Part shown: in pieces, positions 1-64,000 of the stretch
Numbering within the stretch: the first letter of the stretch is position 1
How the letters are laid out: each line of letters begins with the position of its first letter
Origin: Pseudomonadota bacterium
GTDB taxonomy: Bacteria > Pseudomonadota > Alphaproteobacteria > Dongiales > Dongiaceae
DNA: 64,000 bases
Assembly: GCA_021792365.1 (NCBI GenBank)
Contig: JAJYUT010000006.1
Span: 62,001-126,000, forward strand
Direction: 5' to 3'
The notes under the pieces: model-generated
What the model was told of the DNA's origin: nothing
The model's input: the letters and a program-made list of their open reading frames with translations, nothing else
Databases searched by the model: none
Position numbers and translations under genes: made by a program

Positions 1-112
1 AAGGGCATCCGGGAAACGCCCAACCAGTCTAGCGTGACGGCCAAAACGCGGCCCTTCAGCGCTCGCCTACCTCCACCGTGTTTCAGCCGGCCGGAACGGA
101 CAGGCGCCGGCA
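1..112. other. Short unassigned edge sequence
   Basis: This sequence lies downstream of the HD-domain gene, which is read leftwards and stops at 113-115. I see no convincing reading frame, RNA or terminator in it. It may be the spacer before the next gene of the neighbouring sequence. Confidence 0.3.
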
Positions 113-676
113 TCAATCCTCCGGATAGGCACGCGGCGGCCGCCCCAGCACCTTCCATAGCACCGGCTCGAACTCGGCCAAAGCAAGCGTATCGTAATCC
201 GGATCAAAGGACGCCTGATCCCAGCGCTCGCAGAAATTCAGCGCTGCGTCGTAAAAAGGCGAGCCACGCAAGCGATCCCGACGATTGGGATTCTGGCCCA
301 AGTGGTGGACATAATAGTGCTCCTGAATGATCGGATGGTTTCTCACCGACCACACGATCTCATCCGAGACATAGGGCCGCAAGATCGCGGCGGCAAACTC
401 GCCGTGAGAGTGAGCAGCCAGACTATCGCCGATATCGTGCAGCAGGGCGGCGACAACCCACTCGTCGCTGGCCCCGTCGCGCAAGGCGCGTGTGGCCGTC
501 TGCAGGGTATGCTGAAGCCGATCGATCTTGTAGCCCGTGAATGAGTTCGCTTGCTGCCGCAGCAGGTCGATGATGCGCGCCGGCTGGTCGGCGACAAACT
601 CCTTGTCGCGTTCCTGGAGGAAAAAATAGTCCTCTGCCGTTCCGGCCATCATCTCGGTAAAGGAAACGGTCTTCAT
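113..676 (-). CDS. HD-domain oxygenase, PhnZ/TmpB-like
   Basis: A 187-residue HD-domain protein. Visible metal-ligand candidates are His56, the His80-Asp81 pair in ALLHDIG, His89 or His91, His114 and Asp153 (in a WDQ context). The run HTLQ...GASDEWVVAALLHDIG resembles the mixed-valent di-iron HD oxygenases (PhnZ, TmpB, distantly myo-inositol oxygenase) more than nucleotide phosphohydrolases. Those enzymes use O2 to cleave a C-P or C-C bond in a hydroxylated substrate. The ATG at 676-674 overlaps the stop of the Rieske gene in an ATGA, so the two are probably translationally coupled; this decides the start over a longer frame running upstream. By analogy with hydroxylase/HD-oxygenase pairs, it may cleave the product of the Rieske enzyme. 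A phosphohydrolase role cannot be excluded. The substrate is unknown. Confidence 0.75.
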   Translation of the reverse strand: MKTVSFTEMMAGTAEDYFFLQERDKEFVADQPARIIDLLRQQANSFTGYKIDRLQHTLQTATRALRDGASDEWVVAALLHDIGDSLAAHSHGEFAAAILRPYVSDEIVWSVRNHPIIQEHYYVHHLGQNPNRRDRLRGSPFYDAALNFCERWDQASFDPDYDTLALAEFEPVLWKVLGRPPRAYPED

Positions 677-1842
677 GACTGACCCATCCTTTCGGGCATG
701 TCGATCGTGTGACGAACCACCCAGTTCGCGAACATGCTGACGACCGGCTCCAGGTGGGAATAGCGGCCAGGCGTGAATTGGCCTGATTCCATCCCCTGCT
801 GCTGCAGTTCGAGGACCGCAACGTCTTCGCCCATGGAAACTGCCCATCTGGTTTCGTAGGCGGCGAACTTCTCCACAAAGTCCGGCCGCGCAACCGTCGA
901 CCGCGGAAAGCACATATTCATCGCGACTTGAGTGCGCGACGGCCCAAGCGGATAGATCTCGAAGAACCACATGCAGTCGATGGTGCTGGCGAAGGCGAAG
1001 GTCGGATAGAACAGGAAATACCGTGTTCCCAGGGCCGCCTTGCCAACCAAGCCCTCGATCGGCGGCAAGGCGAGATGCTGCTCGCCCGACAACAGCGCAC
1101 TGGTCCCCTTGTGCGGATTGAAGACCGTGGCGAAATCGCTGTTAACTCGTTCAACTGGCTCGGGCGCCGTATAGGTTCCCGCAATCGACTTCGAATGCAC
1201 CGCCCTGACGTGGTAGTCCTCCATGAAGACGTCAAGAAACAGCTTCCAGTTGCAGGCGACGGTGAAGGTCTTACGCTTGGCGCAGACCATGTCGTCGAAA
1301 TTGTGCGAGGCGACCAAGCCGTCCATGTCGCCCATGGTCACTTCCAGAGAGGGACCGCCGCGCTCCAGGCGGGTGAAAATAAAACCCCGCCAGATTGTTA
1401 CTTCGCGGCTCTGCAGGCCGAATTCTGCCTTTGTGAAACCGTCGGTCAGTTCCATCGTCGGCGCGCCACGCAGGCTGCCATCCAGGTTGTACGACCAGCT
1501 GTGAAAGGGGCAGAGGATCAGCTTTACGGAGCCTTCGCCCTTGAGCAGCGGCGTGCCGCGATGCCGGCAGATATTGTCCAGCACGCCGATCTGCCCGTCC
1601 CGGCGACGCAGCACGACGAGCTTTCTTCCGCAGAGCTCGAATGCACGGTAGTCACCAGGCTCGGGGAGCATGTCCGTCCGCCCGACGCAGATCCAGCCAC
1701 GCAGGAAGATCTGCTCGATCTCGCGCTGATGGAACTCGGCGCTGGTGTAGCACCAGGACGGCAACGACTCGGCTTGTTGGGACGGCAGCATGACGCTGCG
1801 GTAGTGTTGCGGATCAAGAATTGAGGTCGCTCTTTGGCTCAT
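673..1842 (-). CDS. Rieske non-heme iron oxygenase, alpha subunit (quaternary-ammonium type)
   Basis: A 389-residue aromatic-ring-hydroxylating-type oxygenase component. The Rieske [2Fe-2S] ligands are Cys92, His94, Cys111 and His114. The mononuclear iron motif follows NWK, with His211 and His216 and a glutamate (Glu208) three residues before the first histidine. Naphthalene-type dioxygenases have an aspartate there; a glutamate is seen in carnitine (CntA) and glycine betaine (GbcA) oxygenases. This supports a hydroxylase or demethylase acting on a trimethylammonium-like substrate with electrons from a separate reductase. No reductase is encoded in this operon; the only one in the window lies at 44.6 kb. 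Its stop overlaps the start of the HD oxygenase. It is the fourth gene of the operon that begins at 5404. Confidence 0.88.
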   Translation of the reverse strand: MSQRATSILDPQHYRSVMLPSQQAESLPSWCYTSAEFHQREIEQIFLRGWICVGRTDMLPEPGDYRAFELCGRKLVVLRRRDGQIGVLDNICRHRGTPLLKGEGSVKLILCPFHSWSYNLDGSLRGAPTMELTDGFTKAEFGLQSREVTIWRGFIFTRLERGGPSLEVTMGDMDGLVASHNFDDMVCAKRKTFTVACNWKLFLDVFMEDYHVRAVHSKSIAGTYTAPEPVERVNSDFATVFNPHKGTSALLSGEQHLALPPIEGLVGKAALGTRYFLFYPTFAFASTIDCMWFFEIYPLGPSRTQVAMNMCFPRSTVARPDFVEKFAAYETRWAVSMGEDVAVLELQQQGMESGQFTPGRYSHLEPVVSMFANWVVRHTIDMPERMGQS

Positions 1843-1896
1843 GCTGCCTCTCCATAGGACAATGGGCGCCCGCTGCAGGCCTGTCGTTGCCTATCG

Positions 1897-2994
1897 TCAA
1901 GTAGCGAAGATATGGGTATCGGCGGAATGCCATCGGGCATAAGCGTCCACGCCCGAGTTCAACGGGACATCCTGCGACTTGCCGGTAATTTCGCGGATCG
2001 CCAGAGACTGCCCCCATTCCGTGGTCACCTTGTAGCTGACGCTTTCACCCAGAAATGTCGCCTCGCAGATCCGGACCTTGATCGCGCAATCTGGCCCCGC
2101 CTGGGAGGCGGTGGTGCTCAACCCGATCCGCTCGGGCCGGATCATCAGGGAAACCAGCTGTCCAGTTGCCATTGGCGAAGATCCGCGAATGGCGCATATC
2201 TGGCCGCTCGGCATCCGTATTGCGCAGCGGTCGTTGCCCCCCTCGGCGACAGTGCAGGAGATGAAGTTAGAATTGCCGATGAAGCCGCCGACAAAGGCTG
2301 ATCTCGGCGCATTGTAGAGATCGGATCCGGTGCCGATCTGCTCGATGCGGCCATGGCTGAAGACGGCGATGCGGTCGCTGAGGCGCAGCGCCTCCTCCTG
2401 ATCATGCGTCACGTAGAGCACTGTGACGCCGGTCTCCTGATGGATGCGCCGGATCTCCCCTTGAATCTCCTCACGCAACCTCTTGTCGAGGGCGGCAAGG
2501 GGCTCGTCCATCAGAAGGAAGCGTGGTCGGTAGACCAGCGCCCGGGCGAGCGCGACACGCTGCTGCTGCCCACCCGACAGTTGGTTTGGCCGGCGGTCGG
2601 CATAGGTTTCCAACCGCACCAGCCGGAGCACGTCGGTGACCGCGGCTTCGATCTCGGCCTTCGGCTTGCGGCGTACCGACAGGGGAAACGCCACATTCTC
2701 GAACACACTGAGATGTGGAAACAAGGTGTAACGCTGAAAGACCATCCCGATGTTGCGCAGGTGCGGCGGCACGTCCAGGATCGACACGCCATCAACCAGG
2801 ACGTCGCCACTCGTAGGATCTTCAAAGCCGGCGACGATGAACAGGGTTGTCGTCTTTCCCGAGCCGGATGACCCCAGGAAGGTCAGGAATTCGCCCTCGC
2901 CGACATCGAGAGAGACATTGTCGACGGCGGTGGTCGCGCCGAACCGTTTCACCAAGTTCCGCAGGCTGACAACGCAGGGCGCGCGACCGCTCAT
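1897..2994 (-). CDS. ABC importer ATPase, PotA/spermidine-putrescine type
   Basis: A 365-residue ATP-binding subunit with Walker A (GSSGSGKTT, about residue 41), a Q-loop, the LSGGQQQR signature, Walker B (LLMDEP) and a C-terminal TOBE-like regulatory domain. Its closest family is PotA-like ATPases that energise uptake of polyamines, betaines, opines and similar small cations. It is separated from its partners: the binding protein and two permeases are at 5.7-8.5 kb in the adjacent operon of the same strand, with an aldehyde dehydrogenase and a hydrolase in between. The ATP-binding part is intact. Substrate specificity cannot be read from the ATPase; context suggests a quaternary amine. Confidence 0.93.
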   Translation of the reverse strand: MSGRAPCVVSLRNLVKRFGATTAVDNVSLDVGEGEFLTFLGSSGSGKTTTLFIVAGFEDPTSGDVLVDGVSILDVPPHLRNIGMVFQRYTLFPHLSVFENVAFPLSVRRKPKAEIEAAVTDVLRLVRLETYADRRPNQLSGGQQQRVALARALVYRPRFLLMDEPLAALDKRLREEIQGEIRRIHQETGVTVLYVTHDQEEALRLSDRIAVFSHGRIEQIGTGSDLYNAPRSAFVGGFIGNSNFISCTVAEGGNDRCAIRMPSGQICAIRGSSPMATGQLVSLMIRPERIGLSTTASQAGPDCAIKVRICEATFLGESVSYKVTTEWGQSLAIREITGKSQDVPLNSGVDAYARWHSADTHIFAT

Positions 2995-3096
2995 ACAACT
3001 TCTCCATAGCCGTGCAGACGACGAAGTCGCAGGGCTTGGATCGGGGTCAACGAAATCCAGGTGGCGGAACGATCATGCTCCATCATGGGCATCGGC

Positions 3097-4581
3097 TCAT
3101 CGCATGGTGAAGGGATCGCCCATCGGCTTGGTCGCAGTATCGATCCAGACCGTCTTGGTCCGCGTGTAGTCAAGCAGCGAATCGCGGCCAGATTCGCGAC
3201 CGTAGCCACTGGACCGGAAGCCGCCGAAGGGCGCCAGCGGCGATCCGGCACGATAAGTATTCATCCACACAATACCGGAACGAAGCTGCCGCATGATCCG
3301 CATGCCGCGCCCGATGTCGCGCGTGAAGATTCCGGCGGCCAAGCCATATTCGGTATCATTGGCCGCAGCAATCGCGGCGGCATCGTCTGCGAAGCGGAAG
3401 GCACTCAGAACCGGCCCGAACAGCTCGTTGCGGGCGACCGGCACACCACCCTGCGAACAGGCAAGAATGGTCGGATCGTAGTAAAAGCCCCGCGTTTGCC
3501 CCGCCGGCCGCCCACCACCGGCGACGAGCACGGCGCCGGCCCCTACCGACGCGGCGACAATCTGCTCGATCCTGGTCAACTGGTCCGCTGTGGCGAGGGG
3601 ACCCATTTCCGTTGTCTCATTCGCCGGATCGCCTATTCGGATGCTCTGCGTACGCTTGCGCACCCGTTCCATGACATCGTCGAAGATGTTGGATTGAATG
3701 TAGACGCGGCTGCCGGCGACGCAGCTCTGACCGCTCGCTCCGAAGTTCCCGGCCAGAATGCCGTTGACCGCGCTGTCTAGGTCAGCGTCGTCACAGACGA
3801 TGATCGGCGACTTGCCACCGAGCTCCAACGTCACCAGCGCAAAATTCTCGGCGCTGTTGCGAATAACCTGGCGCGCTGCGGATAACCCGCCGGTGAACGC
3901 GACGCGCGCCACGAGCGGATGGGTTGTAAGCGCCTGGCCGCAGGGATTGCCCAGGCCCGTCACGATATTGACGACGCCCGGCGGAATGCCAGCTTCCTCG
4001 CACAGGCGACCGAACTCGAGCAGTGGCACTGGCGCATGCTCCGATGCCTTCAGCACGATCGCATTTCCGGCCGCCAAAGCTGGGCCGAGCTTGACCGCGG
4101 CGAGCAGAAGCTGGGAATTCCAGGGCACGATAGCGGCGACGACACCGATCGGTTCCCGTACCGTCATGACAAAGAGGTCGGGCTTGTCGATGGGCAGCGT
4201 CGCGCCCTCGAGCTTGTCCGCCGCGCCCGCGAAGTAGCGCAGGTACTCGGCCACGTAGCGGGTCTGGCTTCGGGTCTCCCTAATCAGCTTGCCGGTATCG
4301 GCGGTCTCGAGTTGGGCAATGGTTTCGGCGTTCTCGACCAGCAGCTCCGACAACCGATGCAGCAGCTTGCCTCGCTGCGTTGCTGTCATTCGCGACCAGG
4401 GTCCTTCCGTCATCGCGCGATGCGCCGCCTTGACGGCGCGATCCACGTCGTCGATCCCGGCTTCCGGAAAGCAAGCCCAGATTTCGCCCGTGGCGGGATT
4501 GACGCTGTGCAGGCGACGTCCGTCCTCGGCTTCGGTCCAGTGACCGTCAACAAGCATCAAGTAACTGGCGATCGCATTCAT
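3097..4581 (-). CDS. NAD(P)-dependent aldehyde dehydrogenase
   Basis: A 494-residue aldehyde dehydrogenase of standard length. Catalytic Cys287 lies in GQSCVAGSR, general-base Glu253 in LELGGKSP and oxyanion Asn155 in PWN. It oxidises an aldehyde to the acid in the cytoplasm. The usual serine of the FTGS coenzyme loop is replaced (FTGG), which may shift cofactor contacts. It sits 7 bases after the hydrolase gene and upstream of the ABC ATPase, Rieske and HD genes. Its likely substrate is therefore an aldehyde released by one of those oxygenases, for example a betaine aldehyde or malic semialdehyde type compound. It resembles the second aldehyde dehydrogenase at 43059, including the RYFAG/RFFAG segment, so the two are probably paralogues serving parallel routes. 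Confidence 0.93.
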   Translation of the reverse strand: MNAIASYLMLVDGHWTEAEDGRRLHSVNPATGEIWACFPEAGIDDVDRAVKAAHRAMTEGPWSRMTATQRGKLLHRLSELLVENAETIAQLETADTGKLIRETRSQTRYVAEYLRYFAGAADKLEGATLPIDKPDLFVMTVREPIGVVAAIVPWNSQLLLAAVKLGPALAAGNAIVLKASEHAPVPLLEFGRLCEEAGIPPGVVNIVTGLGNPCGQALTTHPLVARVAFTGGLSAARQVIRNSAENFALVTLELGGKSPIIVCDDADLDSAVNGILAGNFGASGQSCVAGSRVYIQSNIFDDVMERVRKRTQSIRIGDPANETTEMGPLATADQLTRIEQIVAASVGAGAVLVAGGGRPAGQTRGFYYDPTILACSQGGVPVARNELFGPVLSAFRFADDAAAIAAANDTEYGLAAGIFTRDIGRGMRIMRQLRSGIVWMNTYRAGSPLAPFGGFRSSGYGRESGRDSLLDYTRTKTVWIDTATKPMGDPFTMR

Positions 4582-4588
4582 CCAGGTG

Positions 4589-5404
4589 CTACTCCACGCG
4601 CGCTGCTGTCTGTGTTGAACGACCTAGGAATTCCAACACCAACCTAGCAACATCGCCCGGTACTTCAACGGGAGTCATGTGCCGTTGACCGGATAGCAGC
4701 TGCAGGCTTCCGTTCGGCAGAGTCGCCGCCAGCTTCTTCGCCATCTGCGGCGTCGAACGTAGATCGTCGGTTCCTGTGATCACCAAAGTTGGCGTTGCAA
4801 TCTTCGAGACTTGAGGAGCGAGTTCCTCATCCGCGGTCGCAAAGACGGCGTAGGCCGAAGCATAGGCCGCTCGATCGTTTGCGATCATGCGCTGGCGCAG
4901 CCCTTCGACGATATCCGGATGTGCGGCGGCGAAGCCCGGAGTGAACCAGCGGTGGATCGCCTCATTGACGCTCGACACGTATCCGCCGGACAAGGATTCC
5001 GCCACGCGCACCTTCACCGCGTACCGCTCCTCCAGGCTGCGTTCGTATACCGTGTTCAGCAGCACCATGTGGTTGAGCTTCGCCGGATGCGCTAGAGCAA
5101 AACCCTGCGCGATCAGCCCGCCCATGGAGAAGCCAAGAAGGTCAAAGCTCCGCAGCGAGAGATTCCCCACCAGCTGGTCGAGCTGCTGCACGAATTCCTC
5201 AAGGCTATACGGGCCTGCCGGTTTCGCGCTCTTGCCATGCCCTTTCACGTCGTAGACGACGACGCGCCGGGTGGCGCATAGATGCCGCGTCAACGGCATC
5301 CACATCTCCAGATCGGCGCCGACGCCGTGGATCAGCACGATCGGGGGCCCGTCGCCGACACAACGGACATGCGTTCCATCCAGATAGTCTTCGCGCGCGG
5401 TCAT
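4589..5404 (-). CDS. Alpha/beta hydrolase, PcaD-like
   Basis: A 271-residue alpha/beta hydrolase. The oxyanion loop is HGVG (about 26-29), the nucleophile Ser93 is in GFSMGG, the acid is in GTDDLRS and the catalytic His in GQRHMTP. The fold and spacing fit 3-oxoadipate-enol-lactonase-like esterases and lactonases, but the substrate cannot be called. I chose the ATG at 5404 because a purine-rich GAGAGGGG precedes it; a TTG at 5425 would add seven residues. It is the first gene of the operon running to 113. The inverted-repeat operator at 5595-5623 lies about 190 bases upstream of this start. Confidence 0.85.
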   Translation of the reverse strand: MTAREDYLDGTHVRCVGDGPPIVLIHGVGADLEMWMPLTRHLCATRRVVVYDVKGHGKSAKPAGPYSLEEFVQQLDQLVGNLSLRSFDLLGFSMGGLIAQGFALAHPAKLNHMVLLNTVYERSLEERYAVKVRVAESLSGGYVSSVNEAIHRWFTPGFAAAHPDIVEGLRQRMIANDRAAYASAYAVFATADEELAPQVSKIATPTLVITGTDDLRSTPQMAKKLAATLPNGSLQLLSGQRHMTPVEVPGDVARLVLEFLGRSTQTAARVE

Positions 5405-5594
5405 GCGCGCCCCTCTCGCATGCAATTTGCCTCAGTGCCCGAGCGGCCATCGTGCCGCCGCGCGTGCAAGCAGCGACAGATCGTGGAAGTGGCGCGCGCG
5501 GCCCTCGTCTCCCACTCCGCCCTTTGATCTTCGATCGACAAACTCCGACGTCCTCCCCACAGACAGCCTGCCAGCGCGCACGCGATTTCTAATC

Positions 5595-5641
5595 AGCTAT
5601 AATATAGCAGTCATATTATAGCTTAGCTTCGGAGTTGCCAA
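5595..5641 (-). promoter_or_regulatory. Promoter overlapped by a perfect 11-bp inverted repeat (operator)
   Basis: The arms AGCTATAATAT (5595-5605) and ATATTATAGCT (5613-5623) are exact reverse complements around a 7-base spacer. Reading leftwards, TTGGCA (5636-5641), a 17-base spacer and TAATAT (5613-5618) make a reasonable sigma-70 promoter whose -10 lies inside the right arm, the geometry expected for repression. It would drive the hydrolase-to-HD operon. The exact 11-mer recurs at 22857-22867 beside the GntR/FCD gene, which is the best candidate for the regulator. Confidence 0.7.
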
Positions 5642-5681
5642 GCGCGAACTCGCCCACCAGCCAAGCCGCGCGAGATCTGCA

Positions 5682-6482
5682 TCAGCGCGCGCGATCACGC
5701 CGTATGATCGCGACGACAGCGAGGATCACGATCGTCATTGCGATCAGCAGCGTCGAGACGGCTGCGACTACGGGAGTTAAATCGTTGCGCAACGTGCTCC
5801 ACATGCGCACCGGCAACGTCTGCAGTTCAGGACTAGCGAGAAAGATGCCGATAACGACCTCGTCCCAAGAGGCGAGGAACGAGAACAGCGCGCCGGCCAG
5901 AATTCCGCTGCGGATCGACGGCAATGTGATGCGCCAGATCGCCTGCGCTGGCGATGCGCCGCAAATCACTGCGGCTCTTTCGATCGATTCGTCGAAAGTC
6001 TCCAACGCGTTCGAGATGCAGATGATCGAGAACGGCAATGCGATCACGAGGTGACCGGCAACGAAGCCCAGGAAGGAGCCGTTCACGCCAACTCTGAGGA
6101 AAAAGCCATATAGGGCAATGGCTAGAATCACGAGCGGCACGATCATCGGGCTGATGAAGAAGGCGCGCAGCACCTCACGGCCAAAGAAGCGCCCGCGAAC
6201 AACTGCAAACGAGGCCGGCAAACCAAGGAGAACGGCGAGGACCATGACGACCAAGCCGACCTTCGCACTAACCAGGATGGAATCGATCCAACGCGGGTCG
6301 TAAAGCACATCCCGGTACCACTGCAATGTCCACCCCGGAGGTGGAAACTGCAGCCACCGTGAATCGCCGAAAGACAGCGCGGCGATGAAGATGATCGGCA
6401 GGAGCAGGAACGCCATCACCAGCGCGCCGATCGTGTAGAGGACGAAGCGCCCGCCACCCATACGGTTCGGGGAAAGCAGCAT
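5682..6482 (-). CDS. ABC importer permease, PotC-like
   Basis: A 266-residue inner-membrane protein with about six hydrophobic helices and the EAA-type cytoplasmic loop (around residues 165-195, with ...ICGASPAQAIWRITLP) that docks on the ATPase. It belongs to the BPD-transporter family, spermidine/putrescine subfamily. It follows its partner permease by 9 bases and forms an importer with the binding protein at 7445 and the ATPase at 1897. Confidence 0.92.
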   Translation of the reverse strand: MLLSPNRMGGGRFVLYTIGALVMAFLLLPIIFIAALSFGDSRWLQFPPPGWTLQWYRDVLYDPRWIDSILVSAKVGLVVMVLAVLLGLPASFAVVRGRFFGREVLRAFFISPMIVPLVILAIALYGFFLRVGVNGSFLGFVAGHLVIALPFSIICISNALETFDESIERAAVICGASPAQAIWRITLPSIRSGILAGALFSFLASWDEVVIGIFLASPELQTLPVRMWSTLRNDLTPVVAAVSTLLIAMTIVILAVVAIIRRDRAR

Positions 6483-6491
6483 GGCTTCGCC

Positions 6492-7370
6492 CTATCGGAT
6501 ACGACCGAGGCCGAGGCCTCGAGCGTACAAAGCATAGAGCGCCAGGGTGACGGCAAGCAGAATGAAGGCAGCAGCGCTGCCCAGGCCCCAGTTGAGCAGC
6601 GACTGTACCTGGACGGCTATGAGCTCGGCCAGCATCATGGTGGAAGTGCCGCCCAGCAAGGCCGGCGTGATGTAGTATCCCAGCGCCATGACGAACACCA
6701 TCAAGCCACCGGCGCAAATGCCGTTCAGCGAAAGCGGCAACAGCACGCGAAAGAACACCTGATAGGGCCGAGCTCCGGAGATGGCGGCCACCTGCATGAT
6801 TGCCGGATCGATTGCCGCAAGGCTGCTCTGCAATGGGAAAACGATAAAAGGCAGCATGATGTAGGTCATGCCGATCGTCACACCTGCGAGATTGCCAATC
6901 AGCGGTATTGGCGTGTCGATCAGACCAATTTCCATCAGCATTCTATTGATCACGCCGGTCCGCTGGAACAGCACAAGCCATGCATAGGTACGCGCTACCA
7001 GGTTGGTCCACATCGACAGCAGGATGATCGCCAACATCCAACGTGAGACTCGCGTTGGAAGAATGACCAGAAGCCAAGCGACCGGGTAACCCAAGAGCAG
7101 CGTCACGATGGTGACGACAGTGGCAACCATGAACGTGTTGAGAAGTACACGGCCATAGGTCAGATCGGACAATAGATGCTCGTAGTTTCCGAAACCCAGA
7201 ACAGGGTCCGTGACGCTCCGCAGCAGCAACGACGAGAGCGGCACCACGAAGACCAAGAACAGAAACAGAAAAGCCGGCGAGGCTTCGCGGGCACCTGCAC
7301 GCCATAGAGCGCGCCTGGGCACCCGGAATGCCTTCGCACTTTCCATGTTGGGTGAAAGTGAGGGGATCAT
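6492..7370 (-). CDS. ABC importer permease, PotB-like
   Basis: A 292-residue inner-membrane permease. A hydrophobic helix near residues 30-50 follows a basic N-terminus, several further helices follow, and the EAA loop (...ISGARPYQVFFRVLLPLSLNG) docks on the ATPase. It pairs with the 5682 permease to form the translocation pore. The ATG at 7370 gives a 24-base longer N-terminus than an internal ATG at 7346; neither has a strong ribosome binding site. A stable hairpin lies just upstream, after the binding-protein gene. Confidence 0.9.
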   Translation of the reverse strand: MIPSLSPNMESAKAFRVPRRALWRAGAREASPAFLFLFLVFVVPLSSLLLRSVTDPVLGFGNYEHLLSDLTYGRVLLNTFMVATVVTIVTLLLGYPVAWLLVILPTRVSRWMLAIILLSMWTNLVARTYAWLVLFQRTGVINRMLMEIGLIDTPIPLIGNLAGVTIGMTYIMLPFIVFPLQSSLAAIDPAIMQVAAISGARPYQVFFRVLLPLSLNGICAGGLMVFVMALGYYITPALLGGTSTMMLAELIAVQVQSLLNWGLGSAAAFILLAVTLALYALYARGLGLGRIR

Positions 7371-7401
7371 TGATATCGTTGGAGGGGCGTGAAACGCGGA
7401 G

Positions 7402-7425
7402 CGATGGACCAGTCCCGATCCATCG
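7402..7425 (-). terminator. Intercistronic hairpin between binding-protein and permease genes
   Basis: CGATGGACC (7402-7410) and GATCCATCG (7417-7425) pair into a 9-bp stem, with one G-U wobble in the transcript, around a 6-base loop. No T-run follows in the direction of transcription. A partial terminator or 3'-end stabiliser is therefore more likely than a full stop. Such hairpins commonly let the periplasmic protein outnumber its permeases. Confidence 0.55.
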
Positions 7426-7444
7426 TTCCACTATCAACCAAGTG

Positions 7445-8485
7445 CTATTGAGCCTGCCAGTCGTACCACCGTGTGTTGATACGGTCGATGTTCTGTTGCC
7501 AGTAGCCCAAATCGATCGTGATTTGGCCCTCTGGGTGGCTGGACGGAAGCGCCGGCAAGACGGCCTCAGCAACCAGAGCCGGCGAACCGGTATTGACCGG
7601 CCCATACGCCGTCAGCTCGGCGAATTCCGCTTGTGCCCGTGCCGTGACAATCTCGGCGATGAGCTTCATGGCTGCTTCTTTGCGTTTCGTGCCTTTCGGA
7701 ACGACAACGTAGTCCGCTGTCGTGAAGTTATCCCTCCATGACACGCCTACGGGGGCGCCCGTCGTCTGCAGCATATGCATACGGCCGTTCCAGAACATGC
7801 CGATCGACGCCTCTCCAGAGGCCAGCTGCTGTTGCGCCTGGGCGGCGGAATCCCACCACACGATCTCCTTTTTGATGCTGTCGAACTTCTTGAAGGCGCG
7901 ATCGAGATCCAGCGGATAGAGCTTGTCCGGCGCGACGCCGTCGGCCAGAAGCGCCGCCTCCAGCATGCCAGGAGCCAGCCATTTGGTGATGGAGCGGCCC
8001 CCCGGGTAAGTCTTGGTGTCGAATAGCGCCGACCAGGTTTCCGGCTTGGCATCACCGAGAACGGCCGTGTTGTATCCCAGCACCCATGACCAGGTATTAC
8101 TGCCGATGCCGTAATCGAACACATATCTCGGATCGACGCCGGCCTGATCGATGATGGAATAGTCGAGGGGTTCGAGAAGCCCCTCGGCGGCCGCCTTGTA
8201 GGCAAAGCTGCCTTCGACGTCGACAACGTCCCAGGTGACATTTCCGCTTTCGACCATGGCTTTGAACTTGCCATAGTCCGTCGGGCCGTCGTGCACGACC
8301 TTGATGCCGGTCGCCTTTTCGAAGGGATCAGTCCATGCCTTCTTCATGGCATCCTGCCCTTCACCACCCCACCCCACAAAGGTGACGGTCTCCTCTGCGA
8401 GCGCGCAGCCGATTCCAACGGTCGACGCGACGAGCATTGCCGCCACGCTTAACCGCAGCGCTCGCAGTCGCTGGTTCTTAGACAT
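7445..8485 (-). CDS. Periplasmic substrate-binding protein, PotD-like
   Basis: A 346-residue extracellular solute-binding protein with a Sec signal peptide: a basic start, a hydrophobic core about residues 12-28 and a likely cut after CALA, before EETVTF. The VTFVGWGG start and the WDVVDVEG and WFNG-like segments (FWNGRMHML) are typical of the spermidine/putrescine-type cluster, which also binds betaines and opines. A strong CAGGAGG site precedes the ATG. It is the first gene of the importer operon, transcribed away from the acyl-CoA synthetase gene at 8705. Aromatic residues in the pocket would suit a quaternary ammonium group, but I cannot assign the ligand. Confidence 0.92.
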   Translation of the reverse strand: MSKNQRLRALRLSVAAMLVASTVGIGCALAEETVTFVGWGGEGQDAMKKAWTDPFEKATGIKVVHDGPTDYGKFKAMVESGNVTWDVVDVEGSFAYKAAAEGLLEPLDYSIIDQAGVDPRYVFDYGIGSNTWSWVLGYNTAVLGDAKPETWSALFDTKTYPGGRSITKWLAPGMLEAALLADGVAPDKLYPLDLDRAFKKFDSIKKEIVWWDSAAQAQQQLASGEASIGMFWNGRMHMLQTTGAPVGVSWRDNFTTADYVVVPKGTKRKEAAMKLIAEIVTARAQAEFAELTAYGPVNTGSPALVAEAVLPALPSSHPEGQITIDLGYWQQNIDRINTRWYDWQAQ

Positions 8486-8556
8486 CCTTGCCTCCTGACG
8501 TTTCCTCTTGAGCGCGCACTCGACCCTGCGCCATCGACCATCTTGTTAGGTGGCCT

Positions 8557-8632
8557 GCTATAATCTGTCATACTATATCACATAATACAATACGAGCCTT
8601 GATTGACATCTATAATACATCATCCGTAATAT
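8557..8632. promoter_or_regulatory. AT-rich divergent promoter/operator region
   Basis: This is a strongly AT-rich island in GC-rich DNA between divergent operons. On the plus strand TTGACA (8603-8608), an 18-base spacer and TAATAT (8627-8632) form a sigma-70 promoter for the gene at 8705. On the other side, GCTATAAT (8557-8564) and CATACTATATC (8569-8579) partly resemble the arms of the 5595-5623 inverted repeat. The region could therefore be a weaker site for the same regulator and control the importer operon. Confidence 0.5.
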
Positions 8633-8704
8633 ACATCCAAAGATCAAACCAGACGGGCCAGCCGATGATGGCCCCGCCGACGCAGATAGGGGACCCTTTG
8701 CTTA

Positions 8705-10888
8705 ATGGCTGCAACCCGTTCCATGGCAGCGCGCAAGACCGAGCGCCGCAGCAACCTCGCCCGGCTGTTCTCGCCACGGCACATCGCGTTTATTGGCGGC
8801 GACGAAGCGGCGGAAGCGGCGCGGCAATGCCGCACGATCGGCTTCGGCGGACAGATGTGGGCCGTCAATCCGAAGCGCAGCAATCTGGCCGGCCTGCCCT
8901 GCCTTGCCAGCGTGGAGGATCTCCCCGAACCGCCCGATGCCTGTTTTCTCGCGGTGCCAAGCAAGACCACGGTGGACATACTGGGCAAGCTCGCGAAACG
9001 GGGGGCTGGCGGCGTGGTCTGCTACGCTGCAGGTTTCCGCGAGATCGGCAGCAACGGCGAACAACTCGAGCGGGCGCTCATCGAGGCGGCAGGATCGATG
9101 GCCCTGGTCGGACCGAACTGCTATGGCGTCCTCAACTACGTGAAGGGCATAGCGCTCTGGCCGTATGGCCAGCCCGGACGCCTGGTCGAACGCGGCGCCG
9201 CCATGATCACGCAGAGCGGTATGTTCGCGATCAACCTCACCTTCAGCCAGCGATCCGCCGGATTTTCGCACATCATCAGCGCCGGCAACCAAAGCGTCCT
9301 TGGCATCGAGGACTACATCGATTTCCTGCTCGACGATCCGGCCGTGGTCGCGATCGGCCTCCATATCGAGATGCTGCGCAATGTATCGAAGTTCGCGCGC
9401 GTGGCGCTTCAGGCCGTCCATAGGGGCATTCCGATTGTCGCGTTCAAGACCGGTGCCTCGCAGATAGGCAGTCACCTGACCATGAGCCACACGGGCTCTC
9501 TCGCAGGTTCGGATGACGTCTACAACGCGCTGTTCGACCGGCTCGCCATCACCCGGGTCGATACACCGGCGCAACTGATCGAGACCTTGAAGATGTTCAC
9601 CCTGGGCGGGGTGCCGAAGGGACCGCGGCTGGCCGCCTTCACCTGCTCCGGCGGCGATTCCGAAATGGTGGCCGATTGGGCCGAGCGATTTGGCGTCAGT
9701 CTGCCACAACCTTCCGAAGCCGTAAGGGAGCAATTGTCCAGCCAACTTGGCCCGTTTGCGACGGTCAGTAACCCGCTCGACTACAACACCGCCATCTGGG
9801 GAAACGAGCAACGCGTGGCTGCAGCCCATGCCACCTTCCTGGAACAAGGCTTTGACGCCGCCGTCCTCATCCAGGATTATCCGCCGCTCAATTCCGATAT
9901 CGATCGGGTCGGCAATCTGGCCGACATCCGCGGATTCTTGACCGCAGCGCGCAGTGCGGGCGTGCCGGCCGCCGTCTGCAGCACCATTCCGGAGTGTTTG
10001 ACAGAGGATGTGCGCGACCTTGTCATCGCGCACTCCGCGGCACCGCTGCAAGGCATTCGCGACGGCCTGTTCGCGATCTCGGCCGCCGCCGGATACGGAG
10101 CGCGGCGCCGGGCGCTGATCGCGGCCGGTGCCGGTCATCACGAGCTGGTCGAACTGCCGCCCGCGTCACCGTACTCTCCCCGTCTGCTGGACGAATGGGA
10201 GGGCAAGCAATTCGTCGCCGCCATCGGCGTGCCAATTCCGGCCGGAAGGTTGTGCTGCGAGGCTGACGCTCCAGCGGCAGCCTCGGCGATAGGGTTCCCT
10301 GTCGCCGTCAAACTGATCAGCGCAGGGCTGCCGCACAAGACGGAGGCCGGAGTGGTAAAACTCGGCATTCCGGATCCAGCGGCCCTGCGCAATGCGATCC
10401 AGGACATCAAGCGTTCGGCGGCGGCGCATTTCGGCAGTGCCTGCCCCGACAGCTTTCTGGTCGAACGCATGGCGTCGAAGCCGGTGGCCGAGATGATGGT
10501 GGGCGTCCGCCGCGACTCGCAGTTCGGCTTCGTCCTAGTCGTGGGCGCGGGCGGCACGCAGGTCGAGGTCAACCGCGATCTCGTTACGCTGCTCCTCCCG
10601 GCAAGCCGGGAGGATGTCGCGGCGGCGATCGGTCGATTGCGGATCGCTCCAATCCTCGCGGGCCATCGCGGCCAGCCTGCCGGCGATGTCGATGCCTATT
10701 GCGACACCGTGCTGGAGCTGGCCGCGCTCGCCCTGTCGCATGCCGCCAATCTCTACGAATTGGAGCTGAATCCAGTCATGGTGCTGCCCCGTGGCAGCGG
10801 TATCGTTGCCGTAGATGCCTTGCTCCGATTGGCGGACGGCCGCAGTCCTCAAAATCAACCACCACCTTACGGGCAAACGGGAGCTTAA
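8705..10888 (+). CDS. NDP-forming acyl-CoA synthetase
   Basis: A 727-residue fused alpha-beta acyl-CoA synthetase of the ADP-forming acetyl-CoA synthetase family. It has an N-terminal CoA-binding Rossmann domain (about 15-130), a succinyl-CoA-ligase-like domain carrying the phospho-histidine in SHTGSLAGSD, and a C-terminal ATP-grasp domain (about 490-700). It makes an acyl-CoA from acid, CoA and ATP. It is followed after 3 bases by the 3-dehydrocarnitine cleavage gene. The natural guess is activation of gamma-butyrobetaine, crotonobetaine or carnitine, or of the acetoacetate released downstream. ATGs at 8705 and 8723 are both possible starts; I kept the first. Confidence 0.88.
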   Translation: MAATRSMAARKTERRSNLARLFSPRHIAFIGGDEAAEAARQCRTIGFGGQMWAVNPKRSNLAGLPCLASVEDLPEPPDACFLAVPSKTTVDILGKLAKRGAGGVVCYAAGFREIGSNGEQLERALIEAAGSMALVGPNCYGVLNYVKGIALWPYGQPGRLVERGAAMITQSGMFAINLTFSQRSAGFSHIISAGNQSVLGIEDYIDFLLDDPAVVAIGLHIEMLRNVSKFARVALQAVHRGIPIVAFKTGASQIGSHLTMSHTGSLAGSDDVYNALFDRLAITRVDTPAQLIETLKMFTLGGVPKGPRLAAFTCSGGDSEMVADWAERFGVSLPQPSEAVREQLSSQLGPFATVSNPLDYNTAIWGNEQRVAAAHATFLEQGFDAAVLIQDYPPLNSDIDRVGNLADIRGFLTAARSAGVPAAVCSTIPECLTEDVRDLVIAHSAAPLQGIRDGLFAISAAAGYGARRRALIAAGAGHHELVELPPASPYSPRLLDEWEGKQFVAAIGVPIPAGRLCCEADAPAAASAIGFPVAVKLISAGLPHKTEAGVVKLGIPDPAALRNAIQDIKRSAAAHFGSACPDSFLVERMASKPVAEMMVGVRRDSQFGFVLVVGAGGTQVEVNRDLVTLLLPASREDVAAAIGRLRIAPILAGHRGQPAGDVDAYCDTVLELAALALSHAANLYELELNPVMVLPRGSGIVAVDALLRLADGRSPQNQPPPYGQTGA

Positions 10889-10891
10889 TCC

Positions 10892-11779
10892 ATGAATCGC
10901 GATGTCATCATCACCTGTGCCGTAACCGGCTCAGGCGACACGGTCGGGCGGCATCCCGCCATTCCCGTTACGCCGGCGCAGATTGCCGAGTCCGCGATCG
11001 AAGCGGCAAAGGCCGGTGCCGCAGTGGTGCACTGCCATGTGCGAGATGTAAATACCGGCAAGCCTTCACGCGATCCCGCACTGTTTCGCGAAGTGGTCGA
11101 GCGGATCCGCGACAGCGTTGTCGACGTCATCATCAACCTGACGGCCGGAATGGGCGGCGATTGGCAACCCGACGAGACGAACCCTGCCTTGCCGGGCGCC
11201 GGCACGGATATGGTCGGTCCGGCTGAGCGGCTGGCCCACGTCGTCGCGCTGCGCCCGGAGATCTGCAGCTTGGATTGCGGCACGCTGAACTTTGGGAATG
11301 GCAACACCATCTATATAAGCACGCCCGCATATCTCCGTACCATGGCCGAGACGATCCGCGCTCATGGCGTGAAGCCCGAACTCGAGGTCTTCGATCTCGG
11401 CCACCTGCGATTCGCCAAGCAGCTCATCGCCGAGGGCCTGATCGAGGCCCCGCCACTATTTCAGCTCTGCCTCGGGATCCCGTGGGGAGCGCCCGCCGAC
11501 ACTGCGACCATGAAAGCCATGGCGGATGCACTGCCCGAGGGAGCCATCTGGGCCGGCTTCGGCATCTCGCGTGACGAGATGCCGATGGCCGCTCAAGCGA
11601 TGCTGCTGGGTGGCAATGTCCGGGTCGGCCTGGAAGACAATCTCTATCTGGACAAGGGAGTCTACGCCACGAACGCCAGCCTGGTTGATCGGGCAGCGCG
11701 AATCGCGGGTCTGCTCGGAGCACGCATTCTTACGCCTGCCGAAGCGCGCGAAAAGCTCGCCTTAAAGCGTCCCAACTGA
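10892..11779 (+). CDS. cdhC: 3-dehydrocarnitine cleavage enzyme (BKACE/DUF849)
   Basis: A 295-residue beta-keto acid cleavage enzyme. Family marks are the start ([14 protein letters not shown]), the metal-binding [16 protein letters not shown], the ...[14 protein letters not shown] segment, [15 protein letters not shown] and the [11 protein letters not shown] motif. These enzymes transfer the acyl part of a beta-keto acid to acetyl-CoA. The version with this GMGGDW and GTLNFG pattern next to a carnitine dehydrogenase matches my recollection of the Pseudomonas carnitine gene, which converts 3-dehydrocarnitine and acetyl-CoA to betainyl-CoA and acetoacetate. It lies 3 bases after the acyl-CoA synthetase and 34 bases before the dehydrogenase. 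Substrate assignment rests on family resemblance plus context. Confidence 0.87.
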
Positions 11780-11813
11780 CGACACGCAAACTCTTGTGGC
11801 CGGGGGCTACCAT

Positions 11814-12782
11814 ATGAAATTCGAAGAGGCGAAATCGATCAAATCCGTCGCAATTGTGGGTACAGGCGTCATCGGCAGCGGTTGGGCCGCTCGCTACCTG
11901 GCGAATGGACTGCACGTGCGCGCCACCGACCCTGCACCGGGCGCGGAGGATCGCCTGCGCCGAGATGTCGACCGCGCTTGGCCGGCTATCACGCGTATGG
12001 GTTTGAAAGCAGGCGCCGACCGCAGCAATCTCACCTTCACCGCACGACTGGGGGATGCAGTCCAGTCGGCCGACTACATTCAGGAGAACGCGCCGGAGGA
12101 TGAAGCGCTGAAAGCCCGTCTGATGGCCGAGATCGATGCCGTCGCGCCCGAGCAGGTGATAATCGCGTCCAGTTCGTCAGGCTTGTTGCCGTCGAGAATA
12201 CAAGCAAACTGCCGGCATCCCGAGCGGGTCGTGATCGGCCATCCGTTCAATCCGGTCTATCTGATGCCGCTGGTGGAGGTTCTCGGCGGGCAAGCGACGC
12301 GTCCGTCGGCGCTCGATATCGCGTTCGACTTCTATCGTGGCATCGGCATGTCGCCCCTGCGGGTGCGCCAGGAAATTCCCGGCTACATTGCCGATCGCCT
12401 CCAGGAGGCCCTTTGGCGGGAAGCACTCCATCTCATCAACGATGGCATCGCGACGACTAAGGATATCGACGAAGCCATATCCAACGGCCCGGGTGTCCGT
12501 TGGGCCTTCATGGGCACCTGCCTCACCTTTCACTTGGCTGGCGGCGATGGCGGCATGGCGCATACCCTGGCGCAGTTCGCCCCAGCGCTGAAGTTGCCTT
12601 GGACCAAGCTGGTGGCACCCGAACTCACCGAGGAGCTTTCGCGCCGTCTGATCGAAGGCACCGCCGAGCAGGCCAAGGGTCAATCCGTGGAAAGCCTCGT
12701 CCTGCAGCGGGACAACCGCATCGTCGACATCATGATCGCGCGGGACAAAGGAGCCAGCCAGGCGACGCACTCGCGAGGGTGA
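11814..12782 (+). CDS. cdhA: L-carnitine dehydrogenase (3-hydroxyacyl-CoA dehydrogenase family)
   Basis: A 322-residue NAD-dependent dehydrogenase. It has an N-terminal Rossmann fold (VAIVGTGVIGSGWAARYL), the SSSSGLLPS loop, the catalytic histidine in GHPFNPVYLMPLVEV and a C-terminal helical domain. The HPFNPxYLxPLVEV block and the ~320-residue length are typical of carnitine 3-dehydrogenases, which oxidise L-carnitine to 3-dehydrocarnitine. I chose the ATG at 11814, preceded by GGGGG, over a GTG at 11796. It follows cdhC, so its product would feed the neighbouring enzyme. It converges on a thioesterase gene 17 bases downstream. Confidence 0.87.
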   Translation: MKFEEAKSIKSVAIVGTGVIGSGWAARYLANGLHVRATDPAPGAEDRLRRDVDRAWPAITRMGLKAGADRSNLTFTARLGDAVQSADYIQENAPEDEALKARLMAEIDAVAPEQVIIASSSSGLLPSRIQANCRHPERVVIGHPFNPVYLMPLVEVLGGQATRPSALDIAFDFYRGIGMSPLRVRQEIPGYIADRLQEALWREALHLINDGIATTKDIDEAISNGPGVRWAFMGTCLTFHLAGGDGGMAHTLAQFAPALKLPWTKLVAPELTEELSRRLIEGTAEQAKGQSVESLVLQRDNRIVDIMIARDKGASQATHSRG

Positions 12783-12799
12783 AAACCCCGCAGCCCGCC

Positions 12800-13267
12800 T
12801 CATCCGCACTGCGGCGGCAGCGACATGCATCCGTGGAGCGGATGAAAGGAAAAGGCGTCGCGATCGACCCGCCCGGCAAGCTGCTCCAGCACGGAACTCG
12901 CGAAAGGGCGCACGCGCCGGTCATTGAGATTAAAGCTGAGGCACAACAGCAGGACCGTGGCGCAGAGCTGATCGCCGGATTCGATCTCATGCAGCAGTAG
13001 CATTCTCTTCTCATCATAGTCGGCGAGGCTGGTGGCGATCTGGAACCGGTCTCCCAGGCGCAGCTCGCGCGCATAGCGAACATGAATGTCGACGATGACA
13101 AATTCAGCCCCCGCGCGCTCCTTCTGCCCGCGCCCATCGTTCATCGCCGCCCAGAATGCCATGGTCGCGACGTCCGCAGCCCTCTGGTAATCCAGGTATC
13201 CCATATGCCCGAGCTCGTCGATCCACTCGGGAGGGACCACGGACTCGAGAAAGACCGTGTGCTTCAC
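12800..13267 (-). CDS. Hot-dog acyl-CoA thioesterase, probable betainyl-CoA thioesterase
   Basis: A 155-residue single hot-dog-fold thioesterase (4HBT type) with the typical WIDELGHMGYLDYQR active-site helix region near residues 15-30. It starts with GTG at 13267, overlapping the dehydrogenase stop as GTGA, so coupling is likely. In carnitine clusters a thioesterase of this size hydrolyses betainyl-CoA to glycine betaine, and some carnitine dehydrogenases carry this domain fused at the C-terminus. Here the two are separate but overlapping. Carnitinyl-CoA is an alternative substrate. Confidence 0.8.
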   Translation of the reverse strand: MKHTVFLESVVPPEWIDELGHMGYLDYQRAADVATMAFWAAMNDGRGQKERAGAEFVIVDIHVRYARELRLGDRFQIATSLADYDEKRMLLLHEIESGDQLCATVLLLCLSFNLNDRRVRPFASSVLEQLAGRVDRDAFSFHPLHGCMSLPPQCG

Positions 13268-14229
13268 ACTCCGCTCCCCGTTCTCCCAGGACCGGAGAGA
13301 GCGTGGCGCACGCGGACAACGCCGTCATCGCGCACGCGCTCGAGCTCTTGACGGCTCTTTCCGCCCACCGAAGCCGCGACATCTTCTATATAGCGCCCCC
13401 TCAGCGCGCGGGTGATCCTGAACGCGTCAGGGGCGATATGGCCTTGTTCCAAGGCGTCGGCCAGACTGTCGACGAACGTGTCGTATCGTGCCGCATCGGA
13501 CGCCCCCAGATAGAAGATGCGCGACGGCCCATTGACGGCCCAGCGGATCGCCGGACCGTAGGTGATCGCATCGTCGATCTCTGCGACGGAGGCGACGCCC
13601 GATTCGAGCAGGTAGAGGATTTCCTTGAAAACCGCATTCTGGATGCGATTTGCGATGTAACCCGGAATCTCCTTCCGCAGCACGATGGGGTGGCTGCCGA
13701 CGGAGCGATAGAACTCCACGGCCCTGGCGACCTGGACGGGATCGCCGCCTTCACCACCCACCACCTCGACCAGCGGCACGAGATAGGGTGGATTAAAGGG
13801 ATGGCCGACGAGGATCCGGCCGCCCGATTGGCAATCCCGGCGGAGGGAATCGGCCAGAAAACCGGCGCTGCTCGAGGCCACGATGATTTCCGGCGCGAGC
13901 CGCGCATCCAGATCGGCAAGAAGACGAATCTTCAGCGCCTCGTCCTCGATGGCGCTTTCCTGGACGAAATCCACGCCATCAATCGCCTCGTCAAGATTGG
14001 TGGTGAAAGACAGCCGATCGGGCGAAGCGTTCTTGGCAAGGCCAAGCTTCTCCAGCGTGGGCCAAGCGTGTCGTACCTGGTCATAGAGCTGCTGCCTTGC
14101 CTCAGGACGCTGATCATAGGCTCTCACGCGCAGGCCGGCGCGCAGGAAATGGGCCGCCCAGCCGCCGCCGATCAGGCCCACGCCGAAACAGCAAACGGTT
14201 CGGATCTCTCTGCCCCTGGCTTGGCTCAT
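13264..14229 (-). CDS. Second carnitine-dehydrogenase-like 3-hydroxyacyl dehydrogenase
   Basis: A 321-residue paralogue of the plus-strand carnitine dehydrogenase. The Rossmann motif is FGVGLIGGGWAAHFL, followed by the SSSAGFL loop and the catalytic histidine in GHPFNPPYLVPLVEVVGG. The Ser/Thr content of the loop and the C-terminal domain differ, so it may take the other enantiomer (D-carnitine) or a related beta-hydroxy acid. It is coupled to the thioesterase by a GTGA overlap and lies downstream of two acyl-CoA dehydrogenase genes. That order fits oxidation of a saturated acyl-CoA followed by hydration and dehydrogenation. Confidence 0.82.
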   Translation of the reverse strand: MSQARGREIRTVCCFGVGLIGGGWAAHFLRAGLRVRAYDQRPEARQQLYDQVRHAWPTLEKLGLAKNASPDRLSFTTNLDEAIDGVDFVQESAIEDEALKIRLLADLDARLAPEIIVASSSAGFLADSLRRDCQSGGRILVGHPFNPPYLVPLVEVVGGEGGDPVQVARAVEFYRSVGSHPIVLRKEIPGYIANRIQNAVFKEILYLLESGVASVAEIDDAITYGPAIRWAVNGPSRIFYLGASDAARYDTFVDSLADALEQGHIAPDAFRITRALRGRYIEDVAASVGGKSRQELERVRDDGVVRVRHALSGPGRTGSGV

Positions 14230-14268
14230 TTCGTGCTCCTGATGTCGGCCGCAATACGGAGTTCCATC

Positions 14269-15423
14269 TCACCGCGACGCATAATTGTCGGGATCGAAAC
14301 AAGCCACGTAACGCTGAAGATGATGGTTCTCGTCGCCAAAGCTGGTGCGGATCCCGTTCAGCCTCTTCAGGTAGTGACCCACCGGATGCTCCCGGGTCAT
14401 ACCGATGCCACCATGCAGCTGGACACATTCCTCGCCCACCTTGCGTGCCGTGGCACCGACCCGTAGCTTGGCGGCAGAGCACATGCGCGTTCTCAGCGCC
14501 GCATCGTCGCTCTCGAGGGCGGCGACGGCTCCCATCGCAATCGACTGGGCCATCTGGCACTGCGTGTAGACGTCGACCATGCGATGCTGCAACGCTTGAA
14601 ACGAGCCGATCTTTTGCCCGAACTGCGTGCGCACCTTCATATAGTCCAGCGTGAGGTGGTACGCCGCCCACATTGCGCCCACCGCCTCCATGCAGATCAT
14701 TGCGGCGGCGACATCAAGCACGCGGCCCAGGAGCTCGGCGCCCTGGCCGGGCCGGCCGATGACGTCCTCTGGTCCGGCCCGGACCGAGCTGAAATGAATG
14801 GTCGCGGTCTCGCTGCCGTCGCGCATTCGATGGGGCTCAACGCGTATACCGGCGGCAGCTCTTGGAACGGCAAAGATGGAGAGCCTGCCGTCTCCTGGGC
14901 CGTCGGCGCTGCGCGCCGCCACCAGGAGGCAGTCCGCCAACCCGCCATCAAGAACGAACGTCTTGGAACCGGAAATCTCGTAGTCGCCGGCGACCGGCCG
15001 GGCAACAGCCGCCATTCGCGAGAGGTCCGAACCTGCGCTGCTCTCCGCATAGGCCAGCGCCACCCGCATCTCGCCTGCGCAGATCTTGGCCAGAAACCGT
15101 TCTTTCTGCCGGGCCGATCCGCAGTGCAGCAGCATCGTTCCGCCGAGCACCACGCTCGAGAGATAAGGACAAGGCAGTAGCACGCGACCCAATTGTTCCA
15201 TGACCAGAGCCATATCGGTGGTTGAGCCACCGATGCCGCCATAGGCTTCCGGGAAGGGTGCAGCCAGCCAGCCGAGCTCCGCGATGGACCGCCATTCCGC
15301 GTCGCTGAACGCAGCGGCGTCGGATCTCGCGCGCAGGCGATCGCCAATGGCATGGCGATCAGCGAGAAAGCGCGCCACGCTGTCGCGGAACATCACTTGC
15401 TCTTCAGTTAGCCAGAATTCCAT
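14269..15423 (-). CDS. Acyl-CoA dehydrogenase-like subunit (FadE type), 384 aa
   Basis: A flavoprotein of the acyl-CoA dehydrogenase family, with an N-terminal helical domain, a central beta domain (AYAESSAGSD, residues about 120-130) and a C-terminal helical domain ending in QLHGGIGMTREHP. Where medium-chain enzymes carry the catalytic glutamate (YEGT), this protein reads FGDE, so the base is an aspartate or is supplied elsewhere. It lies 12 bases after the second acyl-CoA dehydrogenase. Such adjacent unequal pairs can form heteromeric enzymes. A plausible substrate is gamma-butyrobetainyl-CoA, giving crotonobetainyl-CoA for the CaiD-like hydratase. Confidence 0.87.
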   Translation of the reverse strand: MEFWLTEEQVMFRDSVARFLADRHAIGDRLRARSDAAAFSDAEWRSIAELGWLAAPFPEAYGGIGGSTTDMALVMEQLGRVLLPCPYLSSVVLGGTMLLHCGSARQKERFLAKICAGEMRVALAYAESSAGSDLSRMAAVARPVAGDYEISGSKTFVLDGGLADCLLVAARSADGPGDGRLSIFAVPRAAAGIRVEPHRMRDGSETATIHFSSVRAGPEDVIGRPGQGAELLGRVLDVAAAMICMEAVGAMWAAYHLTLDYMKVRTQFGQKIGSFQALQHRMVDVYTQCQMAQSIAMGAVAALESDDAALRTRMCSAAKLRVGATARKVGEECVQLHGGIGMTREHPVGHYLKRLNGIRTSFGDENHHLQRYVACFDPDNYASR

Positions 15424-15435
15424 CTGCCGCTCCGA

Positions 15436-16620
15436 TCACAGTCCGAGAACAGCTTTGCTGACGATGTTCTTTTGGACCTCGCTGCTGCCGCCATAGATCG
15501 ACGTCTTGCGGAAGTTCAAATATGCCGTCGCAATCCACGTGTCTCCTTCGGCATCGGAGTATTCAGGGTCGATCTGGGCGCTCTCTCCCAGGGCGATCAT
15601 CATGAGTTCGAGGATTGCCTGCTGTACTTCGGTTCCACGCACCTTCAGGATCGATGCCGCCGCAGCCTCGGAGCCGTCCTCGTCGGAGAACAGCAGGCGG
15701 ATCTCGGCAAGTTCCAACGACATCAGATCGATTTCGAGTTCCGCGATCTGCCGCGCGAACCATGGCGAATCCAGCAGGCGGCCGCCATCGGATCGCGGTT
15801 CTGTCGCGATGCGCTTCAGGCGCAGCAGACTACGGATGGAACGCGACACCTCGGCGATGCCGAAGCGCTCGAGGCTCAGCAGGTGCTTGGCGATATTCCA
15901 CCCATGGTTCTCGTCCCCTACGCGGTTCTCCACCGAAACCCGAAGGTTATCGAAGAAGACCTGGTTCACCTCGTGCCCGCCGTCGATCGTGACGATCGGG
16001 GAGATGGTGATGCCGGGCGAGCGCATATCGATCAGCAGGAAGGTTATGCCTTCCTGCTTGCGGCCGGAGCCGTCGGTGCGAAACAGTCCGAACATCCAGT
16101 CCGCGATGTGTGCCTCCGTCGTCCACATTTTGGTCCCGTTGATGACATAGCTCTCACCGTCGCGGACCGCCCGGCACTGAAGCGCGGCGAGATCCGAACC
16201 CGCATTCGGCTCCGAGAAGCCTTGGCACCAGAACTGATCTCCATTCACGATTCCAGGCAGAAAGCGGTCCTTCTGTGCCTGGTTGCCAAAAGCGATCAGC
16301 GTCGGGCCAAGCATCTGCACGCCCATGACGATGGGGCGCGGCGCGTCTGCGAGCGCTGTTTCACGTTCGAAGATATATTGCTGCTCGATGGTCCAACCGG
16401 GGCCGCCGAACTGCCGCGGCCACCCGGAACAGGCCCACCCCTTGCGCGCCAGGATTTTCTGCCAGCGCTGCTGCTGCTCCCGGCTGAGGTCCATCCGTTC
16501 GGCGGACACGGCAAGGCGGATGTCCTCCGGCAGTTCCGCGCGCAGAAAGGCCTGTACCTCCTCTCGGAATTTTCCCAGCCAGGGCGCCGCCAAACGATTT
16601 GTCACATCCAAGTCGGCCAT
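15436..16620 (-). CDS. Acyl-CoA dehydrogenase-like subunit (FadE type), 394 aa
   Basis: The partner acyl-CoA dehydrogenase. Visible parts are the N-terminal helical domain, the flavin-binding WCQGFSEPNAGSDLA and WTTEAHIADW segments, and a C-terminus ending IYGGSSEVQKNIVSKAVLGL. The IYGG pattern has glycine where the catalytic glutamate of medium-chain enzymes lies. In the IYGGTSE subfamily the base comes from another helix or from the partner subunit. It precedes the smaller dehydrogenase gene with a 12-base gap. Electrons would pass to ETF, encoded at 39.9-41.6 kb. Confidence 0.88.
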   Translation of the reverse strand: MADLDVTNRLAAPWLGKFREEVQAFLRAELPEDIRLAVSAERMDLSREQQQRWQKILARKGWACSGWPRQFGGPGWTIEQQYIFERETALADAPRPIVMGVQMLGPTLIAFGNQAQKDRFLPGIVNGDQFWCQGFSEPNAGSDLAALQCRAVRDGESYVINGTKMWTTEAHIADWMFGLFRTDGSGRKQEGITFLLIDMRSPGITISPIVTIDGGHEVNQVFFDNLRVSVENRVGDENHGWNIAKHLLSLERFGIAEVSRSIRSLLRLKRIATEPRSDGGRLLDSPWFARQIAELEIDLMSLELAEIRLLFSDEDGSEAAAASILKVRGTEVQQAILELMMIALGESAQIDPEYSDAEGDTWIATAYLNFRKTSIYGGSSEVQKNIVSKAVLGL

Positions 16621-16663
16621 CCTACGTGAAAGTGGTTCTGCGGCCAGAGGCCCAAGAGGCCGG

Positions 16664-16978
16664 TCAGGCCAGTGGCGAGAATGCAGCGGGACTCAGGATC
16701 CTGTTGCTGCCCTCTTCGATCAGCGACGCGATCCTGGGCAGGAACGCGACCCAGGCCGGATCCGCCATCAGTGCGGCGCGGCGGCGTGCGCGGTCTTCGA
16801 GATCGACGAACGCCCAGATATGCGTGATCTCATTCAGCGGTCCGATCTCCGTCGAGAAGTAGCCGACGAGGTTGCCGAGATGCCGGCGCTGGATCGCGAT
16901 CCCCTCGCCCGCCACGAGACGAAGATATTCCGGAACGGCGCCGTTTCTGAGCCGATAGGTGCGCTGCTCATAGATCAT
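16664..16978 (-). CDS. NIPSNAP-family small protein
   Basis: A 104-residue protein with the NIPSNAP pattern: a start of MIYEQRTYRLRNGAVPEYL, then GNLVGYFSTEIGPLNEITHIWAF, and a C-terminal helix. These are ferredoxin-like dimeric alpha-beta-barrel proteins, often encoded beside oxygenases. The biochemical role is unknown. Its ATG overlaps the stop of the DUF1185 gene as ATGA, so the two are probably made in fixed ratio. Confidence 0.75.
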   Translation of the reverse strand: MIYEQRTYRLRNGAVPEYLRLVAGEGIAIQRRHLGNLVGYFSTEIGPLNEITHIWAFVDLEDRARRRAALMADPAWVAFLPRIASLIEEGSNRILSPAAFSPLA

Positions 16979-17571
16979 GCCCGAGCGGCCCTTTCTTCCT
17001 CCAGCTTCGCCATGTCGATGTAGCGATTGCCGATCCGCGGATGCAGGCGTCCGCCGGTGCTGGCACCGAGCGCCACGACAACCTCATCTGCCGCGGGAGC
17101 ATCGGCTATCGTGAACTCGATCGTGAGGTAATGCGAACGCATCCCCTCGTCGTTCTTGTGCATCATAGGAATGGCGATGCCGCAGCCCGGCGCGCCGCGC
17201 TTGTTGGTAAAGCTCAGGTAGCTCGTGCCGTCGACGGCCTGCCGGAAGATGTTGCCGAAACGCAGGGTGTGGATGAGCGCCGACGCGTGCTCGATCTCGC
17301 CAGCCGTGCCGACAACGGCGGCCTTGCCGTAGGCCTCCACGCCGTCCTTGCCGCCGCACCGATCGAGAATGATTGGCACCAGGATCTCGCCGAGCCGCGG
17401 CGCGGCCGCCAGGATCTCCGGTTGCAGATCTTCCGTGAATCCCCGCCCCGCCCAGGGATTGTTCAGCACCGCCGCAGCGGCAACCATGCGCACCGGTTTT
17501 GCTCCGGCCTTACCCCCCTCAACGAGGACATCCTCGGTGAAGGTGACGATCTTGCGAAGCTGGAGGTGCAT
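16975..17571 (-). CDS. DUF1185 'amino acid synthesis' family protein
   Basis: A 198-residue protein starting MHLQLRKIVTFTEDVLVEGG, which matches the family usually labelled amino acid synthesis protein (DUF1185). The label is historical and the function is not established. I chose the ATG at 17571 because this family starts at that motif; an in-frame start at 17628 would extend into the promoter-like AT-rich stretch. It is the first gene of a likely operon that continues through NIPSNAP and the two acyl-CoA dehydrogenases. The luciferase-like monooxygenase gene lies upstream on the same strand, suggesting a shared but unknown oxidation step. Confidence 0.72.
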   Translation of the reverse strand: MHLQLRKIVTFTEDVLVEGGKAGAKPVRMVAAAAVLNNPWAGRGFTEDLQPEILAAAPRLGEILVPIILDRCGGKDGVEAYGKAAVVGTAGEIEHASALIHTLRFGNIFRQAVDGTSYLSFTNKRGAPGCGIAIPMMHKNDEGMRSHYLTIEFTIADAPAADEVVVALGASTGGRLHPRIGNRYIDMAKLEEERAARA

Positions 17572-17609
17572 GAACCTGCTGATTCCGATAAAAGCCGTGA
17601 TCGATGTAT

Positions 17610-17638
17610 ACTGTATTATGGTATTCATATTATGTCAA
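17610..17638 (-). promoter_or_regulatory. Sigma-70-like promoter for DUF1185-NIPSNAP-ACAD genes
   Basis: Reading leftwards, TTGACA (17633-17638), a 17-base spacer and TACAGT (17610-17615) lie about 40 bases before the ATG at 17571. The spacer contains TAATATGA, similar to part of the 5595-5623 operator, so control by the same GntR regulator is possible. Confidence 0.5.
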
Positions 17639-17703
17639 TGCAGGCACCTAGCGACGCGGCATCCCTTCCGCCTGCCATCGGTCGGCGCTGCGCCCCGTTG
17701 CTG

Positions 17704-18741
17704 CTATCGGAAAGCTGGCATCACCTCGGAGACAAACAGCTTCATCGACTCCCTCTGCCGCTCCATCGGCAAGCCGTAAGAGGCGTAGTAGATGAAGTTG
17801 TCGACGCCCAACGCCTCGTACCGCTTCAGCTTGGCGACGATCTCCTCGGGCGTTCCGAACATCAGGTTGGTCCGCAGCATCTCCGAATCGTATTCGGCCC
17901 GATGAACCAGGCTGGCGAGATTGATCTCCGCCGGGAATCCGTTCTCCACGCCACCTTCACCGCGGAAGAGGTTCTCAAATTGCCCTGCGGCGCGCTTCAG
18001 AGAGTTCAAGAAAAGCTCAGCATCCTTCTGGCTGCCATAGACCCCCGTGTGCCGCATGGTGGCGAAGCGCGGTCGCGTGGTGCCGGGGACCTTGCCGAGA
18101 GAATCGTGGAATCGCTGCATATAGCTCTCCACCTCCGCGAAATCGCGGGTGAGCGCCCATGTCATGACACTGAGGCCGTTGCCCACGGCCCAGTCAAACG
18201 AGACCGGGTTCCGCACAGCCGCCCAAAGTGGCGGATGCGGTTTCTGCAGCGGCTTCGGGCAGGCAGTGGCCTTCGGAAAGGACCAGTGCTTGCCATGGTG
18301 CTCGACATCGCCCTGCCAGAGCTGCTTCAGGAGCGGCAGCATTTCCAGCATGTAAGGGACGCTCTCTTGCGCCTTCAGCCCGTTCGCCATCCGATCGAAT
18401 TCGCGCTGGTACGCGCCGCAGCCGATGCCGAACTCCAGTCGGCCATTGGTCACCAGATCGCAGAGGGCGGCTTCGCCGGCGGCGCGGATTGGGTGCCAAT
18501 AGGCCGCGACCACAACGGCCGCACCCAATCGGATCGAATTGGTGTGCTGCCCCCACCAGGTCAGGAGCTGGAAGGGATTGGGCGCGATGGTCATTTCTAT
18601 GGCGTGGTGTTCGGCCGCCCAGGCGATATCGAAGCCGCCGTCTTCGGCCATCTGCACCATCTCGAGCGTATGCCGCACGACGTCCCGCATGTCGATCTCG
18701 GGCCGCATGCGCTCCATGTTGATGGCGAGACTGAACTTCAT
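17704..18741 (-). CDS. Luciferase-like (LLM) flavin-dependent monooxygenase
   Basis: A 345-residue bacterial-luciferase-like TIM-barrel monooxygenase with AWAAEHHAIEM (an EHH active-site segment near residue 43), the GRLEFGIGCGAYQREF phosphate-binding loop and a long C-terminal region. It needs reduced FMN from a partner. The flavin reductase gene overlaps its start as ATGA, so they form a two-component system. Enzymes of this kind insert oxygen into amines, sulfonates or N-heterocycles; the trigonelline TgnAB pair is one known case. The actual substrate here is unknown. Confidence 0.85.
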   Translation of the reverse strand: MKFSLAINMERMRPEIDMRDVVRHTLEMVQMAEDGGFDIAWAAEHHAIEMTIAPNPFQLLTWWGQHTNSIRLGAAVVVAAYWHPIRAAGEAALCDLVTNGRLEFGIGCGAYQREFDRMANGLKAQESVPYMLEMLPLLKQLWQGDVEHHGKHWSFPKATACPKPLQKPHPPLWAAVRNPVSFDWAVGNGLSVMTWALTRDFAEVESYMQRFHDSLGKVPGTTRPRFATMRHTGVYGSQKDAELFLNSLKRAAGQFENLFRGEGGVENGFPAEINLASLVHRAEYDSEMLRTNLMFGTPEEIVAKLKRYEALGVDNFIYYASYGLPMERQRESMKLFVSEVMPAFR

Positions 18742-19268
18742 GACAACGGATCCTTTCCCCCGGTTTGCGGGGCAAGCGTGGTGTATCCACCCTGACTAAA
18801 GACAAGGGGCTGTGCTTGGCGCCGCGTGAAACCGACCACTTTTCCAAGCAGGACCAGGTGGTCGCCCGCCTCTAGGTCGCGGTAGCGACGGCAGTCGAGA
18901 TGCGCCAGTGTCTCCGGCAAGATTGGCGCGCCAGTGGCGCCGAGATGCCAAGCGAGACCGGAGAACTTGTCGGGTTGCGGCGTCGCGAAGCGCTGGGACA
19001 GATGCCGCTGATGATGCGCCAAAATATTGATGGCGAAGCCATCGGCCTGAGCGAGCGCGCGGCAGATCGGTGCGGCACTCGCCACACAGACCAGGACCAG
19101 CGGGGGGTCGAGTGAGACGGAGGTGAAGGAATTCGCGGTCATGCCACGCGGCGCGCCGGCGTCATCCAGCGTGGTGACGATCACGATGCCCGTGGCGAAG
19201 CAGCCGAAGACCCGGCGCAGCTCGCGATCGTCGACCCTGGCTGCGGGACCGCCAATTGCTTGCGTCAT
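18738..19268 (-). CDS. Flavin reductase domain protein (two-component monooxygenase partner)
   Basis: A 176-residue protein of the flavin-reductase-like FMN-binding split-barrel family, with the typical FATGIVIVTTLDDAGAPRGMTANSFTSVSLDPPLVLV N-terminal block. It would use NAD(P)H to reduce FMN for the luciferase-like monooxygenase, to which it is joined by an ATGA overlap. Its ATG at 19268 is followed by a normal-length product. No separate transporter lies between this pair and the PucR regulator upstream. Confidence 0.88.
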   Translation of the reverse strand: MTQAIGGPAARVDDRELRRVFGCFATGIVIVTTLDDAGAPRGMTANSFTSVSLDPPLVLVCVASAAPICRALAQADGFAINILAHHQRHLSQRFATPQPDKFSGLAWHLGATGAPILPETLAHLDCRRYRDLEAGDHLVLLGKVVGFTRRQAQPLVFSQGGYTTLAPQTGGKDPLS

Positions 19269-19391
19269 GCCCAGGAAAGCTCCGAATTCTGCATTGCCGC
19301 CAATATTAGCTAGTCCGGAGCACGGTCATCTTCCTCCCAGTGACAGCAAGAATCGACGGATCTTTGCTAGCTTTCCGAGCAAGCCCGCGCC

Positions 19392-21203
19392 TCAACGCGA
19401 GCCAAGCAGACGATGTATCCGCAAGGCAAACTCCAGCGTGAGGCGCGTATCCTGGTCGCTCAGATCCAGGGCGAACTGCTCGCTCAGCCGCTTCAGGCGG
19501 TAGCGCAGAGTGGTGACGTGAATGCCGAGGGCATCCGCGGTGGCCTGTTGGCGGTTGTTATGGGCGAAATACTGGTGGAGCGTCTCCAGCCATGGACCAT
19601 CCGTGTCACGCTCCATCTGTTGAATCCGACCGATCGTCTCTTGGACGAAACCGCGCAATCCATCGGAATCGGTGAGTGCGATAAGATGCCCGAGCGGACC
19701 GAAATCCTGGCTGTCCACAATCCCGGTCCGGGCCATTCTCTCGGCCAAGCCCAGCAAGGCTGCAACACGGTGCCGAGCCGGCGGATAGTCGTCGAGTTGC
19801 CGGCACGTTTCACCAAGGCAAGCAGTCGCCTTGGCTTGCGTGATCCACTCCACCTCCCGCAGCGCATTGTCGAGCACCTTGACGGCACCCCGTCGTCCAC
19901 TCTGCCGCTCCGGCATGAAGATGATCAGGGAGGAACCGTCCTGGAAAGCGGTCCCGCCGGGCAATACCCGATCCAGCTCTCGATTCACGGCATGCGTGAT
20001 GTCGTTCCAGAGCCTGTCTCGCCCATCGCTTGACGGCGGCAGACGCATTCCTGCGAGCCGGGCGGGCTCCTCCAGCGGGATATCCAGATGCTGCGCACGC
20101 GCCAGCATGGCGGCCGGATCCCTCCAATCCGCCGCGAACAAGCGTGAAAAATACTCGCTATGGGTCTCCGCCCGCGCCTCGAACCAGATGCGCCGCCGCA
20201 ACAGCAGGATCGTCAATGCCGTTCGCAGCTCGAGCGCGGTAAGCGCCTCGGCCGCCTCCAGCGGACGCCCCTTGGTCAGCAGCACGATGCCACCGAGCAC
20301 ACTGCCGCTCGCGATGCAGGGCTCGATGATCGCCTGGTGGCTATGCCCTCCGCCACCTGGAACGGCGGCGACGTGATCCATCGTGTCGAATTGCCCGAGC
20401 TTGGCCTCTCTCACGTGTCGCGCGAGGACCCGAAAAAAATCGCGTTGCTTGACCTCGGGCAAGGACACTGCGCCGCCACCCGCCTGCAATTTGTTGGTGG
20501 TAAGATCGACCAGCAAAAAGGGAAGTTTGAGGTAGCGAGCGGCTAGATCCGCAAAGCGCCCCAGATCCTCCGAGGTTAGCACCTGTTCCATCGCGATGTG
20601 ATGAATATCGAGCGAGGTCTGCAACCGCTCGTTCTGCTGTGCATCGAGACGGCGACGGTGAGCACGCTCAACTGCCAGAGAGGCGAGCAGCGCCACCGTC
20701 TCCAGGAAGGCGATTTCCTCCTCGTCGACACTGCGTTTTTGATGGGCGTGAACGGAAAGGACCAGGCCCCGGCCCAGTTCGTCAACCGTGCTGAACGGAA
20801 GCAGCACGACGGTACGATAGTCGCGCTCGATGGCTTCCTGTCGGTACGCCGGGAGAGAATCGTCTGCCTGCGCGTCGTCGATCACCATGGGGCGCCGGTC
20901 AGCCAAGACGCTCCGTATCGGACTTGTGCTCAGTGTCCAGCGGTCCGGCGACCGGTTCCGGCTGACGAATAGCGGGTCGTAGCGTGCCACGAGCACGGAA
21001 TGCCCCTCGGACTGGTCAGCCGCCATGATCGCGCTGCTGGACCAGGACGACCGTTGGCAAACGGCGGTGACTATAAGGTCGAGAACCTCCGAAAGTGCGC
21101 TGCCGGCATTCACCAGATTGGCGATGTAGCCAAGGCTTCTGATCCGCTCGGTGAGTCTATTCGCCGTTGCGCCCGGCAGTCCACCGTTGCGCGCGAGGGC
21201 CAT
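19392..21203 (-). CDS. PucR/CdaR-type transcriptional activator with GAF domain
   Basis: A protein of about 603 residues. The N-terminal half looks like a GAF sensor domain (about 60-190), the middle is a GGDEF-like PucR linker, and the C-terminus carries the PucR helix-turn-helix (NNRQQATADALGIHVTTLRYRLKRL). Such proteins activate catabolic genes after sensing a pathway compound. An ATG at 21227 would overlap the CaiD gene by 16 bases; the ATG at 21203, just after the hydratase stop, avoids this, and I list that one. It lies between the flavin reductase and hydratase genes, so it may control the monooxygenase module. Confidence 0.8.
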   Translation of the reverse strand: MALARNGGLPGATANRLTERIRSLGYIANLVNAGSALSEVLDLIVTAVCQRSSWSSSAIMAADQSEGHSVLVARYDPLFVSRNRSPDRWTLSTSPIRSVLADRRPMVIDDAQADDSLPAYRQEAIERDYRTVVLLPFSTVDELGRGLVLSVHAHQKRSVDEEEIAFLETVALLASLAVERAHRRRLDAQQNERLQTSLDIHHIAMEQVLTSEDLGRFADLAARYLKLPFLLVDLTTNKLQAGGGAVSLPEVKQRDFFRVLARHVREAKLGQFDTMDHVAAVPGGGGHSHQAIIEPCIASGSVLGGIVLLTKGRPLEAAEALTALELRTALTILLLRRRIWFEARAETHSEYFSRLFAADWRDPAAMLARAQHLDIPLEEPARLAGMRLPPSSDGRDRLWNDITHAVNRELDRVLPGGTAFQDGSSLIIFMPERQSGRRGAVKVLDNALREVEWITQAKATACLGETCRQLDDYPPARHRVAALLGLAERMARTGIVDSQDFGPLGHLIALTDSDGLRGFVQETIGRIQQMERDTDGPWLETLHQYFAHNNRQQATADALGIHVTTLRYRLKRLSEQFALDLSDQDTRLTLEFALRIHRLLGSR

Positions 21204-21211
21204 CGAAAGCG

Positions 21212-21997
21212 CTATCGCCCCCGCCATACGGGCGTGCGCTTCTCGGCGAATGCGCGGGCGCCTTCAATCTGGTCTTCGCTGGCGTAGAGAACGTCCACGG
21301 TACGAAAGCGCCGCTGATAGATGCGTCGCATTGCGTCGCTGAACGCCATATTCTCCGACTCGCGGGCAACCTCTTTAATGGCGGCGAAGACAAGCGGCGG
21401 ACCACCCGCAAGGCTGTTTGCCAACTCGCGGGCGCGGCTCATCAGCGCATCCCCTGGGACCGCCTCATTGATAACGCCGCGCTGCAGAGCCTCTTCGCAA
21501 TCCATCCAACGTCCGGTGAACAGCATGTCCATCGCGACGTGGTAGGCGATGCGCCGCGGCAACTTGATGGTCGCGGCATCCGCCAGCGTTCCTGAGTTGA
21601 TTTCGGGCAGGGAGAAGCGGGCGTGGTGCGCTGCAATGATCAGATCCGCGGACAATGCTAGTTCGAAACCGCCGCCGACCGCCATGCCGTTGACTGCCGC
21701 GATGATCGGCTTGTTGAGATTCGGCAGTTCCTGGATGCCGCCGAAGCCACCGATGCCGTAATCCGAACCCGGCCCTTCACCTGCTGCGCCCGCCTTGAGA
21801 TCCCATCCGGCGCAGAAGAATTTATCTCCGTGGCCGGTGATGATCGCTACGCGCAACTCCGGATCGTCGCGGAACTCCGCAAATGCCTCGCCCATCAGCC
21901 GGCTTGTCGGCGCATCGATCGCGTTGGCCTTCGGCCGGTTGAGCACGACCTCCAGAACCGGGCCGCGGCGCGTGACGTGAAGCGGACCATCCGACAT
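21212..21997 (-). CDS. caiD: Crotonobetainyl-CoA hydratase / carnitinyl-CoA dehydratase
   Basis: A 261-residue crotonase. The start (LNRPKANAIDAPTS), the FRDDPELRVAIITG block, FFCAGWDLKA, the oxyanion-hole region AAVNGMAVGGGFELALSADL and the ending AFAEKRTPVWRGR follow CaiD closely, as I remember that sequence. The glutamates of GGGFELAL and LPEINSG are where catalytic residues are expected. It would hydrate crotonobetainyl-CoA to carnitinyl-CoA, linking the acyl-CoA dehydrogenase pair to the carnitine dehydrogenase. It follows the GntR gene on the same strand with a 128-base gap. Confidence 0.85.
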   Translation of the reverse strand: MSDGPLHVTRRGPVLEVVLNRPKANAIDAPTSRLMGEAFAEFRDDPELRVAIITGHGDKFFCAGWDLKAGAAGEGPGSDYGIGGFGGIQELPNLNKPIIAAVNGMAVGGGFELALSADLIIAAHHARFSLPEINSGTLADAATIKLPRRIAYHVAMDMLFTGRWMDCEEALQRGVINEAVPGDALMSRARELANSLAGGPPLVFAAIKEVARESENMAFSDAMRRIYQRRFRTVDVLYASEDQIEGARAFAEKRTPVWRGR

Positions 21998-22125
21998 CTC
22001 AATCTCCTCTATTGCGCGAATGTTGACATCCGACCAGATCGCCGCGATGTCATTTGAGGTCGACGCTGGGCTAGCTCGTCAGTCTGGAATGCGCCGATGT
22101 CATGTCGCCCGGATGCGGCAAGGGT

Positions 22126-22851
22126 TCATCGTCTCGCTTCGCCCTTGCGTTGCCGAAGCACTTCCAGTGCCGCGGCGCAGGCCCTGCGCACATGGTCCTT
22201 GCAAGCCTCCTCGGCGTCATCGGGCGCCCGCCGGGCGATCGCTTCTACGATGCGGCGCATTTCGTGCAGGCTGCCAGGCGATCGGCCAGGCTGCGACATC
22301 GAGGTGACACGCAGATATACGATACGGGCATTGAGAGAGCGGATCGCATCCCGGATCAGGTCGTTTCCACAGCCTTCCAGGAAGACGTCGTAGAAATGTG
22401 TTGTCTCGCCTACGATTTTTTGAATGTCGCCCGACTGGAAAGCCCGCTCCAGGCGTTCATTTGCTTCGACAAGACGGCTCACCTCGCCGGCAGGCGCTCG
22501 CTGCGCGAAGAGACGGCCAGCCTGGCCCTCCAATGCCTCCCGCATCTCGTAAATCTGCTGCGCTTCTTCCAGCCCGACGGTCGCCACCGTGGGCCCTTTG
22601 TTCGGTATATTCCGGACTAGCCCTTCGGATTCGAGATGCCGCAGCGCTTCGCGCACACTGGTGCGGCTCACACCTGTCAATTCGCAGAGCTCCCGCTCGA
22701 TCAAACGATCGCCAGGCTTAAAACGCGCTTCCAGGATCGCGTTGCGCAGGACGTCAAGCACCTGCTGACGCAGCGTGATGTTATTGCGCTTCACGCGCAG
22801 CGACGATTGTTCTAGCCCGCCGACTTGCTCCGCCATGATCCTGGCATCCAT
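22126..22851 (-). CDS. GntR/FCD-family transcriptional regulator
   Basis: A 241-residue regulator with an N-terminal winged helix (about 25-90: RQQVLDVLRNAI, ELCELTGVSRTSVREALRHLESEGLV) and a C-terminal FCD effector domain with histidines (TTHFYDVFL, SLHEM, KDHVRRA) that typically hold a metal and a small acid ligand. The ATG at 22851 sits 6 bases from an ATATTATAGCT half-site, so autorepression is likely. The same element forms the inverted repeat at 5595-5623. It probably represses Region 1 in the absence of a pathway intermediate. Confidence 0.87.
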   Translation of the reverse strand: MDARIMAEQVGGLEQSSLRVKRNNITLRQQVLDVLRNAILEARFKPGDRLIERELCELTGVSRTSVREALRHLESEGLVRNIPNKGPTVATVGLEEAQQIYEMREALEGQAGRLFAQRAPAGEVSRLVEANERLERAFQSGDIQKIVGETTHFYDVFLEGCGNDLIRDAIRSLNARIVYLRVTSMSQPGRSPGSLHEMRRIVEAIARRAPDDAEEACKDHVRRACAAALEVLRQRKGEARR

Positions 22852-22856
22852 ATTAC

Positions 22857-22897
22857 ATATTATAGCTTATGCTAGCGTATCTTGCGTGGTGCATCAA
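22857..22897 (-). promoter_or_regulatory. gntR promoter with operator half-site
   Basis: Reading leftwards, TTGATG (22892-22897), a 17-base spacer and TAGCAT (22869-22874) form a promoter. The 11-mer ATATTATAGCT at 22857-22867 follows the -10 directly, over the start-point region. The 11-mer is identical to one arm of the 5595-5623 repeat, pointing to autoregulation. Confidence 0.6.
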
Positions 22898-23186
22898 GCC
22901 CTTCGGATGCGCCGAAGGTATACCGCGGGTGAGCGGCTACTCTCGTCGAGATGCAAGGATAGATATATGGCACCTACGGCGCCTCCATCCCCGCGCGTGA
23001 TCATGTGCCAGACCGCCGTGGCAGGTTCTCTCCGCCGGGCGACCGGGAAAACGTGAGAGGATATCCGGTTTGGAGCTCCAACGGATGGGACAGGAGCCTG
23101 CACGAGTTCCGATATGTGCCGATTTTATTGCAGAAGTCGCCGAGGACAGCGGTAGGGAATGCGGACTTCGGCATTTGGAAGCGGCA

Positions 23187-23393
23187 TCACGCCCCATCCC
23201 GCCCGCCCTCCCGGTTCTCCAGAATGCGGCCGGCGACATAGGTCGCCTCATCCAGTCCGTCCGTGACGATCGCTAGAACGGGTTTGCCCTGATGCGCGGT
23301 CTGACCAGAGGTCCTTCGTGAATCGCTCCTTGGCGAGCGCGATAACGGCGTTGGCGGCCTTCAGGATCGGTTGGGTGGCGCGGTAATTATGGA
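23187..23393 (-). pseudogene. UvrD/PcrA-like helicase fragment
   Basis: Reading leftwards, NYRATQPILKAANAVIA, LAKERFTKDLWSDR and, after a shift of frame, GKPVLAIVTDGLDEATYVAGRILENREGG resemble the superfamily I helicase segment that begins at the NYRS motif. A stop follows at 23189-23187. Only about 70 codons remain with at least one frameshift, so it is a remnant. Its presence suggests past recombination or gene loss at this junction. Confidence 0.5.
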
Positions 23394-23586
23394 GTTCCGC
23401 TGGTCTTGCGAGTGCGGTTGACCTGGCCATTTCAGTCATCGGGCGGAAAGATGGCGCCAGAGAAGCTACGAAGGCGGCCGATAGCATGAACTGGCCAGCG
23501 CTCGCAGGCCTGATGAGCCACAAAAAGCGCACTCCGATTCCCGTATAATAGCGGCCAGTCGGCCGCTGCGTGTTTCGCTCGGGCTG

Positions 23587-23856
23587 ATGCGGCGACGTCT
23601 CGAATACCCACTCAGTGGTAGCCAAATTGCGCACTTGGCAGGTGTTGGCCCTCGTCAGCTTCAGCGGCTCTTTCGGCAAAACATTGGCACAACACCTTGT
23701 CGCTATTACTAGGCTTCGCCTACAGCATGCGCGACACCTGCTTCAGACAACCAACTTGCAGATCGTCGCGGTTGCCGAGCGAACTGGTTTTGTTTCCGCA
23801 TCCCACTTTACGTTCCGATCCAAGAAACCTTCGGAATCGGACCCAAGCAAAATCGG
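23587..23856 (+). pseudogene. AraC/GlxA-family regulator, frameshifted fragment
   Basis: The first frame (from 23587) reads SGSQIAHLAGVGPRQLQRLF and continues to PCRYY, then stops at 23710-23712. The second frame (from 23711) reads RLRLQHARHLLQTTNLQIVAV and GFVSASHFTF, the second helix-turn-helix. A third frame gives ETFGIGPKQNRP (ending 23856), the expected GxSPKxxR-like end. Together they rebuild the C-terminal DNA-binding domain of an AraC-type regulator broken by two frameshifts. The sensor domain is absent. Confidence 0.65.
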
Positions 23857-24477
23857 CCCTGACCTGCTGCGCTCTATCATTTACCGCCAGCAGCGCCACA
23901 CACTCGCGCCACCATCACAAGACAACGGAATAGCAGTGCACTTTGCTCGATGGCGCGCCGCCCATGATGTCGCTGGACGTGGTCAATTGGCCCATCATGC
24001 TTCCCGACAGGCCGGACGATAGGGTCCATCTTCCAACTTGTTCCAGCCGATCGGCGTCCGGTTTGGTCAAACTCGGCCGCCCAAGCAGTACTCTGGTGAG
24101 TCCGGTTTAGCTACGACAGCTGACGTCATCAGCTGGGCCAGCTTGGCTGACAGGTGCCACTACGCGACCGTCCAATTCCCCAAGGGTAAGATCATGGTTA
24201 GGTGATCCTCTTCGCAGGCCATTCTAGGCGGACTGTGCTTCAAAGAGATCCGTCCCAAGCGCAAGATGAGCGTGGGTTGGCAGATGGCTAAGCAAAAGCA
24301 CTGTCTCTAGCTTTTGACCTTTTCAATTTGGCTTCCCACTCCCGAAGCCGCTGCGAAATCTTATCCGAGTCTTGGCTCGTCCGGCTGCAGCTGGTGTGCG
24401 AGCCTTGCGAAACGCAGGGCACGCTATTTGCGTCGCAGCAGCGCCGTTCCGCCTCAGTCAAGGGGGGCACCATCCCG

Positions 24478-25656
24478 ATGCAAAACGATCGTCGGACGAT
24501 CCTCATCGTTGGTCAGGGCGTCCTCGCGAGCGCGGTGCTCGATTTCCTGGCTCAGTCCGAGGAGCGCGATCGCATCGTGATCGCGGCGCGGGATCTGGAG
24601 AGGCTGGGCCGGCGGGTCAACCTTGCCAGATACACGGCGCTCAATCTCGGGCGCGATCCAGTCATCGAATCTTGCGCCATGGATCTGATGGACGGCGCGC
24701 GTTCGGCCGCGCTGATCGCGTCCGTCGCCCCGGACATCATCTTCAACGCGACCACGTTGCATTCCTGGTGGGTCATCACCCAATTGCCCGCGATGGCATT
24801 TCAACGGCTGGATCGGGCCCGGGGCGGCGTCTGGACGCCGATGCATCTCGTGCTCATCCGGCGGCTCATGCAGGCGGTCCGCGCGGCGGATTTCAAGGGG
24901 GCGGTTGTGAATGCGTCCTATCCGGATGTCACCCACGCTGCTCTGGCGGCGGAAGGCCTGTCGCCGCTGGTCGGCATCGGCAACGTCGCCAATGCGGTTC
25001 CGGGTCTTCGCCTGGCGGCAGCGCACCTGCTGCAGGCGGATGTCGCCGAGATCGACGTGCGGTTTTTTGCGCATCATTTCCTGAGCTATCGCATGCCGAG
25101 CACCGGAGCCACCGACGGGGCGCCCTATCATCTGACGGTCTATCATCGCGGCAAGGAAGTCGCGCTGGATGAGGGCGATTATCGGGAGATCTTCTCATCT
25201 GTCGCCGGGCGGTTCAGGCGCGTCAAAGGCCTGGCGGGACAGTCGGTGACGGCATCGTCCGCGACGGCGGTGCTGCGCGCTCTGGCCCATCCAGGCGACC
25301 GCGTGGTCCACGCGCCAGGCCCGCTCGGTCTCGTCGGCGGGTATCCGGTCCGCTTCGGCAAGGGAGGGATTGCGGTCGATCTGCCGACCGGACTGTCGCT
25401 CGACGCGGCGATCGAGATCAACCGGCGCTGCCAGACATACGATGGGATCGAGGATGTCGACGCGCGCGGGACGGTTCATTTCACGTCCGAGGCGGCCGAT
25501 GTTCTCAAAGATGAGCTCGGCTATGACTGCCGGCAATTGCCGCTGGACGCCTGCGAGGAGCGCGCCGAGGAGCTGGCGCGGAAGTTCGCGGCGTACCGCG
25601 ACCGGATCGCGGGCGAGAGCGACCGCGCGACGCAAAGTCCCGGCGCGGTCGAATGA
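24478..25656 (+). CDS. Rossmann-fold (saccharopine-dehydrogenase-like) protein, function unknown
   Basis: A 392-residue protein with an N-terminal nucleotide-binding fold (ILIVGQGVLASAVLDFLA, then an acidic/Arg turn AARDLERLG) and a C-terminal domain rich in conserved-looking glycines. The overall plan resembles saccharopine-dehydrogenase or opine-type oxidoreductases, but I cannot place it in a named enzyme group. I chose the ATG at 24478, which begins right before the nucleotide-binding strand; a longer frame would start upstream without support. It overlaps the next gene in an ATGA and heads a three-gene operon with a racemase-like and a creatinase-like gene. Confidence 0.65.
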   Translation: MQNDRRTILIVGQGVLASAVLDFLAQSEERDRIVIAARDLERLGRRVNLARYTALNLGRDPVIESCAMDLMDGARSAALIASVAPDIIFNATTLHSWWVITQLPAMAFQRLDRARGGVWTPMHLVLIRRLMQAVRAADFKGAVVNASYPDVTHAALAAEGLSPLVGIGNVANAVPGLRLAAAHLLQADVAEIDVRFFAHHFLSYRMPSTGATDGAPYHLTVYHRGKEVALDEGDYREIFSSVAGRFRRVKGLAGQSVTASSATAVLRALAHPGDRVVHAPGPLGLVGGYPVRFGKGGIAVDLPTGLSLDAAIEINRRCQTYDGIEDVDARGTVHFTSEAADVLKDELGYDCRQLPLDACEERAEELARKFAAYRDRIAGESDRATQSPGAVE

Positions 25657-26897
25657 GGGCGATCGCGCCCCAGGCTGACAATCGCAGGGAACCCGCCCCC
25701 AGCGTGATTCCGAACGGGCGTTCCGTGATGCACAATCCCACAACAGCGGTTTTGCGGATTGACCGGGCGGCGGTGCAGAAGAACTACGCCACCATGCGTG
25801 CCCAGACGGCAGCCGGGGTTCGGCATGGCGCGGTGCTCAAGAGCGATGCCTATGGGCTGGGCGCAAGGCCGATTGCGGAAGCCCTGGTCGACGCTGGCTG
25901 CTCGCTGTTCTTTGTCGCAGACCTCGATGCGGCGCTCGCCCTGCGGGCCGCCTTTCCCAAGGTCGCGATCGTGGCGCTGGATGGCTACAGCGCCCGGCGC
26001 GCGTCCGACTATCGAGACCATGGTATCGTCGCGGTCGCGAACGACCTCCACGACATCGCGGCGCTGCGGCAGGGCGCCAGCCCCCTGCCCTACATCCTCA
26101 AGGTCGATACCGGTCTCAACCGGCGGGGCCTGCCGCTGGGCGCGGTAGCCCGACTGTATCTCGCAGGGCTGTTCGAACGTTTGCCGCCCACCGGCATCAT
26201 GAGCCATCTCGCCTGCGCCGCGGCGGCGGACCATCCGATGAACGATCTGCAGCTTCATCGCTTCCAGCAGCTTTACGCACTTCTGAGGCCGGCCTGGGGA
26301 AGCCTTGCCGCATCGTGCGGCGTCTGGCTCGGTCCGCGCTTTCATTTCGACGTGACGCGGCTGGGCTCGGCGCTCTTTGGGTTGAACGATCGGCGCATGC
26401 GCCCGTCACCGCTGCAGCCGGTGCTGACTCTGTCGGCCGAGGTGGTCGAGGTGCGCGCGCTCTGCGCCGGCGAGACCGTCGGCTACGGCGCGATTTTTCG
26501 GGCGGACCGCCCGACCCGTCTTGCCGTGGTCGGCATGGGTTATGCCAAGGGATTGCCACGGACGGACCGTGGACTCGTGGCGCGTATCGGCGGGTTCCTG
26601 GCGCCGGCCGTCGGACGCCTCTCCATGGAGTGGCTGACGCTCGATGTCACCGATGTGCCGGAGCCGCTGTGCCACCGCGGCACGTGGGTCCGCTTGCTCG
26701 ACGGCCAGACGACGATCGACGATCTGGCGGACGCCACCGGCATCGCGGCGCAGGAGATCCTCCTCCGACTCGGCACGGCGTGTCGGCGCGAGCATACAGC
26801 GTTTGAAGCTCGTACAGCATGCCCTGAACCCGCAATGACGCAGGTCGCCGCGATCGCGCGTTCCCCCGTTTCTGTGCGCAGGGATCGATCACCATGA
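25653..26897 (+). CDS. Alanine-racemase-family PLP protein
   Basis: A fold-type III PLP enzyme of up to 414 residues. The PLP lysine is in VLKSDAYGLG (Lys38 if counted from the ATG at 25728) and the second catalytic tyrosine is in ETVGYGAIF. A barrel plus C-terminal beta domain is complete. The upstream ATG at 25653 overlaps the previous stop as ATGA; the ATG at 25728 gives the more usual N-terminus. It racemises or binds an amino acid. Because it sits in a catabolic operon with creatinase-like proteins and an importer, it probably inverts an imported or derived amino acid rather than making D-alanine for cell wall. Confidence 0.8.
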   Translation: MRAIAPQADNRREPAPSVIPNGRSVMHNPTTAVLRIDRAAVQKNYATMRAQTAAGVRHGAVLKSDAYGLGARPIAEALVDAGCSLFFVADLDAALALRAAFPKVAIVALDGYSARRASDYRDHGIVAVANDLHDIAALRQGASPLPYILKVDTGLNRRGLPLGAVARLYLAGLFERLPPTGIMSHLACAAAADHPMNDLQLHRFQQLYALLRPAWGSLAASCGVWLGPRFHFDVTRLGSALFGLNDRRMRPSPLQPVLTLSAEVVEVRALCAGETVGYGAIFRADRPTRLAVVGMGYAKGLPRTDRGLVARIGGFLAPAVGRLSMEWLTLDVTDVPEPLCHRGTWVRLLDGQTTIDDLADATGIAAQEILLRLGTACRREHTAFEARTACPEPAMTQVAAIARSPVSVRRDRSP

Positions 26898-28030
26898 CAG
26901 GGCGTCGCCAGGCCTTCTCGACGGCGGAGTTCCAGGCGCGGCTGGCGCGGGTCCGCGATGAGATGCAGCGCCAGCACATCGACGTACTGCTGGTGAGCGC
27001 GCCTGAGAACATCTGCTATCTGACCGGCTATCAGACGTCGGGATATTTCGCCTACCAGGCCTTGATCATAGCCGAGAACGGGCCGCCTCTGTTGCTGATC
27101 CGTCATCTGGAGCGCGGCAACGTCGCGGAATATTCGTGGCTCTCCGATGCCGTCACCTGGAAGGAAGGGGACGACGTCGTCGCGATCACGCTGGATCTCC
27201 TGCGCGCCGCGGGCGCGGGCAACAGATGCGTCGGCATCGAGAAGCGCGCCTGGTTCCTGACGGTCGCGGTGGCCGAGCCCCTGATCGCCGGTCTCTCATC
27301 CTCGCGGATCGTGGACGCCGATCGGCTGGTCGAGCGCGTTCGGCTAGTGAAATCCGCAGCGGAGATCGGATATGTGCGAAGGGCCGCCCGCATCGCGGAG
27401 CTGGAGCAGCGCGCCGCCTGGGCCGCGATCAGCGCGACCGCCTGCGAAGCCGATATCGCCGCTGCGATCTACGGCGCGGGCATCAACGCCGGCTGCGAGT
27501 ATACGGGGCTGCCGCACCACATCATGTCGGGATACCGATACGACGTCGGACACGCCAACTGGACCGGAAAGCAGGTCCGCCGCGGCGAGCTTGTCCTGCT
27601 CGAACTCTACGGATGTGTCGAGCGCTATCACGCGACGCAGATGCGGACGGTGTCGGTCGGACCGCCCAGCGACGCGACCAAGCGGGCATCCGAGGTCGTC
27701 ATTGCGGCGCAGGACGCCGCATTGGCGGCCATGCGCCCGGGCGCCACCGCCAGCGCCATCGACGCGCTTGTCCGCGAGCCGATCCGCCGCATTCGACCTG
27801 ACTACGTCAACCGCACCGGCTATTCGACCGGCATCGGCTTCCCGCCGCGCACCGGCGAATGGGATGCGGCTGATTTCAACGAGCAGGAGGATTGGGAGCT
27901 GAAGGAGAACATGGTCTTCCACATGCTCGCGCTGGCGCAGGGCTTCGGCATCAGCGAAACGGTGCTCGTGACCGCGACTGGCATCGAGCGTCTGACGGCG
28001 GCGAACCCACGCGAACTCGTGGTCAGGTAG
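26894..28030 (+). CDS. M24-family creatinase-like protein (metal ligands replaced), first copy
   Basis: A 378-residue pita-bread-fold protein with an N-terminal creatinase domain (NICYLTGYQTSGYF) and an M24 catalytic-type domain. The first two aspartate ligands of aminopeptidases are replaced (LVLLELYGCVERYHATQMRT), as in creatinase, which is metal-free. A hydrolase acting on a C-N bond of a guanidino, amidino or betaine-like compound is therefore more likely than a peptidase. Its ATG overlaps the racemase stop as ATGA. It converges with a second creatinase-like gene 38 bases away. Confidence 0.82.
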   Translation: MTGRRQAFSTAEFQARLARVRDEMQRQHIDVLLVSAPENICYLTGYQTSGYFAYQALIIAENGPPLLLIRHLERGNVAEYSWLSDAVTWKEGDDVVAITLDLLRAAGAGNRCVGIEKRAWFLTVAVAEPLIAGLSSSRIVDADRLVERVRLVKSAAEIGYVRRAARIAELEQRAAWAAISATACEADIAAAIYGAGINAGCEYTGLPHHIMSGYRYDVGHANWTGKQVRRGELVLLELYGCVERYHATQMRTVSVGPPSDATKRASEVVIAAQDAALAAMRPGATASAIDALVREPIRRIRPDYVNRTGYSTGIGFPPRTGEWDAADFNEQEDWELKENMVFHMLALAQGFGISETVLVTATGIERLTAANPRELVVR

Positions 28031-28044
28031 CGCCTCAATGCGCT
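28029..28044. terminator. Weak hairpin at the convergent gene ends
   Basis: AGCGC and GCGCT pair around a 6-base loop right at the stop of the first creatinase-like gene. The stem is only 5 bp with no T-run, so any role in termination between the convergent genes is weak. Confidence 0.2.
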
Positions 28045-28068
28045 CAGATCGAGCCACGGCGCCGGATG

Positions 28069-29226
28069 CTAGATAACCGTCAGATCCTTCGGATAGGGCG
28101 TCAGATATTCGAAGCCGTCGGCCGTGACGACAATGGAATCCCCGACCCGTGCGCCGAACTCGCCCGCGACGGTGAGGCCGCCGTCAACGGCGAACGTCAT
28201 GCCTGGCTGGAGCTTTGTCTTGTCGCCAGCCTTGAGCTCGGGTGCTTCCAGGATGGAGGCGCCGGTGCCGCGGCCGGTGCGATAGGTCGGTGGAAATCCC
28301 GCTCTGAGGTAGACCTCGTTGGCCGCGAAATGAACGTCTTCCGCGATCGCGCCTGGCCGGATCGCGTTCAGCGCCGCGGCCTGCGCGTTGATGGTGACCT
28401 CATAGAGACGCGCCCGCTCGCTGGTGACGGTGCCGAGAAAGAACTCGCGGTCGAAACCAAGCCAATAGCCCCTGAACGTGGCGATGCCGCAGAAGCAAAG
28501 ATAGATCGGATCTCCGTAGAGAATGCGCCGCACCGTGGGGCGGCGGTGCACCATGCAGGTATCATGTCCGGATTGCAGGATCTGGAGGTTGTGGATCATT
28601 GGTGACGCGAACGGGTCCGGCGCGCCCGTGTCGAGGATCTTCGCCGCTTTCTCGGTGCCGGCTACCACGGCAGCCAGCGACACTTGATACTCCGGCACGC
28701 CCACCCGGATCACGCCGCGCGCGGCCTCGACCATGGCCACCGCCACCTGGCCGGCCTGACGCATCACCGCGATCTCCTCGGGCGTCTTGACCACGCGCAT
28801 CGCGCCGGCGAGTGGACCGACATCGACGAGCGCGAGCTCGGGATGGGCGCGCCGGAGAAAATCGCCGACCAGCCCTGGAATGCGGGCCGCTTCCACGCCG
28901 ATGCGGCGAATCGGATGCGCCTTCAGAATCCTGGAGAGGGGGGTCATCCACTCCCCATCGATCCCGTCGACCCAGCCCTCGATCGATGCGACCGAGGTCA
29001 TGGTCCGGCACATTTCGAGTTCCATGGATGGCGTGATGATCGCCGGTTCGCCGACAGCCGGAACCCACAGGAAGTTGGGCCGACCGCAGGATACGAGGCT
29101 GGCATATCCCCAGTAGCCCGTGAGCCAGTAAAGCGAGTCGGGATCGGTGAAGAGGGCACCATCGATGCCGCTATCTTTGAGACGGAGCTGGAGCTCGGAG
29201 AGCCGGGCATCGTAGGGGGCATCCAT
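28069..29226 (-). CDS. M24-family creatinase-like protein, second copy
   Basis: A 385-residue protein of the same two-domain layout (SLYWLTGYWGYASLVS at the N-terminus). The stretch IYLCFCGIATFRGYWLGFDRE, where M24 aminopeptidases keep two metal-binding aspartates, again lacks the pattern. It is only distantly related to the neighbouring copy, so this is not a recent tandem duplicate. It begins 27 bases downstream of the permease genes and is probably the last gene of the importer operon. It is likely a hydrolase for the imported substrate or its product. Confidence 0.82.
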   Translation of the reverse strand: MDAPYDARLSELQLRLKDSGIDGALFTDPDSLYWLTGYWGYASLVSCGRPNFLWVPAVGEPAIITPSMELEMCRTMTSVASIEGWVDGIDGEWMTPLSRILKAHPIRRIGVEAARIPGLVGDFLRRAHPELALVDVGPLAGAMRVVKTPEEIAVMRQAGQVAVAMVEAARGVIRVGVPEYQVSLAAVVAGTEKAAKILDTGAPDPFASPMIHNLQILQSGHDTCMVHRRPTVRRILYGDPIYLCFCGIATFRGYWLGFDREFFLGTVTSERARLYEVTINAQAAALNAIRPGAIAEDVHFAANEVYLRAGFPPTYRTGRGTGASILEAPELKAGDKTKLQPGMTFAVDGGLTVAGEFGARVGDSIVVTADGFEYLTPYPKDLTVI

Positions 29227-29253
29227 GGGAACCTCGGGTTTTGATGAGGGCGG

Positions 29254-30108
29254 CTAAGGGCGATCGGCGGAGACCGGAGGGGACAGGCGCAATCGCTCGC
29301 TGCGGCGACGTAGCCAGTCCAGGGTGAGCATCAGCGCAATGGAGAGCGCGATCAGCAGCGTTGCGGCAGCGATGATCGTCGGGCTGAGATTGTCGCGCAC
29401 GCCGCTCCACATGCGCCGGGGGATCGTGTGCTGTTCGGGCCCCGCCAGGAAGAGGGCGATGACCACCTCGTCCCATGAGGTCGCGAAGGCGAAGATCGCT
29501 CCCGACACCACCCCGGGCAGGATGAGTGGCAGCATGATCACGCGGAACACCCGGGCCGGACTGGCGCCCAGGATCGCGCCCGCCTTCAGAAGAGTTTCGT
29601 CGAAGGACGCCAGCGTCGCCGCGACGGTGAGAAAGACGAACGGCGCTCCGAGCGCGGCATGGGCGAGGATGAGTCCGGTATAGGTGCCGACAAGACCGAG
29701 CCGCGCATAGAAATAGTACGTGCCGATGGCCGTGACCACGATCGGAACGACGATCGGGGAGATCATCAAGGCCGTCACGGCGTTGGCGAGCGGGCGCGGG
29801 CTGCGCCAGACGCCGATCGCCGCGAGTGTACCAAGACAGGTTGCAAGGAGAGTCGCGCTGAGGCCGATGATGAGGCTGTTGACGACGGCTCTCTGCCAGA
29901 GGAGCGCCTGGGGATCGTCCCCAACCATCGCCGCGTACCAGCGCAGCGACCAGTGCTCGATGGGATAGGAAAAGAACGGGTCGGCGCTGAAGGATAGCGG
30001 CACGATGACGAGGATCGGCGCGATCAGAAATGCGAATACCAACGCGCTGAGCGCAATGGCGCCGATCCGCCAGGCCCGCGGAGTGACGGAGAGCGCCGGC
30101 ATGATCAC
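29254..30108 (-). CDS. ABC importer permease, PotC-like (system 2)
   Basis: A 284-residue inner-membrane permease with about six helices and an EAA loop (AILGASPARVFRVIMLPLILPG, residues about 180-200). Its ATG overlaps the stop of the partner permease by 4 bases. It completes an importer with the genes at 30105, 31413 and 32537. Confidence 0.92.
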   Translation of the reverse strand: MIMPALSVTPRAWRIGAIALSALVFAFLIAPILVIVPLSFSADPFFSYPIEHWSLRWYAAMVGDDPQALLWQRAVVNSLIIGLSATLLATCLGTLAAIGVWRSPRPLANAVTALMISPIVVPIVVTAIGTYYFYARLGLVGTYTGLILAHAALGAPFVFLTVAATLASFDETLLKAGAILGASPARVFRVIMLPLILPGVVSGAIFAFATSWDEVVIALFLAGPEQHTIPRRMWSGVRDNLSPTIIAAATLLIALSIALMLTLDWLRRRSERLRLSPPVSADRP

Positions 30109-31349
30109 GCGCGCAGCCTCAGGGCCTGAGATCCGATGCGCGCAAAGATCACCAGCGCCACTGCGACGCAGGCCATCAAGGCGAGGCTGAGCGCCGCCGC
30201 CATGCCCCAGTTGAGGGTCGCACTGGCGTTCTCGGCGATGAAATAGCTCAGCATCTGATCGCCCGGACCACCGACCAGGGCCGGCGTGATGTAGTAGCCG
30301 AGCGACATGATGAACACGAGCAAGGCGCCGGCGCCGAGCCCAGGCAGCGTCTGCGGCAGATAGATCCGGGAAAAGGCGCGGACCGGACCGGCCCCAAGGG
30401 AATAGGCCGCGCGCATCAGAACAGGCGGAATGCCCTTCATCACGCTGAAGAGCGGCAAAATCATGAAGGGCAGGAGAATATGGGTCATGGCGACGTAAAG
30501 GCCGAGGCGGTTGCGGATGAGCTGCTGCGGCTCATCGAACAACCCAGCCCACACGAGGACATGGTTGACGAGGCCCTCATTCTGCAGCAGCACCAGCCAG
30601 GCGGTCGTCCGGACCAGCAGCGACGTCCAGAACGGCAGCAGCAGCAGCAGGAGGAGCAAGTTGCTGTATTTCGTGGAGGCGGTTGCGAGCAGGAAGGCGA
30701 CCGGATAGCCGAGCACGGTACAGAGGACGGTCACCACCAAGCTGATCCAGAGCGTGCGCAGGAGCAGCGTCGGATAGATGCGCCGGTTGGGGTCGGGCTG
30801 GACGAGGGCGCCATCGGAGCCGGGCTGAAGACCGGCGGCGGCAAGAAAGTAGCGCGCCGTGAACCGCGGCGCGGCAGTCTTGATCGCGCGCCAATAGAGC
30901 GGGTCCTGCCAGCGCGCATCGGCCTCGGAGAGGCGCTGCAGAAGGTCGGGCGCTTCCGGATCCGGCAAGTCGCGCGCGGTCTGAAGCAGCAGCCCGCGGA
31001 ACCCGGGTACCTCGAAGTTGAGCCGCCTTGCGGCAACGCCAATGTTTCCTGTCTCCCTCGCGGCCGCCACGTCCTGTGCAAAAATCCGGACGAGATTTTC
31101 CGGCGGCAGGCCGACACCATCCCAAGCCTGGAAGGCGGCGGCCGTGTGCGGCAACGTGTCGGCGAGCTCCGGATCCTCGATGCTGCGGAACAGCATGGCC
31201 GCGATCGGCACGGCAAATGTTATCAGAAGGAACAGCAGGCATGGGCCGATCAGCATCAGGGCGTGAACACTCTGCCGGTTGACGCGGAGCCGCGCGCGAG
31301 CCGTTGGTTCGAGCCCAATCCTCATGAGATCGTGCGTGCGGCTTGTCAC
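30105..31349 (-). CDS. ABC importer permease, PotB-like (system 2), with large periplasmic insert
   Basis: A 414-residue permease, about 110-120 residues longer than the usual PotB. The extra length lies between the first helix (about residues 30-55) and the rest, around residues 60-180, and is hydrophilic, so it should form a periplasmic domain near the binding protein. The EAA loop (AYSLGAGPVRAFSRIYLPQTLPG) is intact. PotB-like proteins with such inserts occur in the putrescine/opine group. It is translationally coupled to the next permease. Confidence 0.9.
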   Translation of the reverse strand: MTSRTHDLMRIGLEPTARARLRVNRQSVHALMLIGPCLLFLLITFAVPIAAMLFRSIEDPELADTLPHTAAAFQAWDGVGLPPENLVRIFAQDVAAARETGNIGVAARRLNFEVPGFRGLLLQTARDLPDPEAPDLLQRLSEADARWQDPLYWRAIKTAAPRFTARYFLAAAGLQPGSDGALVQPDPNRRIYPTLLLRTLWISLVVTVLCTVLGYPVAFLLATASTKYSNLLLLLLLLPFWTSLLVRTTAWLVLLQNEGLVNHVLVWAGLFDEPQQLIRNRLGLYVAMTHILLPFMILPLFSVMKGIPPVLMRAAYSLGAGPVRAFSRIYLPQTLPGLGAGALLVFIMSLGYYITPALVGGPGDQMLSYFIAENASATLNWGMAAALSLALMACVAVALVIFARIGSQALRLRA

Positions 31350-31412
31350 GGCTCTTGCTCCAGGGCGCCCGCCGGCGCAGGCTCATTGCCCACGCCGGGC
31401 TGGACGCAAGCC

Positions 31413-32471
31413 TTACTGAGATAACCAGAGATTGAAGCGTTCCATCAGCGATTCGTGGTTGTCAGCCCAGAATTGCGTATCGCTCTTGAACCAGTTGCGG
31501 GTGTTGTCCGGCGCCGTCGGCAGGTTTGGAAGAATGCTGGGCGCGACGTATGCGAGGGCGTCCTTCCGCAGCGGTCCATAGGCGATGTAGGCCGTCTGCT
31601 GCGCCATGCGCTCGGGCTCGGATGCGAACGCGATGAACTTGTAGGCGAGATCGAGATTCGGAAGGCCCTTTGGGATCACCCAGTAGTCGAAATCGACCCC
31701 TTGCCCGTTCCAGACCATCTTGAAATTCTTCTTGTCCTCCGTGATCGCGGTATAGAGCCGGCCGTTGTAGCCGGTCGTCATCACGACCTCCTTGTTGGCG
31801 AGGAGCTTGGGCGCTTCGGCCCCGGCCTCCCACCAGACCACCTGAGGTTTAATCTGGTCGAGCTTCGCAAAGGCGCGGTCGACCCCATCATCGGTCCGCA
31901 GAATTCGATAGAGGTCGGCTGACGGCACGCCGTCCGCCAGCAAGGCAAATTCGAGGTTCCAGCGTGGATCCTTTGCGAGTCCGCGCTTCCCGGGAAACTT
32001 CTTTATATCCCAGAAATCGGCCCAGCTTTGCGGCCCATCGGCCTTGATCGCATCTGCATCATAGGCGAAGAGCGTCGACCAGCTGATGCTGCCGACGCCG
32101 CATTCGGTGGCGGCACCGGGCAGAAATTCATCGGGCGTGAAGCCGAGTTTCGAATAGTCGATGTGCTCCCACAGTCCCGCATCGCATCCGGACACGAGAT
32201 GGGCGGATTCAGCGTCGAACACGTCGCCCTGGTAGCTGCGGGTATCGACCATGGTCCGAATCTTCCCCATGTCGCCCTGCCACTCGTCCTCCAGCACGGT
32301 GATGCCGGTCGCCTTGCTGAAGGGTTCGTAGAAGGCGCGGCGCTGGCTCTCGCTGTACGACCCGCCCCACGACACGACCGTGACCTGATCGGCCACAGCC
32401 ACCGGCGCAGCACTCAGCAGCGAGAGCGACAGCGTGATCGCCGCTGGTAAGCCTGATCTCGCACGACGCAT
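31413..32471 (-). CDS. Periplasmic substrate-binding protein (system 2)
   Basis: A 352-residue solute-binding protein with a Sec signal peptide (MRRARSGLPAAITLSLSLL, cut likely after AVA, before DQVTVV). The WGGSYSESQRRAFYEPFSKATGI start is typical of the PotD/PotF cluster. The start at 32471 is fixed by an almost perfect GGAGGTGATC ribosome binding site; a longer frame extends to 32882 without support. It lies downstream of the ATPase and upstream of both permeases. Confidence 0.92.
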   Translation of the reverse strand: MRRARSGLPAAITLSLSLLSAAPVAVADQVTVVSWGGSYSESQRRAFYEPFSKATGITVLEDEWQGDMGKIRTMVDTRSYQGDVFDAESAHLVSGCDAGLWEHIDYSKLGFTPDEFLPGAATECGVGSISWSTLFAYDADAIKADGPQSWADFWDIKKFPGKRGLAKDPRWNLEFALLADGVPSADLYRILRTDDGVDRAFAKLDQIKPQVVWWEAGAEAPKLLANKEVVMTTGYNGRLYTAITEDKKNFKMVWNGQGVDFDYWVIPKGLPNLDLAYKFIAFASEPERMAQQTAYIAYGPLRKDALAYVAPSILPNLPTAPDNTRNWFKSDTQFWADNHESLMERFNLWLSQ

Positions 32472-32536
32472 GATCACCTCCCTTTGTTGGATGTGGCGGT
32501 TTGCCGCCTGGCCCCTGCGCCAGCCGGCGCCCGCTT

Positions 32537-33730
32537 CTAAACAGCTTTGTTGGCGCCGCTGCTGGCAGGCAGCGCACGACAGTCGTCCGGTTGCCAGCGC
32601 ACGAAGGACCAATCGCCTGCATGCAATGCCGGCATGGGCGAATCGCGATGAAGCTTGACGAGAAAATCGTCGTTGCCACAGACCCGCAGGCGAAGGCGGA
32701 CATGATCCCCGAGATAGATTCGCTCCAGGACCTCGGCCCTGAACTGGTTGGGTCCGTCGTGCCGCATGGCCGAGAGTTGAATGGATTCGGGACGCACGCA
32801 GACGACCGTTGGATCGCCAGCCCGCAAGCCGATAGCTGGAGGTGCCAAAACGATATCGCCGGTTTCGAGGGTAACCCGGCATGAGGATTGCGCGTTTTCG
32901 ACCACCGTACCACCCAGGCAGTTCGTTTCGCCCAGAAACTGAGCCACGAACACGCTTTCGGGCGCTTCATAGAGCTGTGCCGGCGACGCCAGCTGCCGGA
33001 TTCGGCCCTGGTCGAAGACTGCGATCCGGTCCGATATCGTCAAGGCCTCGGTCTGGTCGTGCGTGACGTAGACGAATGTCACGCCGAGCCGCGCGTGGAT
33101 GCGCTTCAGTTCCAGCTGCATCTGTTCGCGCAGCTGCTTGTCGAGCGCGCCGAGCGGCTCGTCCATGAGCACGAGCGAGGGTTGGTAGATCAGGGCTCTT
33201 GCGACCGCGACCCGCTGCTGCTGACCGCCCGACAGCTGCGCCGGGCGCCGCTCGCCCATGCCGCTGAGCTGCACCAGGTCCAGGGCCTGGCGCACGCGCT
33301 CGCGGATGTCGTTCCTGGGCATGCGTCTGGCGAGGAGCGGAAAGCCGAGGTTCTCGGCAATCGTGAGGTGGGGAAAGAGCGCATAGTTCTGGAAAACCAT
33401 GCCGATGTTGCGCCGATAAGGCGGAACGCCCCGCATCGAATGCCCGTCGATGAGAATGTCCCCGCTCGAGACGCCTTCAAAGCCGGCCAGCATCATCAGG
33501 GATGTCGTCTTGCCGGATCCCGACGGCCCCAGCATCGTCAGGAACTCGCCGCGCCCGATCTCGAGGTTCAAATCATCGACCACGCGCGTCGATCCGTCGA
33601 AGCTCTTGCTGACCCCGACGAAGCGCACGATGCAATCGGTTTGGCTGGCGGCGCGGCCGCGTTGGAAGGCCGCGGCTGAGGTACCGCCTGCGGTGACACT
33701 CTGCACGCCGGATTGGCGATCGTTGGCCAT
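32537..33730 (-). CDS. ABC importer ATPase, PotA-type (system 2)
   Basis: A 397-residue ATPase with Walker A (GPSGSGKTT), LSGGQQQR signature, Walker B (LVLMDEP) and a C-terminal TOBE-like domain. I chose the ATG at 33730, preceded by a purine-rich AGGGTGGTGG; ATGs at 33796 and further upstream give long tails with no ATPase similarity. The first GTATACAGGTA box lies about 100 bases upstream. It is the first gene of the importer operon that ends with the second creatinase-like gene. Confidence 0.88.
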   Translation of the reverse strand: MANDRQSGVQSVTAGGTSAAAFQRGRAASQTDCIVRFVGVSKSFDGSTRVVDDLNLEIGRGEFLTMLGPSGSGKTTSLMMLAGFEGVSSGDILIDGHSMRGVPPYRRNIGMVFQNYALFPHLTIAENLGFPLLARRMPRNDIRERVRQALDLVQLSGMGERRPAQLSGGQQQRVAVARALIYQPSLVLMDEPLGALDKQLREQMQLELKRIHARLGVTFVYVTHDQTEALTISDRIAVFDQGRIRQLASPAQLYEAPESVFVAQFLGETNCLGGTVVENAQSSCRVTLETGDIVLAPPAIGLRAGDPTVVCVRPESIQLSAMRHDGPNQFRAEVLERIYLGDHVRLRLRVCGNDDFLVKLHRDSPMPALHAGDWSFVRWQPDDCRALPASSGANKAV

Positions 33731-33828
33731 GCGGGCCACCACCCTGTCGCGGACCCCGATTTCGGCGTCTTCCAACGGCTCGCTGCTTGCCTGCATGACG
33801 CTGCCAACCGCTCCCTGTGAGTGGTCCG

Positions 33829-33839
33829 GTATACAGGTA
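33829..33839. promoter_or_regulatory. GTATACAGGTA box, left copy
   Basis: An exact 11-mer also present at 34080-34090, in the 394-base region between the divergent ATPase and GntR genes. It contains the palindrome GTATAC. It probably binds the adjacent GntR protein and controls the importer operon. Confidence 0.55.
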
Positions 33840-34079
33840 TCGAAATGGTCCGTCAAGTTATGTATCAGTTGATCGACGGTTTCGTGACGACTTTGTAACG
33901 TCCGCTGCCAGTGACGTCGCAATCGATCAGTCTTCTCTCCTATCGCGCACGCCATACAACCACGAGAGTTCGCCATTTCCAAAAATTAAGCGGAACATAT
34001 TCCAGATGATATCTGCCTGCGCGGGCGACTGCCACACGGGCGGGTCACCGACAGGAAACTTGCAATTGGTTTTGGAGAA

Positions 34080-34090
34080 GTATACAGGTA
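34080..34090. promoter_or_regulatory. GTATACAGGTA box, right copy
   Basis: The second exact copy of the 11-mer, 35 bases before the gntR start. With the left copy it brackets the divergent promoter region, consistent with autoregulation and control of the importer operon by one regulator. Confidence 0.55.
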
Positions 34091-34124
34091 GTTCCGACGG
34101 GCGACGTCGCAATCACAGGAACCC

Positions 34125-34856
34125 ATGACGACAGGAATCGCAGTCGGGCAAGTCCCCGCAGAGAGTGAGCCTCTGGCGTCGCGTCCACGGCCGGGCTCCG
34201 AACGGCTGGCGAGCGGCGTTTATGAGGAGATCCGCAATCGGATCTGCATACTGCGATATCCGCCCGGCCACCTCATTCACGAAAACAGACTGGCACAGGA
34301 GTTCGGCATCAGCCGCACGCCGGTGCGCCAGGTGCTGCAAAAACTCCAGATCGAAGGGTTCGTGGAAACACGCAGCGGGGTCGGCACGATTGTCACGGGC
34401 GTCGACGTTGCCGCGTCTCGGGATGTCTACGCGCTGCGCCTGAAGCTGGCGGAGCTGATTGGCGATCTCTCGCCGAACACGCCGACACCGGCACATGCGC
34501 AGGCCATGCGAACGCTTCTGGATCGCGCGCACCGCCTCAAGGAGACGCGCGACACGGAGGAGTTCTGGCAGATCAACCATGCCCGGCAGGGTCTTGTCTC
34601 GTCGTTGATCGGCAACTCGGCGCTACGGGACCTCTATGATTCCTATTACTATCGGACAGCCCGGGTCTGGTACAATGTGCTTGCGCAAGCCTGGGACGAG
34701 CAGATCGACGCGCTCTGCGCAGAGCTCCAGGACCTCATCCGCGCCATCGTTTCAGGGGACCCGAAAGCGGTCGCCTATGTGGAGCGCAACCATCTCAGTT
34801 ACTACATGACGCTGCTCGGGCGGCTCGCACCACGCGCGGTCGCGGCGCGGCTCTGA
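34125..34856 (+). CDS. GntR-family transcriptional regulator (system 2)
   Basis: A 243-residue GntR regulator with an N-terminal winged helix (about 30-90: ASGVYEEIRNRI, RLAQEFGISRTPVRQVLQKLQIEGFV) and a helical C-terminal FCD-like ligand domain with a candidate metal histidine (NHLSYY). An AGGA site precedes the ATG. It is divergent from the importer operon and upstream of the DadA-like oxidase, so it is the likely regulator of Region 3. Confidence 0.87.
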   Translation: MTTGIAVGQVPAESEPLASRPRPGSERLASGVYEEIRNRICILRYPPGHLIHENRLAQEFGISRTPVRQVLQKLQIEGFVETRSGVGTIVTGVDVAASRDVYALRLKLAELIGDLSPNTPTPAHAQAMRTLLDRAHRLKETRDTEEFWQINHARQGLVSSLIGNSALRDLYDSYYYRTARVWYNVLAQAWDEQIDALCAELQDLIRAIVSGDPKAVAYVERNHLSYYMTLLGRLAPRAVAARL

Positions 34857-34987
34857 AGCCAGGAGAGGAGTCGGCAGTGGGCACGGAGAGTTCCGAGCGA
34901 CCTCGGTGCGGAAACGATTGATCCTGAGCTGCTGCAGGCACCGGTAGAGAACTTGAACCGCGGTGAATCGTCGGAGAGTTGACAGGG

Positions 34988-36343
34988 ATGACGACGGACG
35001 CGAGCGTAATTCTCCATAGCGGCCCGCCGATCGACGCGACGGACGCGGACCGCCGGCCGCCTGCCACCACCGAGGTCGTCGTGATCGGCGGCGGCATTGT
35101 GGGCGTGAGCACCGCCCTCGCCCTCACCCGCCGGGGTGTGCCCGTGACGCTCTGCGAGAAGGGAGCGCTGGCGGCGGAACAGTCCAGCCGCAATTGGGGA
35201 TGGGTGCGCAACATGGGGCGTGATCCGCGCGAATTGCCCCTCATGATCGAAGCCATGCGGATCTGGGCGGATATCGAAGAGCGCCTTGGCGGCACCGGTT
35301 TTCGTCGTTCGGGAATCTTATACTTGTGCCGTGACGAGAGCGAGATGGCGGCCCGCGCGCGCTGGTTGCCCTATGCCAGGGAGTTCCAGCTGGATACGCG
35401 CCTGATCGGTCCCGATGAGGTGGCCCGGGTGCTTCCCGGATCCACCCGGCGGTGGGAAGGTGCCCTCTACACGCCCAGCGACGCACGCGCGGAACCACAG
35501 AAAGCGGTTTCGGTCCTTGCGCGCGCCGCGCGCCAGCTGGGTGCGGCCATTGTCGTGAACTGCGCCGCACGCGCCATCGAGACGACTGGAGGCAGGGTCT
35601 CGAGCGTCCTCACAGAAAAAGGGCCGATCGCCTGCCAAGCGGTTGTGCTCGCGGGCGGCGCCTGGTCGAGGCTGTTCTGCCGCAGCCTCGGCCTGACCTT
35701 GCCACAACTCAAGGTGCTGGCCTCGGTGATGCGGGTCGACGGCGTCGAGAATGGTCCCGAGAGTGCCGCCTGGGGCCCCGGCTTTGCGTTTCGCAAGCGG
35801 CTCGATGGCGGCTATACCGTCGCGAATGGCGCGCCCAACATCGCGGACATCGTGCCTGACAGTTTCCGTTTCCTGCGCGCGTTCTTTCCGCTGCTGCGGA
35901 TCGAGCACCGTGGGATTCGCTTGCGTCTCGGACGACGGTTTGTAGAGGAGGCCTTCTGGCCCTCGCGCTGGGATGCAGGTCGCCGAACGCCGTTCGAAGC
36001 CGTTCGGGTTCTTGATCCGAAGCCGGTGGTGCAACTGCTTGAGTCTGCCCTTTGCCGTCTCGGTGCGCTGTTTCCGGCCTTCAGGAGCGCGATCGTCCGG
36101 CAGCGCTGGGCAGGTTTGATCGATGCCATGCCGGATGCCCTTCCCGTCATTTCCGGCGTCGAGGATCTGCCAGGCTTTTTCATAGCAACCGGGTTTTCCG
36201 GGCATGGATTTGGGATCGGGCCGGCGGCGGGCCAGCTGATGGCCGACCTGGTGACCAATGCGCGACCGCTCGTGGATCCGACGCCTTTCCGGTTCAGTCG
36301 CTTCAGCGACGGAACGGCGGTCACGCCGATGACAGGTCTCTGA
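34988..36343 (+). CDS. DadA-like FAD-dependent amine/amino-acid oxidoreductase
   Basis: A 451-residue DAO-family flavoprotein. The FAD-binding GXGXXG motif is VVVIGGGIVGVSTALALTRRG near residue 31 and a C-terminal GFSGHGFGIGPAAGQLMADL closes the FAD site. It oxidises a secondary amine or D-amino acid. The ATG at 34988 follows GACAGGG; a TTG nine bases upstream is possible. Lying 131 bases after the GntR gene and in a region with a racemase, it may oxidise the D-form made by that racemase or an N-methylated amine. Confidence 0.85.
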   Translation: MTTDASVILHSGPPIDATDADRRPPATTEVVVIGGGIVGVSTALALTRRGVPVTLCEKGALAAEQSSRNWGWVRNMGRDPRELPLMIEAMRIWADIEERLGGTGFRRSGILYLCRDESEMAARARWLPYAREFQLDTRLIGPDEVARVLPGSTRRWEGALYTPSDARAEPQKAVSVLARAARQLGAAIVVNCAARAIETTGGRVSSVLTEKGPIACQAVVLAGGAWSRLFCRSLGLTLPQLKVLASVMRVDGVENGPESAAWGPGFAFRKRLDGGYTVANGAPNIADIVPDSFRFLRAFFPLLRIEHRGIRLRLGRRFVEEAFWPSRWDAGRRTPFEAVRVLDPKPVVQLLESALCRLGALFPAFRSAIVRQRWAGLIDAMPDALPVISGVEDLPGFFIATGFSGHGFGIGPAAGQLMADLVTNARPLVDPTPFRFSRFSDGTAVTPMTGL

Positions 36344-36384
36344 TGACGTGGATAAGACAAGGTCTCGCGCCAGGCCTGCTCCGT

Positions 36385-37128
36385 TCAGTCCGGGGGAGCC
36401 TGGCCGGTCGGCTCTTCCGCAAGAGCATAGCCGACCGACCGCACCGTCCGGATGGGATCGGGGCCACCTGCGGTCCTCAGGGCTTGCCGGAGGCGGCCAA
36501 CGTGAACATCGACGGTCCGGGTGCCGAGATGAATGTCTCGCGGCCAGGCCGCAGACTGAAGCTCATTGCGGGAGTGAACGCGACGTGGATTTCTCATGAA
36601 GTGGACCAGCAGGCGAAACTCGGTCGGCGCGAGGTGAATGATCTGTCCATTGCGCCGCACAACGTAGGCCGCGAGGTCGATCTCGAGGTCGTGGAATGTC
36701 AATACCTGCGGGGCTGCGGAATGCCGCGCGGAGTGCCGCAAGGCTGCCAGCACGCGTCCGACGAGCGTTTCCGGCATGAGAGGCCGCCCGAGGCATTCGT
36801 CAGCGCCGGACGCAAGAAAGTCTTCCCCATGGCGTTCATCACCCGAAGCCAGGAGCACCAGGATCGCGATGGATCTCGTCCGCCTTTCGAGGCGGAGCTG
36901 TGCGCACAGCGCTCGCACGTCGACCCCGGCAAGACGAGAATCCACAAGCAGGACCTCGGGCCTCAGTTCGCTCAGCCGCCTTTCCAGTCGTTTTCCGTCG
37001 GGTTCAGCGACGACCTGCACGCCGATCTGCCGGAAGACGTAGATGACAAAGGCGTTGAGACTGCCGTCCTCGGCAGCCAGCAGAACAGGCGAAGAGGCCC
37101 GCGATCCGATCGAGTCGTTACTCAACAT
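36385..37128 (-). CDS. Orphan OmpR/PhoB-type response regulator
   Basis: A 247-residue protein with an N-terminal receiver domain (about 10-125) and a C-terminal winged helix (RTVDVHVGRLRQAL, IRTVRSVGYAL). The phospho-acceptor aspartate is kept in LLVDSRLAG, but the conserved switch lysine is an arginine (GRPLMP). I chose the ATG at 37128; an upstream in-frame start at 37206 is weaker. No histidine kinase is nearby. It is divergent from a paralogue at 37433. Confidence 0.75.
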   Translation of the reverse strand: MLSNDSIGSRASSPVLLAAEDGSLNAFVIYVFRQIGVQVVAEPDGKRLERRLSELRPEVLLVDSRLAGVDVRALCAQLRLERRTRSIAILVLLASGDERHGEDFLASGADECLGRPLMPETLVGRVLAALRHSARHSAAPQVLTFHDLEIDLAAYVVRRNGQIIHLAPTEFRLLVHFMRNPRRVHSRNELQSAAWPRDIHLGTRTVDVHVGRLRQALRTAGGPDPIRTVRSVGYALAEEPTGQAPPD

Positions 37129-37432
37129 CTGATCAGAGCCGCGCAAGTTGCCCCTCGTGAACTCTCGGCTTTGCCGGTTTACCAGAGGTCGGGACCGGGA
37201 CGCCAAGCAAAGAACGGATGGTCGACATGGTGCGCTTCTCGGTCACAGGTAGCATTGGCCAGAACAGGATCTGGCACCTTGGTGAAGAATAGTGACCTCC
37301 TGCTCGTGAAGGCAAATTCAATCACGCCAGCCATGCAGCTGGCGAGGCGGAACCTTCAATCGTGCGGTTCTCACGACGCAGTATGGACGTGGGCTGAGAC
37401 TTGAGCAACCCGATGGAGGATCGGGAGTATCT
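37129..37432. other. Divergent intergenic region between two PhoB-like genes
   Basis: About 300 bases with no convincing gene. It contains CGCCAGC-N6-GCTGGCG at 37325-37344, a perfect 7-bp inverted repeat that could be an operator or hairpin. I see no clear Pho box. The CGGGAGT before 37433 is the ribosome binding site of the second regulator. Confidence 0.35.
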
Positions 37433-38326
37433 ATGGAAGTCTTGCAGCGACGAACAGCGCAAGCATGCGTGCTTCTGGCGACCGAGGACGACCGGCTGAC
37501 GTCGGCCCTCGAATACATTCTGCTGACGAGGAATTTTCGTGTCCTCGCGGCCAACGATTCCACCACTCTGCGCGCGCATCTAGGCGCCGAGACTCCGGAC
37601 GCGCTCCTGTTCGAGCCCTCGCTTCCCGGTCTCGACGCGATCGCTCTCTGCTCCGCTTTGAGGCTCGAGAAGCGGACGCGCGATGTTGCGGTATTGGTGC
37701 TCGGCTCCGATACCGGTGATGAAAACGGTCACACACTCCTGAAGAACGGAGCCGACGAGTACATCGCGCCGCCGTTTTCGCCCGCGGAGCTCCTCAACCG
37801 CATACACGCCGCGTTGAAGAACGCACGATGCGAGGAGCCGGCTGGACCCATCTGTCTGAGTTTTGCTGATCTCAGCCTGGATGCAGCGACCTATCGGGTT
37901 CAGCGGAACGGACAAACCATCCATTTGGGCTTGAAGGAGTTCCGACTGCTGCAGCATCTCATGAAAAATCCTCACCGGGTGCATTCGAGAGATGAGCTGC
38001 AAAGTGCGGTCTGGCCGTCCGATGCGCAGATCGGCTTGCGGACGGTTGACGTTCATATCGGCCGCCTGCGCGGCGCTTTGAGGAGCGTCGGAGGGCCGGA
38101 GCTGATCCGCACAGTGCGATCCGTTGGTTATTCGCTCACCAGAGAGGCACGCATATCACCGCAAGTGCAATCCCCAGTATCTCGCGACCATTCTTGCTCC
38201 TTAGATGGTGAGCCGGGCTTCAGACACCCCCAAGAAGCCACCGGACTCTCCCAATGCTCAAGCGGGTCGGCCTCGGCTAGAGGCACTAGTTCGGACCTAG
38301 CGGCCATTGCGAGCACGACCGAATAG
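37433..38326 (+). CDS. Orphan PhoB-like regulator with altered receiver (Asp to Glu)
   Basis: A 297-residue paralogue of the divergent gene, with the same DNA-binding end (RTVDVHIGRLRGALRS, IRTVRSVGYSL). In the receiver the phospho-acceptor position reads LLFEPSLPG, so glutamate replaces aspartate, and the switch lysine is absent (IAPPFSP). Glutamate there often mimics the phosphorylated state, so it may be always active. The DNA-binding domain ends near residue 240 and is followed by about 55 low-complexity residues that look like read-through into non-coding sequence. Confidence 0.72.
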   Translation: MEVLQRRTAQACVLLATEDDRLTSALEYILLTRNFRVLAANDSTTLRAHLGAETPDALLFEPSLPGLDAIALCSALRLEKRTRDVAVLVLGSDTGDENGHTLLKNGADEYIAPPFSPAELLNRIHAALKNARCEEPAGPICLSFADLSLDAATYRVQRNGQTIHLGLKEFRLLQHLMKNPHRVHSRDELQSAVWPSDAQIGLRTVDVHIGRLRGALRSVGGPELIRTVRSVGYSLTREARISPQVQSPVSRDHSCSLDGEPGFRHPQEATGLSQCSSGSASARGTSSDLAAIASTTE

Positions 38327-38596
38327 TTGGCTAGCCGCGCGCTGGCGCACAAATGGCCATCAGCCCAACCGTCACACATAGCTGCTTGCACGCGATAAGT
38401 GACGATAGATCTCGAGGCTTCGGAGGTACCTCGCCTCAACAGTCCCGTGGTTTGCGATTTTGTCTGCTGGCTCGCCAGATCACAAATTAAGCAGTTGAGC
38501 TCCGCGTCTGCTACGCCTTTGAAAGGGGACCATGCTCTTGATCAATGGAATGGCGCGTTAATGCCAAGAGCAGTCATCGATCCAGAGCACTTTGGT
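38327..38596. other. Non-coding interval after the PhoB-like gene
   Basis: About 270 bases between convergent genes with no recognisable gene. It includes the palindrome GAGGTACCTC (38423-38432) flanked by GAGGC and GCCTC, which could fold into a hairpin, but no T-run follows, so I do not call it a terminator. Confidence 0.3.
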
Positions 38597-39772
38597 TTAG
38601 GTCGGCCTCGTAGCCTGTTCAGCAAGATTGGTGAGCGCCGCATCGCACTGCGTCATACCCATTGCGGTGACGACCATGCGATGGAAGTGATGTACCGCTG
38701 CCTCAGTCAGCTCGCCCGCGGCGGGATCATACATGAACCTGCCAGAGGAATAGCCCCGGGAGGCGAGACCACGCTGAACTGATTCGCAAAGAACCACATC
38801 CTCGTCGGTCAATACGCCATTGCGGTAGCTGTGACGGGCAAGATCCGCCGGCACATCGGGCATAGTAAAGCACTGTCCGATCTGCAGTGTGCTGCCTACA
38901 CCGATCGGCATGAAGGAGAAGACCGAAAGATCGGGCGACCCGGGCAGGACGTTGAAGGTTGTGGTCGGCCACATCCACCAGAACCGGCCTTGTTTAACCG
39001 CGGCATCTTCCGCCACCGGATAGGAGATTTTCCGGTTGGCCTTTAGGTCCAATATCTGCGACATCCAGATCTTCTCTGTCTTGATGAAGTGCGACTTCAT
39101 ATCCAGCAGATCGGAGAGGATCGGATGCGCGATGCTGCAATGATAGCATTCGAGGTAGTTGTCGACGGCAACCTTCCAGTTTGCTTTCATGGTGCCGCTC
39201 GGCGTGCCCGGCACCAGCGCCATGCGGTCGAAGCCGACCACTTCGCGCTGAAGCTCTTCGGCGAGCCCGCCAGCTTGCTCGGCAAGCGGCATCGCGTCGA
39301 GATCGAGATTGAAAAAGACGAAACGGCCGGCAAATACCTCGATGCGGATCGGCTTGAGCGCAAATGCCCGGGGGTCGAAGTCCGGCAGGTTCTGCATGCC
39401 GCGGGCCCCGCGAAAATGGCCGTCCGTGCCATAGCTCCAGGCATGATAGGGGCAGGTGATCACGCGCGCCCGGCCGCGGCCGCGGAGCAGCTCATGGGCG
39501 CGGTGCTGACAGACATTGTAGAAGCCGCCAAGTTCCCCGCTCTTGTCGCGGATGACGATGACGCTTTGGTCGAGAATGCTGGCCGTGACATAGTCGCCAG
39601 CCTCGCGCAATTCCTCGAGGCAGCCGGCATAGTGCCAGCTTCGAAAATGGATCGCCTCCCTCTCGCGCGCGAAGAAATCCTGATCGGTGTATGCCCAACC
39701 CGGCAGCGTGCCGGAGTGTCCGGGATCGTCGGTCACGGTAACAGGGCCGCGGATGTCTCGAATGGCGTGCAT
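38597..39772 (-). CDS. Rieske non-heme iron oxygenase, alpha subunit (second copy)
   Basis: A 391-residue Rieske oxygenase. Cluster ligands are Cys88, His90, Cys107 and His110. The iron motif [12 protein letters not shown] gives Glu208, His211 and His216, again with glutamate instead of aspartate at the bridging position as in carnitine/betaine oxygenases. The ATG at 39772 is set by a good AGGGTGAG site; an in-frame ATG at 39826 is less likely. It lies downstream of the EtfAB genes on the same strand, separated by 129 bases. It may demethylate or hydroxylate a quaternary amine, with the reductase at 44559 as candidate partner. Confidence 0.87.
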
Positions 39773-39901
39773 CTCACCCTCCCATGCTCGTGCGCAGATA
39801 TCCTGGCGTGGCCAGCTCCCCATCAACCCCGATAGACACGGTTTTCCCGTGTCACGACCTAAGCCCCATTGGCACGTCCCCGTTAGATCAACACAAATGT
39901 C

Positions 39902-40837
39902 TTACGCAGCCAAGCGGCTCTCCAACTCCGGCACCGCCTGGAAGAGATCGGCGACGAGCCCGCAATCGGCGACCTGGAAAATCGGCGCATCCTCGTCCTT
40001 GTTGATGGCGACGATGACCTTGCTGTCCTTCATGCCGGCGAGATGCTGGATCGCGCCGGAGATGCCGACCGCGATGTAGAGCTCCGGCGCCACGATCTTG
40101 CCGGTCTGTCCGACCTGGTAGTCGTTCGGCACGAAGCCCGCATCGACCGCCGCGCGTGAGGCGCCGACCGCGGCATTGAGCTTGTCCGCGACCTTCTCCA
40201 GCATGTGGAAGTTGTCGCCCGATTGCATGCCGCGGCCGCCGGAGATGACGATGCGCGCGGAGGTGAGCTCCGGCCGCTCGGACTTGGAGAGTTCCTGGCC
40301 GACGAAGGTGGCAAGGCCGGTCTCTCCGGCGGCGGCGACGTTCTCGATTGCGGCGGAGCCGCCGGTCGCTGCCGCCGCCTCGAACGCGGTCGGGCGCACG
40401 GTGATGACCTTGACCTTGTCCGCGGATTGCACGGTCGCCACCGCGTTGCCGGCATAGATGGTGCGCACGAAGGTGTCGGCGCTCTCCACGCCGCTGATGT
40501 CCGAGATCTGCTGCACGTCGAGCAGAGCGGCGGCGCGCGGCATCACGTTCTTGCCCATGGCCGTGGTCGCGGCGAGGACGTGGCTGTAGCTCGGCGCGAG
40601 GCCGACGATCAGCTTGGCGGTGTTCTCCGCCAGGCGGCTGGCATAGGCGGCATCGTCCGCCAGCAACACCTTGGAAACGCCGGCGATCTTGGCGGCTTCA
40701 TCGGCGACGGCGCGGCAATTCTGCCCGGCCACCAGCAGATGGATTTCACCGCCGATCTTCTGCGCTGCGGCGACAGCATGCAGGGTCGCCGATTTCACGG
40801 CGCTGTTATCATGTTCGACGAGAACGAGGTTGGTCAT
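39902..40837 (-). CDS. etfA: Electron transfer flavoprotein alpha subunit
   Basis: A 311-residue EtfA. The N-terminal adenine-nucleotide-like domain starts [21 protein letters not shown] and the C-terminal FAD domain carries the conserved [26 protein letters not shown] and [24 protein letters not shown] segments. It accepts electrons from acyl-CoA, dimethylglycine and sarcosine dehydrogenases and passes them to ETF-quinone oxidoreductase. It follows etfB by 52 bases. Its placement in this cluster fits the large number of flavin dehydrogenases nearby. Confidence 0.97.
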
Positions 40838-40889
40838 GGTTCAGGAATCCCAGTGAATTGCGGTTGATGGCTGCCAAATGAATCCGGGG

Positions 40890-41642
40890 TCAGATGACCT
40901 TGGCTTCGTTGCGCAGCTTCTCCACCAGCTCCGCCACCGACTTCACTTTCACGCCCGCCTTGCGCTTCGGCGGCTCCACCACCTTCAGAGTCTTGAGCCG
41001 CGGCGCGGGGTCGATGCCCAGCGCCTCGGGCGTCACCTGCTCGATCGGCTTCTTCTTCGCCTTCATGATGTTGGGCAGCGAGGCATAGCGCGGCTCGTTG
41101 AGACGCAGGTCGGTCGTCATGACCAGCGGCAGCTTGACCTGGATGGTCTCGAGGCCGCCATCCACCTCGCGCGTCACGTTGGCGGTGCCATCGCCGTTGA
41201 TCACCAGCTTCGAGGCGAAAGTCGCCTGCGACCAGCCGAGCAAAGCGGAGAGCATCTGGCCGGTCTGGTTGGCGTCGTCATCGATCGCCTGCTTGCCCAG
41301 GATGCAAAGCTGCGGCTGCTCCTTGTCCACCACCGCCTTCAGCAGCTTGGCGACCGCAAGGGGCTGCAGCTCCACATCGGTCTTCACGTGGATGCCGCGA
41401 TCGGCGCCCATGGCAAGGGCGGTGCGGATGGTCTCCTGGCACTGGGTCGGACCCAGCGAAACGGCGATCACTTCCGTCGCCTTGCCGCCTTCCTTGAGGC
41501 GAACCGCCTCTTCCACCCCGATCTCGTCGAACGGGTTCATGGACATCTTCACATTGGCGGTCTCCACGCCGGTGCCGTCCGCTTTCACGCGCACCTTCAC
41601 GTTGAAGTCGACCACCCGCTTAACCGCGACCAGTACTTTCAC
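40890..41642 (-). CDS. etfB: Electron transfer flavoprotein beta subunit
   Basis: A 250-residue EtfB starting [20 protein letters not shown] with a complete AMP-binding domain. It starts with GTG at 41642, overlapping the stop of the CoA-transferase gene as GTGA. It forms the heterodimer with EtfA. In the window ETF could serve the acyl-CoA dehydrogenase pair, the dimethylglycine-dehydrogenase-type protein and the HcnBC-like pair. The gene order CoA-transferase, etfB, etfA, Rieske suggests one transcript from the promoter at about 42.9 kb. Confidence 0.97.
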
Positions 41643-42874
41643 AGCGCGCCTTCCGCTCGCATCCTGTCGATTTCACTTGCCGCATAGCCGAGTTCCGCAA
41701 GCAGCGCATCGGTATGCTGTCCAAGGGTCGGTGGCGGCGACGCGGCTTCGGCCGGACGCCCGCTCACCTTGAATCCGGCACGTACCACCGTCACGGCGTG
41801 ATCAAGCCCCGGGATGGCATCAAACACCTGGGTGAGCCCGCGATGCTGAATCTGCGGATGCACCAGGACGTCGGGCAGGTCGAGCACACGGCCTGCCGGC
41901 ACGCCCGCATCATTCAGGATCACCTCCCATTCTGCTGCCGTGCGATGCAGGAGCGATTCCTCCAACAGCGCCGTCAGTTCGGCTCGGCTGGCCTTTCGCG
42001 ACTCGCGATGGGCGAAGCGTGGGTCCGAAGCCAGATGCTGCAGCCCCAGAATCTCGCACAGAGTCTCGAACTGCTCCTGCTTGTTGGCGGCGATATTGAG
42101 GAGCCCGGCGCCGGTGCGGAACGTGCCGGACGGGCTGGCCGTTACATTATCATTGCCCATCCGGCGAGGCTCCACTCCGGCGATCAGCCAGTTCGACAGC
42201 GGCCAGCCCAAGGTAACGAGCGTCGCGTCCAGCATCGAAACATCGATGAACTGCCCTTCGCCGGTTTCCTTGCGTCGGTAGAGCGCAGCGCAGATGGCGA
42301 ACGCCGCGGTGATGCCCCCGATGGTATCGCAGACCGGGTACCCAACCCGGAACGGTCCTAGGTTTGCATCGCCCGTCAGGCTCATCACGCCCGACAAGCC
42401 CTGAATGATCTGGTCATATGCGGGATTTTTTCTGAGCGGACCATCCTGCCCAAAGCCGGAGATGGCGCAATAGATGAGATTTTCCCGTAAGGGCCTGAGG
42501 CTGGCGTAGTCGAGGCCGAGACGCTCCATGACGCCAGGCCGGAAGTTCTCGAGCACCACATCGGACTGCGCAACCAGCCGCCTGAACACATCGGCACCGG
42601 CCGGCTTCTTGAGATCGAGCGCAAGCGATCTCTTGCCGGCGTTCTGCGCCAGAAACGAAGCCCCCATGAGCTGCTTGTTGAGAGCCGGGCTGGCGCCGAG
42701 CTGCCGTGCCAGATCGCCACCTTCCGGCATTTCTACCTTGATGACATCCGCACCCAGCAGGGCCAACTGGTAACCGCAGAATGGGCCCGCCAGCACATTG
42801 GTCAGATCGAGCACGCGGACGCCGCTCAACAGACCTGTACCGGTTGTTATCTTCTGGGTGGCTTGGTCAAACAT
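41639..42874 (-). CDS. Type III (CaiB/BaiF) CoA-transferase
   Basis: A 411-residue family III CoA-transferase with [27 protein letters not shown] at the N-terminus and the catalytic aspartate in [13 protein letters not shown]. It moves CoA between acids, for example to a betaine or a dicarboxylic acid. I chose the ATG at 42874 because the operator and promoter lie directly upstream; a longer frame to 43006 would run through them. It is coupled by GTGA overlap to etfB. The family includes CaiB, but the acid used here is unknown. Confidence 0.85.
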
Positions 42875-42878
42875 GATG

Positions 42879-42934
42879 TTCTGTAGGATAGAATGATGTT
42901 CTGTTATTATCTTGGCGACCTCATTTGCTGTCAA
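42879..42934 (-). promoter_or_regulatory. IclR-regulon operator A with promoter (CoA-transferase-etf genes)
   Basis: TTCTGT-N3-ATAGAA-N5-TTCTGT occupies 42879-42904. On the minus strand TTGACA (42929-42934), a 17-base spacer and GATAAT (42906-42911) form a promoter for the CoA-transferase gene, with the operator over the expected start point. This is the arrangement of a repressor site. Confidence 0.8.
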
Positions 42935-42989
42935 GCGACCTGCAAAATGCGAAACCGATCGGACACCATGTTCGAACATCATCTGCGGA

Positions 42990-43023
42990 TTGACGTGTTC
43001 TGCCAAATAGAATTATGTTCTGT
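42990..43023 (+). promoter_or_regulatory. IclR-regulon operator B with promoter (aldehyde dehydrogenase)
   Basis: TTCTGC-N3-ATAGAA-N5-TTCTGT occupies 42998-43023. On the plus strand TTGACG (42990-42995), a 17-base spacer and TTATGT (43013-43018) form a promoter for the gene at 43059; the operator covers the spacer and -10. Confidence 0.8.
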
Positions 43024-43058
43024 TTCCGCGCACCGTATTTCCTGGAGGGACTGAAGCC

Positions 43059-44537
43059 ATGGGAAAAGACTATCAATTCTACATCAATGGCCAATGGCGG
43101 GACGGCGCCGGCGGCGAGCGCTTCCCCGCTATCAACCCCTATAACCAGGAAGCCTGGGCCAGCATCCCGCATGCGGCCGACTGCGACGTCGCTGAGGCGA
43201 TTCAGGCGGCGCGCTCGGCATTCGAGCGCACGTGGCGGCATACGTCGGGGCTGGAGCGCGCGAAACTGCTCCATCGCCTTGCCGACCTGCTTGAGGCGGA
43301 TGCCGACCGGTTGTGCGTGCTGGAAAGCACGGACAATGGCAAGGTGATTCGCGAAACGCGCACCCAGATGTCGTTCGCGGCCAGGCAATACCGGTTCTTT
43401 GCCGGATTTGCCGACAAACTCTGGGGCAATGTGATTCCGCTCGACCAGCCGCATATCCTCGACTACGCCAACCGCGTGCCGGTCGGCGTCGCCGTCCTGA
43501 TCACGCCCTGGAACTCGCCGATGCACCTGCTTTCCAACAAGTTGGCACCGGCGCTGGCGGCAGGATGTTGCGTGGTCATCAAACCATCCGAGCATGCCTC
43601 CGCAACCACCTTGGAGTTCTGCAAGTTCATTGAGCAGGCCGGCTTCCCGCCGGGCGTCGTCAACGTTGTTACCGGCGATGCACGCGTGGGCAAGGCTCTG
43701 GCCAATGCGCGCGGGATCGACAAGCTGAGCTTCACCGGCAGCCCGGATGTCGCCCGCAGCATCGCGGCAGATGCCGGCCGCAATCTGGTGCCGGTCACGC
43801 TCGAACTCGGCGGCAAATCACCCAACATCATTTTCGACGACGCGGACATCGACCAGGCGGTCATCGGCGCACTAGCCGGCATCTTCGCTGCAACAGGCCA
43901 GACCTGCATCGCCGGATCGCGGCTACTGGTGCACCGTCCCGTGTACAAGACCATTGTTGAGCGCCTGGTGGTGCGCGCCGGCAGCATCGTGATGGGCAAT
44001 CCAGTGGACCCGAAAACGGAAATGGGGACCGCCGCCAACGAACCGCAGTTCCGCAAGATCCTCGGTATGATCGAGGCCGCCAGGAAGGATGGCGCCAAGC
44101 TTGTAGCGGGCGGCGGCCCGGCCACGGATTCGGCCCTTGCAAAAGGCTTCTTCATCCAGCCCACTATCTTCATCGACGTCGAGAACTCGATGACCATCGC
44201 GCAAGAGGAGATCTTCGGTCCCGTTCTGTCGATCATTCCATTTGAAACCGAGGAACAGGCAATCACGATCGCGAACGACACGCGCTACGGCCTTGCTTCC
44301 GGAGTCTGGACCACCAGTCTCAATCGCGCCCTGCGGGTCTCGAAGGAGATCCAGGCCGGGACCGTCTGGGTCAACACCTATCGCGCTATCGCGGCCCAGG
44401 TTCCCTTTGGCGGCATGAAGGAGAGCGGCTTCGGACGCGAGCGCGGCGCTCCCGCACTCGACGAATTCATGACCTTCAAGAACGTTATGATCGACTACTC
44501 GGGAACCATCCGGGATCCGTTTGCGATCCGCACCTGA
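43059..44537 (+). CDS. NAD(P)-dependent aldehyde dehydrogenase (second copy)
   Basis: A 492-residue aldehyde dehydrogenase. Catalytic Cys283 is in GQTCIAGSR, Glu249 in LELGGKSPN and Asn152 in PWNSP. A CTGGAGGGA site precedes the ATG. It is transcribed away from the CoA-transferase and lies next to the Rieske reductase gene on the opposite strand. It may oxidise an aldehyde formed by oxygenase-driven N-dealkylation, such as malic semialdehyde or betaine aldehyde. Operator B places it under the IclR regulator. Confidence 0.93.
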   Translation: MGKDYQFYINGQWRDGAGGERFPAINPYNQEAWASIPHAADCDVAEAIQAARSAFERTWRHTSGLERAKLLHRLADLLEADADRLCVLESTDNGKVIRETRTQMSFAARQYRFFAGFADKLWGNVIPLDQPHILDYANRVPVGVAVLITPWNSPMHLLSNKLAPALAAGCCVVIKPSEHASATTLEFCKFIEQAGFPPGVVNVVTGDARVGKALANARGIDKLSFTGSPDVARSIAADAGRNLVPVTLELGGKSPNIIFDDADIDQAVIGALAGIFAATGQTCIAGSRLLVHRPVYKTIVERLVVRAGSIVMGNPVDPKTEMGTAANEPQFRKILGMIEAARKDGAKLVAGGGPATDSALAKGFFIQPTIFIDVENSMTIAQEEIFGPVLSIIPFETEEQAITIANDTRYGLASGVWTTSLNRALRVSKEIQAGTVWVNTYRAIAAQVPFGGMKESGFGRERGAPALDEFMTFKNVMIDYSGTIRDPFAIRT

Positions 44538-44558
44538 AGGGCCGGCGGGAAGCGCGCA

Positions 44559-45515
44559 TCAGATGTCCAGCACGAGCTTGTCGCCAACCGCCCGCGAACA
44601 GCAGATCGCCACCAGGTCGTTCGCCGCCTTTTCCTCGTCGGTCAGCACCGAATCGCGGTGATCGGGCGTGCCGCTCAACACGGAGACGAGACAAGTGCCG
44701 CAATAGCCTTCGCGGCATAACGCGTTCGGGGCGTGACCATGCTCCTCCAGCACGCTGAGGATGGACCGGCCCGCTGGAACTTCGTAGCTGGCGCCGCTAC
44801 GGGCAAGGACTACCTGGAATTTCGCGCTGACCGATGCGAGGGCTTGCGCTGCCGCGAAAATCTCGTAATGCACGTGATCTGCAGGCCAGTGGGCCGTTTC
44901 AGCACGGACCGCCTGAACCAACCCCGAAGGCCCACAGACATAGACGTGCCGCCCGGGCTCGAACGTCTCGAGCAGAGCAGCCAGATTCAGCCCACGTTTC
45001 GGATCACCGCCGTCGAAGACCAGGCTCAACCGCGCCTCCGGCACGACCTGACGCAGATCCGGCAGGAAGGCCGCCGCACTCGCTTGCCGCGCGCAATAGT
45101 ACAGCTGAAAGTCCGCCGCCTTGCCGGCCAGATGTCGCGCCATTGCCAGGATCGGCGTTATGCCGATGCCCCCGGCGATCAACACATGCCGCTTCGCTGC
45201 GGCGGACAAGGGGAAATGATTGACCGGCTTCGAGACAGCAACGCGGTGCCCCACCGCCCAGGTCTCGTGAATCTGCCGGGATCCGCCGCGCGACCTCGGA
45301 TCACGCAGCACGCCGATGACATAGCGGCGGCGCTCGGTCGGATCGTTCGCAAGCGAGTAGTGCCTGATCTCGTGGTCGACGCGGACCTGTATGTGCGCGC
45401 CGGCCTCGAACGGCGGGAGCTCGCGACCGTACGGATCGACGAGCTCGTAGATCCGGATGTCCTCCGCGGCAAGGAAGCATTCCTGGATTTGCAGGTCCAG
45501 CCATTCATAGGTCAT
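44559..45515 (-). CDS. Rieske-oxygenase reductase (FMN/NAD/[2Fe-2S], VanB/CntB type)
   Basis: A 318-residue reductase with an N-terminal flavin domain (HYSLANDPTERRRY), a central NAD domain (HVLIAGGIGITPILAMARHL) and a C-terminal plant-type ferredoxin domain with Cys267, Cys272, Cys275 and Cys305 as cluster ligands. It passes electrons from NAD(P)H to a Rieske oxygenase. It is the only such reductase in the window, yet three Rieske oxygenases are present. It lies 24 bases downstream of the binding-protein gene on the same strand, at the end of importer operon 3. Confidence 0.92.
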   Translation of the reverse strand: MTYEWLDLQIQECFLAAEDIRIYELVDPYGRELPPFEAGAHIQVRVDHEIRHYSLANDPTERRRYVIGVLRDPRSRGGSRQIHETWAVGHRVAVSKPVNHFPLSAAAKRHVLIAGGIGITPILAMARHLAGKAADFQLYYCARQASAAAFLPDLRQVVPEARLSLVFDGGDPKRGLNLAALLETFEPGRHVYVCGPSGLVQAVRAETAHWPADHVHYEIFAAAQALASVSAKFQVVLARSGASYEVPAGRSILSVLEEHGHAPNALCREGYCGTCLVSVLSGTPDHRDSVLTDEEKAANDLVAICCSRAVGDKLVLDI

Positions 45516-45539
45516 AGCGGCAGAATTGCAGCCGAGACT

Positions 45540-46643
45540 TTACAGGCCGGCCTTGACCTCATCGAAAATCTTGATGAGCTTCTCCTTGGTCTCAGGCGGT
45601 GTCGGCCAATAGACGCGACTGTGCTGCAGCAGGGCATCGGGATCGGAGATACCGAGTTCCTCGAGTCGTTCCGGGGCGACCTGGGCAAAACTCTGCTTAT
45701 TGGAATGGCCATAGCCGTACTGCTCGATGAGCGTTTTGCCGGTACCGGGATCCAGCATCGCGTTGATGTAATCGTAGGCGAGTTCCTCGGAGCCGGCATG
45801 ATTTTCCAATAAGGACATGCCACAAACCCAGGTAAAGATCCCTTCCTTTGGCCGCATATAGGCGACGGGAACTCCCTGCTTCTTGAGGTCGACCACGGCC
45901 GCATTCCATGCCCAGGCTCCGACGATCTCTCCGGCTGCAAGAGCCTGGGTGATCTGGGTGGCATCCGTCCAGTAGAAGCGCATGTTCGCGTTGATCTGCT
46001 TCATGACCGGCTTGGCGGCATCGAGCTCGGCATCAGTCATAGCGAAGGGATCCTTGGCGCCGCTGAGCACGCCGGACACCGCCCCCATGGATTCGGCTGA
46101 ATCGTACATGGCGAGCTTGCCCTCGTACTTCTCATCGGTCAGCAAGCCGATCGAGTTAGCTCCCGCGTCGACCAGGTCGGTCCGGTAAAGAATCGATTCG
46201 TTGCCCCAATCGAACGGCACATTGAAATAATCGCTGCCGATCACGACGCCGGGGATTTCGCGGAACCTGGGGAATATGTCGTTCCACTGCTCGACCTTGC
46301 TGACATCGATCGGACGCAGCACGCCGGCATCGTTCCAGCGTCCCACGTAGGACGTGCAAGGATGCGCGACGTCAGCGGTGAAGCCGGCGCGCAGCTTTTG
46401 CAAGCCCTCCTCCCCTTCCCCGAAGATCGCGAAGTTCGGCGCCGAGCCATGCTTCTTGAGGAAGGGCTGAAAGAACATCGGATCGTCGTACCCGGCCCAG
46501 GTGAAGACCGTGCAACTGTCCTCGGCACGTCCCGGTTTGGGGAATGTAGTTGTGACCAAGCCGACGGAGGCCAAGGCCGCCATCATCTGCCGGCGCGTCA
46601 AAGTGCCGGCACGGAGATCCCGCATAAAGCTCTTGTAGCTCAT
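45540..46643 (-). CDS. Periplasmic substrate-binding protein with Tat-like signal (system 3)
   Basis: A 367-residue solute-binding protein of the PotD-like cluster. Its start contains a twin-arginine motif (LTRRQMMAAL) and a hydrophobic stretch ending near PGRAEDS, so it may be exported folded by the Tat system. Typical segments include FTWAGYDDPMFF and the ligand-pocket FDWGNESILYR. Operator C lies 15 bases upstream of the ATG. The own promoter here may raise its expression above the permeases. Confidence 0.9.
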   Translation of the reverse strand: MSYKSFMRDLRAGTLTRRQMMAALASVGLVTTTFPKPGRAEDSCTVFTWAGYDDPMFFQPFLKKHGSAPNFAIFGEGEEGLQKLRAGFTADVAHPCTSYVGRWNDAGVLRPIDVSKVEQWNDIFPRFREIPGVVIGSDYFNVPFDWGNESILYRTDLVDAGANSIGLLTDEKYEGKLAMYDSAESMGAVSGVLSGAKDPFAMTDAELDAAKPVMKQINANMRFYWTDATQITQALAAGEIVGAWAWNAAVVDLKKQGVPVAYMRPKEGIFTWVCGMSLLENHAGSEELAYDYINAMLDPGTGKTLIEQYGYGHSNKQSFAQVAPERLEELGISDPDALLQHSRVYWPTPPETKEKLIKIFDEVKAGL

Positions 46644-46657
46644 TGCCCTCCCCTGTG

Positions 46658-46709
46658 TTCTATCCGATAGAACTATATTCTATTTTATAAACTGCACGAA
46701 GAGAGTCAA
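46658..46709 (-). promoter_or_regulatory. IclR-regulon operator C with promoter (binding protein)
   Basis: TTCTAT-N3-ATAGAA-N5-TTCTAT occupies 46658-46683; its first 15 bases are a perfect 6-bp inverted repeat. On the minus strand TTGACT (46704-46709), a 16-base spacer and TAAAAT (46682-46687) form a promoter whose start lies inside the operator. A repressor bound there would block the binding-protein gene. Confidence 0.82.
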
Positions 46710-46736
46710 GCCGCATGCACGCGAGGCGGAGACCGT

Positions 46737-47834
46737 TCACATGGTCAGAAGCAGCAGGGCCTCTCGCGGATAGTCCAGCCACACCGGCCGATCCTGTTGC
46801 CGGCCAGCGCCGGGCATGTTGTTCTGCGTCACGACCCGGATCGGCGCCGCATGGTTCGCGACGGCCACTCCATATTGGCAGCGATCTCCGAGATAGGTTT
46901 CCGAAACTACCCGTCCCTCGATCATGCCGTCGGTGTGCGGCGGCCGTTCCCAGCTCAGGACGATCTTCTCCGGACGCATTGCCAGCGTGACAGCGCTACC
47001 CGCCGCGACCGTACCGCGGGTAGCAACGGTCAAGTCACCCAGGCCGTCCACCCTGACCGAAGTGCCTTCCGGTCTCACCGCTTGCACCTCGGCCCTGAAG
47101 AAGTTCATTTCGCCGATGAATTCTGCGACCGCCCGGTTCTCCGGCGCTTCATAAAGGCTACGCGGGTCGCCGATCTGCAGCGGCCTGCCAGCAGACATGA
47201 TCGCGATCCGGTCCGAGAGGGTCAGCGCCTCCTCCTGGTCATGGGTGACGAGCACGAACGTGATGCCGACCGCCCGCTGAATCCGCCGGAGTTCGCTCTG
47301 CATCTCGGCGCGCAGCTTCTTGTCCAGCGCGCCGAGCGGCTCATCCAGCAGCAGGACCTTCGGTTCGCACACCAGTGCGCGCGCCAGGGCGACACGCTGC
47401 CGCTGTCCGCCCGAAAGCTGGTGCGGCCACCGGTCGGCGAGGTGACCTAGGCGGATCATTTCCAACGCCTGAGCGACCCGGTCCGCGACCGCTGCCTTGG
47501 TCATCTTCCGGTTCAACAGCCCATAGCCGACATTCTCGCGGATACTGAGATGTGGAAAGAGGGCATAGTTCTGGAACACCATGTTGGTCGGCCGGCGGTT
47601 GGCAGGAACCCCTGCCATCGACTTGCCGTCGATGAACACCTCGCCGAACGTCGGCGCATCGAACCCGCCCAGCATGCGCAGCAGCGTGGTCTTGCCGCAT
47701 CCCGACGGCCCGAGCAGGGAGAAGAACTCTCCGGCCGCGATATCGAGCGTGACATCATCCACCGCGCGGATAGGGCCGTAGTGACGGCTGACATGGCGAA
47801 GCGAGATCATCGGACGTTCCAGTTCCAGTACCAT
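46737..47834 (-). CDS. ABC importer ATPase, PotA-type (system 3)
   Basis: A 365-residue ATPase with Walker A (GPSGCGKTT), LSGGQRQR signature, Walker B (VLLLDEP), the switch histidine (VTHDQEEAL) and a TOBE-like C-terminal domain. It starts 3 bases after the permease stop. It powers the importer formed with the two permeases and the binding protein at 45540. Confidence 0.94.
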   Translation of the reverse strand: MVLELERPMISLRHVSRHYGPIRAVDDVTLDIAAGEFFSLLGPSGCGKTTLLRMLGGFDAPTFGEVFIDGKSMAGVPANRRPTNMVFQNYALFPHLSIRENVGYGLLNRKMTKAAVADRVAQALEMIRLGHLADRWPHQLSGGQRQRVALARALVCEPKVLLLDEPLGALDKKLRAEMQSELRRIQRAVGITFVLVTHDQEEALTLSDRIAIMSAGRPLQIGDPRSLYEAPENRAVAEFIGEMNFFRAEVQAVRPEGTSVRVDGLGDLTVATRGTVAAGSAVTLAMRPEKIVLSWERPPHTDGMIEGRVVSETYLGDRCQYGVAVANHAAPIRVVTQNNMPGAGRQQDRPVWLDYPREALLLLTM

Positions 47835-47837
47835 TCC

Positions 47838-48659
47838 CTAAATCCCCCTGGAGAAGGCACTCTGAATCCCGCGGCGGCGCAGCCATTCCGCGAACAGAAC
47901 CAACAGGCACGAGCCCAGCAGGATGCAGGAGCCGAGCGCCAGCACATCCGGCAGGCGGCTGGGGAATCGAAGCTGGCTGAAGATGTAGATCGGCAGCGTC
48001 GTTTCGTTCCCCGCGAGGAAGAAGGCGAGCACGAACTCATCAAGCGATACAGTGAAGCTCAGCAGAAAGCTGGCGACAATTCCCGGCAGCGCCAGCGGAA
48101 GGGTCACACGGCGGAATGTTCCCCAGCGGCTCTGGCCCAGGTCGAGCGAGGCTTCCTCGAGAGACCGGTCAAACCCTTCAAGCCGCGACATCATCACCAG
48201 CATCGAAAACGGGACGCAGAGGAGCACGTGCCCGATGCCCACGGTCCACAGGGAGAGCTCTATGTCCAGCACATGGCGCGCCAGCATCAGCAGGGAAATG
48301 CCGACAACGATGCTGGGCACGACCAGGGGCAGCATGATCAGGCCCACAGCCGCCTTGCCGCCGCGAAGCTTGCGGTGAGTGACGGCCTTGGCACCGCAGA
48401 TGCCAATGCAGGTGCTGATGGCCGCTGCGCACAGCGCCACCACCAGGCTGTTCTTGAAGGCCGCCATCAGCTGGGCATTGCCCAACAAGCCCTCGTACCA
48501 CCGCAACGTGAAGCCGTTCAGCGGAAAAGCGATCATGGTGGCGTCGTTGAAGGAGAAGAGCGGCAGCAGCATGGCCGGCGCATAGAGGAAGATGACGTAG
48601 AGCACAGCGAAGACGAACAACGGCCTTGAACCCATCCGCATGTCAGCGCTCCGTCCCAT
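47838..48659 (-). CDS. ABC importer permease, PotC-like (system 3)
   Basis: A 273-residue inner-membrane permease with about six helices and an EAA loop (ASLDLGQSRWGTFRRVTLPLALPG, about 170-195). The ATG at 48659 overlaps the partner permease by 17 bases; ATGs at 48641 and 48635 would avoid overlap. It forms the pore with the 48643 permease. Confidence 0.92.
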   Translation of the reverse strand: MGRSADMRMGSRPLFVFAVLYVIFLYAPAMLLPLFSFNDATMIAFPLNGFTLRWYEGLLGNAQLMAAFKNSLVVALCAAAISTCIGICGAKAVTHRKLRGGKAAVGLIMLPLVVPSIVVGISLLMLARHVLDIELSLWTVGIGHVLLCVPFSMLVMMSRLEGFDRSLEEASLDLGQSRWGTFRRVTLPLALPGIVASFLLSFTVSLDEFVLAFFLAGNETTLPIYIFSQLRFPSRLPDVLALGSCILLGSCLLVLFAEWLRRRGIQSAFSRGI

Positions 48660-49647
48660 GGCGGCGACCGCTGATCCAGAGGAAGAACAGCACGCCGATC
48701 GCCACCACGGTCATCGAAACGATGGAGACGGCGGCACCCAGCGGCGCATTATTAGCCTTGCCGAACTGCGACTGGACGATGTTGCCGATCATGATGCCCT
48801 CGCGGCCGCCGACCAGAGTCGGCGTGACGTAGTCGCCCACGGTTGGAATGAAGACCAGCATTGCGGCCGCGGCAACGCCTGGCCATGACAACGGCAAGGT
48901 GACGCGCAGGAACCGTTTCAACCAGCTATCGCCGAGGTCGACAGATGCCTCGAACAACGAGCGATCGATCTTCTCCAGCGATACATAGATGGGAAGGATC
49001 GCGAAGGCCGCCCAGGCGTGGGCCAGCGTGATGACCACCGCGGTTGGATTATAGAGCAGGAAGTCGAGCGGCTGCGCGATGATCCCGAGATCCACCAGGC
49101 CCGAGTTCACCACGCCGTTGAAGCCGAGGATGATCTTCCAGGAGAAGACGCGCAGCAGATAGCTGGTCCAGAACGGTAGGGTGATCAGGATGATCCAGAT
49201 GACCTTCCCGCGCTTGACCTGAAATGCCAGGAAATAGGCCATCGGATAGGCGAGGAGGATGACGGCCGCGGTCGAGACCAGCGACATCAGGATGGACTTG
49301 ACGAGCAGCACCATGAAGATCGGCGACTCGAGGTAGAAGGGAATGCCGAGGAAATAGACCGGCTCCGCCGCGGGCGCGAAGATTGTCCGATAGTTCGTCA
49401 AAGTCGGCGTGTAATCGATGTCGAAATAGCTCTGGCTGGCGAAGCTGAGGGCCACCAACGCGGCCAGCGGCGACAGCAGCAATGCGCCGACCACCAGCAG
49501 CGCCGGCACGAGCAGCAGATATCCGCGCACGGATTCGGAGTTCCGAAAGCGACTCACCCAGCGGGAGCGAGAGCCCCGCGCCTCACCGACATATCGGTCC
49601 GCGTTGCCTTCGACGTAGATCGAGGTGAGCTCCTCACCGATCAGCAT
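48643..49647 (-). CDS. ABC importer permease, PotB-like (system 3)
   Basis: A 334-residue permease with a hydrophilic start (about 40 residues), a first helix near LLLVPALLVVGALLL, and an EAA loop (ASVDLGDSWLKRFLRVTLPLSWPG). It is the first gene of the minus-strand importer operon and diverges from the aconitase gene. Operator D lies in the shared upstream region, so it is probably regulated with the aconitase. Confidence 0.92.
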   Translation of the reverse strand: MLIGEELTSIYVEGNADRYVGEARGSRSRWVSRFRNSESVRGYLLLVPALLVVGALLLSPLAALVALSFASQSYFDIDYTPTLTNYRTIFAPAAEPVYFLGIPFYLESPIFMVLLVKSILMSLVSTAAVILLAYPMAYFLAFQVKRGKVIWIILITLPFWTSYLLRVFSWKIILGFNGVVNSGLVDLGIIAQPLDFLLYNPTAVVITLAHAWAAFAILPIYVSLEKIDRSLFEASVDLGDSWLKRFLRVTLPLSWPGVAAAAMLVFIPTVGDYVTPTLVGGREGIMIGNIVQSQFGKANNAPLGAAVSIVSMTVVAIGVLFFLWISGRRHGTER

Positions 49648-49712
49648 CGGCAGACTTCCCCTGCACGGCCACTCCCTTTTCCGGCGCTCTTCTCTCCTTG
49701 GCGCCTCGTCTG

Positions 49713-49747
49713 TTCTGTGTTATAGAACGCTATTCTATTTTATACAA
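49713..49747. promoter_or_regulatory. IclR-regulon operator D in divergent promoter (permease / aconitase)
   Basis: TTCTGT-N3-ATAGAA-N5-TTCTAT occupies 49713-49738. On the minus strand TTGTAT (49742-49747), a 17-base spacer and TATAAC (49719-49724) form a promoter for the importer operon with the operator between and over the -10. The plus-strand aconitase start is 20 bases from the operator, so one site could control both directions. Confidence 0.78.
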
Positions 49748-49757
49748 TAGGACGAAG

Positions 49758-52343
49758 ATGCCGCGTCCGACAGTGGAGAGAGCCGGCGCGGCCACGCGTA
49801 TCAGCTGGAAAGGAAAGGAGTTTCGCGCCGTCGACCTGCGCCGGTTGGGAGGGCACACCACCGATCTGCGCCGGTTTTCCTATGCTCAACGCGTATTCCT
49901 GGAAAACCTGGTACGGCACGCCGACGACAGCTCGGTTGCACGTGACATGATCCGGTCGCTCCAAAGCGGATCGGACTGCGCATCCCTGGAGATCAGCTTC
50001 CGGCCGGCACGCGTCGTGATGCAAGACTACGCCGGTCTGTCCGCTCTGGTCGATCTCGCCGCCTTGCGGGACAGCTATGCCGCCCGCGGCATGGATCCAT
50101 CGTTGGTCAACCCGACTTTGCCGGTCGACCTGGTGATCGATCATTCGCATGTTGCGACTGAGGCTGGCTCGGCCCAGGCCTTCTCCCGCAATCTCGCCCT
50201 GGAATTCGCCCAGAACCGGGAGCGGTATACATTTCTTGCATGGGCCCGTGACAGCTTCCGCAATCTCCGCGTGGTGCCGCCGGGAAACGGCATCCTGCAT
50301 CAGATTCATCTGGAGCAAATCGCGCAGGTAGTCTCGGCGCGGGACGGCTGGCTTCTGCCCGACAGCGTCATCGGTACCGACAGCCATACGACCATGATCA
50401 ATGGCCTAGGTGTCCTGGGGTGGGGCGTAGGCGGCATCGAAGCGGAAGCCGCCATGCTTGGGTTCCCGCTGACCCTCCCCGCTCCGCTCATCACCGGCGT
50501 GCGGCTCACCGGCTGCCTGCGACCTGGAATCCTGGCGACGGACGCGGTTCTCGACATTACGGAGAAGCTGCGCCGGCATGGCGTCACTGGCCATGTCGTT
50601 GAGTTTCACGGCCCCGGGCTCGAGTCGCTGGCGGTGCCTGACCGGGCGACCATCGCCAACATGGCGCCGGAATACGGGGCGACATGCGGTTACTTCCCCA
50701 TCGATCGGCTGACCCTCGATTATCTGGCGCTGACCGGCCGCGCGCCGGACCAGATCGGACTGATTTCGATCTATGCGCGTCATCTCGGCCTGTGGCACCA
50801 CAGCGATACGCCTCATTACCGCGACCTCCTGGAAATCGATCTCGGCAAGATCGATCGTTGCATCGCAGGGCCGCGCCGGCCTCAGGAGCGCCGCAGCCTC
50901 GGCAAGCTCGACGATTTTCCAGAACCGCAGGAGACGAACGGCCCCACGCATGGCGATATCGTCATCGCCGCCATTACCAGCTGCACCAACACCGCCAACC
51001 CGGCCGCGATGATCAGCGCGGCCCTGCTCGCCCGCAATGCACGCCGGCGCGGATTGCGGCCGAAGCCGCATGTCCGGTGCTCTTTTGCACCGGGATCGCG
51101 CGCGGTCGCCGGTTACCTTTCCACCAGCGGCTTGCTCGCCGATCTCGAGGCGCTTGGCTTCTGGATCGTCGGCTTTGGCTGCTCAAGCTGCGTCGGCAAT
51201 TCCGGAGACCTGGGTCCCGATATTGCAGAAGCCATTGCCGCAAGGGATCTCACCGTCGCATCTGTCCTGTCCGGCAACCGTAACTTTGAAGGGCGCATCC
51301 ATCCACTGGTGAAGGCAAACTACCTCGCCTCCCCGCCACTAGTCGTCGCCTTCGCATTGGTGGGCCACATGCGCGGCAGCCTGCTTGTGGATCCGATTGC
51401 GGTTTCACCGGATGGCCCTGTGTACCTCGCCGACCTCTGGCCCGCACCGGCGGAAGTCAGCACCCGCATGGCCGAGATCGGCAGCGATATCTATCGTAGT
51501 GCCGCTACCCGGCTGCATGACGGCGGACCGGAGTGGAATGCCCTTGTGATCCCGCCGTCGCACCTCTTCCCCTGGGATCCGGCGAGCACCTACTTGACTG
51601 CAGGCGACCTCCTGGCAACCACCGCGTACGGAAACAGGCCAGCTTTGCATGCCGCAGCGCCACTGCTGATCCTGGGCGATGGCATCACCACCGACCATAT
51701 CTCGCCGGTTGGCCGCATCGATTCCGCGGGCGACGCCGGCCAATGGCTGGCAGGTCGTGGCGTCGCGGCAAAAGACTTCAACACCTTCGGCGCGCGGCGC
51801 GGCAATCCCGCTGTGATGACGCGCGGCACGTTCGCCAATCCGCGCCTGCGGAACGCGCTCTGCCCTGGCACGGAGGGGCCCGTCACCAGACACGAGCCGA
51901 CCGGCGACACCGTAACAGTGTTCACAGCAGCGCAGCGCTACATCGCCGCCGGCATGGACACCGTCGTCCTCGCCGGCAAGGAGTACGGCACGGGCTCGGC
52001 ACGCGACTGGGCCGCCAAGGGCACCAAGGCGCTCGGCATCCGCGCCGTGATCGCCGAGAGCTTCGAGCGCATACACCGCACCAACCTGGCCCTGATGGGT
52101 GTTCTGCCTCTGCAATTAGCAGATGGCTGGACTGCCGCAACGATGGCCGCTTGTGCCGGCAGCCGTTTCTCCGTCGATGTGTCGACGAAGGACTTGGCAC
52201 CTGGCGCTGCCCTTACGCTCCGCGTCCTGCATGCGAATGGCAGGACGCAGGATGTGCCTGTGCGATGCCGGCTCGACACTCAGTTCGAGGTGACCTGTTT
52301 CCAACGCGGCGGGATTTTCGCCGCCTTCGCGCCTACCGCCTAG
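49758..52343 (+). CDS. Aconitase-family hydratase (AcnA-like paralogue)
   Basis: An 861-residue [4Fe-4S] hydro-lyase of the AcnA type, slightly short of the usual ~890. The cluster ligands are Cys409 (SCTNTANPAA), Cys475 and Cys478 (GCSSCVGNSGD). The GTDSHTTMINGLGVLGWGVGG motif and the C-terminal swivel domain with KEYGTGSARDWAAKG are intact. I chose the ATG at 49758, after the operator; a longer frame would begin upstream of it. Because it lies in a catabolic regulon, it may work on a citrate-like tertiary acid other than citrate, but ordinary aconitase activity is possible. Confidence 0.85.
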   Translation: MPRPTVERAGAATRISWKGKEFRAVDLRRLGGHTTDLRRFSYAQRVFLENLVRHADDSSVARDMIRSLQSGSDCASLEISFRPARVVMQDYAGLSALVDLAALRDSYAARGMDPSLVNPTLPVDLVIDHSHVATEAGSAQAFSRNLALEFAQNRERYTFLAWARDSFRNLRVVPPGNGILHQIHLEQIAQVVSARDGWLLPDSVIGTDSHTTMINGLGVLGWGVGGIEAEAAMLGFPLTLPAPLITGVRLTGCLRPGILATDAVLDITEKLRRHGVTGHVVEFHGPGLESLAVPDRATIANMAPEYGATCGYFPIDRLTLDYLALTGRAPDQIGLISIYARHLGLWHHSDTPHYRDLLEIDLGKIDRCIAGPRRPQERRSLGKLDDFPEPQETNGPTHGDIVIAAITSCTNTANPAAMISAALLARNARRRGLRPKPHVRCSFAPGSRAVAGYLSTSGLLADLEALGFWIVGFGCSSCVGNSGDLGPDIAEAIAARDLTVASVLSGNRNFEGRIHPLVKANYLASPPLVVAFALVGHMRGSLLVDPIAVSPDGPVYLADLWPAPAEVSTRMAEIGSDIYRSAATRLHDGGPEWNALVIPPSHLFPWDPASTYLTAGDLLATTAYGNRPALHAAAPLLILGDGITTDHISPVGRIDSAGDAGQWLAGRGVAAKDFNTFGARRGNPAVMTRGTFANPRLRNALCPGTEGPVTRHEPTGDTVTVFTAAQRYIAAGMDTVVLAGKEYGTGSARDWAAKGTKALGIRAVIAESFERIHRTNLALMGVLPLQLADGWTAATMAACAGSRFSVDVSTKDLAPGAALTLRVLHANGRTQDVPVRCRLDTQFEVTCFQRGGIFAAFAPTA

Positions 52344-53662
52344 CGAAGGTCGCGTAGGCTTTCCTCGACCGTCTGCAGCGTCCAGGCGATGTCGTCCGGC
52401 TTGTGCAGGGTGGATAGATACATTTTCTGCGCCAGGTTGGTGAGAATTCCGCGGGTCAGCAGGGCGTGACGCAGGCGCTGCTTGAACTCCTTGTCCTCCC
52501 TTTGAGCGGAGCGGAAATCCGTGATCGGCTCGGCGGTGAAGTAGATGTTGCCCATGGGACCGCTGCCCAGGACTTGCGCCGGCACATTCAGCCGATGGGC
52601 AACGTCGGCCAGTCCACGGCGCAAGCGCGCGCCGGCATTGTTCAGCGATTCATAGGTGCCCGGCTGCTTGAGTTCGCGCAACGTGGCGAGCCCTGCCGTT
52701 GCCGCCAAGGGGTTGCCGCTGAGCGTGCCGCTGACATAGACATATTGCGGCCCACGCTCGCGCGGATTGGAAAGGCGCATGATCTCCGTCTTTCCGACAA
52801 CGGCCGCCAACGGATACCCGCCACCGATGATCTTGCCATAGGCGACCAGATCCGGTTGCACGCCATAGATCCCTTGGACACTGCCATAGGTGAGGCGGAA
52901 GCCCATCACGACTTCGTCGAAGACAAGGATGATGCCATGCGCATTGGCCGCAGACCGCAACGCGGCGAGGAAACCCGGCTTGGGCGCGATCAGGCGCATT
53001 TCCGGCTCCACGATGATCGCCGCCAGATCGGATTTGTGTTGCTCGATGATATCCAGCGTGGTTTCGATATCGTTGAACGGTGCGATCAGCACGCTGGCCT
53101 GGGCAGCATCCGGTATGCCGGCCGTATCAGGAAGCCCATGCGGATAGATTCCCTGCTTGGCCGGCATCATGCTCATGAGCGCATAGTCATGGCTGCCGTG
53201 GTAGGCGCCCTCGAACTTCAGCACCTTGTTGCGTCCGGTAAATCCGCGCGCCAGCCGCAGGGCAAAGAAGGTGGCCTCGGAACCGGAGCTGCAGAACTTC
53301 ACCATGCCACTGCCAGGCGTAGCCGCCACCAGTTCTTCCGCAAGCTCGATCGACGGCTGGTTCAAAGCATAATATGTGGTGCCGCGCGCCATCTGCTCCC
53401 GGACCGCCGCCTGAACGGCAGGATGGGCGTGGCCGATGATCATGGGTCCGGAGCTCAAGACGTAGTCGAGATAGGTCCGGCCGCCGAGATCGGTGACGCG
53501 CGGTCCGCTCGCCGAAGCGACAATCAGGTCCTGATCGCTGGGAATGAAGAACGATCCCAGAGAAGCGCCGGGCAGCACGGCGTGGGCGCGCTTCAACATA
53601 CTGAGATTGGCCTCGCTGGAGTCGCTGCTCTGCCTGCGTTCCGGTTTGATCGACATATCCAT
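52340..53662 (-). CDS. Class III PLP aminotransferase (HemL-like)
   Basis: A 440-residue class III aminotransferase resembling glutamate-1-semialdehyde aminomutase. It has the CSSGSEATFFALRLAR phosphate loop, the VFDEVVMGFR motif and the PLP lysine in AYGKIIGGGYPLAAV. It acts on an amino group remote from a carboxylate, or on a beta-amino acid. Its TAG stop shares the palindrome CTAG with the aconitase stop, so the two genes converge with a 4-base overlap. It follows the dimethylglycine-dehydrogenase-type gene with a 14-base gap and is the last gene of the operon beginning at 58.9 kb. Confidence 0.88.
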   Translation of the reverse strand: MDMSIKPERRQSSDSSEANLSMLKRAHAVLPGASLGSFFIPSDQDLIVASASGPRVTDLGGRTYLDYVLSSGPMIIGHAHPAVQAAVREQMARGTTYYALNQPSIELAEELVAATPGSGMVKFCSSGSEATFFALRLARGFTGRNKVLKFEGAYHGSHDYALMSMMPAKQGIYPHGLPDTAGIPDAAQASVLIAPFNDIETTLDIIEQHKSDLAAIIVEPEMRLIAPKPGFLAALRSAANAHGIILVFDEVVMGFRLTYGSVQGIYGVQPDLVAYGKIIGGGYPLAAVVGKTEIMRLSNPRERGPQYVYVSGTLSGNPLAATAGLATLRELKQPGTYESLNNAGARLRRGLADVAHRLNVPAQVLGSGPMGNIYFTAEPITDFRSAQREDKEFKQRLRHALLTRGILTNLAQKMYLSTLHKPDDIAWTLQTVEESLRDLR

Positions 53663-53676
53663 GATCTCTTCGACTC

Positions 53677-56118
53677 CTAGCCCTTCAAGCGCGTGCCACG
53701 CGGATCGAAGGGCGCCGCGACTGATGGCATCACAGCGTAGCGCGTGCCCGCGATTTCCGCTTCGAACCGATCGCCCAGGATATCGGCGTCAGCCAGTGAG
53801 CCACCCTTGATCCAGCCCAGCGCCACCGCCCGTTCCACGCTATGGCCAAAGGTCGCCGAACTCAGCGAACCGCAGCGTTCGCCATTGCGGTAGATCGGTT
53901 CGTGATGATGCGGGAAGGCTTCCGCATCCTCAAACACGAAACTCAGCAGGCGGCGCGAAAGGCCGGCGGCACGCTGACGCAGCAAGGCCTCACGGCCTAT
54001 GAAATTCGCCGTCTTATTCAACCGCACCGCAAAGCCGAGGCCGGCCTCCAGCGGGGTATCGTGTGGCCCGATATCATGCCCCCAGGACCGGAAGCCCTTC
54101 TCGATGCGCAGCGATCCCATCGCCGCGGTTCCGCCGAGGCGCAGTCCAAACTCCTGTCCGACCGCCATGACCTCTTCGAACACGGACACGGCGAATTCCG
54201 TTGGCACATGCAGCTCCCAGCCCAATTCGCCGGTGTAAGACACGCGCATGGCAAGGGCGGTGCCGTAGCCGATCTCGATCTGCCGTGCTGTGCCGAACGG
54301 GAATGCCACGTTGTCCAGCGCCTGCGGGGTCAGGCGGCCGAGGAGGTCGCGGCTCTTCGGCCCGGCGATGCCGATCACGGCCGAGCCTGACGTGATGTTC
54401 GCGATGGTCACGTTCTCCCGCTCGCCGATATGCGATTGAAGCCAATGTATATCGCGCACGCCCTGCTGCGCCCCGGTTACCAGCAGGAAGGCGTCGTCCC
54501 GCAGCCGAGTCACGGTAAGATCGCTTTCGATGCCGCCGGCCTCGTTCAGCAATGCTGTGTAGACGATCTTTCCCGGCGGAACGGCGACATTGTTGGCGCA
54601 CAGGCGCTGCAGGAACGCTTCGGCATCCTTGCCCTGCACCAACAGCTTGGAAAACGGAGACTGGTCGAACAGGGCGACGGCCTCACGCGCCGCCTTGTGC
54701 TCGCCCTCCCAGAAGGAAAACCAGTTCTGCTTTCCGTAGGAGAACTCGATCTTCGGCACCTTGCCGTCCGGCGCAAACCAGGCCGGCCGTTCCCAATTGG
54801 CGCGTTGCGTGAAGGAGGCGCCGCGCTGCTGCAAAGCACTGTGCAGCGGCGTGCGCTTGATCTGGCGCACCGTATCGTAGTCATGTCCCGGCCAGGGTAT
54901 TTCAAAGTGCTTGGCCAAAACCTCTGGAATGCGTTCGGAAAGCGCTCGCAGATTGTTGTCCCCGCCGCCATAGCGCCGGATATCGACCGACCACAGATCA
55001 ATCGGCGGGCGGCCCTTCATGATCCACTCCGTCACCGCCCAGCCCACTCCGCCGCCGAACACAATGCCGCTGGAATTCATGCCGCAGGCGGTGAACAGAC
55101 CGCGCACCTCCGGTGCCTCGCCGATCAGAGGCGTGCTGTCCAACGTGAAGCTCTCCGGCCCGTTGATGAAGGACCGCATGCCTGCGCGCTCGAGGGACGG
55201 GATGCGATGAATTGCATTCTGCATCATTGGCGCGAAATGGTCCCAATCCTCGTTCATGAGGACAAAGCCTGAATCGCGCGGAAGCTTTTCGACCGGCAGC
55301 GGCTTGGGGTTCGGCTCGAAGCATCCCACCAGCAGGCCGCCGACATCCTCGCGGAAATAGAGATAGGCATCGCTGTCGCGAATGGCGGGCAGGTCGGCCG
55401 TCACTCCGTCCATTGCGTCTGTCAGCATGTAGAGATGCTCGCAGGCGTAGAGCGGCACGTGATGCTTCGCCATGGCGCCGACCTCGCGGCTCCACAAGCC
55501 GGCGCAGTTCACCACGATATCGCACTTGATCGTGCCGAAGGGTGTGCGCACGCCCTTGATCTGCCCCCCGGCGATCTCGAAGCCTTCCACCGGCGTGTTC
55601 TCGAAGATCTTGGCGCCGCGGCTGCGTGCGCCCTTCAGCAGCGCGGCACAGGTGTCGGAGGGATCCACGCGGCCCGACGTCGGCGACCACAATCCGCCAT
55701 GCAGGTCATCGGTGCGCAAGAGCGGCCACTTCTTGGCAATCTCGGATGCCGTAATGATCTCCACATCCAATCCAAAGGATCGTGCGCTGGAGGCCGAATG
55801 CTTGAGGCTCGTCATGCGCTCCTTGGAGGCGGCGACCGTGATGTGGCCGGGCTGCCGCCACCCGGTCGATTGTCCGGTCTCGGCCTCCAGCGAAGCGTAG
55901 AGCTTGGCGCTGTATTGCGCGAAGGCCGCCAGGGTCGGCGAGCCGCGCAGTACGGTTACCAGGGCCGCGGCGTGCCAGGTGGTGCCGCTGGTCACCTTGT
56001 GCCGCTCCAGCAGGATCGCGTTGCCGACACCCGCCTTGGCGAGGTGATAGAGCATGCTGCATCCTGTGATGCCGCCGCCAATCACCACCACGTCGGCATG
56101 CGAGGGGATTTGTGACAT
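53677..56118 (-). CDS. Dimethylglycine/sarcosine dehydrogenase-type protein (FAD + GcvT)
   Basis: An 813-residue flavoprotein. The FAD-binding motif VVVIGGGITGCSMLYHLAKAG is near residue 10, and His49 in SGTTWHAAALV is at the position of covalent FAD attachment in dimethylglycine dehydrogenase. The C-terminal half (from about 420) is a GcvT/aminomethyltransferase-like folate domain. Such enzymes oxidise an N-methyl group, pass electrons to ETF and hand the carbon to tetrahydrofolate. I chose the ATG at 56118, with GGAG upstream, over 56157. It would turn dimethylglycine or sarcosine into the lower homologue. Confidence 0.9.
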   Translation of the reverse strand: MSQIPSHADVVVIGGGITGCSMLYHLAKAGVGNAILLERHKVTSGTTWHAAALVTVLRGSPTLAAFAQYSAKLYASLEAETGQSTGWRQPGHITVAASKERMTSLKHSASSARSFGLDVEIITASEIAKKWPLLRTDDLHGGLWSPTSGRVDPSDTCAALLKGARSRGAKIFENTPVEGFEIAGGQIKGVRTPFGTIKCDIVVNCAGLWSREVGAMAKHHVPLYACEHLYMLTDAMDGVTADLPAIRDSDAYLYFREDVGGLLVGCFEPNPKPLPVEKLPRDSGFVLMNEDWDHFAPMMQNAIHRIPSLERAGMRSFINGPESFTLDSTPLIGEAPEVRGLFTACGMNSSGIVFGGGVGWAVTEWIMKGRPPIDLWSVDIRRYGGGDNNLRALSERIPEVLAKHFEIPWPGHDYDTVRQIKRTPLHSALQQRGASFTQRANWERPAWFAPDGKVPKIEFSYGKQNWFSFWEGEHKAAREAVALFDQSPFSKLLVQGKDAEAFLQRLCANNVAVPPGKIVYTALLNEAGGIESDLTVTRLRDDAFLLVTGAQQGVRDIHWLQSHIGERENVTIANITSGSAVIGIAGPKSRDLLGRLTPQALDNVAFPFGTARQIEIGYGTALAMRVSYTGELGWELHVPTEFAVSVFEEVMAVGQEFGLRLGGTAAMGSLRIEKGFRSWGHDIGPHDTPLEAGLGFAVRLNKTANFIGREALLRQRAAGLSRRLLSFVFEDAEAFPHHHEPIYRNGERCGSLSSATFGHSVERAVALGWIKGGSLADADILGDRFEAEIAGTRYAVMPSVAAPFDPRGTRLKG

Positions 56119-56161
56119 TCGGGTGGTCTCCAAGGGCTGCGGTCTCCTGTTTGGCATTTCG

Positions 56162-57334
56162 TCAGGCGGCAGATACGGGCGGTAACCAGCCGCGCTTCTC
56201 GCGCCAACCAGGAGCTACGTTTCGCAGCCGCTCGAGGTTGAAGCCGCTGAGATCGGCAAAGGTGCACTTGCCATCCACGACCAGTTGCTGAATCGCGTGG
56301 CCGGTTGCGGGGCACAGGCCGAAGCCCACGCTCGCCATCGTGGCCAGGACGACATTGTCAGGGTCGGAGAGCCGGTCGATGACCGGCCGGCCGTCCGGGG
56401 TGACTTCGACCAGGCCGGCCCAGCTGCGGATGACCCGTGCCTGAGCGGCATAGGGGAAGAGCTGCGCGACGCGCTTTGCCAAGTGGCGCATCACGAAGGT
56501 CGATGATGCGAACGGCGCCCTCATGCCGTCGATCTCGATCCAGTCATGGGGCCCGCCGCCGAAGGCCAGGTTGCCGCGCAGGGTCTGCCGGCCGTAGAGG
56601 CCGTTGCCATCGACCCAACCCATTTTCATGAGGGGCACGGGCTCAGTGACGATCTGCTCAAGCCGGGCGAACGCCAAAGGCAGGTCGATGCCGATCATCT
56701 GCGCCAGCAGACCGGTCTGCGGCCCGGCCGCGATCACCACATGATCGCAGCCGAACGTGCCGCGATCAGTCACGATTTCGGTGACCTTGCCCCCTTTCCG
56801 GCGCATCTCGGTGACTGTCGTATGCTGCTGGATGCGTCCGCCCAGATCCTGCAACGCCCAGGCGAAGGCCTGGACCGTGCGCTGCGGATTAGCCTGGCCG
56901 CCGAAGTGGAGCAGCACCCCGCCGACCGCCTCGTCAGTCACCAGCGCAGCCAGTTCCTTCAACTGCTTCCTGTCGAGCTTTTCCCAGCGGAAGCCCTGGG
57001 ATGTGGCAAGATCAGCAACGCGGCAATAGTAGTCTAGCTGCGCTTCAGTCAACGCGACGCGGATCCGCTTGGGCCGGTACTCGGTCGGATAGCCGAGCAT
57101 CTCATCCATCAGAGGCCACAGCCGTTGCTCCTCAGCAAACAGAGGACTGAAGCTGTGGGCCGCACCGCCACCGTTGCGCCCCGACGCTTCCCAACCGACA
57201 ATGCCCTTGTCGATGACCAAGACATCGACGCCGCCGCGCGCCAGCCACCAGGCAGCGCTCAGCCCCGTCACGCCGCCGCCGATCACAACGACGGCTGCTC
57301 CCTGACCGTTGCCTGAGGACGGGCGCACATTCAT
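56162..57334 (-). CDS. FAD-dependent amine oxidoreductase, HcnC/DadA-like
   Basis: A 390-residue DAO-family flavoprotein with the FAD motif VVVIGGGVTGLSAAWWLARGG near residue 15 and the closing TMASVGFGLCPATGHAIQQLV. It resembles the catalytic beta subunit of HcnC-like and sarcosine-oxidase-like complexes. Its start overlaps the stop of the HcnB-like gene as ATGA. The pair probably oxidises a small N-methylated amine or imino acid. Confidence 0.85.
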   Translation of the reverse strand: MNVRPSSGNGQGAAVVVIGGGVTGLSAAWWLARGGVDVLVIDKGIVGWEASGRNGGGAAHSFSPLFAEEQRLWPLMDEMLGYPTEYRPKRIRVALTEAQLDYYCRVADLATSQGFRWEKLDRKQLKELAALVTDEAVGGVLLHFGGQANPQRTVQAFAWALQDLGGRIQQHTTVTEMRRKGGKVTEIVTDRGTFGCDHVVIAAGPQTGLLAQMIGIDLPLAFARLEQIVTEPVPLMKMGWVDGNGLYGRQTLRGNLAFGGGPHDWIEIDGMRAPFASSTFVMRHLAKRVAQLFPYAAQARVIRSWAGLVEVTPDGRPVIDRLSDPDNVVLATMASVGFGLCPATGHAIQQLVVDGKCTFADLSGFNLERLRNVAPGWREKRGWLPPVSAA

Positions 57335-58941
57335 TTATCGGCGATCCCGGTCTTTCGCGTGACGGTTTCGAGTGCGGCGTAGTCGATCTCCCAATGCGGC
57401 GTCCATTGCGACGGGATGTTGAACCATGCCACCCAGTTGTCGCGCACGGCCGCCAATTCCTCGAAGGCAGCCAATACCTGCAGCGGTAGGGGCCGTACCG
57501 GCGCGCGATAGGTGGCGAGCGGAATAGTCTCGACCGGCGTGCCCGTGACGGCGGAGAGCAGCATATGAACCTGCTCGCGGCAGCGTCGTCCCTGACATGG
57601 CCCCATGCCGGCGCGCGTGAGCCGTTTCACCTGGTCTTGGTTTACGGGACTTTCGGCGCCAAGCTTGCGCAGGTTGTGACCGCTCATCTCCGCAGGCCTA
57701 GCGCCGAGATAGCGAGGCGGCCGCAAGTCGGCGATTTCGGCGCGGGTCACCTCCTCGCATTGGCAGACATGTACGTCCCAGCCGCTTGCGGCGATTTCGG
57801 CACGCGACCAACGTTGCCAATACTCATAGAGCGACATGCCTGAGGCGGCCGGGGATGCTGCGTGCGGCACAGGCTTGGCGTCTCCAGCCAGCGAACGGAC
57901 CACCGCGCCGGCACTCGCCTCACCTTGTGCCGCGGCGCTCTGCGGATCTTGCAAGCCGGTGCAGTCACCGACGGCGTAGATGCCAGCCAGCGAGGTCGCA
58001 CCTTCTGCATCCACCACCGGCACGTAGCCTCCCGCGGCGCCACGAAACTCCAGGTGGCAGCCGAGCACGTTCAGCAGCTCGATATTCGGCACCGCGCCCA
58101 AAGCATAGATGATGGTGTCGCAGGCTACCGTAGTGTCCGAGCCCTCGATTGGCGCCCCGTTCACATCGAGCGCAACCAGCACCGCGCCTTCGACCTCGGC
58201 GCGACCGGTCGCCTGCCTGACGGCGTGTGCCGCATAGATCGGCACGCTTCGATCTTGAATCTGCGCGACGAGGTCGGCGGGACCGACCGGCGCGGCCTCG
58301 ACCTCGACGATGCCGGCAATCTCATGCCCCGCTCGCAGCGCATCCTGGGCAACGCCGAGGCCGGTGACGCCCGATCCCAGGATCAGCAGCCGGCGGCCGC
58401 TGAAAGCATTGTACTGGCGCACCAGGCTGTGCCAGCCGCGCGCCCCCATGACGCCAGGTTTTTCCCAACCCTCGAAAGCAATGGCCAGATCGCGCGCACC
58501 GGTGGCCACGATCAGACGATCGAAACTGACCATCCAGGATCGCGTCCCATCAGCCAAGCCCAGCATGGGCACGGGCATCGAATGCACCGTCTCCCCGTTG
58601 ATGAATGCACCGAACACGTAGGTGCCCAGCGCCACGTCGATCCCGGCCTCGAACGCCTCCATCAATCCCGGATTGTTCGCGACGATCCGCTCGACCATCC
58701 GGTCCTTATTCTGGATTGCCGCATTGGCGCGTTGACCGAAGTGCAGCGGAACGTCCAGGCCGATCACATCCGGTCCCAGCGGATTTTCATCGATCAGCAG
58801 GGTTTGAACGCCGCCCTTGGCCGCCGTGATTGCCGCGGCTACACCGGCCGTACCTGCGCCGATGACGATCAGCGGCACATGCTGCTCGGGCACCGGCGCC
58901 TTGCCGATGGCGGATGCCTGGTCGATGGGTCCCCTACACAA
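57331..58941 (-). CDS. HcnB-like NAD/FAD oxidoreductase with BFD-type [2Fe-2S] domain
   Basis: A 536-residue flavoprotein with the Rossmann motif IVIGAGTAGVAAAITAAKGG, a second nucleotide site (LLILGSGVTGLGVAQDALRAG) and a C-terminal BFD-like domain with Cys393, Cys395, Cys449 and Cys454 as cluster ligands. This matches the HcnB/SoxA-like alpha subunit that works with an HcnC-like beta subunit, here overlapping downstream. The small ferredoxin subunit HcnA was not found nearby. No ATG lies before the Rossmann motif; the first plausible start is TTG at 58941, so the exact start is uncertain. Operator E is upstream. Confidence 0.83.
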   Translation of the reverse strand: MCRGPIDQASAIGKAPVPEQHVPLIVIGAGTAGVAAAITAAKGGVQTLLIDENPLGPDVIGLDVPLHFGQRANAAIQNKDRMVERIVANNPGLMEAFEAGIDVALGTYVFGAFINGETVHSMPVPMLGLADGTRSWMVSFDRLIVATGARDLAIAFEGWEKPGVMGARGWHSLVRQYNAFSGRRLLILGSGVTGLGVAQDALRAGHEIAGIVEVEAAPVGPADLVAQIQDRSVPIYAAHAVRQATGRAEVEGAVLVALDVNGAPIEGSDTTVACDTIIYALGAVPNIELLNVLGCHLEFRGAAGGYVPVVDAEGATSLAGIYAVGDCTGLQDPQSAAAQGEASAGAVVRSLAGDAKPVPHAASPAASGMSLYEYWQRWSRAEIAASGWDVHVCQCEEVTRAEIADLRPPRYLGARPAEMSGHNLRKLGAESPVNQDQVKRLTRAGMGPCQGRRCREQVHMLLSAVTGTPVETIPLATYRAPVRPLPLQVLAAFEELAAVRDNWVAWFNIPSQWTPHWEIDYAALETVTRKTGIADK

Positions 58942-58960
58942 GGCCGCCTGCCGGGTTCTG

Positions 58961-59018
58961 TTCTGCTATACAGAATGCTGTTCTATTTAATATGCGCGCT
59001 GAAACTTGCCGCTGTCAA
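58961..59018 (-). promoter_or_regulatory. IclR-regulon operator E with promoter (HcnB-DadA-DMGDH-aminotransferase)
   Basis: TTCTGC-N3-ACAGAA-N5-TTCTAT occupies 58961-58986. On the minus strand TTGACA (59013-59018), an 18-base spacer and CATATT (58989-58994) form a promoter whose start lies over the operator. It would control the four-gene operon ending at 52340. Confidence 0.8.
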
Positions 59019-59048
59019 GGCGGCTAGCGATGCACGCGCCGTGTGCGC

Positions 59049-59852
59049 TCAGGCCTTCGCGGGGAAAACCGATACATCCCCGCCCAGCGCCACCGTCAGC
59101 GCCTTGGCATGCTTCAGCACGCTGTTCGAGATTTCGGCGATCGCAACCTTCGTGAACCGGATTTTCGGCCCTGATACATTGATGGCGCCGGCCAGACTGC
59201 CTGCTGCGTCGAAGACCGGGGCGGCTACCGCCGCAAGATCGGGCTGGCGCTCGCCGATGCTGACCGTGACAAAGCGATCCTTCGCCGCGATCCTGGCCAC
59301 GGCGATCCCGCTTTCAAAGGCCGTGAGAACATGACCCGCCGCCCCCTTCCTCAGAGGAAGTTCGTCGCCCATGCGCACATGGTCGCGGACTGCTTGCGGC
59401 GAATCAACCCGGAACAGGCATAGGCGGTTCTGTCCGTCGCGTACGTAGAAGGATGCACTTTCAACGGTCTCGCGCACCAGCTCTTGCAGCTCGGGCAACA
59501 CGAAGTCGGCAAGATTGAAAGACTTCTGATATTGCATGCCGAGCCGGAACAGGGTTGGGCCGAGCTGATAATCGCCGCTCGAAAGGCGCCGGATATAGCC
59601 CGAGGCCTCCAGCGAATCGATCAAGCGCAGGGTCGTGCTTTTGTAGAGTCCCGTCTTCTGCGCGATGAGGGACAGGCTAAGCGCCGACTCGCTATCGACA
59701 AAAGCTCCCAAGATCGACAGGGCACGGTCGACGGCCGCGACTCCGAGCTTCTTGTCGCCGCCTTTTCGCCCCTCTCCATTGGTCGCTTCGGACTTGAGGC
59801 TGGCCGTCCTGACTGTTCTCTTCTTCCCCGACTGACCGGTAGCGGCGACCAT
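59049..59852 (-). CDS. IclR-family transcriptional regulator
   Basis: A 267-residue IclR regulator with a basic N-terminal tail (about 35 residues), a winged helix (about 37-100: LSLIAQKTGLYKSTTLRLIDSLEASGYIRR) and a C-terminal effector domain (about 115-255, with LPLRKGAAGHVLTAF). An AAAGGTGAT site precedes the ATG. It lies among six sites of identical layout and is the only IclR gene in the window, so it is the likely repressor of Region 4. No such site was found directly upstream of its own gene. Confidence 0.9.
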   Translation of the reverse strand: MVAATGQSGKKRTVRTASLKSEATNGEGRKGGDKKLGVAAVDRALSILGAFVDSESALSLSLIAQKTGLYKSTTLRLIDSLEASGYIRRLSSGDYQLGPTLFRLGMQYQKSFNLADFVLPELQELVRETVESASFYVRDGQNRLCLFRVDSPQAVRDHVRMGDELPLRKGAAGHVLTAFESGIAVARIAAKDRFVTVSIGERQPDLAAVAAPVFDAAGSLAGAINVSGPKIRFTKVAIAEISNSVLKHAKALTVALGGDVSVFPAKA

Positions 59853-59978
59853 AAATCACCTTTCCTGCGATATCCGCTGCGCTGGAACAGCGACGCTTCG
59901 TGAACCTATGTACCGGGGCCGATTCATAGCCGATCTTCACCTCTTGCGCGACTATGATCGACACCATCGCGCCGCGTT

Positions 59979-60920
59979 CTAGGCATCGCAGCGCGCCGGT
60001 GCAAATCCCTTCGGTGCGCCCGCCAGCGCCAAATGTCCGTAAAGCTGTTCCCCCGGCAGTGATTCGCTGAGGATACGGCGCACCGCGATCAACTGATCAA
60101 GGTCTATACCAGTCCTGAGGCCCAGCGACTCCAGCAGGAACACCAGGTCTTCGGTCACGACGTTGCCGGAGGCTCCAGGGGCGAACGGGCAGCCGCCCAA
60201 TCCGCCGAGCGAACTGTCGAAGGCTCGCACATCCACCTCCAAGGCCGCCACGACATTGGCGAGGCCAAGGCCGCGGGTGTTATGGAAGTGCGCAGCGCTG
60301 AGCTTTGCGCCGATTTCCCGCCGCACGGCCTTGAAGACTCTCTTCACCTGCGCGGGATTCGCATAGCCAACGGTATCAGCGAGGCTAAGGTCATCACCCC
60401 CCGCTTCGATGAGCGCTGCGGCAAGACGGCAAACGTCGCTCTCCTTGACCGGACCTTCGATCGTGCAGCCGAACACGGTGGACAGTCCGACCGATAGGAT
60501 CGGCCGCCTGCCGGCCGGCACGGTCCGGCAATATTCGACGATGCGACGAAATTCTTCGAGCTGCTCGCCCGGCTCGCGCCGCACATTGGCCAAGCTGTGC
60601 GAGCGGCTGACGGAAATGGTGAAGGTCAGCTTGTGAGCGCCGGCAGCAATGGCGCGCTCCGCGCCCTTGAGATTCGGGACCAGTACCGCGACCGCCAATC
60701 CCGGAATCGTGGTTGCATGCGCGACGATCTCGCCGGCATCGAGGAATTGCGGGAACAGCTTCGGCGGCACGAACGAGCAGACCTCGATCTCGCCCACGCC
60801 CGCAGCGGCCTCGGCGGAGATCCAACCCTTCTTCGCCTCCGTTGGCATGACCTTGTCGGTATTCTGGAGGCCGTCACGCAGGCCCACTTCGCTGATCTCG
60901 ACGTCGCGCCCTTCGCTCAT
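59979..60920 (-). CDS. HMG-CoA-lyase-like enzyme
   Basis: A 313-residue lyase with VGLRDGLQN (Arg and Asp for substrate and metal), AAHFHNTRGLGLAN (two metal histidines) and the catalytic cysteine loop GGCPFAPGASGNV. Enzymes of this group split 3-hydroxy-3-methylglutaryl-CoA or related hydroxyacyl-CoAs into acetyl-CoA and a keto acid. I chose the ATG at 60920; the longer frame would pass through operator F. It is under the IclR regulon. Its partner CoA-donor may be the type III CoA-transferase, but the acid cleaved is unknown. Confidence 0.87.
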   Translation of the reverse strand: MSEGRDVEISEVGLRDGLQNTDKVMPTEAKKGWISAEAAAGVGEIEVCSFVPPKLFPQFLDAGEIVAHATTIPGLAVAVLVPNLKGAERAIAAGAHKLTFTISVSRSHSLANVRREPGEQLEEFRRIVEYCRTVPAGRRPILSVGLSTVFGCTIEGPVKESDVCRLAAALIEAGGDDLSLADTVGYANPAQVKRVFKAVRREIGAKLSAAHFHNTRGLGLANVVAALEVDVRAFDSSLGGLGGCPFAPGASGNVVTEDLVFLLESLGLRTGIDLDQLIAVRRILSESLPGEQLYGHLALAGAPKGFAPARCDA

Positions 60921-60923
60921 TGG

Positions 60924-60980
60924 TTCCAATGTACAGAATGATGTTTTGCTAGATGGGACACAAGGCACTTTCGAAGTCAA
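60924..60980 (-). promoter_or_regulatory. IclR-regulon operator F with -35 element (HMG-CoA-lyase-like gene)
   Basis: TTCCAA-N3-ACAGAA-N5-TTTTGC occupies 60924-60949, the most degenerate of the six but with the same spacing. A TTGACT -35 (60975-60980) lies at the same distance as in the other sites; the -10 is poor. It suggests a separately controlled promoter downstream of the Rieske gene. Confidence 0.65.
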
Positions 60981-60992
60981 GCTCCGCGCCAG

Positions 60993-62213
60993 TCAGGCCA
61001 ATTCCCGTATACCGGCGGTCAGCAAATCCTTCATGGTCTCGCAGTACCAGTCGACGAACTTGATAACGTCCCTCTCCTGTACTTTGTTGTACGGTCCGGG
61101 AACATAGCCATCGGTATTGATGCCGCGCTGGTTGCGCTCGCTGAGTACAGCATCCTGCTCGTTGGTAAGGTCCCAGACCTCCGTCAGCGTGCGCAAATCG
61201 TAGTCGATCCCTTCAACGGCGTCGGCCGCGACAAGCCACGTGGCGGTGACCAACGTTCGCTCCTGGCCCGCGGGCAGCATGCGGTAGAACATCGCGTAGT
61301 CGTTATAGACATGCCCGAACATGCTGGGGAAATGGTGCCAGCGCAGCTGGCCGATGTCCGGGAAGGGCAGGTCGGCAAGCGGTCTGGCAACGGCGGGCTT
61401 TCCCTCGAGTGTCGTCGACTGGATGCCTTCGGCGAAGGGAATGCGGCTGATCCTGAAATCCTTGCCGTCGACCAGACCCGCCGCTATTCCAGCGGCCTCG
61501 CATTTGCGCCACAGCGCTGCGATCGCTGGATTGTCCGCGGGCGCAGCCCGATTGAAATCGTTCTTGAACGTACGCAGCAGCTCCGGGTGCCCCGTCGGGC
61601 AGTGGTAGCATTCGCGCGAGTTCTCATCGACAACCTTCCAGTTGGCGTTGACGTAGGCCTTGGTCGTGTAAGCGACCTTCGCATCGGCCAGTCTGTGTGG
61701 CGCCAGGAACTGACCGACGGCGTCGGCGTGGGTCGTGAAATCGGGCGGTTGCTTGGCAAGGCAGAGCCAGATCGTCCCCCCGATGGTTTGGACGTGGGCA
61801 GGCCGCAGGTCCAGGCCTTCGCCAGTGAAGCCCTCGTGCATGTTGGGCGCCTTTGCCAATGTGCCGTCCAGCTTGTAGGACCATTGGTGATAGGGGCAGA
61901 CCAGCCGCTTCGCCTTGCCACTTTCCGCATCGCAGATACGGGAGCCGCGGTGGCGGCACGTATTGAAGAAGCCGCGGACGCCGCCTGCTTCGTCGCGGAC
62001 CACGATGATCGAATTGCGGCCGATATCGACCACGAAGAACTGTCCCGGCTCTTTGATTTGGCACTCGAATCCGGCCAGGATCCAGCGGCGGCCGAACAGC
62101 AGATCAAGATCGAGCTCGTAGAGCGCCTGATCGTTGTAGAGCGGCTGCGGCAGAGAGAAGAACGGCGTCCTCCCCGTCAGGAGGTCGAGCATGTCTTTTT
62201 CATCGAGCGGCAT
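60993..62213 (-). CDS. Rieske oxygenase, glycine-betaine-demethylase type (GbcA-like)
   Basis: A 406-residue Rieske oxygenase. Cluster ligands are Cys86, His88, Cys106 and His109. The iron motif DENSRECYHCPTGHPEL gives Glu201, His204 and His209. The ENxRECYHC pattern is, as I recall, typical of glycine betaine monooxygenase GbcA, which makes dimethylglycine and formaldehyde. This fits the dimethylglycine dehydrogenase in the same region. A GGAAGG site precedes the ATG. It lies 18 bases after the Opp/Dpp-type ATPase gene, so both may be on one transcript. Its reductase is probably that at 44559. Confidence 0.87.
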   Translation of the reverse strand: MPLDEKDMLDLLTGRTPFFSLPQPLYNDQALYELDLDLLFGRRWILAGFECQIKEPGQFFVVDIGRNSIIVVRDEAGGVRGFFNTCRHRGSRICDAESGKAKRLVCPYHQWSYKLDGTLAKAPNMHEGFTGEGLDLRPAHVQTIGGTIWLCLAKQPPDFTTHADAVGQFLAPHRLADAKVAYTTKAYVNANWKVVDENSRECYHCPTGHPELLRTFKNDFNRAAPADNPAIAALWRKCEAAGIAAGLVDGKDFRISRIPFAEGIQSTTLEGKPAVARPLADLPFPDIGQLRWHHFPSMFGHVYNDYAMFYRMLPAGQERTLVTATWLVAADAVEGIDYDLRTLTEVWDLTNEQDAVLSERNQRGINTDGYVPGPYNKVQERDVIKFVDWYCETMKDLLTAGIRELA

Positions 62214-62231
62214 GGTCCCCTTCCTTCCGTC

Positions 62232-64000
62232 TTACGCCACGCAACTGCTGCTGCCGACGGCACTGAGCTCCGCGATCGACCGATGGCAATGAATGGCGTG
62301 GTCCTTTGTCACTTGTCGTATCGGCGGTGGGGCCGCGTCGCATTGCCCGCGCACGGCGAGCCCGCAACGGGCATGGAAAGGACACCCGACTCCATTCCAA
62401 GCCCTGCCCTGGGTCGGCCGGGGTGCGTTGGAGGCAACCGTTTCCTTCAGCCAATTGAGGCGCAGGACCGGCACGGACGACAGCAGCAGTGCCGTGTACG
62501 GGTGATGCGGAGGTTGGAACACCTCGGCCGGCGGACCGATTTCGCAGATACGGCCGGCATAAAGAACCATGACCCGGTCGGCAAATGTCGCAACGGTGGC
62601 GATGTCATGCGAGACGAAGAGATAGGCCACGTCGTGCTCTGCCCGCAGCTTCCGCATGAGATCGAGAACCTGTCGAGCCACCAACGCATCCAGCGCCGAC
62701 AGGATTTCATCGCAGATGACAATGTCGGGGCGGGCGGCGAAGGCCCGGGCGATCGAGACGCGCTGCCGTTGACCACCCGAGAGCTCCGACGGAAACCGGC
62801 CAGCGTAGTCGGCGGGCAGTCCAACCATGGCCAGCAGCTCGGCAACGCGCGCCGGTATCTCCGCGTTCGACATCCCGAAAAAGAACTGGAGCGGCCGTCC
62901 GATCGCCTGCTGGATGCGCTGACCCGGATTGAGGGACAGATCGGGACTTTGCAGCACGATCTGGATGGCTCGGAGCGCCTCCCTGCTACGGTCGCGGGAT
63001 CGCCCCGCCAAGCTATTGCCGCGGAACCGGACCCTTCCGCCGTTGATCGGCTGAAGGCCGGCGATCACGCGCGCAAGGGTGCTCTTGCCACTACCCGACT
63101 CACCGACAATCGCCAGAGCCTCGCGCGGCCGCAGGTCGAAGGTAATGTCGTTCAGCACATTCTGCGTCTTGTCGGGTTTGCGGAAAAGGCGGTCGCGCAC
63201 ATAGGTGCTGGAGGCGTCTTCGACCTCCAGCAAGGCCGCAGCCCCATTATCGATGGACCCGGCAGGCTTTGCTGGGGCGCGAGGTCTGAAGGCTTCCACA
63301 AGCTGTTGCGTATAGAGTTCGCGCGGAGCGTCCACGATATCAGCGGTGATCCCCTGCTCCACGATCCTGCCGTTCCGCAGGACCACGATCCGATCGGCCA
63401 CCTGCGCGACAACCGCCAGATCATGAGACACATAGATCGCCGCTCCCCTGTTGTCGGCGAGGGCGGCCTTCAGGGCCTTCAACACCTCGATCTGCGTCGT
63501 TGCATCGAGCGCCGTGGTCGGCTCATCGAGGATCAGCAGGCTTGGCGAGCAGGTCAGCGCCATTGCCATCATGACGCGCTGCTGCTGGCCGCCGCTCAGT
63601 TGGTGCGGATAGCGTCTGGTGAAGGCGGCCGCCGATGGCAGATCGAGCCGGGTTAGAAGCTGTGCCACACGTTGCCGTACGCCGCCTTCGGGCATGATGC
63701 GATGGATGGCGAACGGCTCATGGATCTGCTCTCCAATGGTCATGGCAGGATTCAATGATGCCTGCGCGCTCTGCGCCACATAGGCCATTTGCGCGCCGCG
63801 TATCCTGCGCCGGCTGGAGGGCGGCAGCGTAAGCATTTCTTGTCCGGCAAGCCGCACCTGGCCCTGCCGGAACCGGGTCCCCGGCCTAGCATATCCCATT
63901 GCAGCAAGCGCGACCGTGCTCTTCCCGGCACCCGATTCGCCGATGAGCGCAACCACCTCGCCCGCAGCGACCGACAAGTCGACCCCATGCACCGTCGGAA
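62232..64000 (-). CDS. Fused Opp/Dpp-type ABC ATPase (two nucleotide-binding domains), partial
   Basis: A two-domain ATPase, at least 587 residues and open at the window edge, so its true start lies outside. Domain 1 has Walker [10 protein letters not shown], signature LSGGQQQR and Walker B LLILDEP; domain 2 has [17 protein letters not shown] and IVICDE. The second domain ends in an oligopeptide-type C-terminal segment ([15 protein letters not shown]). It resembles the GsiA/YejF layout, in which OppD and OppF are fused, and should power a dipeptide-type importer whose permeases and binding protein lie beyond the window. The stop is TAA at 62234-62232. Confidence 0.93.

Follow-up and report, generated by a model that had tools for sequence, protein, structure and literature searches.

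A trigonelline-type gene set with a divergent luciferase-like monooxygenase in a Dongiaceae bacterium, most likely for ring opening of a related betaine

A 64,000-nucleotide stretch of a Dongiaceae genome (contig JAJYUT010000006.1; hereafter the window) carries a set of genes that resembles the known tgn pathway but has a differently evolved key enzyme, and its most likely role is the ring opening of a small cationic compound related to trigonelline. By analogy, and with rather better than even confidence, we assign these genes to a trigonelline-type (tgn-like) pathway, of which they would form the core and which would cleave the ring of a small N-alkylated heteroaromatic betaine. The initial annotation had proposed an uncharacterised oxidative branch, perhaps for ring or N-methyl oxidation of an N-heterocyclic betaine. 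Ring oxidation is retained as the best reading, as the same genes form trigonelline-type clusters, whereas we found no evidence for N-methyl oxidation by the luciferase-like monooxygenase (LLM). Nor is it an isolated branch: the LLM, a DUF1185 protein, an aldehyde dehydrogenase (ALDH) and a hydrolase travel together here as in the tgn-matching clusters of Acinetobacter, Sinorhizobium and Rhizobium.

The core genes lie on the minus strand. A GAF and PucR-type (HTH_30) regulator (19392–21227; Pfam HTH_30 65.5 bits and GAF_2 40.8 bits, above the curated cut-offs) heads the module, as first described, and is followed by a TgnA-like flavin reductase of 176 amino acids (18738–19268; Pfam Flavin_Reduct 147.4 bits, above the curated cut-off), the FMNH2-dependent LLM, TgnB-like but of a sister subfamily (17704–18741; Bac_luciferase 161.8 bits, above the curated cut-off), a TgnF-like DUF1185 (AA_synth) protein (16975–17571; PF06684 234.3 bits against a cut-off of 27) and a NIPSNAP protein (16664–16978; PF07978 105.7 bits against a cut-off of 22.3). 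The two ATGA overlaps claimed earlier are likewise present, the reductase and LLM genes sharing 18738–18741 and the DUF1185 and NIPSNAP genes 16975–16978. A longer open reading frame for DUF1185 reaches 17628 through an upstream ATG. The reductase is 43–59% identical to the 11 LLM-linked reductases with which it was compared and, judged by length, lacks the C-terminal portion found in longer relatives, for example the 326-residue Aminobacter reductase. NIPSNAP is the sole copy found in the 5.4-Mb genome and is 66% and 62% identical to its counterparts in the tgn-type operons of S. meliloti and R. leguminosarum, respectively; no publication naming it was among the matches listed from the open-licence literature. 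That DUF1185 has no settled role was an overstatement, the family being reported as a TgnF homologue in an excerpt of PMC7913881. Its AlphaFold model (pLDDT 89.9) matched the DUF1185 structures 3byq (E 2.5e-19) and 2qtp (E 9.4e-16) in a Foldseek search of the PDB. A RidA-like fold was also considered and found unsupported, as the search at E ≤ 0.001 returned only these two structures (3 chains).

The initial annotation made the module depend on its genes recurring together in other genomes, and they do. We compared 78 non-redundant LLM loci, each flanked by at least 7 kb in both directions, 19 from the trigonelline clade and 59 from outside it, leaving out of these counts, and of the residue comparison below, four rows of the LLM tree (three very long ones and the fragment used as its root). 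DUF1185 was present in 53 loci, a hydrolase in 58, an ALDH in 61 and all three in 47; NIPSNAP was found in 11 of the 78, with DUF1185 in 11 of these 11. Outside the trigonelline clade, 18 of the 59 loci had fewer than two of DUF1185, hydrolase and ALDH within 10 kb. Across 386 genomes sampled from the class, and on the basis of the best LLM match per genome, DUF1185 occurred in 23 of the 31 genomes with an LLM versus 59 of the other 355 (Fisher p 4e-11, descent ignored); in 14 of the 31 it was no more than 10 kb away from the LLM. A second LLM match was seen in three genomes of this sample, none with DUF1185 on its contig.

In the three nearest LLM relatives (83, 77 and 74% identity; loci L016, L017 and L018) the operon is intact and runs regulator–reductase–LLM–(GntR)–DUF1185–hydrolase–ALDH–NIPSNAP–importer, with no CoA genes within about 9 kb and with homologues of the window regulator (43–59%) upstream of the reductase and LLM. 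S. meliloti (L115) and R. leguminosarum (L118) have the same set plus a succinate semialdehyde dehydrogenase (SSADH), as does Acinetobacter junii (L114), where NIPSNAP and the importer were not found. The window DUF1185, ALDH, NIPSNAP and binding protein are 54–66% identical to those of the S. meliloti and R. leguminosarum operons, and its DUF1185 is 57–69% identical to six DUF1185 proteins of trigonelline-clade loci. The idea that NIPSNAP and RidA substitute for each other was dropped (both in 1 locus, NIPSNAP only in 10, RidA only in 20, neither in 47; p 0.27, small sample). The sole locus with both is that of A. fabrum (L032), where about 1.3 kb separate the RidA gene from the regulator, on whose far side it lies next to an opposite-strand amino-acid deaminase gene.

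Although its gene pairs stand, the span of 16664–21203 first given to the module was too narrow and missed the ALDH, hydrolase and importer of the same set in the same window, all on the minus strand. The TgnC-like ALDH (3097–4581), assigned by homology and 12 kb from the LLM, is 55–58% identical to six ALDHs of trigonelline-clade loci and 68–72% identical to those in L016–L018. The TgnD-like alpha/beta hydrolase (4589–5425), also assigned by homology, shows 51–62% identity in L016, L017, L018 and L021 but only 34–38% to five hydrolases from the trigonelline clade. The ABC importer comprises a substrate-binding protein (7445–8485) in one clade with the binding proteins of LLM loci L021 and L022 (71–72%), two permeases (5682–6482, assigned by Pfam, and 6492–7370, with no Pfam match at 1e-5 and assigned by 65–78% identity to the permease of same-family LLM loci) and an ATPase (1897–2994; 56–75% to the ATPase in same-family LLM loci).

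The tgn-like set is therefore in two halves, 1897–8485 and the LLM side, with carnitine-type and acyl-CoA genes between them. On the plus strand, a carnitine-type cassette encodes an ADP-forming acyl-CoA ligase-like protein (8705–10888), BKACE (10892–11779) and L-carnitine dehydrogenase (11796–12782; NF005471 417.3 bits, just above the NCBIfam curated cut-off of 414). The acyl-CoA genes, on the minus strand, encode a thioesterase (12800–13267), a carnitine-dehydrogenase-like (CDH-like) protein (13264–14229; NF005471 256.7 bits, below the cut-off of 414), a PimD-like acyl-CoA dehydrogenase (14269–15423) and, next to NIPSNAP, a PimC-like one (15436–16620). Two further minus-strand genes are associated with the set: a CaiD-like enoyl-CoA hydratase (21212–21997; 322 bits to crotonobetainyl-CoA hydratase, below the cut-off of 500), also near the LLM in L021 and L022 (79 and 76%), and a GntR/FCD regulator (22126–22851), a 71–85% homologue of which lies beside the LLM in L017, L018, L019, L021 and L022.

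The LLM itself sets the window apart. We use trigonelline clade for the clade that holds the LLMs of the Acinetobacter, Sinorhizobium and Rhizobium tgn-type loci, which stand in for TgnB of strain ADP1 in these comparisons. In the LLM tree this clade (20 rows) and the separate six-row group containing the window LLM each have support of 100, in a tree with 44 of 128 inner branches below 80, three very long rows and a root that is arbitrary because the root row is an ordinary-LLM fragment, 22% filled. The window LLM is 37–40% identical to the six trigonelline-clade enzymes compared. Its EHH motif (E44-H45-H46) aligns to luciferase alpha and is intact in 126 of 127 rows, the remaining row being altered at the final residue. 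At 20 of the 22 clade-differing positions the window LLM has the non-trigonelline residue, which leaves room for a different reaction; at position 108 all 20 trigonelline-clade rows have Arg, and all 6 rows of the window's group have Cys (window Cys108). R. leguminosarum and A. junii, both in the trigonelline clade, share 72% identity in the LLM, 71% in DUF1185 and 70% in ALDH, whereas the values between R. leguminosarum and the window are 38, 60 and 57%, so that the LLM alone is out of step. Since the window LLM falls outside the trigonelline clade, a related N-heteroaromatic betaine, not necessarily trigonelline, is its probable substrate; going by the sequences, a relative such as another N-methylpyridinium carboxylate is likely. 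No published account of this sister subfamily was among the matches listed from the open-licence literature (titles and abstract starts).

Gene content, conserved linkage and homology are observed here, whereas every chemical step in what follows is drawn by analogy with the trigonelline pathway. The ABC importer would take up the cation, and the flavin reductase would supply FMNH2 to the LLM, whose flavin hydroperoxide could oxygenate the ring beside the charged nitrogen. Ring opening would give an N-formyl-N-alkyl enamine ending in an aldehyde, which ALDH would oxidise, and the alpha/beta hydrolase would cut the enamide to formate, an amine and a C4–C5 acid or semialdehyde. DUF1185 and NIPSNAP may assist at an intermediate, handling a tautomer, lactone or imine, and the PucR/GAF protein, perhaps also the GntR protein, would regulate the set. 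The acyl-CoA and carnitine genes between the halves would be a separate set inserted in this genome. The BKACE tree counts against this last view: because CoA genes lie near the LLM in 19 of 59 loci (window included) and the window BKACE falls on the LLM-linked side, CoA chemistry may be part of the pathway after all.

This evidence bears on an alternative that we consider unlikely, in which the cation taken as substrate, heteroaromatic or otherwise, carries a four-carbon acyl arm. The arm would be shortened as for gamma-butyrobetaine, by the ligase, acyl-CoA dehydrogenase, CaiD-like hydratase, carnitine-dehydrogenase-like enzyme and BKACE, and the LLM module would then open the ring. It draws on a recurrent, largely marine arrangement (L030, L055, L059 and L091) whose first arm holds DUF1185, a CoA-transferase::flavin reductase fusion, a hydrolase and RidA, and whose divergent arm reads ALDH–LLM–hydratase–CDH–BKACE–importer–ACAD–ligase. 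The fusion occurs in 9 loci, and the CDHs of the marine clusters form a 26-row clade (SH-aLRT 100) apart from the L-carnitine dehydrogenases. At least two of ECH, CDH and BKACE are present in 19 of the 59 non-trigonelline loci, again with the window, versus 0 of 19 trigonelline loci, a comparison that ignores descent, those 19 loci being one clade. The window BKACE branches with LLM-linked BKACEs, away from the family's carnitine loci (89; midpoint root), and L128, from the window's LLM group, carries the marine kind of CDH. However, the window CDH1 falls among the family's carnitine loci (93), the window acyl-CoA dehydrogenase pair is of another kind, unlinked elsewhere, and the nearest LLM relatives have no CoA genes within about 9 kb. 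The largely marine cluster type, with an LLM beside carnitine-like CoA/BKACE genes, is the newest lead of our survey. It may, though this is less likely than not, represent a second and widespread pathway, distinct from the trigonelline route and serving acyl-arm cations, that couples a TgnB-sister oxygenase to carnitine-like CoA chemistry and of which the window would be a mixed, rearranged form; its components would be the hydratase, the distinct dehydrogenase subfamily, BKACE and the CoA-transferase fused to the oxygenase's flavin reductase. The marine clusters led us to consider homarine as a possible substrate; Mgd takes part in homarine catabolism, according to an excerpt of PMC13390433 citing Ferrer-Gonzalez 2026.

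It is improbable that the genes simply encode the trigonelline pathway with a fast-diverged TgnB. The companion genes are the same, the binding protein of L016–L018 shares 64% identity with its counterpart in the R. leguminosarum operon, and in G002, of the same genus, the sole LLM match at E ≤ 1e-40 is a trigonelline-clade operon (L025), but the out-of-step LLM and the division between Arg and Cys at position 108 argue against it. The initial annotation's variant, either N-methyl oxidation or a branch that connects the LLM with its acyl-CoA dehydrogenase neighbours, is very improbable: the adjacency that favours it is seen in this window only, whereas homologues of the NIPSNAP-adjacent dehydrogenase, found in 22 others of the 61 genomes, lie on another contig or megabases away in the five that also have an LLM match (G002, G004, G006, G010 and G050), and neither dehydrogenase was the best match of any ORF in the other LLM neighbourhoods examined. 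In another cluster type, different acyl-CoA dehydrogenases do lie near LLMs.

Both plants and marine plankton contain N-methylpyridinium betaines, trigonelline and homarine among them, and the trigonelline ring is opened by TgnA/TgnB, according to excerpts of PMC8269262, whose homarine concentrations were later corrected downward (excerpt of PMC10134881). Under the favoured trigonelline-type reading, a sister oxygenase subfamily with unchanged companions but a different pocket could be a sign that other N-methylpyridinium betaines are used, and annotation by homology alone would misread it as trigonelline use. With NIPSNAP, and DUF1185 once more, tied to one kind of pathway, their roles become testable with defined intermediates.

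Among known systems, carnitine and gamma-butyrobetaine catabolism shares the gene families at 8705–14229 and 21212–21997 (L-carnitine dehydrogenase, BKACE, thioesterase and CaiD-like hydratase), but the genome holds a BKACE-dehydrogenase pair paralogous to that of the window elsewhere (L157), probably its usual carnitine locus. The Rut uracil pathway, with RutA (LLM), RutF (flavin reductase), RutC (RidA) and RutD (hydrolase), has the same ring-opening logic of LLM, flavin reductase and hydrolase, but the window reductase scores 85.2 bits to RutF against a cut-off of 254.75. The Tgn trigonelline pathway of Acinetobacter baylyi ADP1, reportedly described by Perchat et al. in 2018, comprises TgnA (reductase), TgnB (LLM), TgnC (ALDH), TgnD (alpha/beta hydrolase), TgnE (SSADH) and TgnF (DUF1185). 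The window differs from it in the position of its LLM, which falls outside the trigonelline clade, in its upstream PucR-type regulator and in the split by carnitine-type and acyl-CoA genes, and for TgnE no ORF within the window had an SSADH reference as its best match. It has homologues of the flavin reductase, the adjacent LLM, the ALDH and DUF1185, a more distant homologue (34–38%) of the alpha/beta hydrolase, an importer like those beside rhizobial tgn-type operons and, in common with these operons though not with A. junii, NIPSNAP.

Five minus-strand genes form the module, in the order of transcription GAF-PucR regulator (19392-21227), flavin reductase (18738-19268), luciferase-like FMNH2-dependent monooxygenase (LLM; 17704-18741), DUF1185 (16975-17571) and NIPSNAP (16664-16978), the last four scoring above their Pfam cut-offs. 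The window sequence confirmed both ATGA overlaps, reductase/LLM and DUF1185/NIPSNAP. A CaiD-like hydratase and a GntR protein lie upstream of the regulator-LLM genes; beyond NIPSNAP are two acyl-CoA dehydrogenases, then a carnitine-dehydrogenase-like (CDH) enzyme and a thioesterase. The plus strand carries an acyl-CoA ligase-like protein, BKACE and a carnitine-dehydrogenase-type dehydrogenase narrowly above the L-carnitine dehydrogenase cut-off (417.3 versus 414). A Rieske oxygenase, an ABC importer, an aldehyde dehydrogenase (ALDH) and an alpha/beta hydrolase fall within 673-8485. Positions 24328-64000 continue the betaine and methylamine theme with two M24 genes of the creatinase/prolidase type, an alanine racemase, a DmmA-like reductase, DAO/GCV_T proteins, ABC importer genes and two more Rieske oxygenases, one scoring 427 bits to GbcA (cut-off 670).

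The LLM searches covered 61 genomes, of which 10, counting the window's own, matched at E ≤ 1e-40; a class-wide sample of 386 genomes, of which 31 matched at E ≤ 1e-90; the genome contigs of the best 80 of 563 relatives, a set biased to close ones; and 328 plasmid records. In the class sample, DUF1185 exceeded its cut-off in 23 of 31 LLM genomes versus 59 of 355 non-LLM genomes (Fisher p = 4e-11, descent ignored), and lay within 10 kb of the LLM in 14 of the 31 (about 0.002 per LLM expected by chance). LLM neighbourhoods, mostly 20 kb, were read by BLAST against named reference proteins. We counted neighbours in 78 non-redundant loci flanked on both sides by 7 kb or more (radius 10 kb, widened to 17 kb for the window), leaving out 49 of 127 for short flanks. 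ALDH was near the LLM in 61, hydrolase in 58, DUF1185 in 53, reductase in 34 and NIPSNAP in 11, counts that may miss small or divergent genes. DUF1185, hydrolase and ALDH are thus the core companions of the LLM, and NIPSNAP, at 11 of 78 loci, is a minority partner, found outside the window's group in L024, L025, L031, L032, L033, L115 and L118.

DUF1185 is not confined to LLM genomes: of the 82 in the class sample that carry it, 59 have no LLM match at E ≤ 1e-90. Two more copies sit elsewhere in the window's genome (locus L028, G000:C30:415439-417005), separated by one small ORF and with no LLM match nearby; by our reading of the class-sample matches, 18 genomes have two DUF1185 matches just 50-65 bp apart. 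An LLM cluster on Arthrobacter dokdonellae plasmid pDCT5 (L117:342-11068) has two adjacent DUF1185 genes with tautomerase, succinate semialdehyde dehydrogenase (SSADH), riboflavin kinase and NUDIX genes.

In the three nearest relatives (L016-L018), the module is one unbroken run: regulator, reductase, LLM, GntR (in two of the three), DUF1185, hydrolase, ALDH, NIPSNAP, binding protein, two permeases and ATPase. A fourth (L019) resembles it and extends past the end of its stretch. Because these runs are unbroken, the window's ALDH, hydrolase and importer, 8 to 15 kb from NIPSNAP, represent the rest of the module. Genomes G006 and G010 show an intermediate form over about 20 kb, with hydratase, GntR, LLM, regulator, thioesterase, ligase, binding protein, permeases, DUF1185, hydrolase, ALDH, ATPase and Rieske genes; the reductase was detected in G006 (L022/L122) but not G010 (L021/L120).

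The reading that CoA chemistry is coupled to the LLM module is kept alive by a largely marine set of clusters, in which ALDH-LLM is followed, in an order seen repeatedly, by hydratase, CDH, BKACE, importer, ACAD and ligase, and in which the flavin reductase forms a fusion protein with a class III CoA-transferase. BLAST over both halves found this fusion in nine loci (L030, L049, L055, L057, L059, L069, L086, L091 and L093); the Parasedimentitalea fusion scored 421 and 128.3 bits by Pfam. The copy on Parasedimentitalea marina plasmid pW43B (L030:9028-11151) is annotated merely as CoA transferase. BKACE goes with RidA (13 of 18 BKACE loci versus 8 of 60 others). A locus within the window's LLM group (L128) has a CDH of the marine kind. 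Outside the trigonelline clade, 19 of 59 loci had two or more of hydratase, CDH and BKACE near the LLM, versus 0 of 19 inside it (p = 0.004, descent ignored).

The initial annotation had linked the monooxygenase to the neighbouring acyl-CoA dehydrogenases, and this link did not hold up. Homologues of the one adjoining NIPSNAP occur in 22 other genomes of the 61, near the LLM in none of the five with both, and neither dehydrogenase was the best BLAST match of an ORF in other LLM neighbourhoods. The adjacent pair (14269-16620), perhaps a two-subunit enzyme, resembles PimC (397 bits, cut-off 623.85) and PimD (295.8, cut-off 652.7).

There is mixed support for the carnitine-type genes being an inserted set. 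Of 17 family genomes, 16, among them the window's own, have BKACE and L-carnitine dehydrogenase homologues, which lie side by side in 15 of the 16 and, in relatives, away from LLM matches; the window's genome has a second pair (L157), flanked by a dehydrogenase and a hydratase. The window's first CDH (11796-12782) groups with the family's carnitine loci (support 93), as do LLM-linked L039 and one L132 row. The remaining LLM-cluster CDHs form a 26-row clade (100) that includes one non-LLM-linked row (L168), and the second CDH (13264-14229), on a very long branch, has no placement. The window BKACE pairs with L165 (92) on the LLM-linked side (89) and stands apart from the carnitine loci of the family.

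We take the window's gene set to be that of the trigonelline pathway. Clusters of Acinetobacter junii (L114), S. meliloti (L115) and R. leguminosarum (L118) contain reductase, LLM, ALDH, hydrolase, DUF1185, GntR and SSADH; from this content we infer that they are trigonelline operons. The window shares with the R. leguminosarum operon 62% identity in NIPSNAP, 60% in DUF1185, 57% in ALDH and 38% in both LLM and hydrolase; between R. leguminosarum and A. junii the values are 72% (LLM), 71% (DUF1185), 70% (ALDH) and 55% (hydrolase).

In a 131-row LLM tree with arbitrary root, the Acinetobacter, Sinorhizobium and Rhizobium proteins fall into one long-stemmed (1.02) clade of 20 rows (SH-aLRT 100) and the window LLM belongs to a separate 6-row group (SH-aLRT 100). 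As the window LLM lies outside the trigonelline clade, equating the module with the trigonelline pathway itself is not supported. Of 22 positions fixed (≥85%) to differing residues in the trigonelline and other sets, the window LLM sides with the non-trigonelline set at 20. Position 108, presumably in the flavin pocket, aligns gap-free to Arg107 of bacterial luciferase alpha, adjoining Cys106; every one of the 20 trigonelline-clade rows has Arg there and all 6 rows in the group of the window have Cys, while the other 101 have Ser (76), Arg (22) or Lys (3). These differences suggest an altered pocket, and the LLM therefore probably acts on a related yet different substrate. Counting against a different substrate, the L016-L018 binding proteins share 64% identity with the R. 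leguminosarum one.

With 51 invariant residues across 21 LLM-linked sequences and a model fold matching solved DUF1185 proteins, DUF1185 has an enzymatic role more probably than a purely scaffolding one. Structures have been solved for six relatives of NIPSNAP, three with Atu/AGR names pointing to Agrobacterium and none of the six with a function-based name.

According to PMC8269262, the trigonelline ring is opened by TgnA/TgnB. PMC7913881 describes a DUF1185 protein homologous to TgnF, which stimulates TgnE-dependent succinic semialdehyde oxidation, an effect its authors report not reproducing with their own DUF1185 protein, HcdD. The case that the window module works like the trigonelline system is fairly strong. 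We conclude that the module is real and ordinary in kind, its twist being that it is a rearranged, trigonelline-like set whose oxygenase comes from a sister subfamily.
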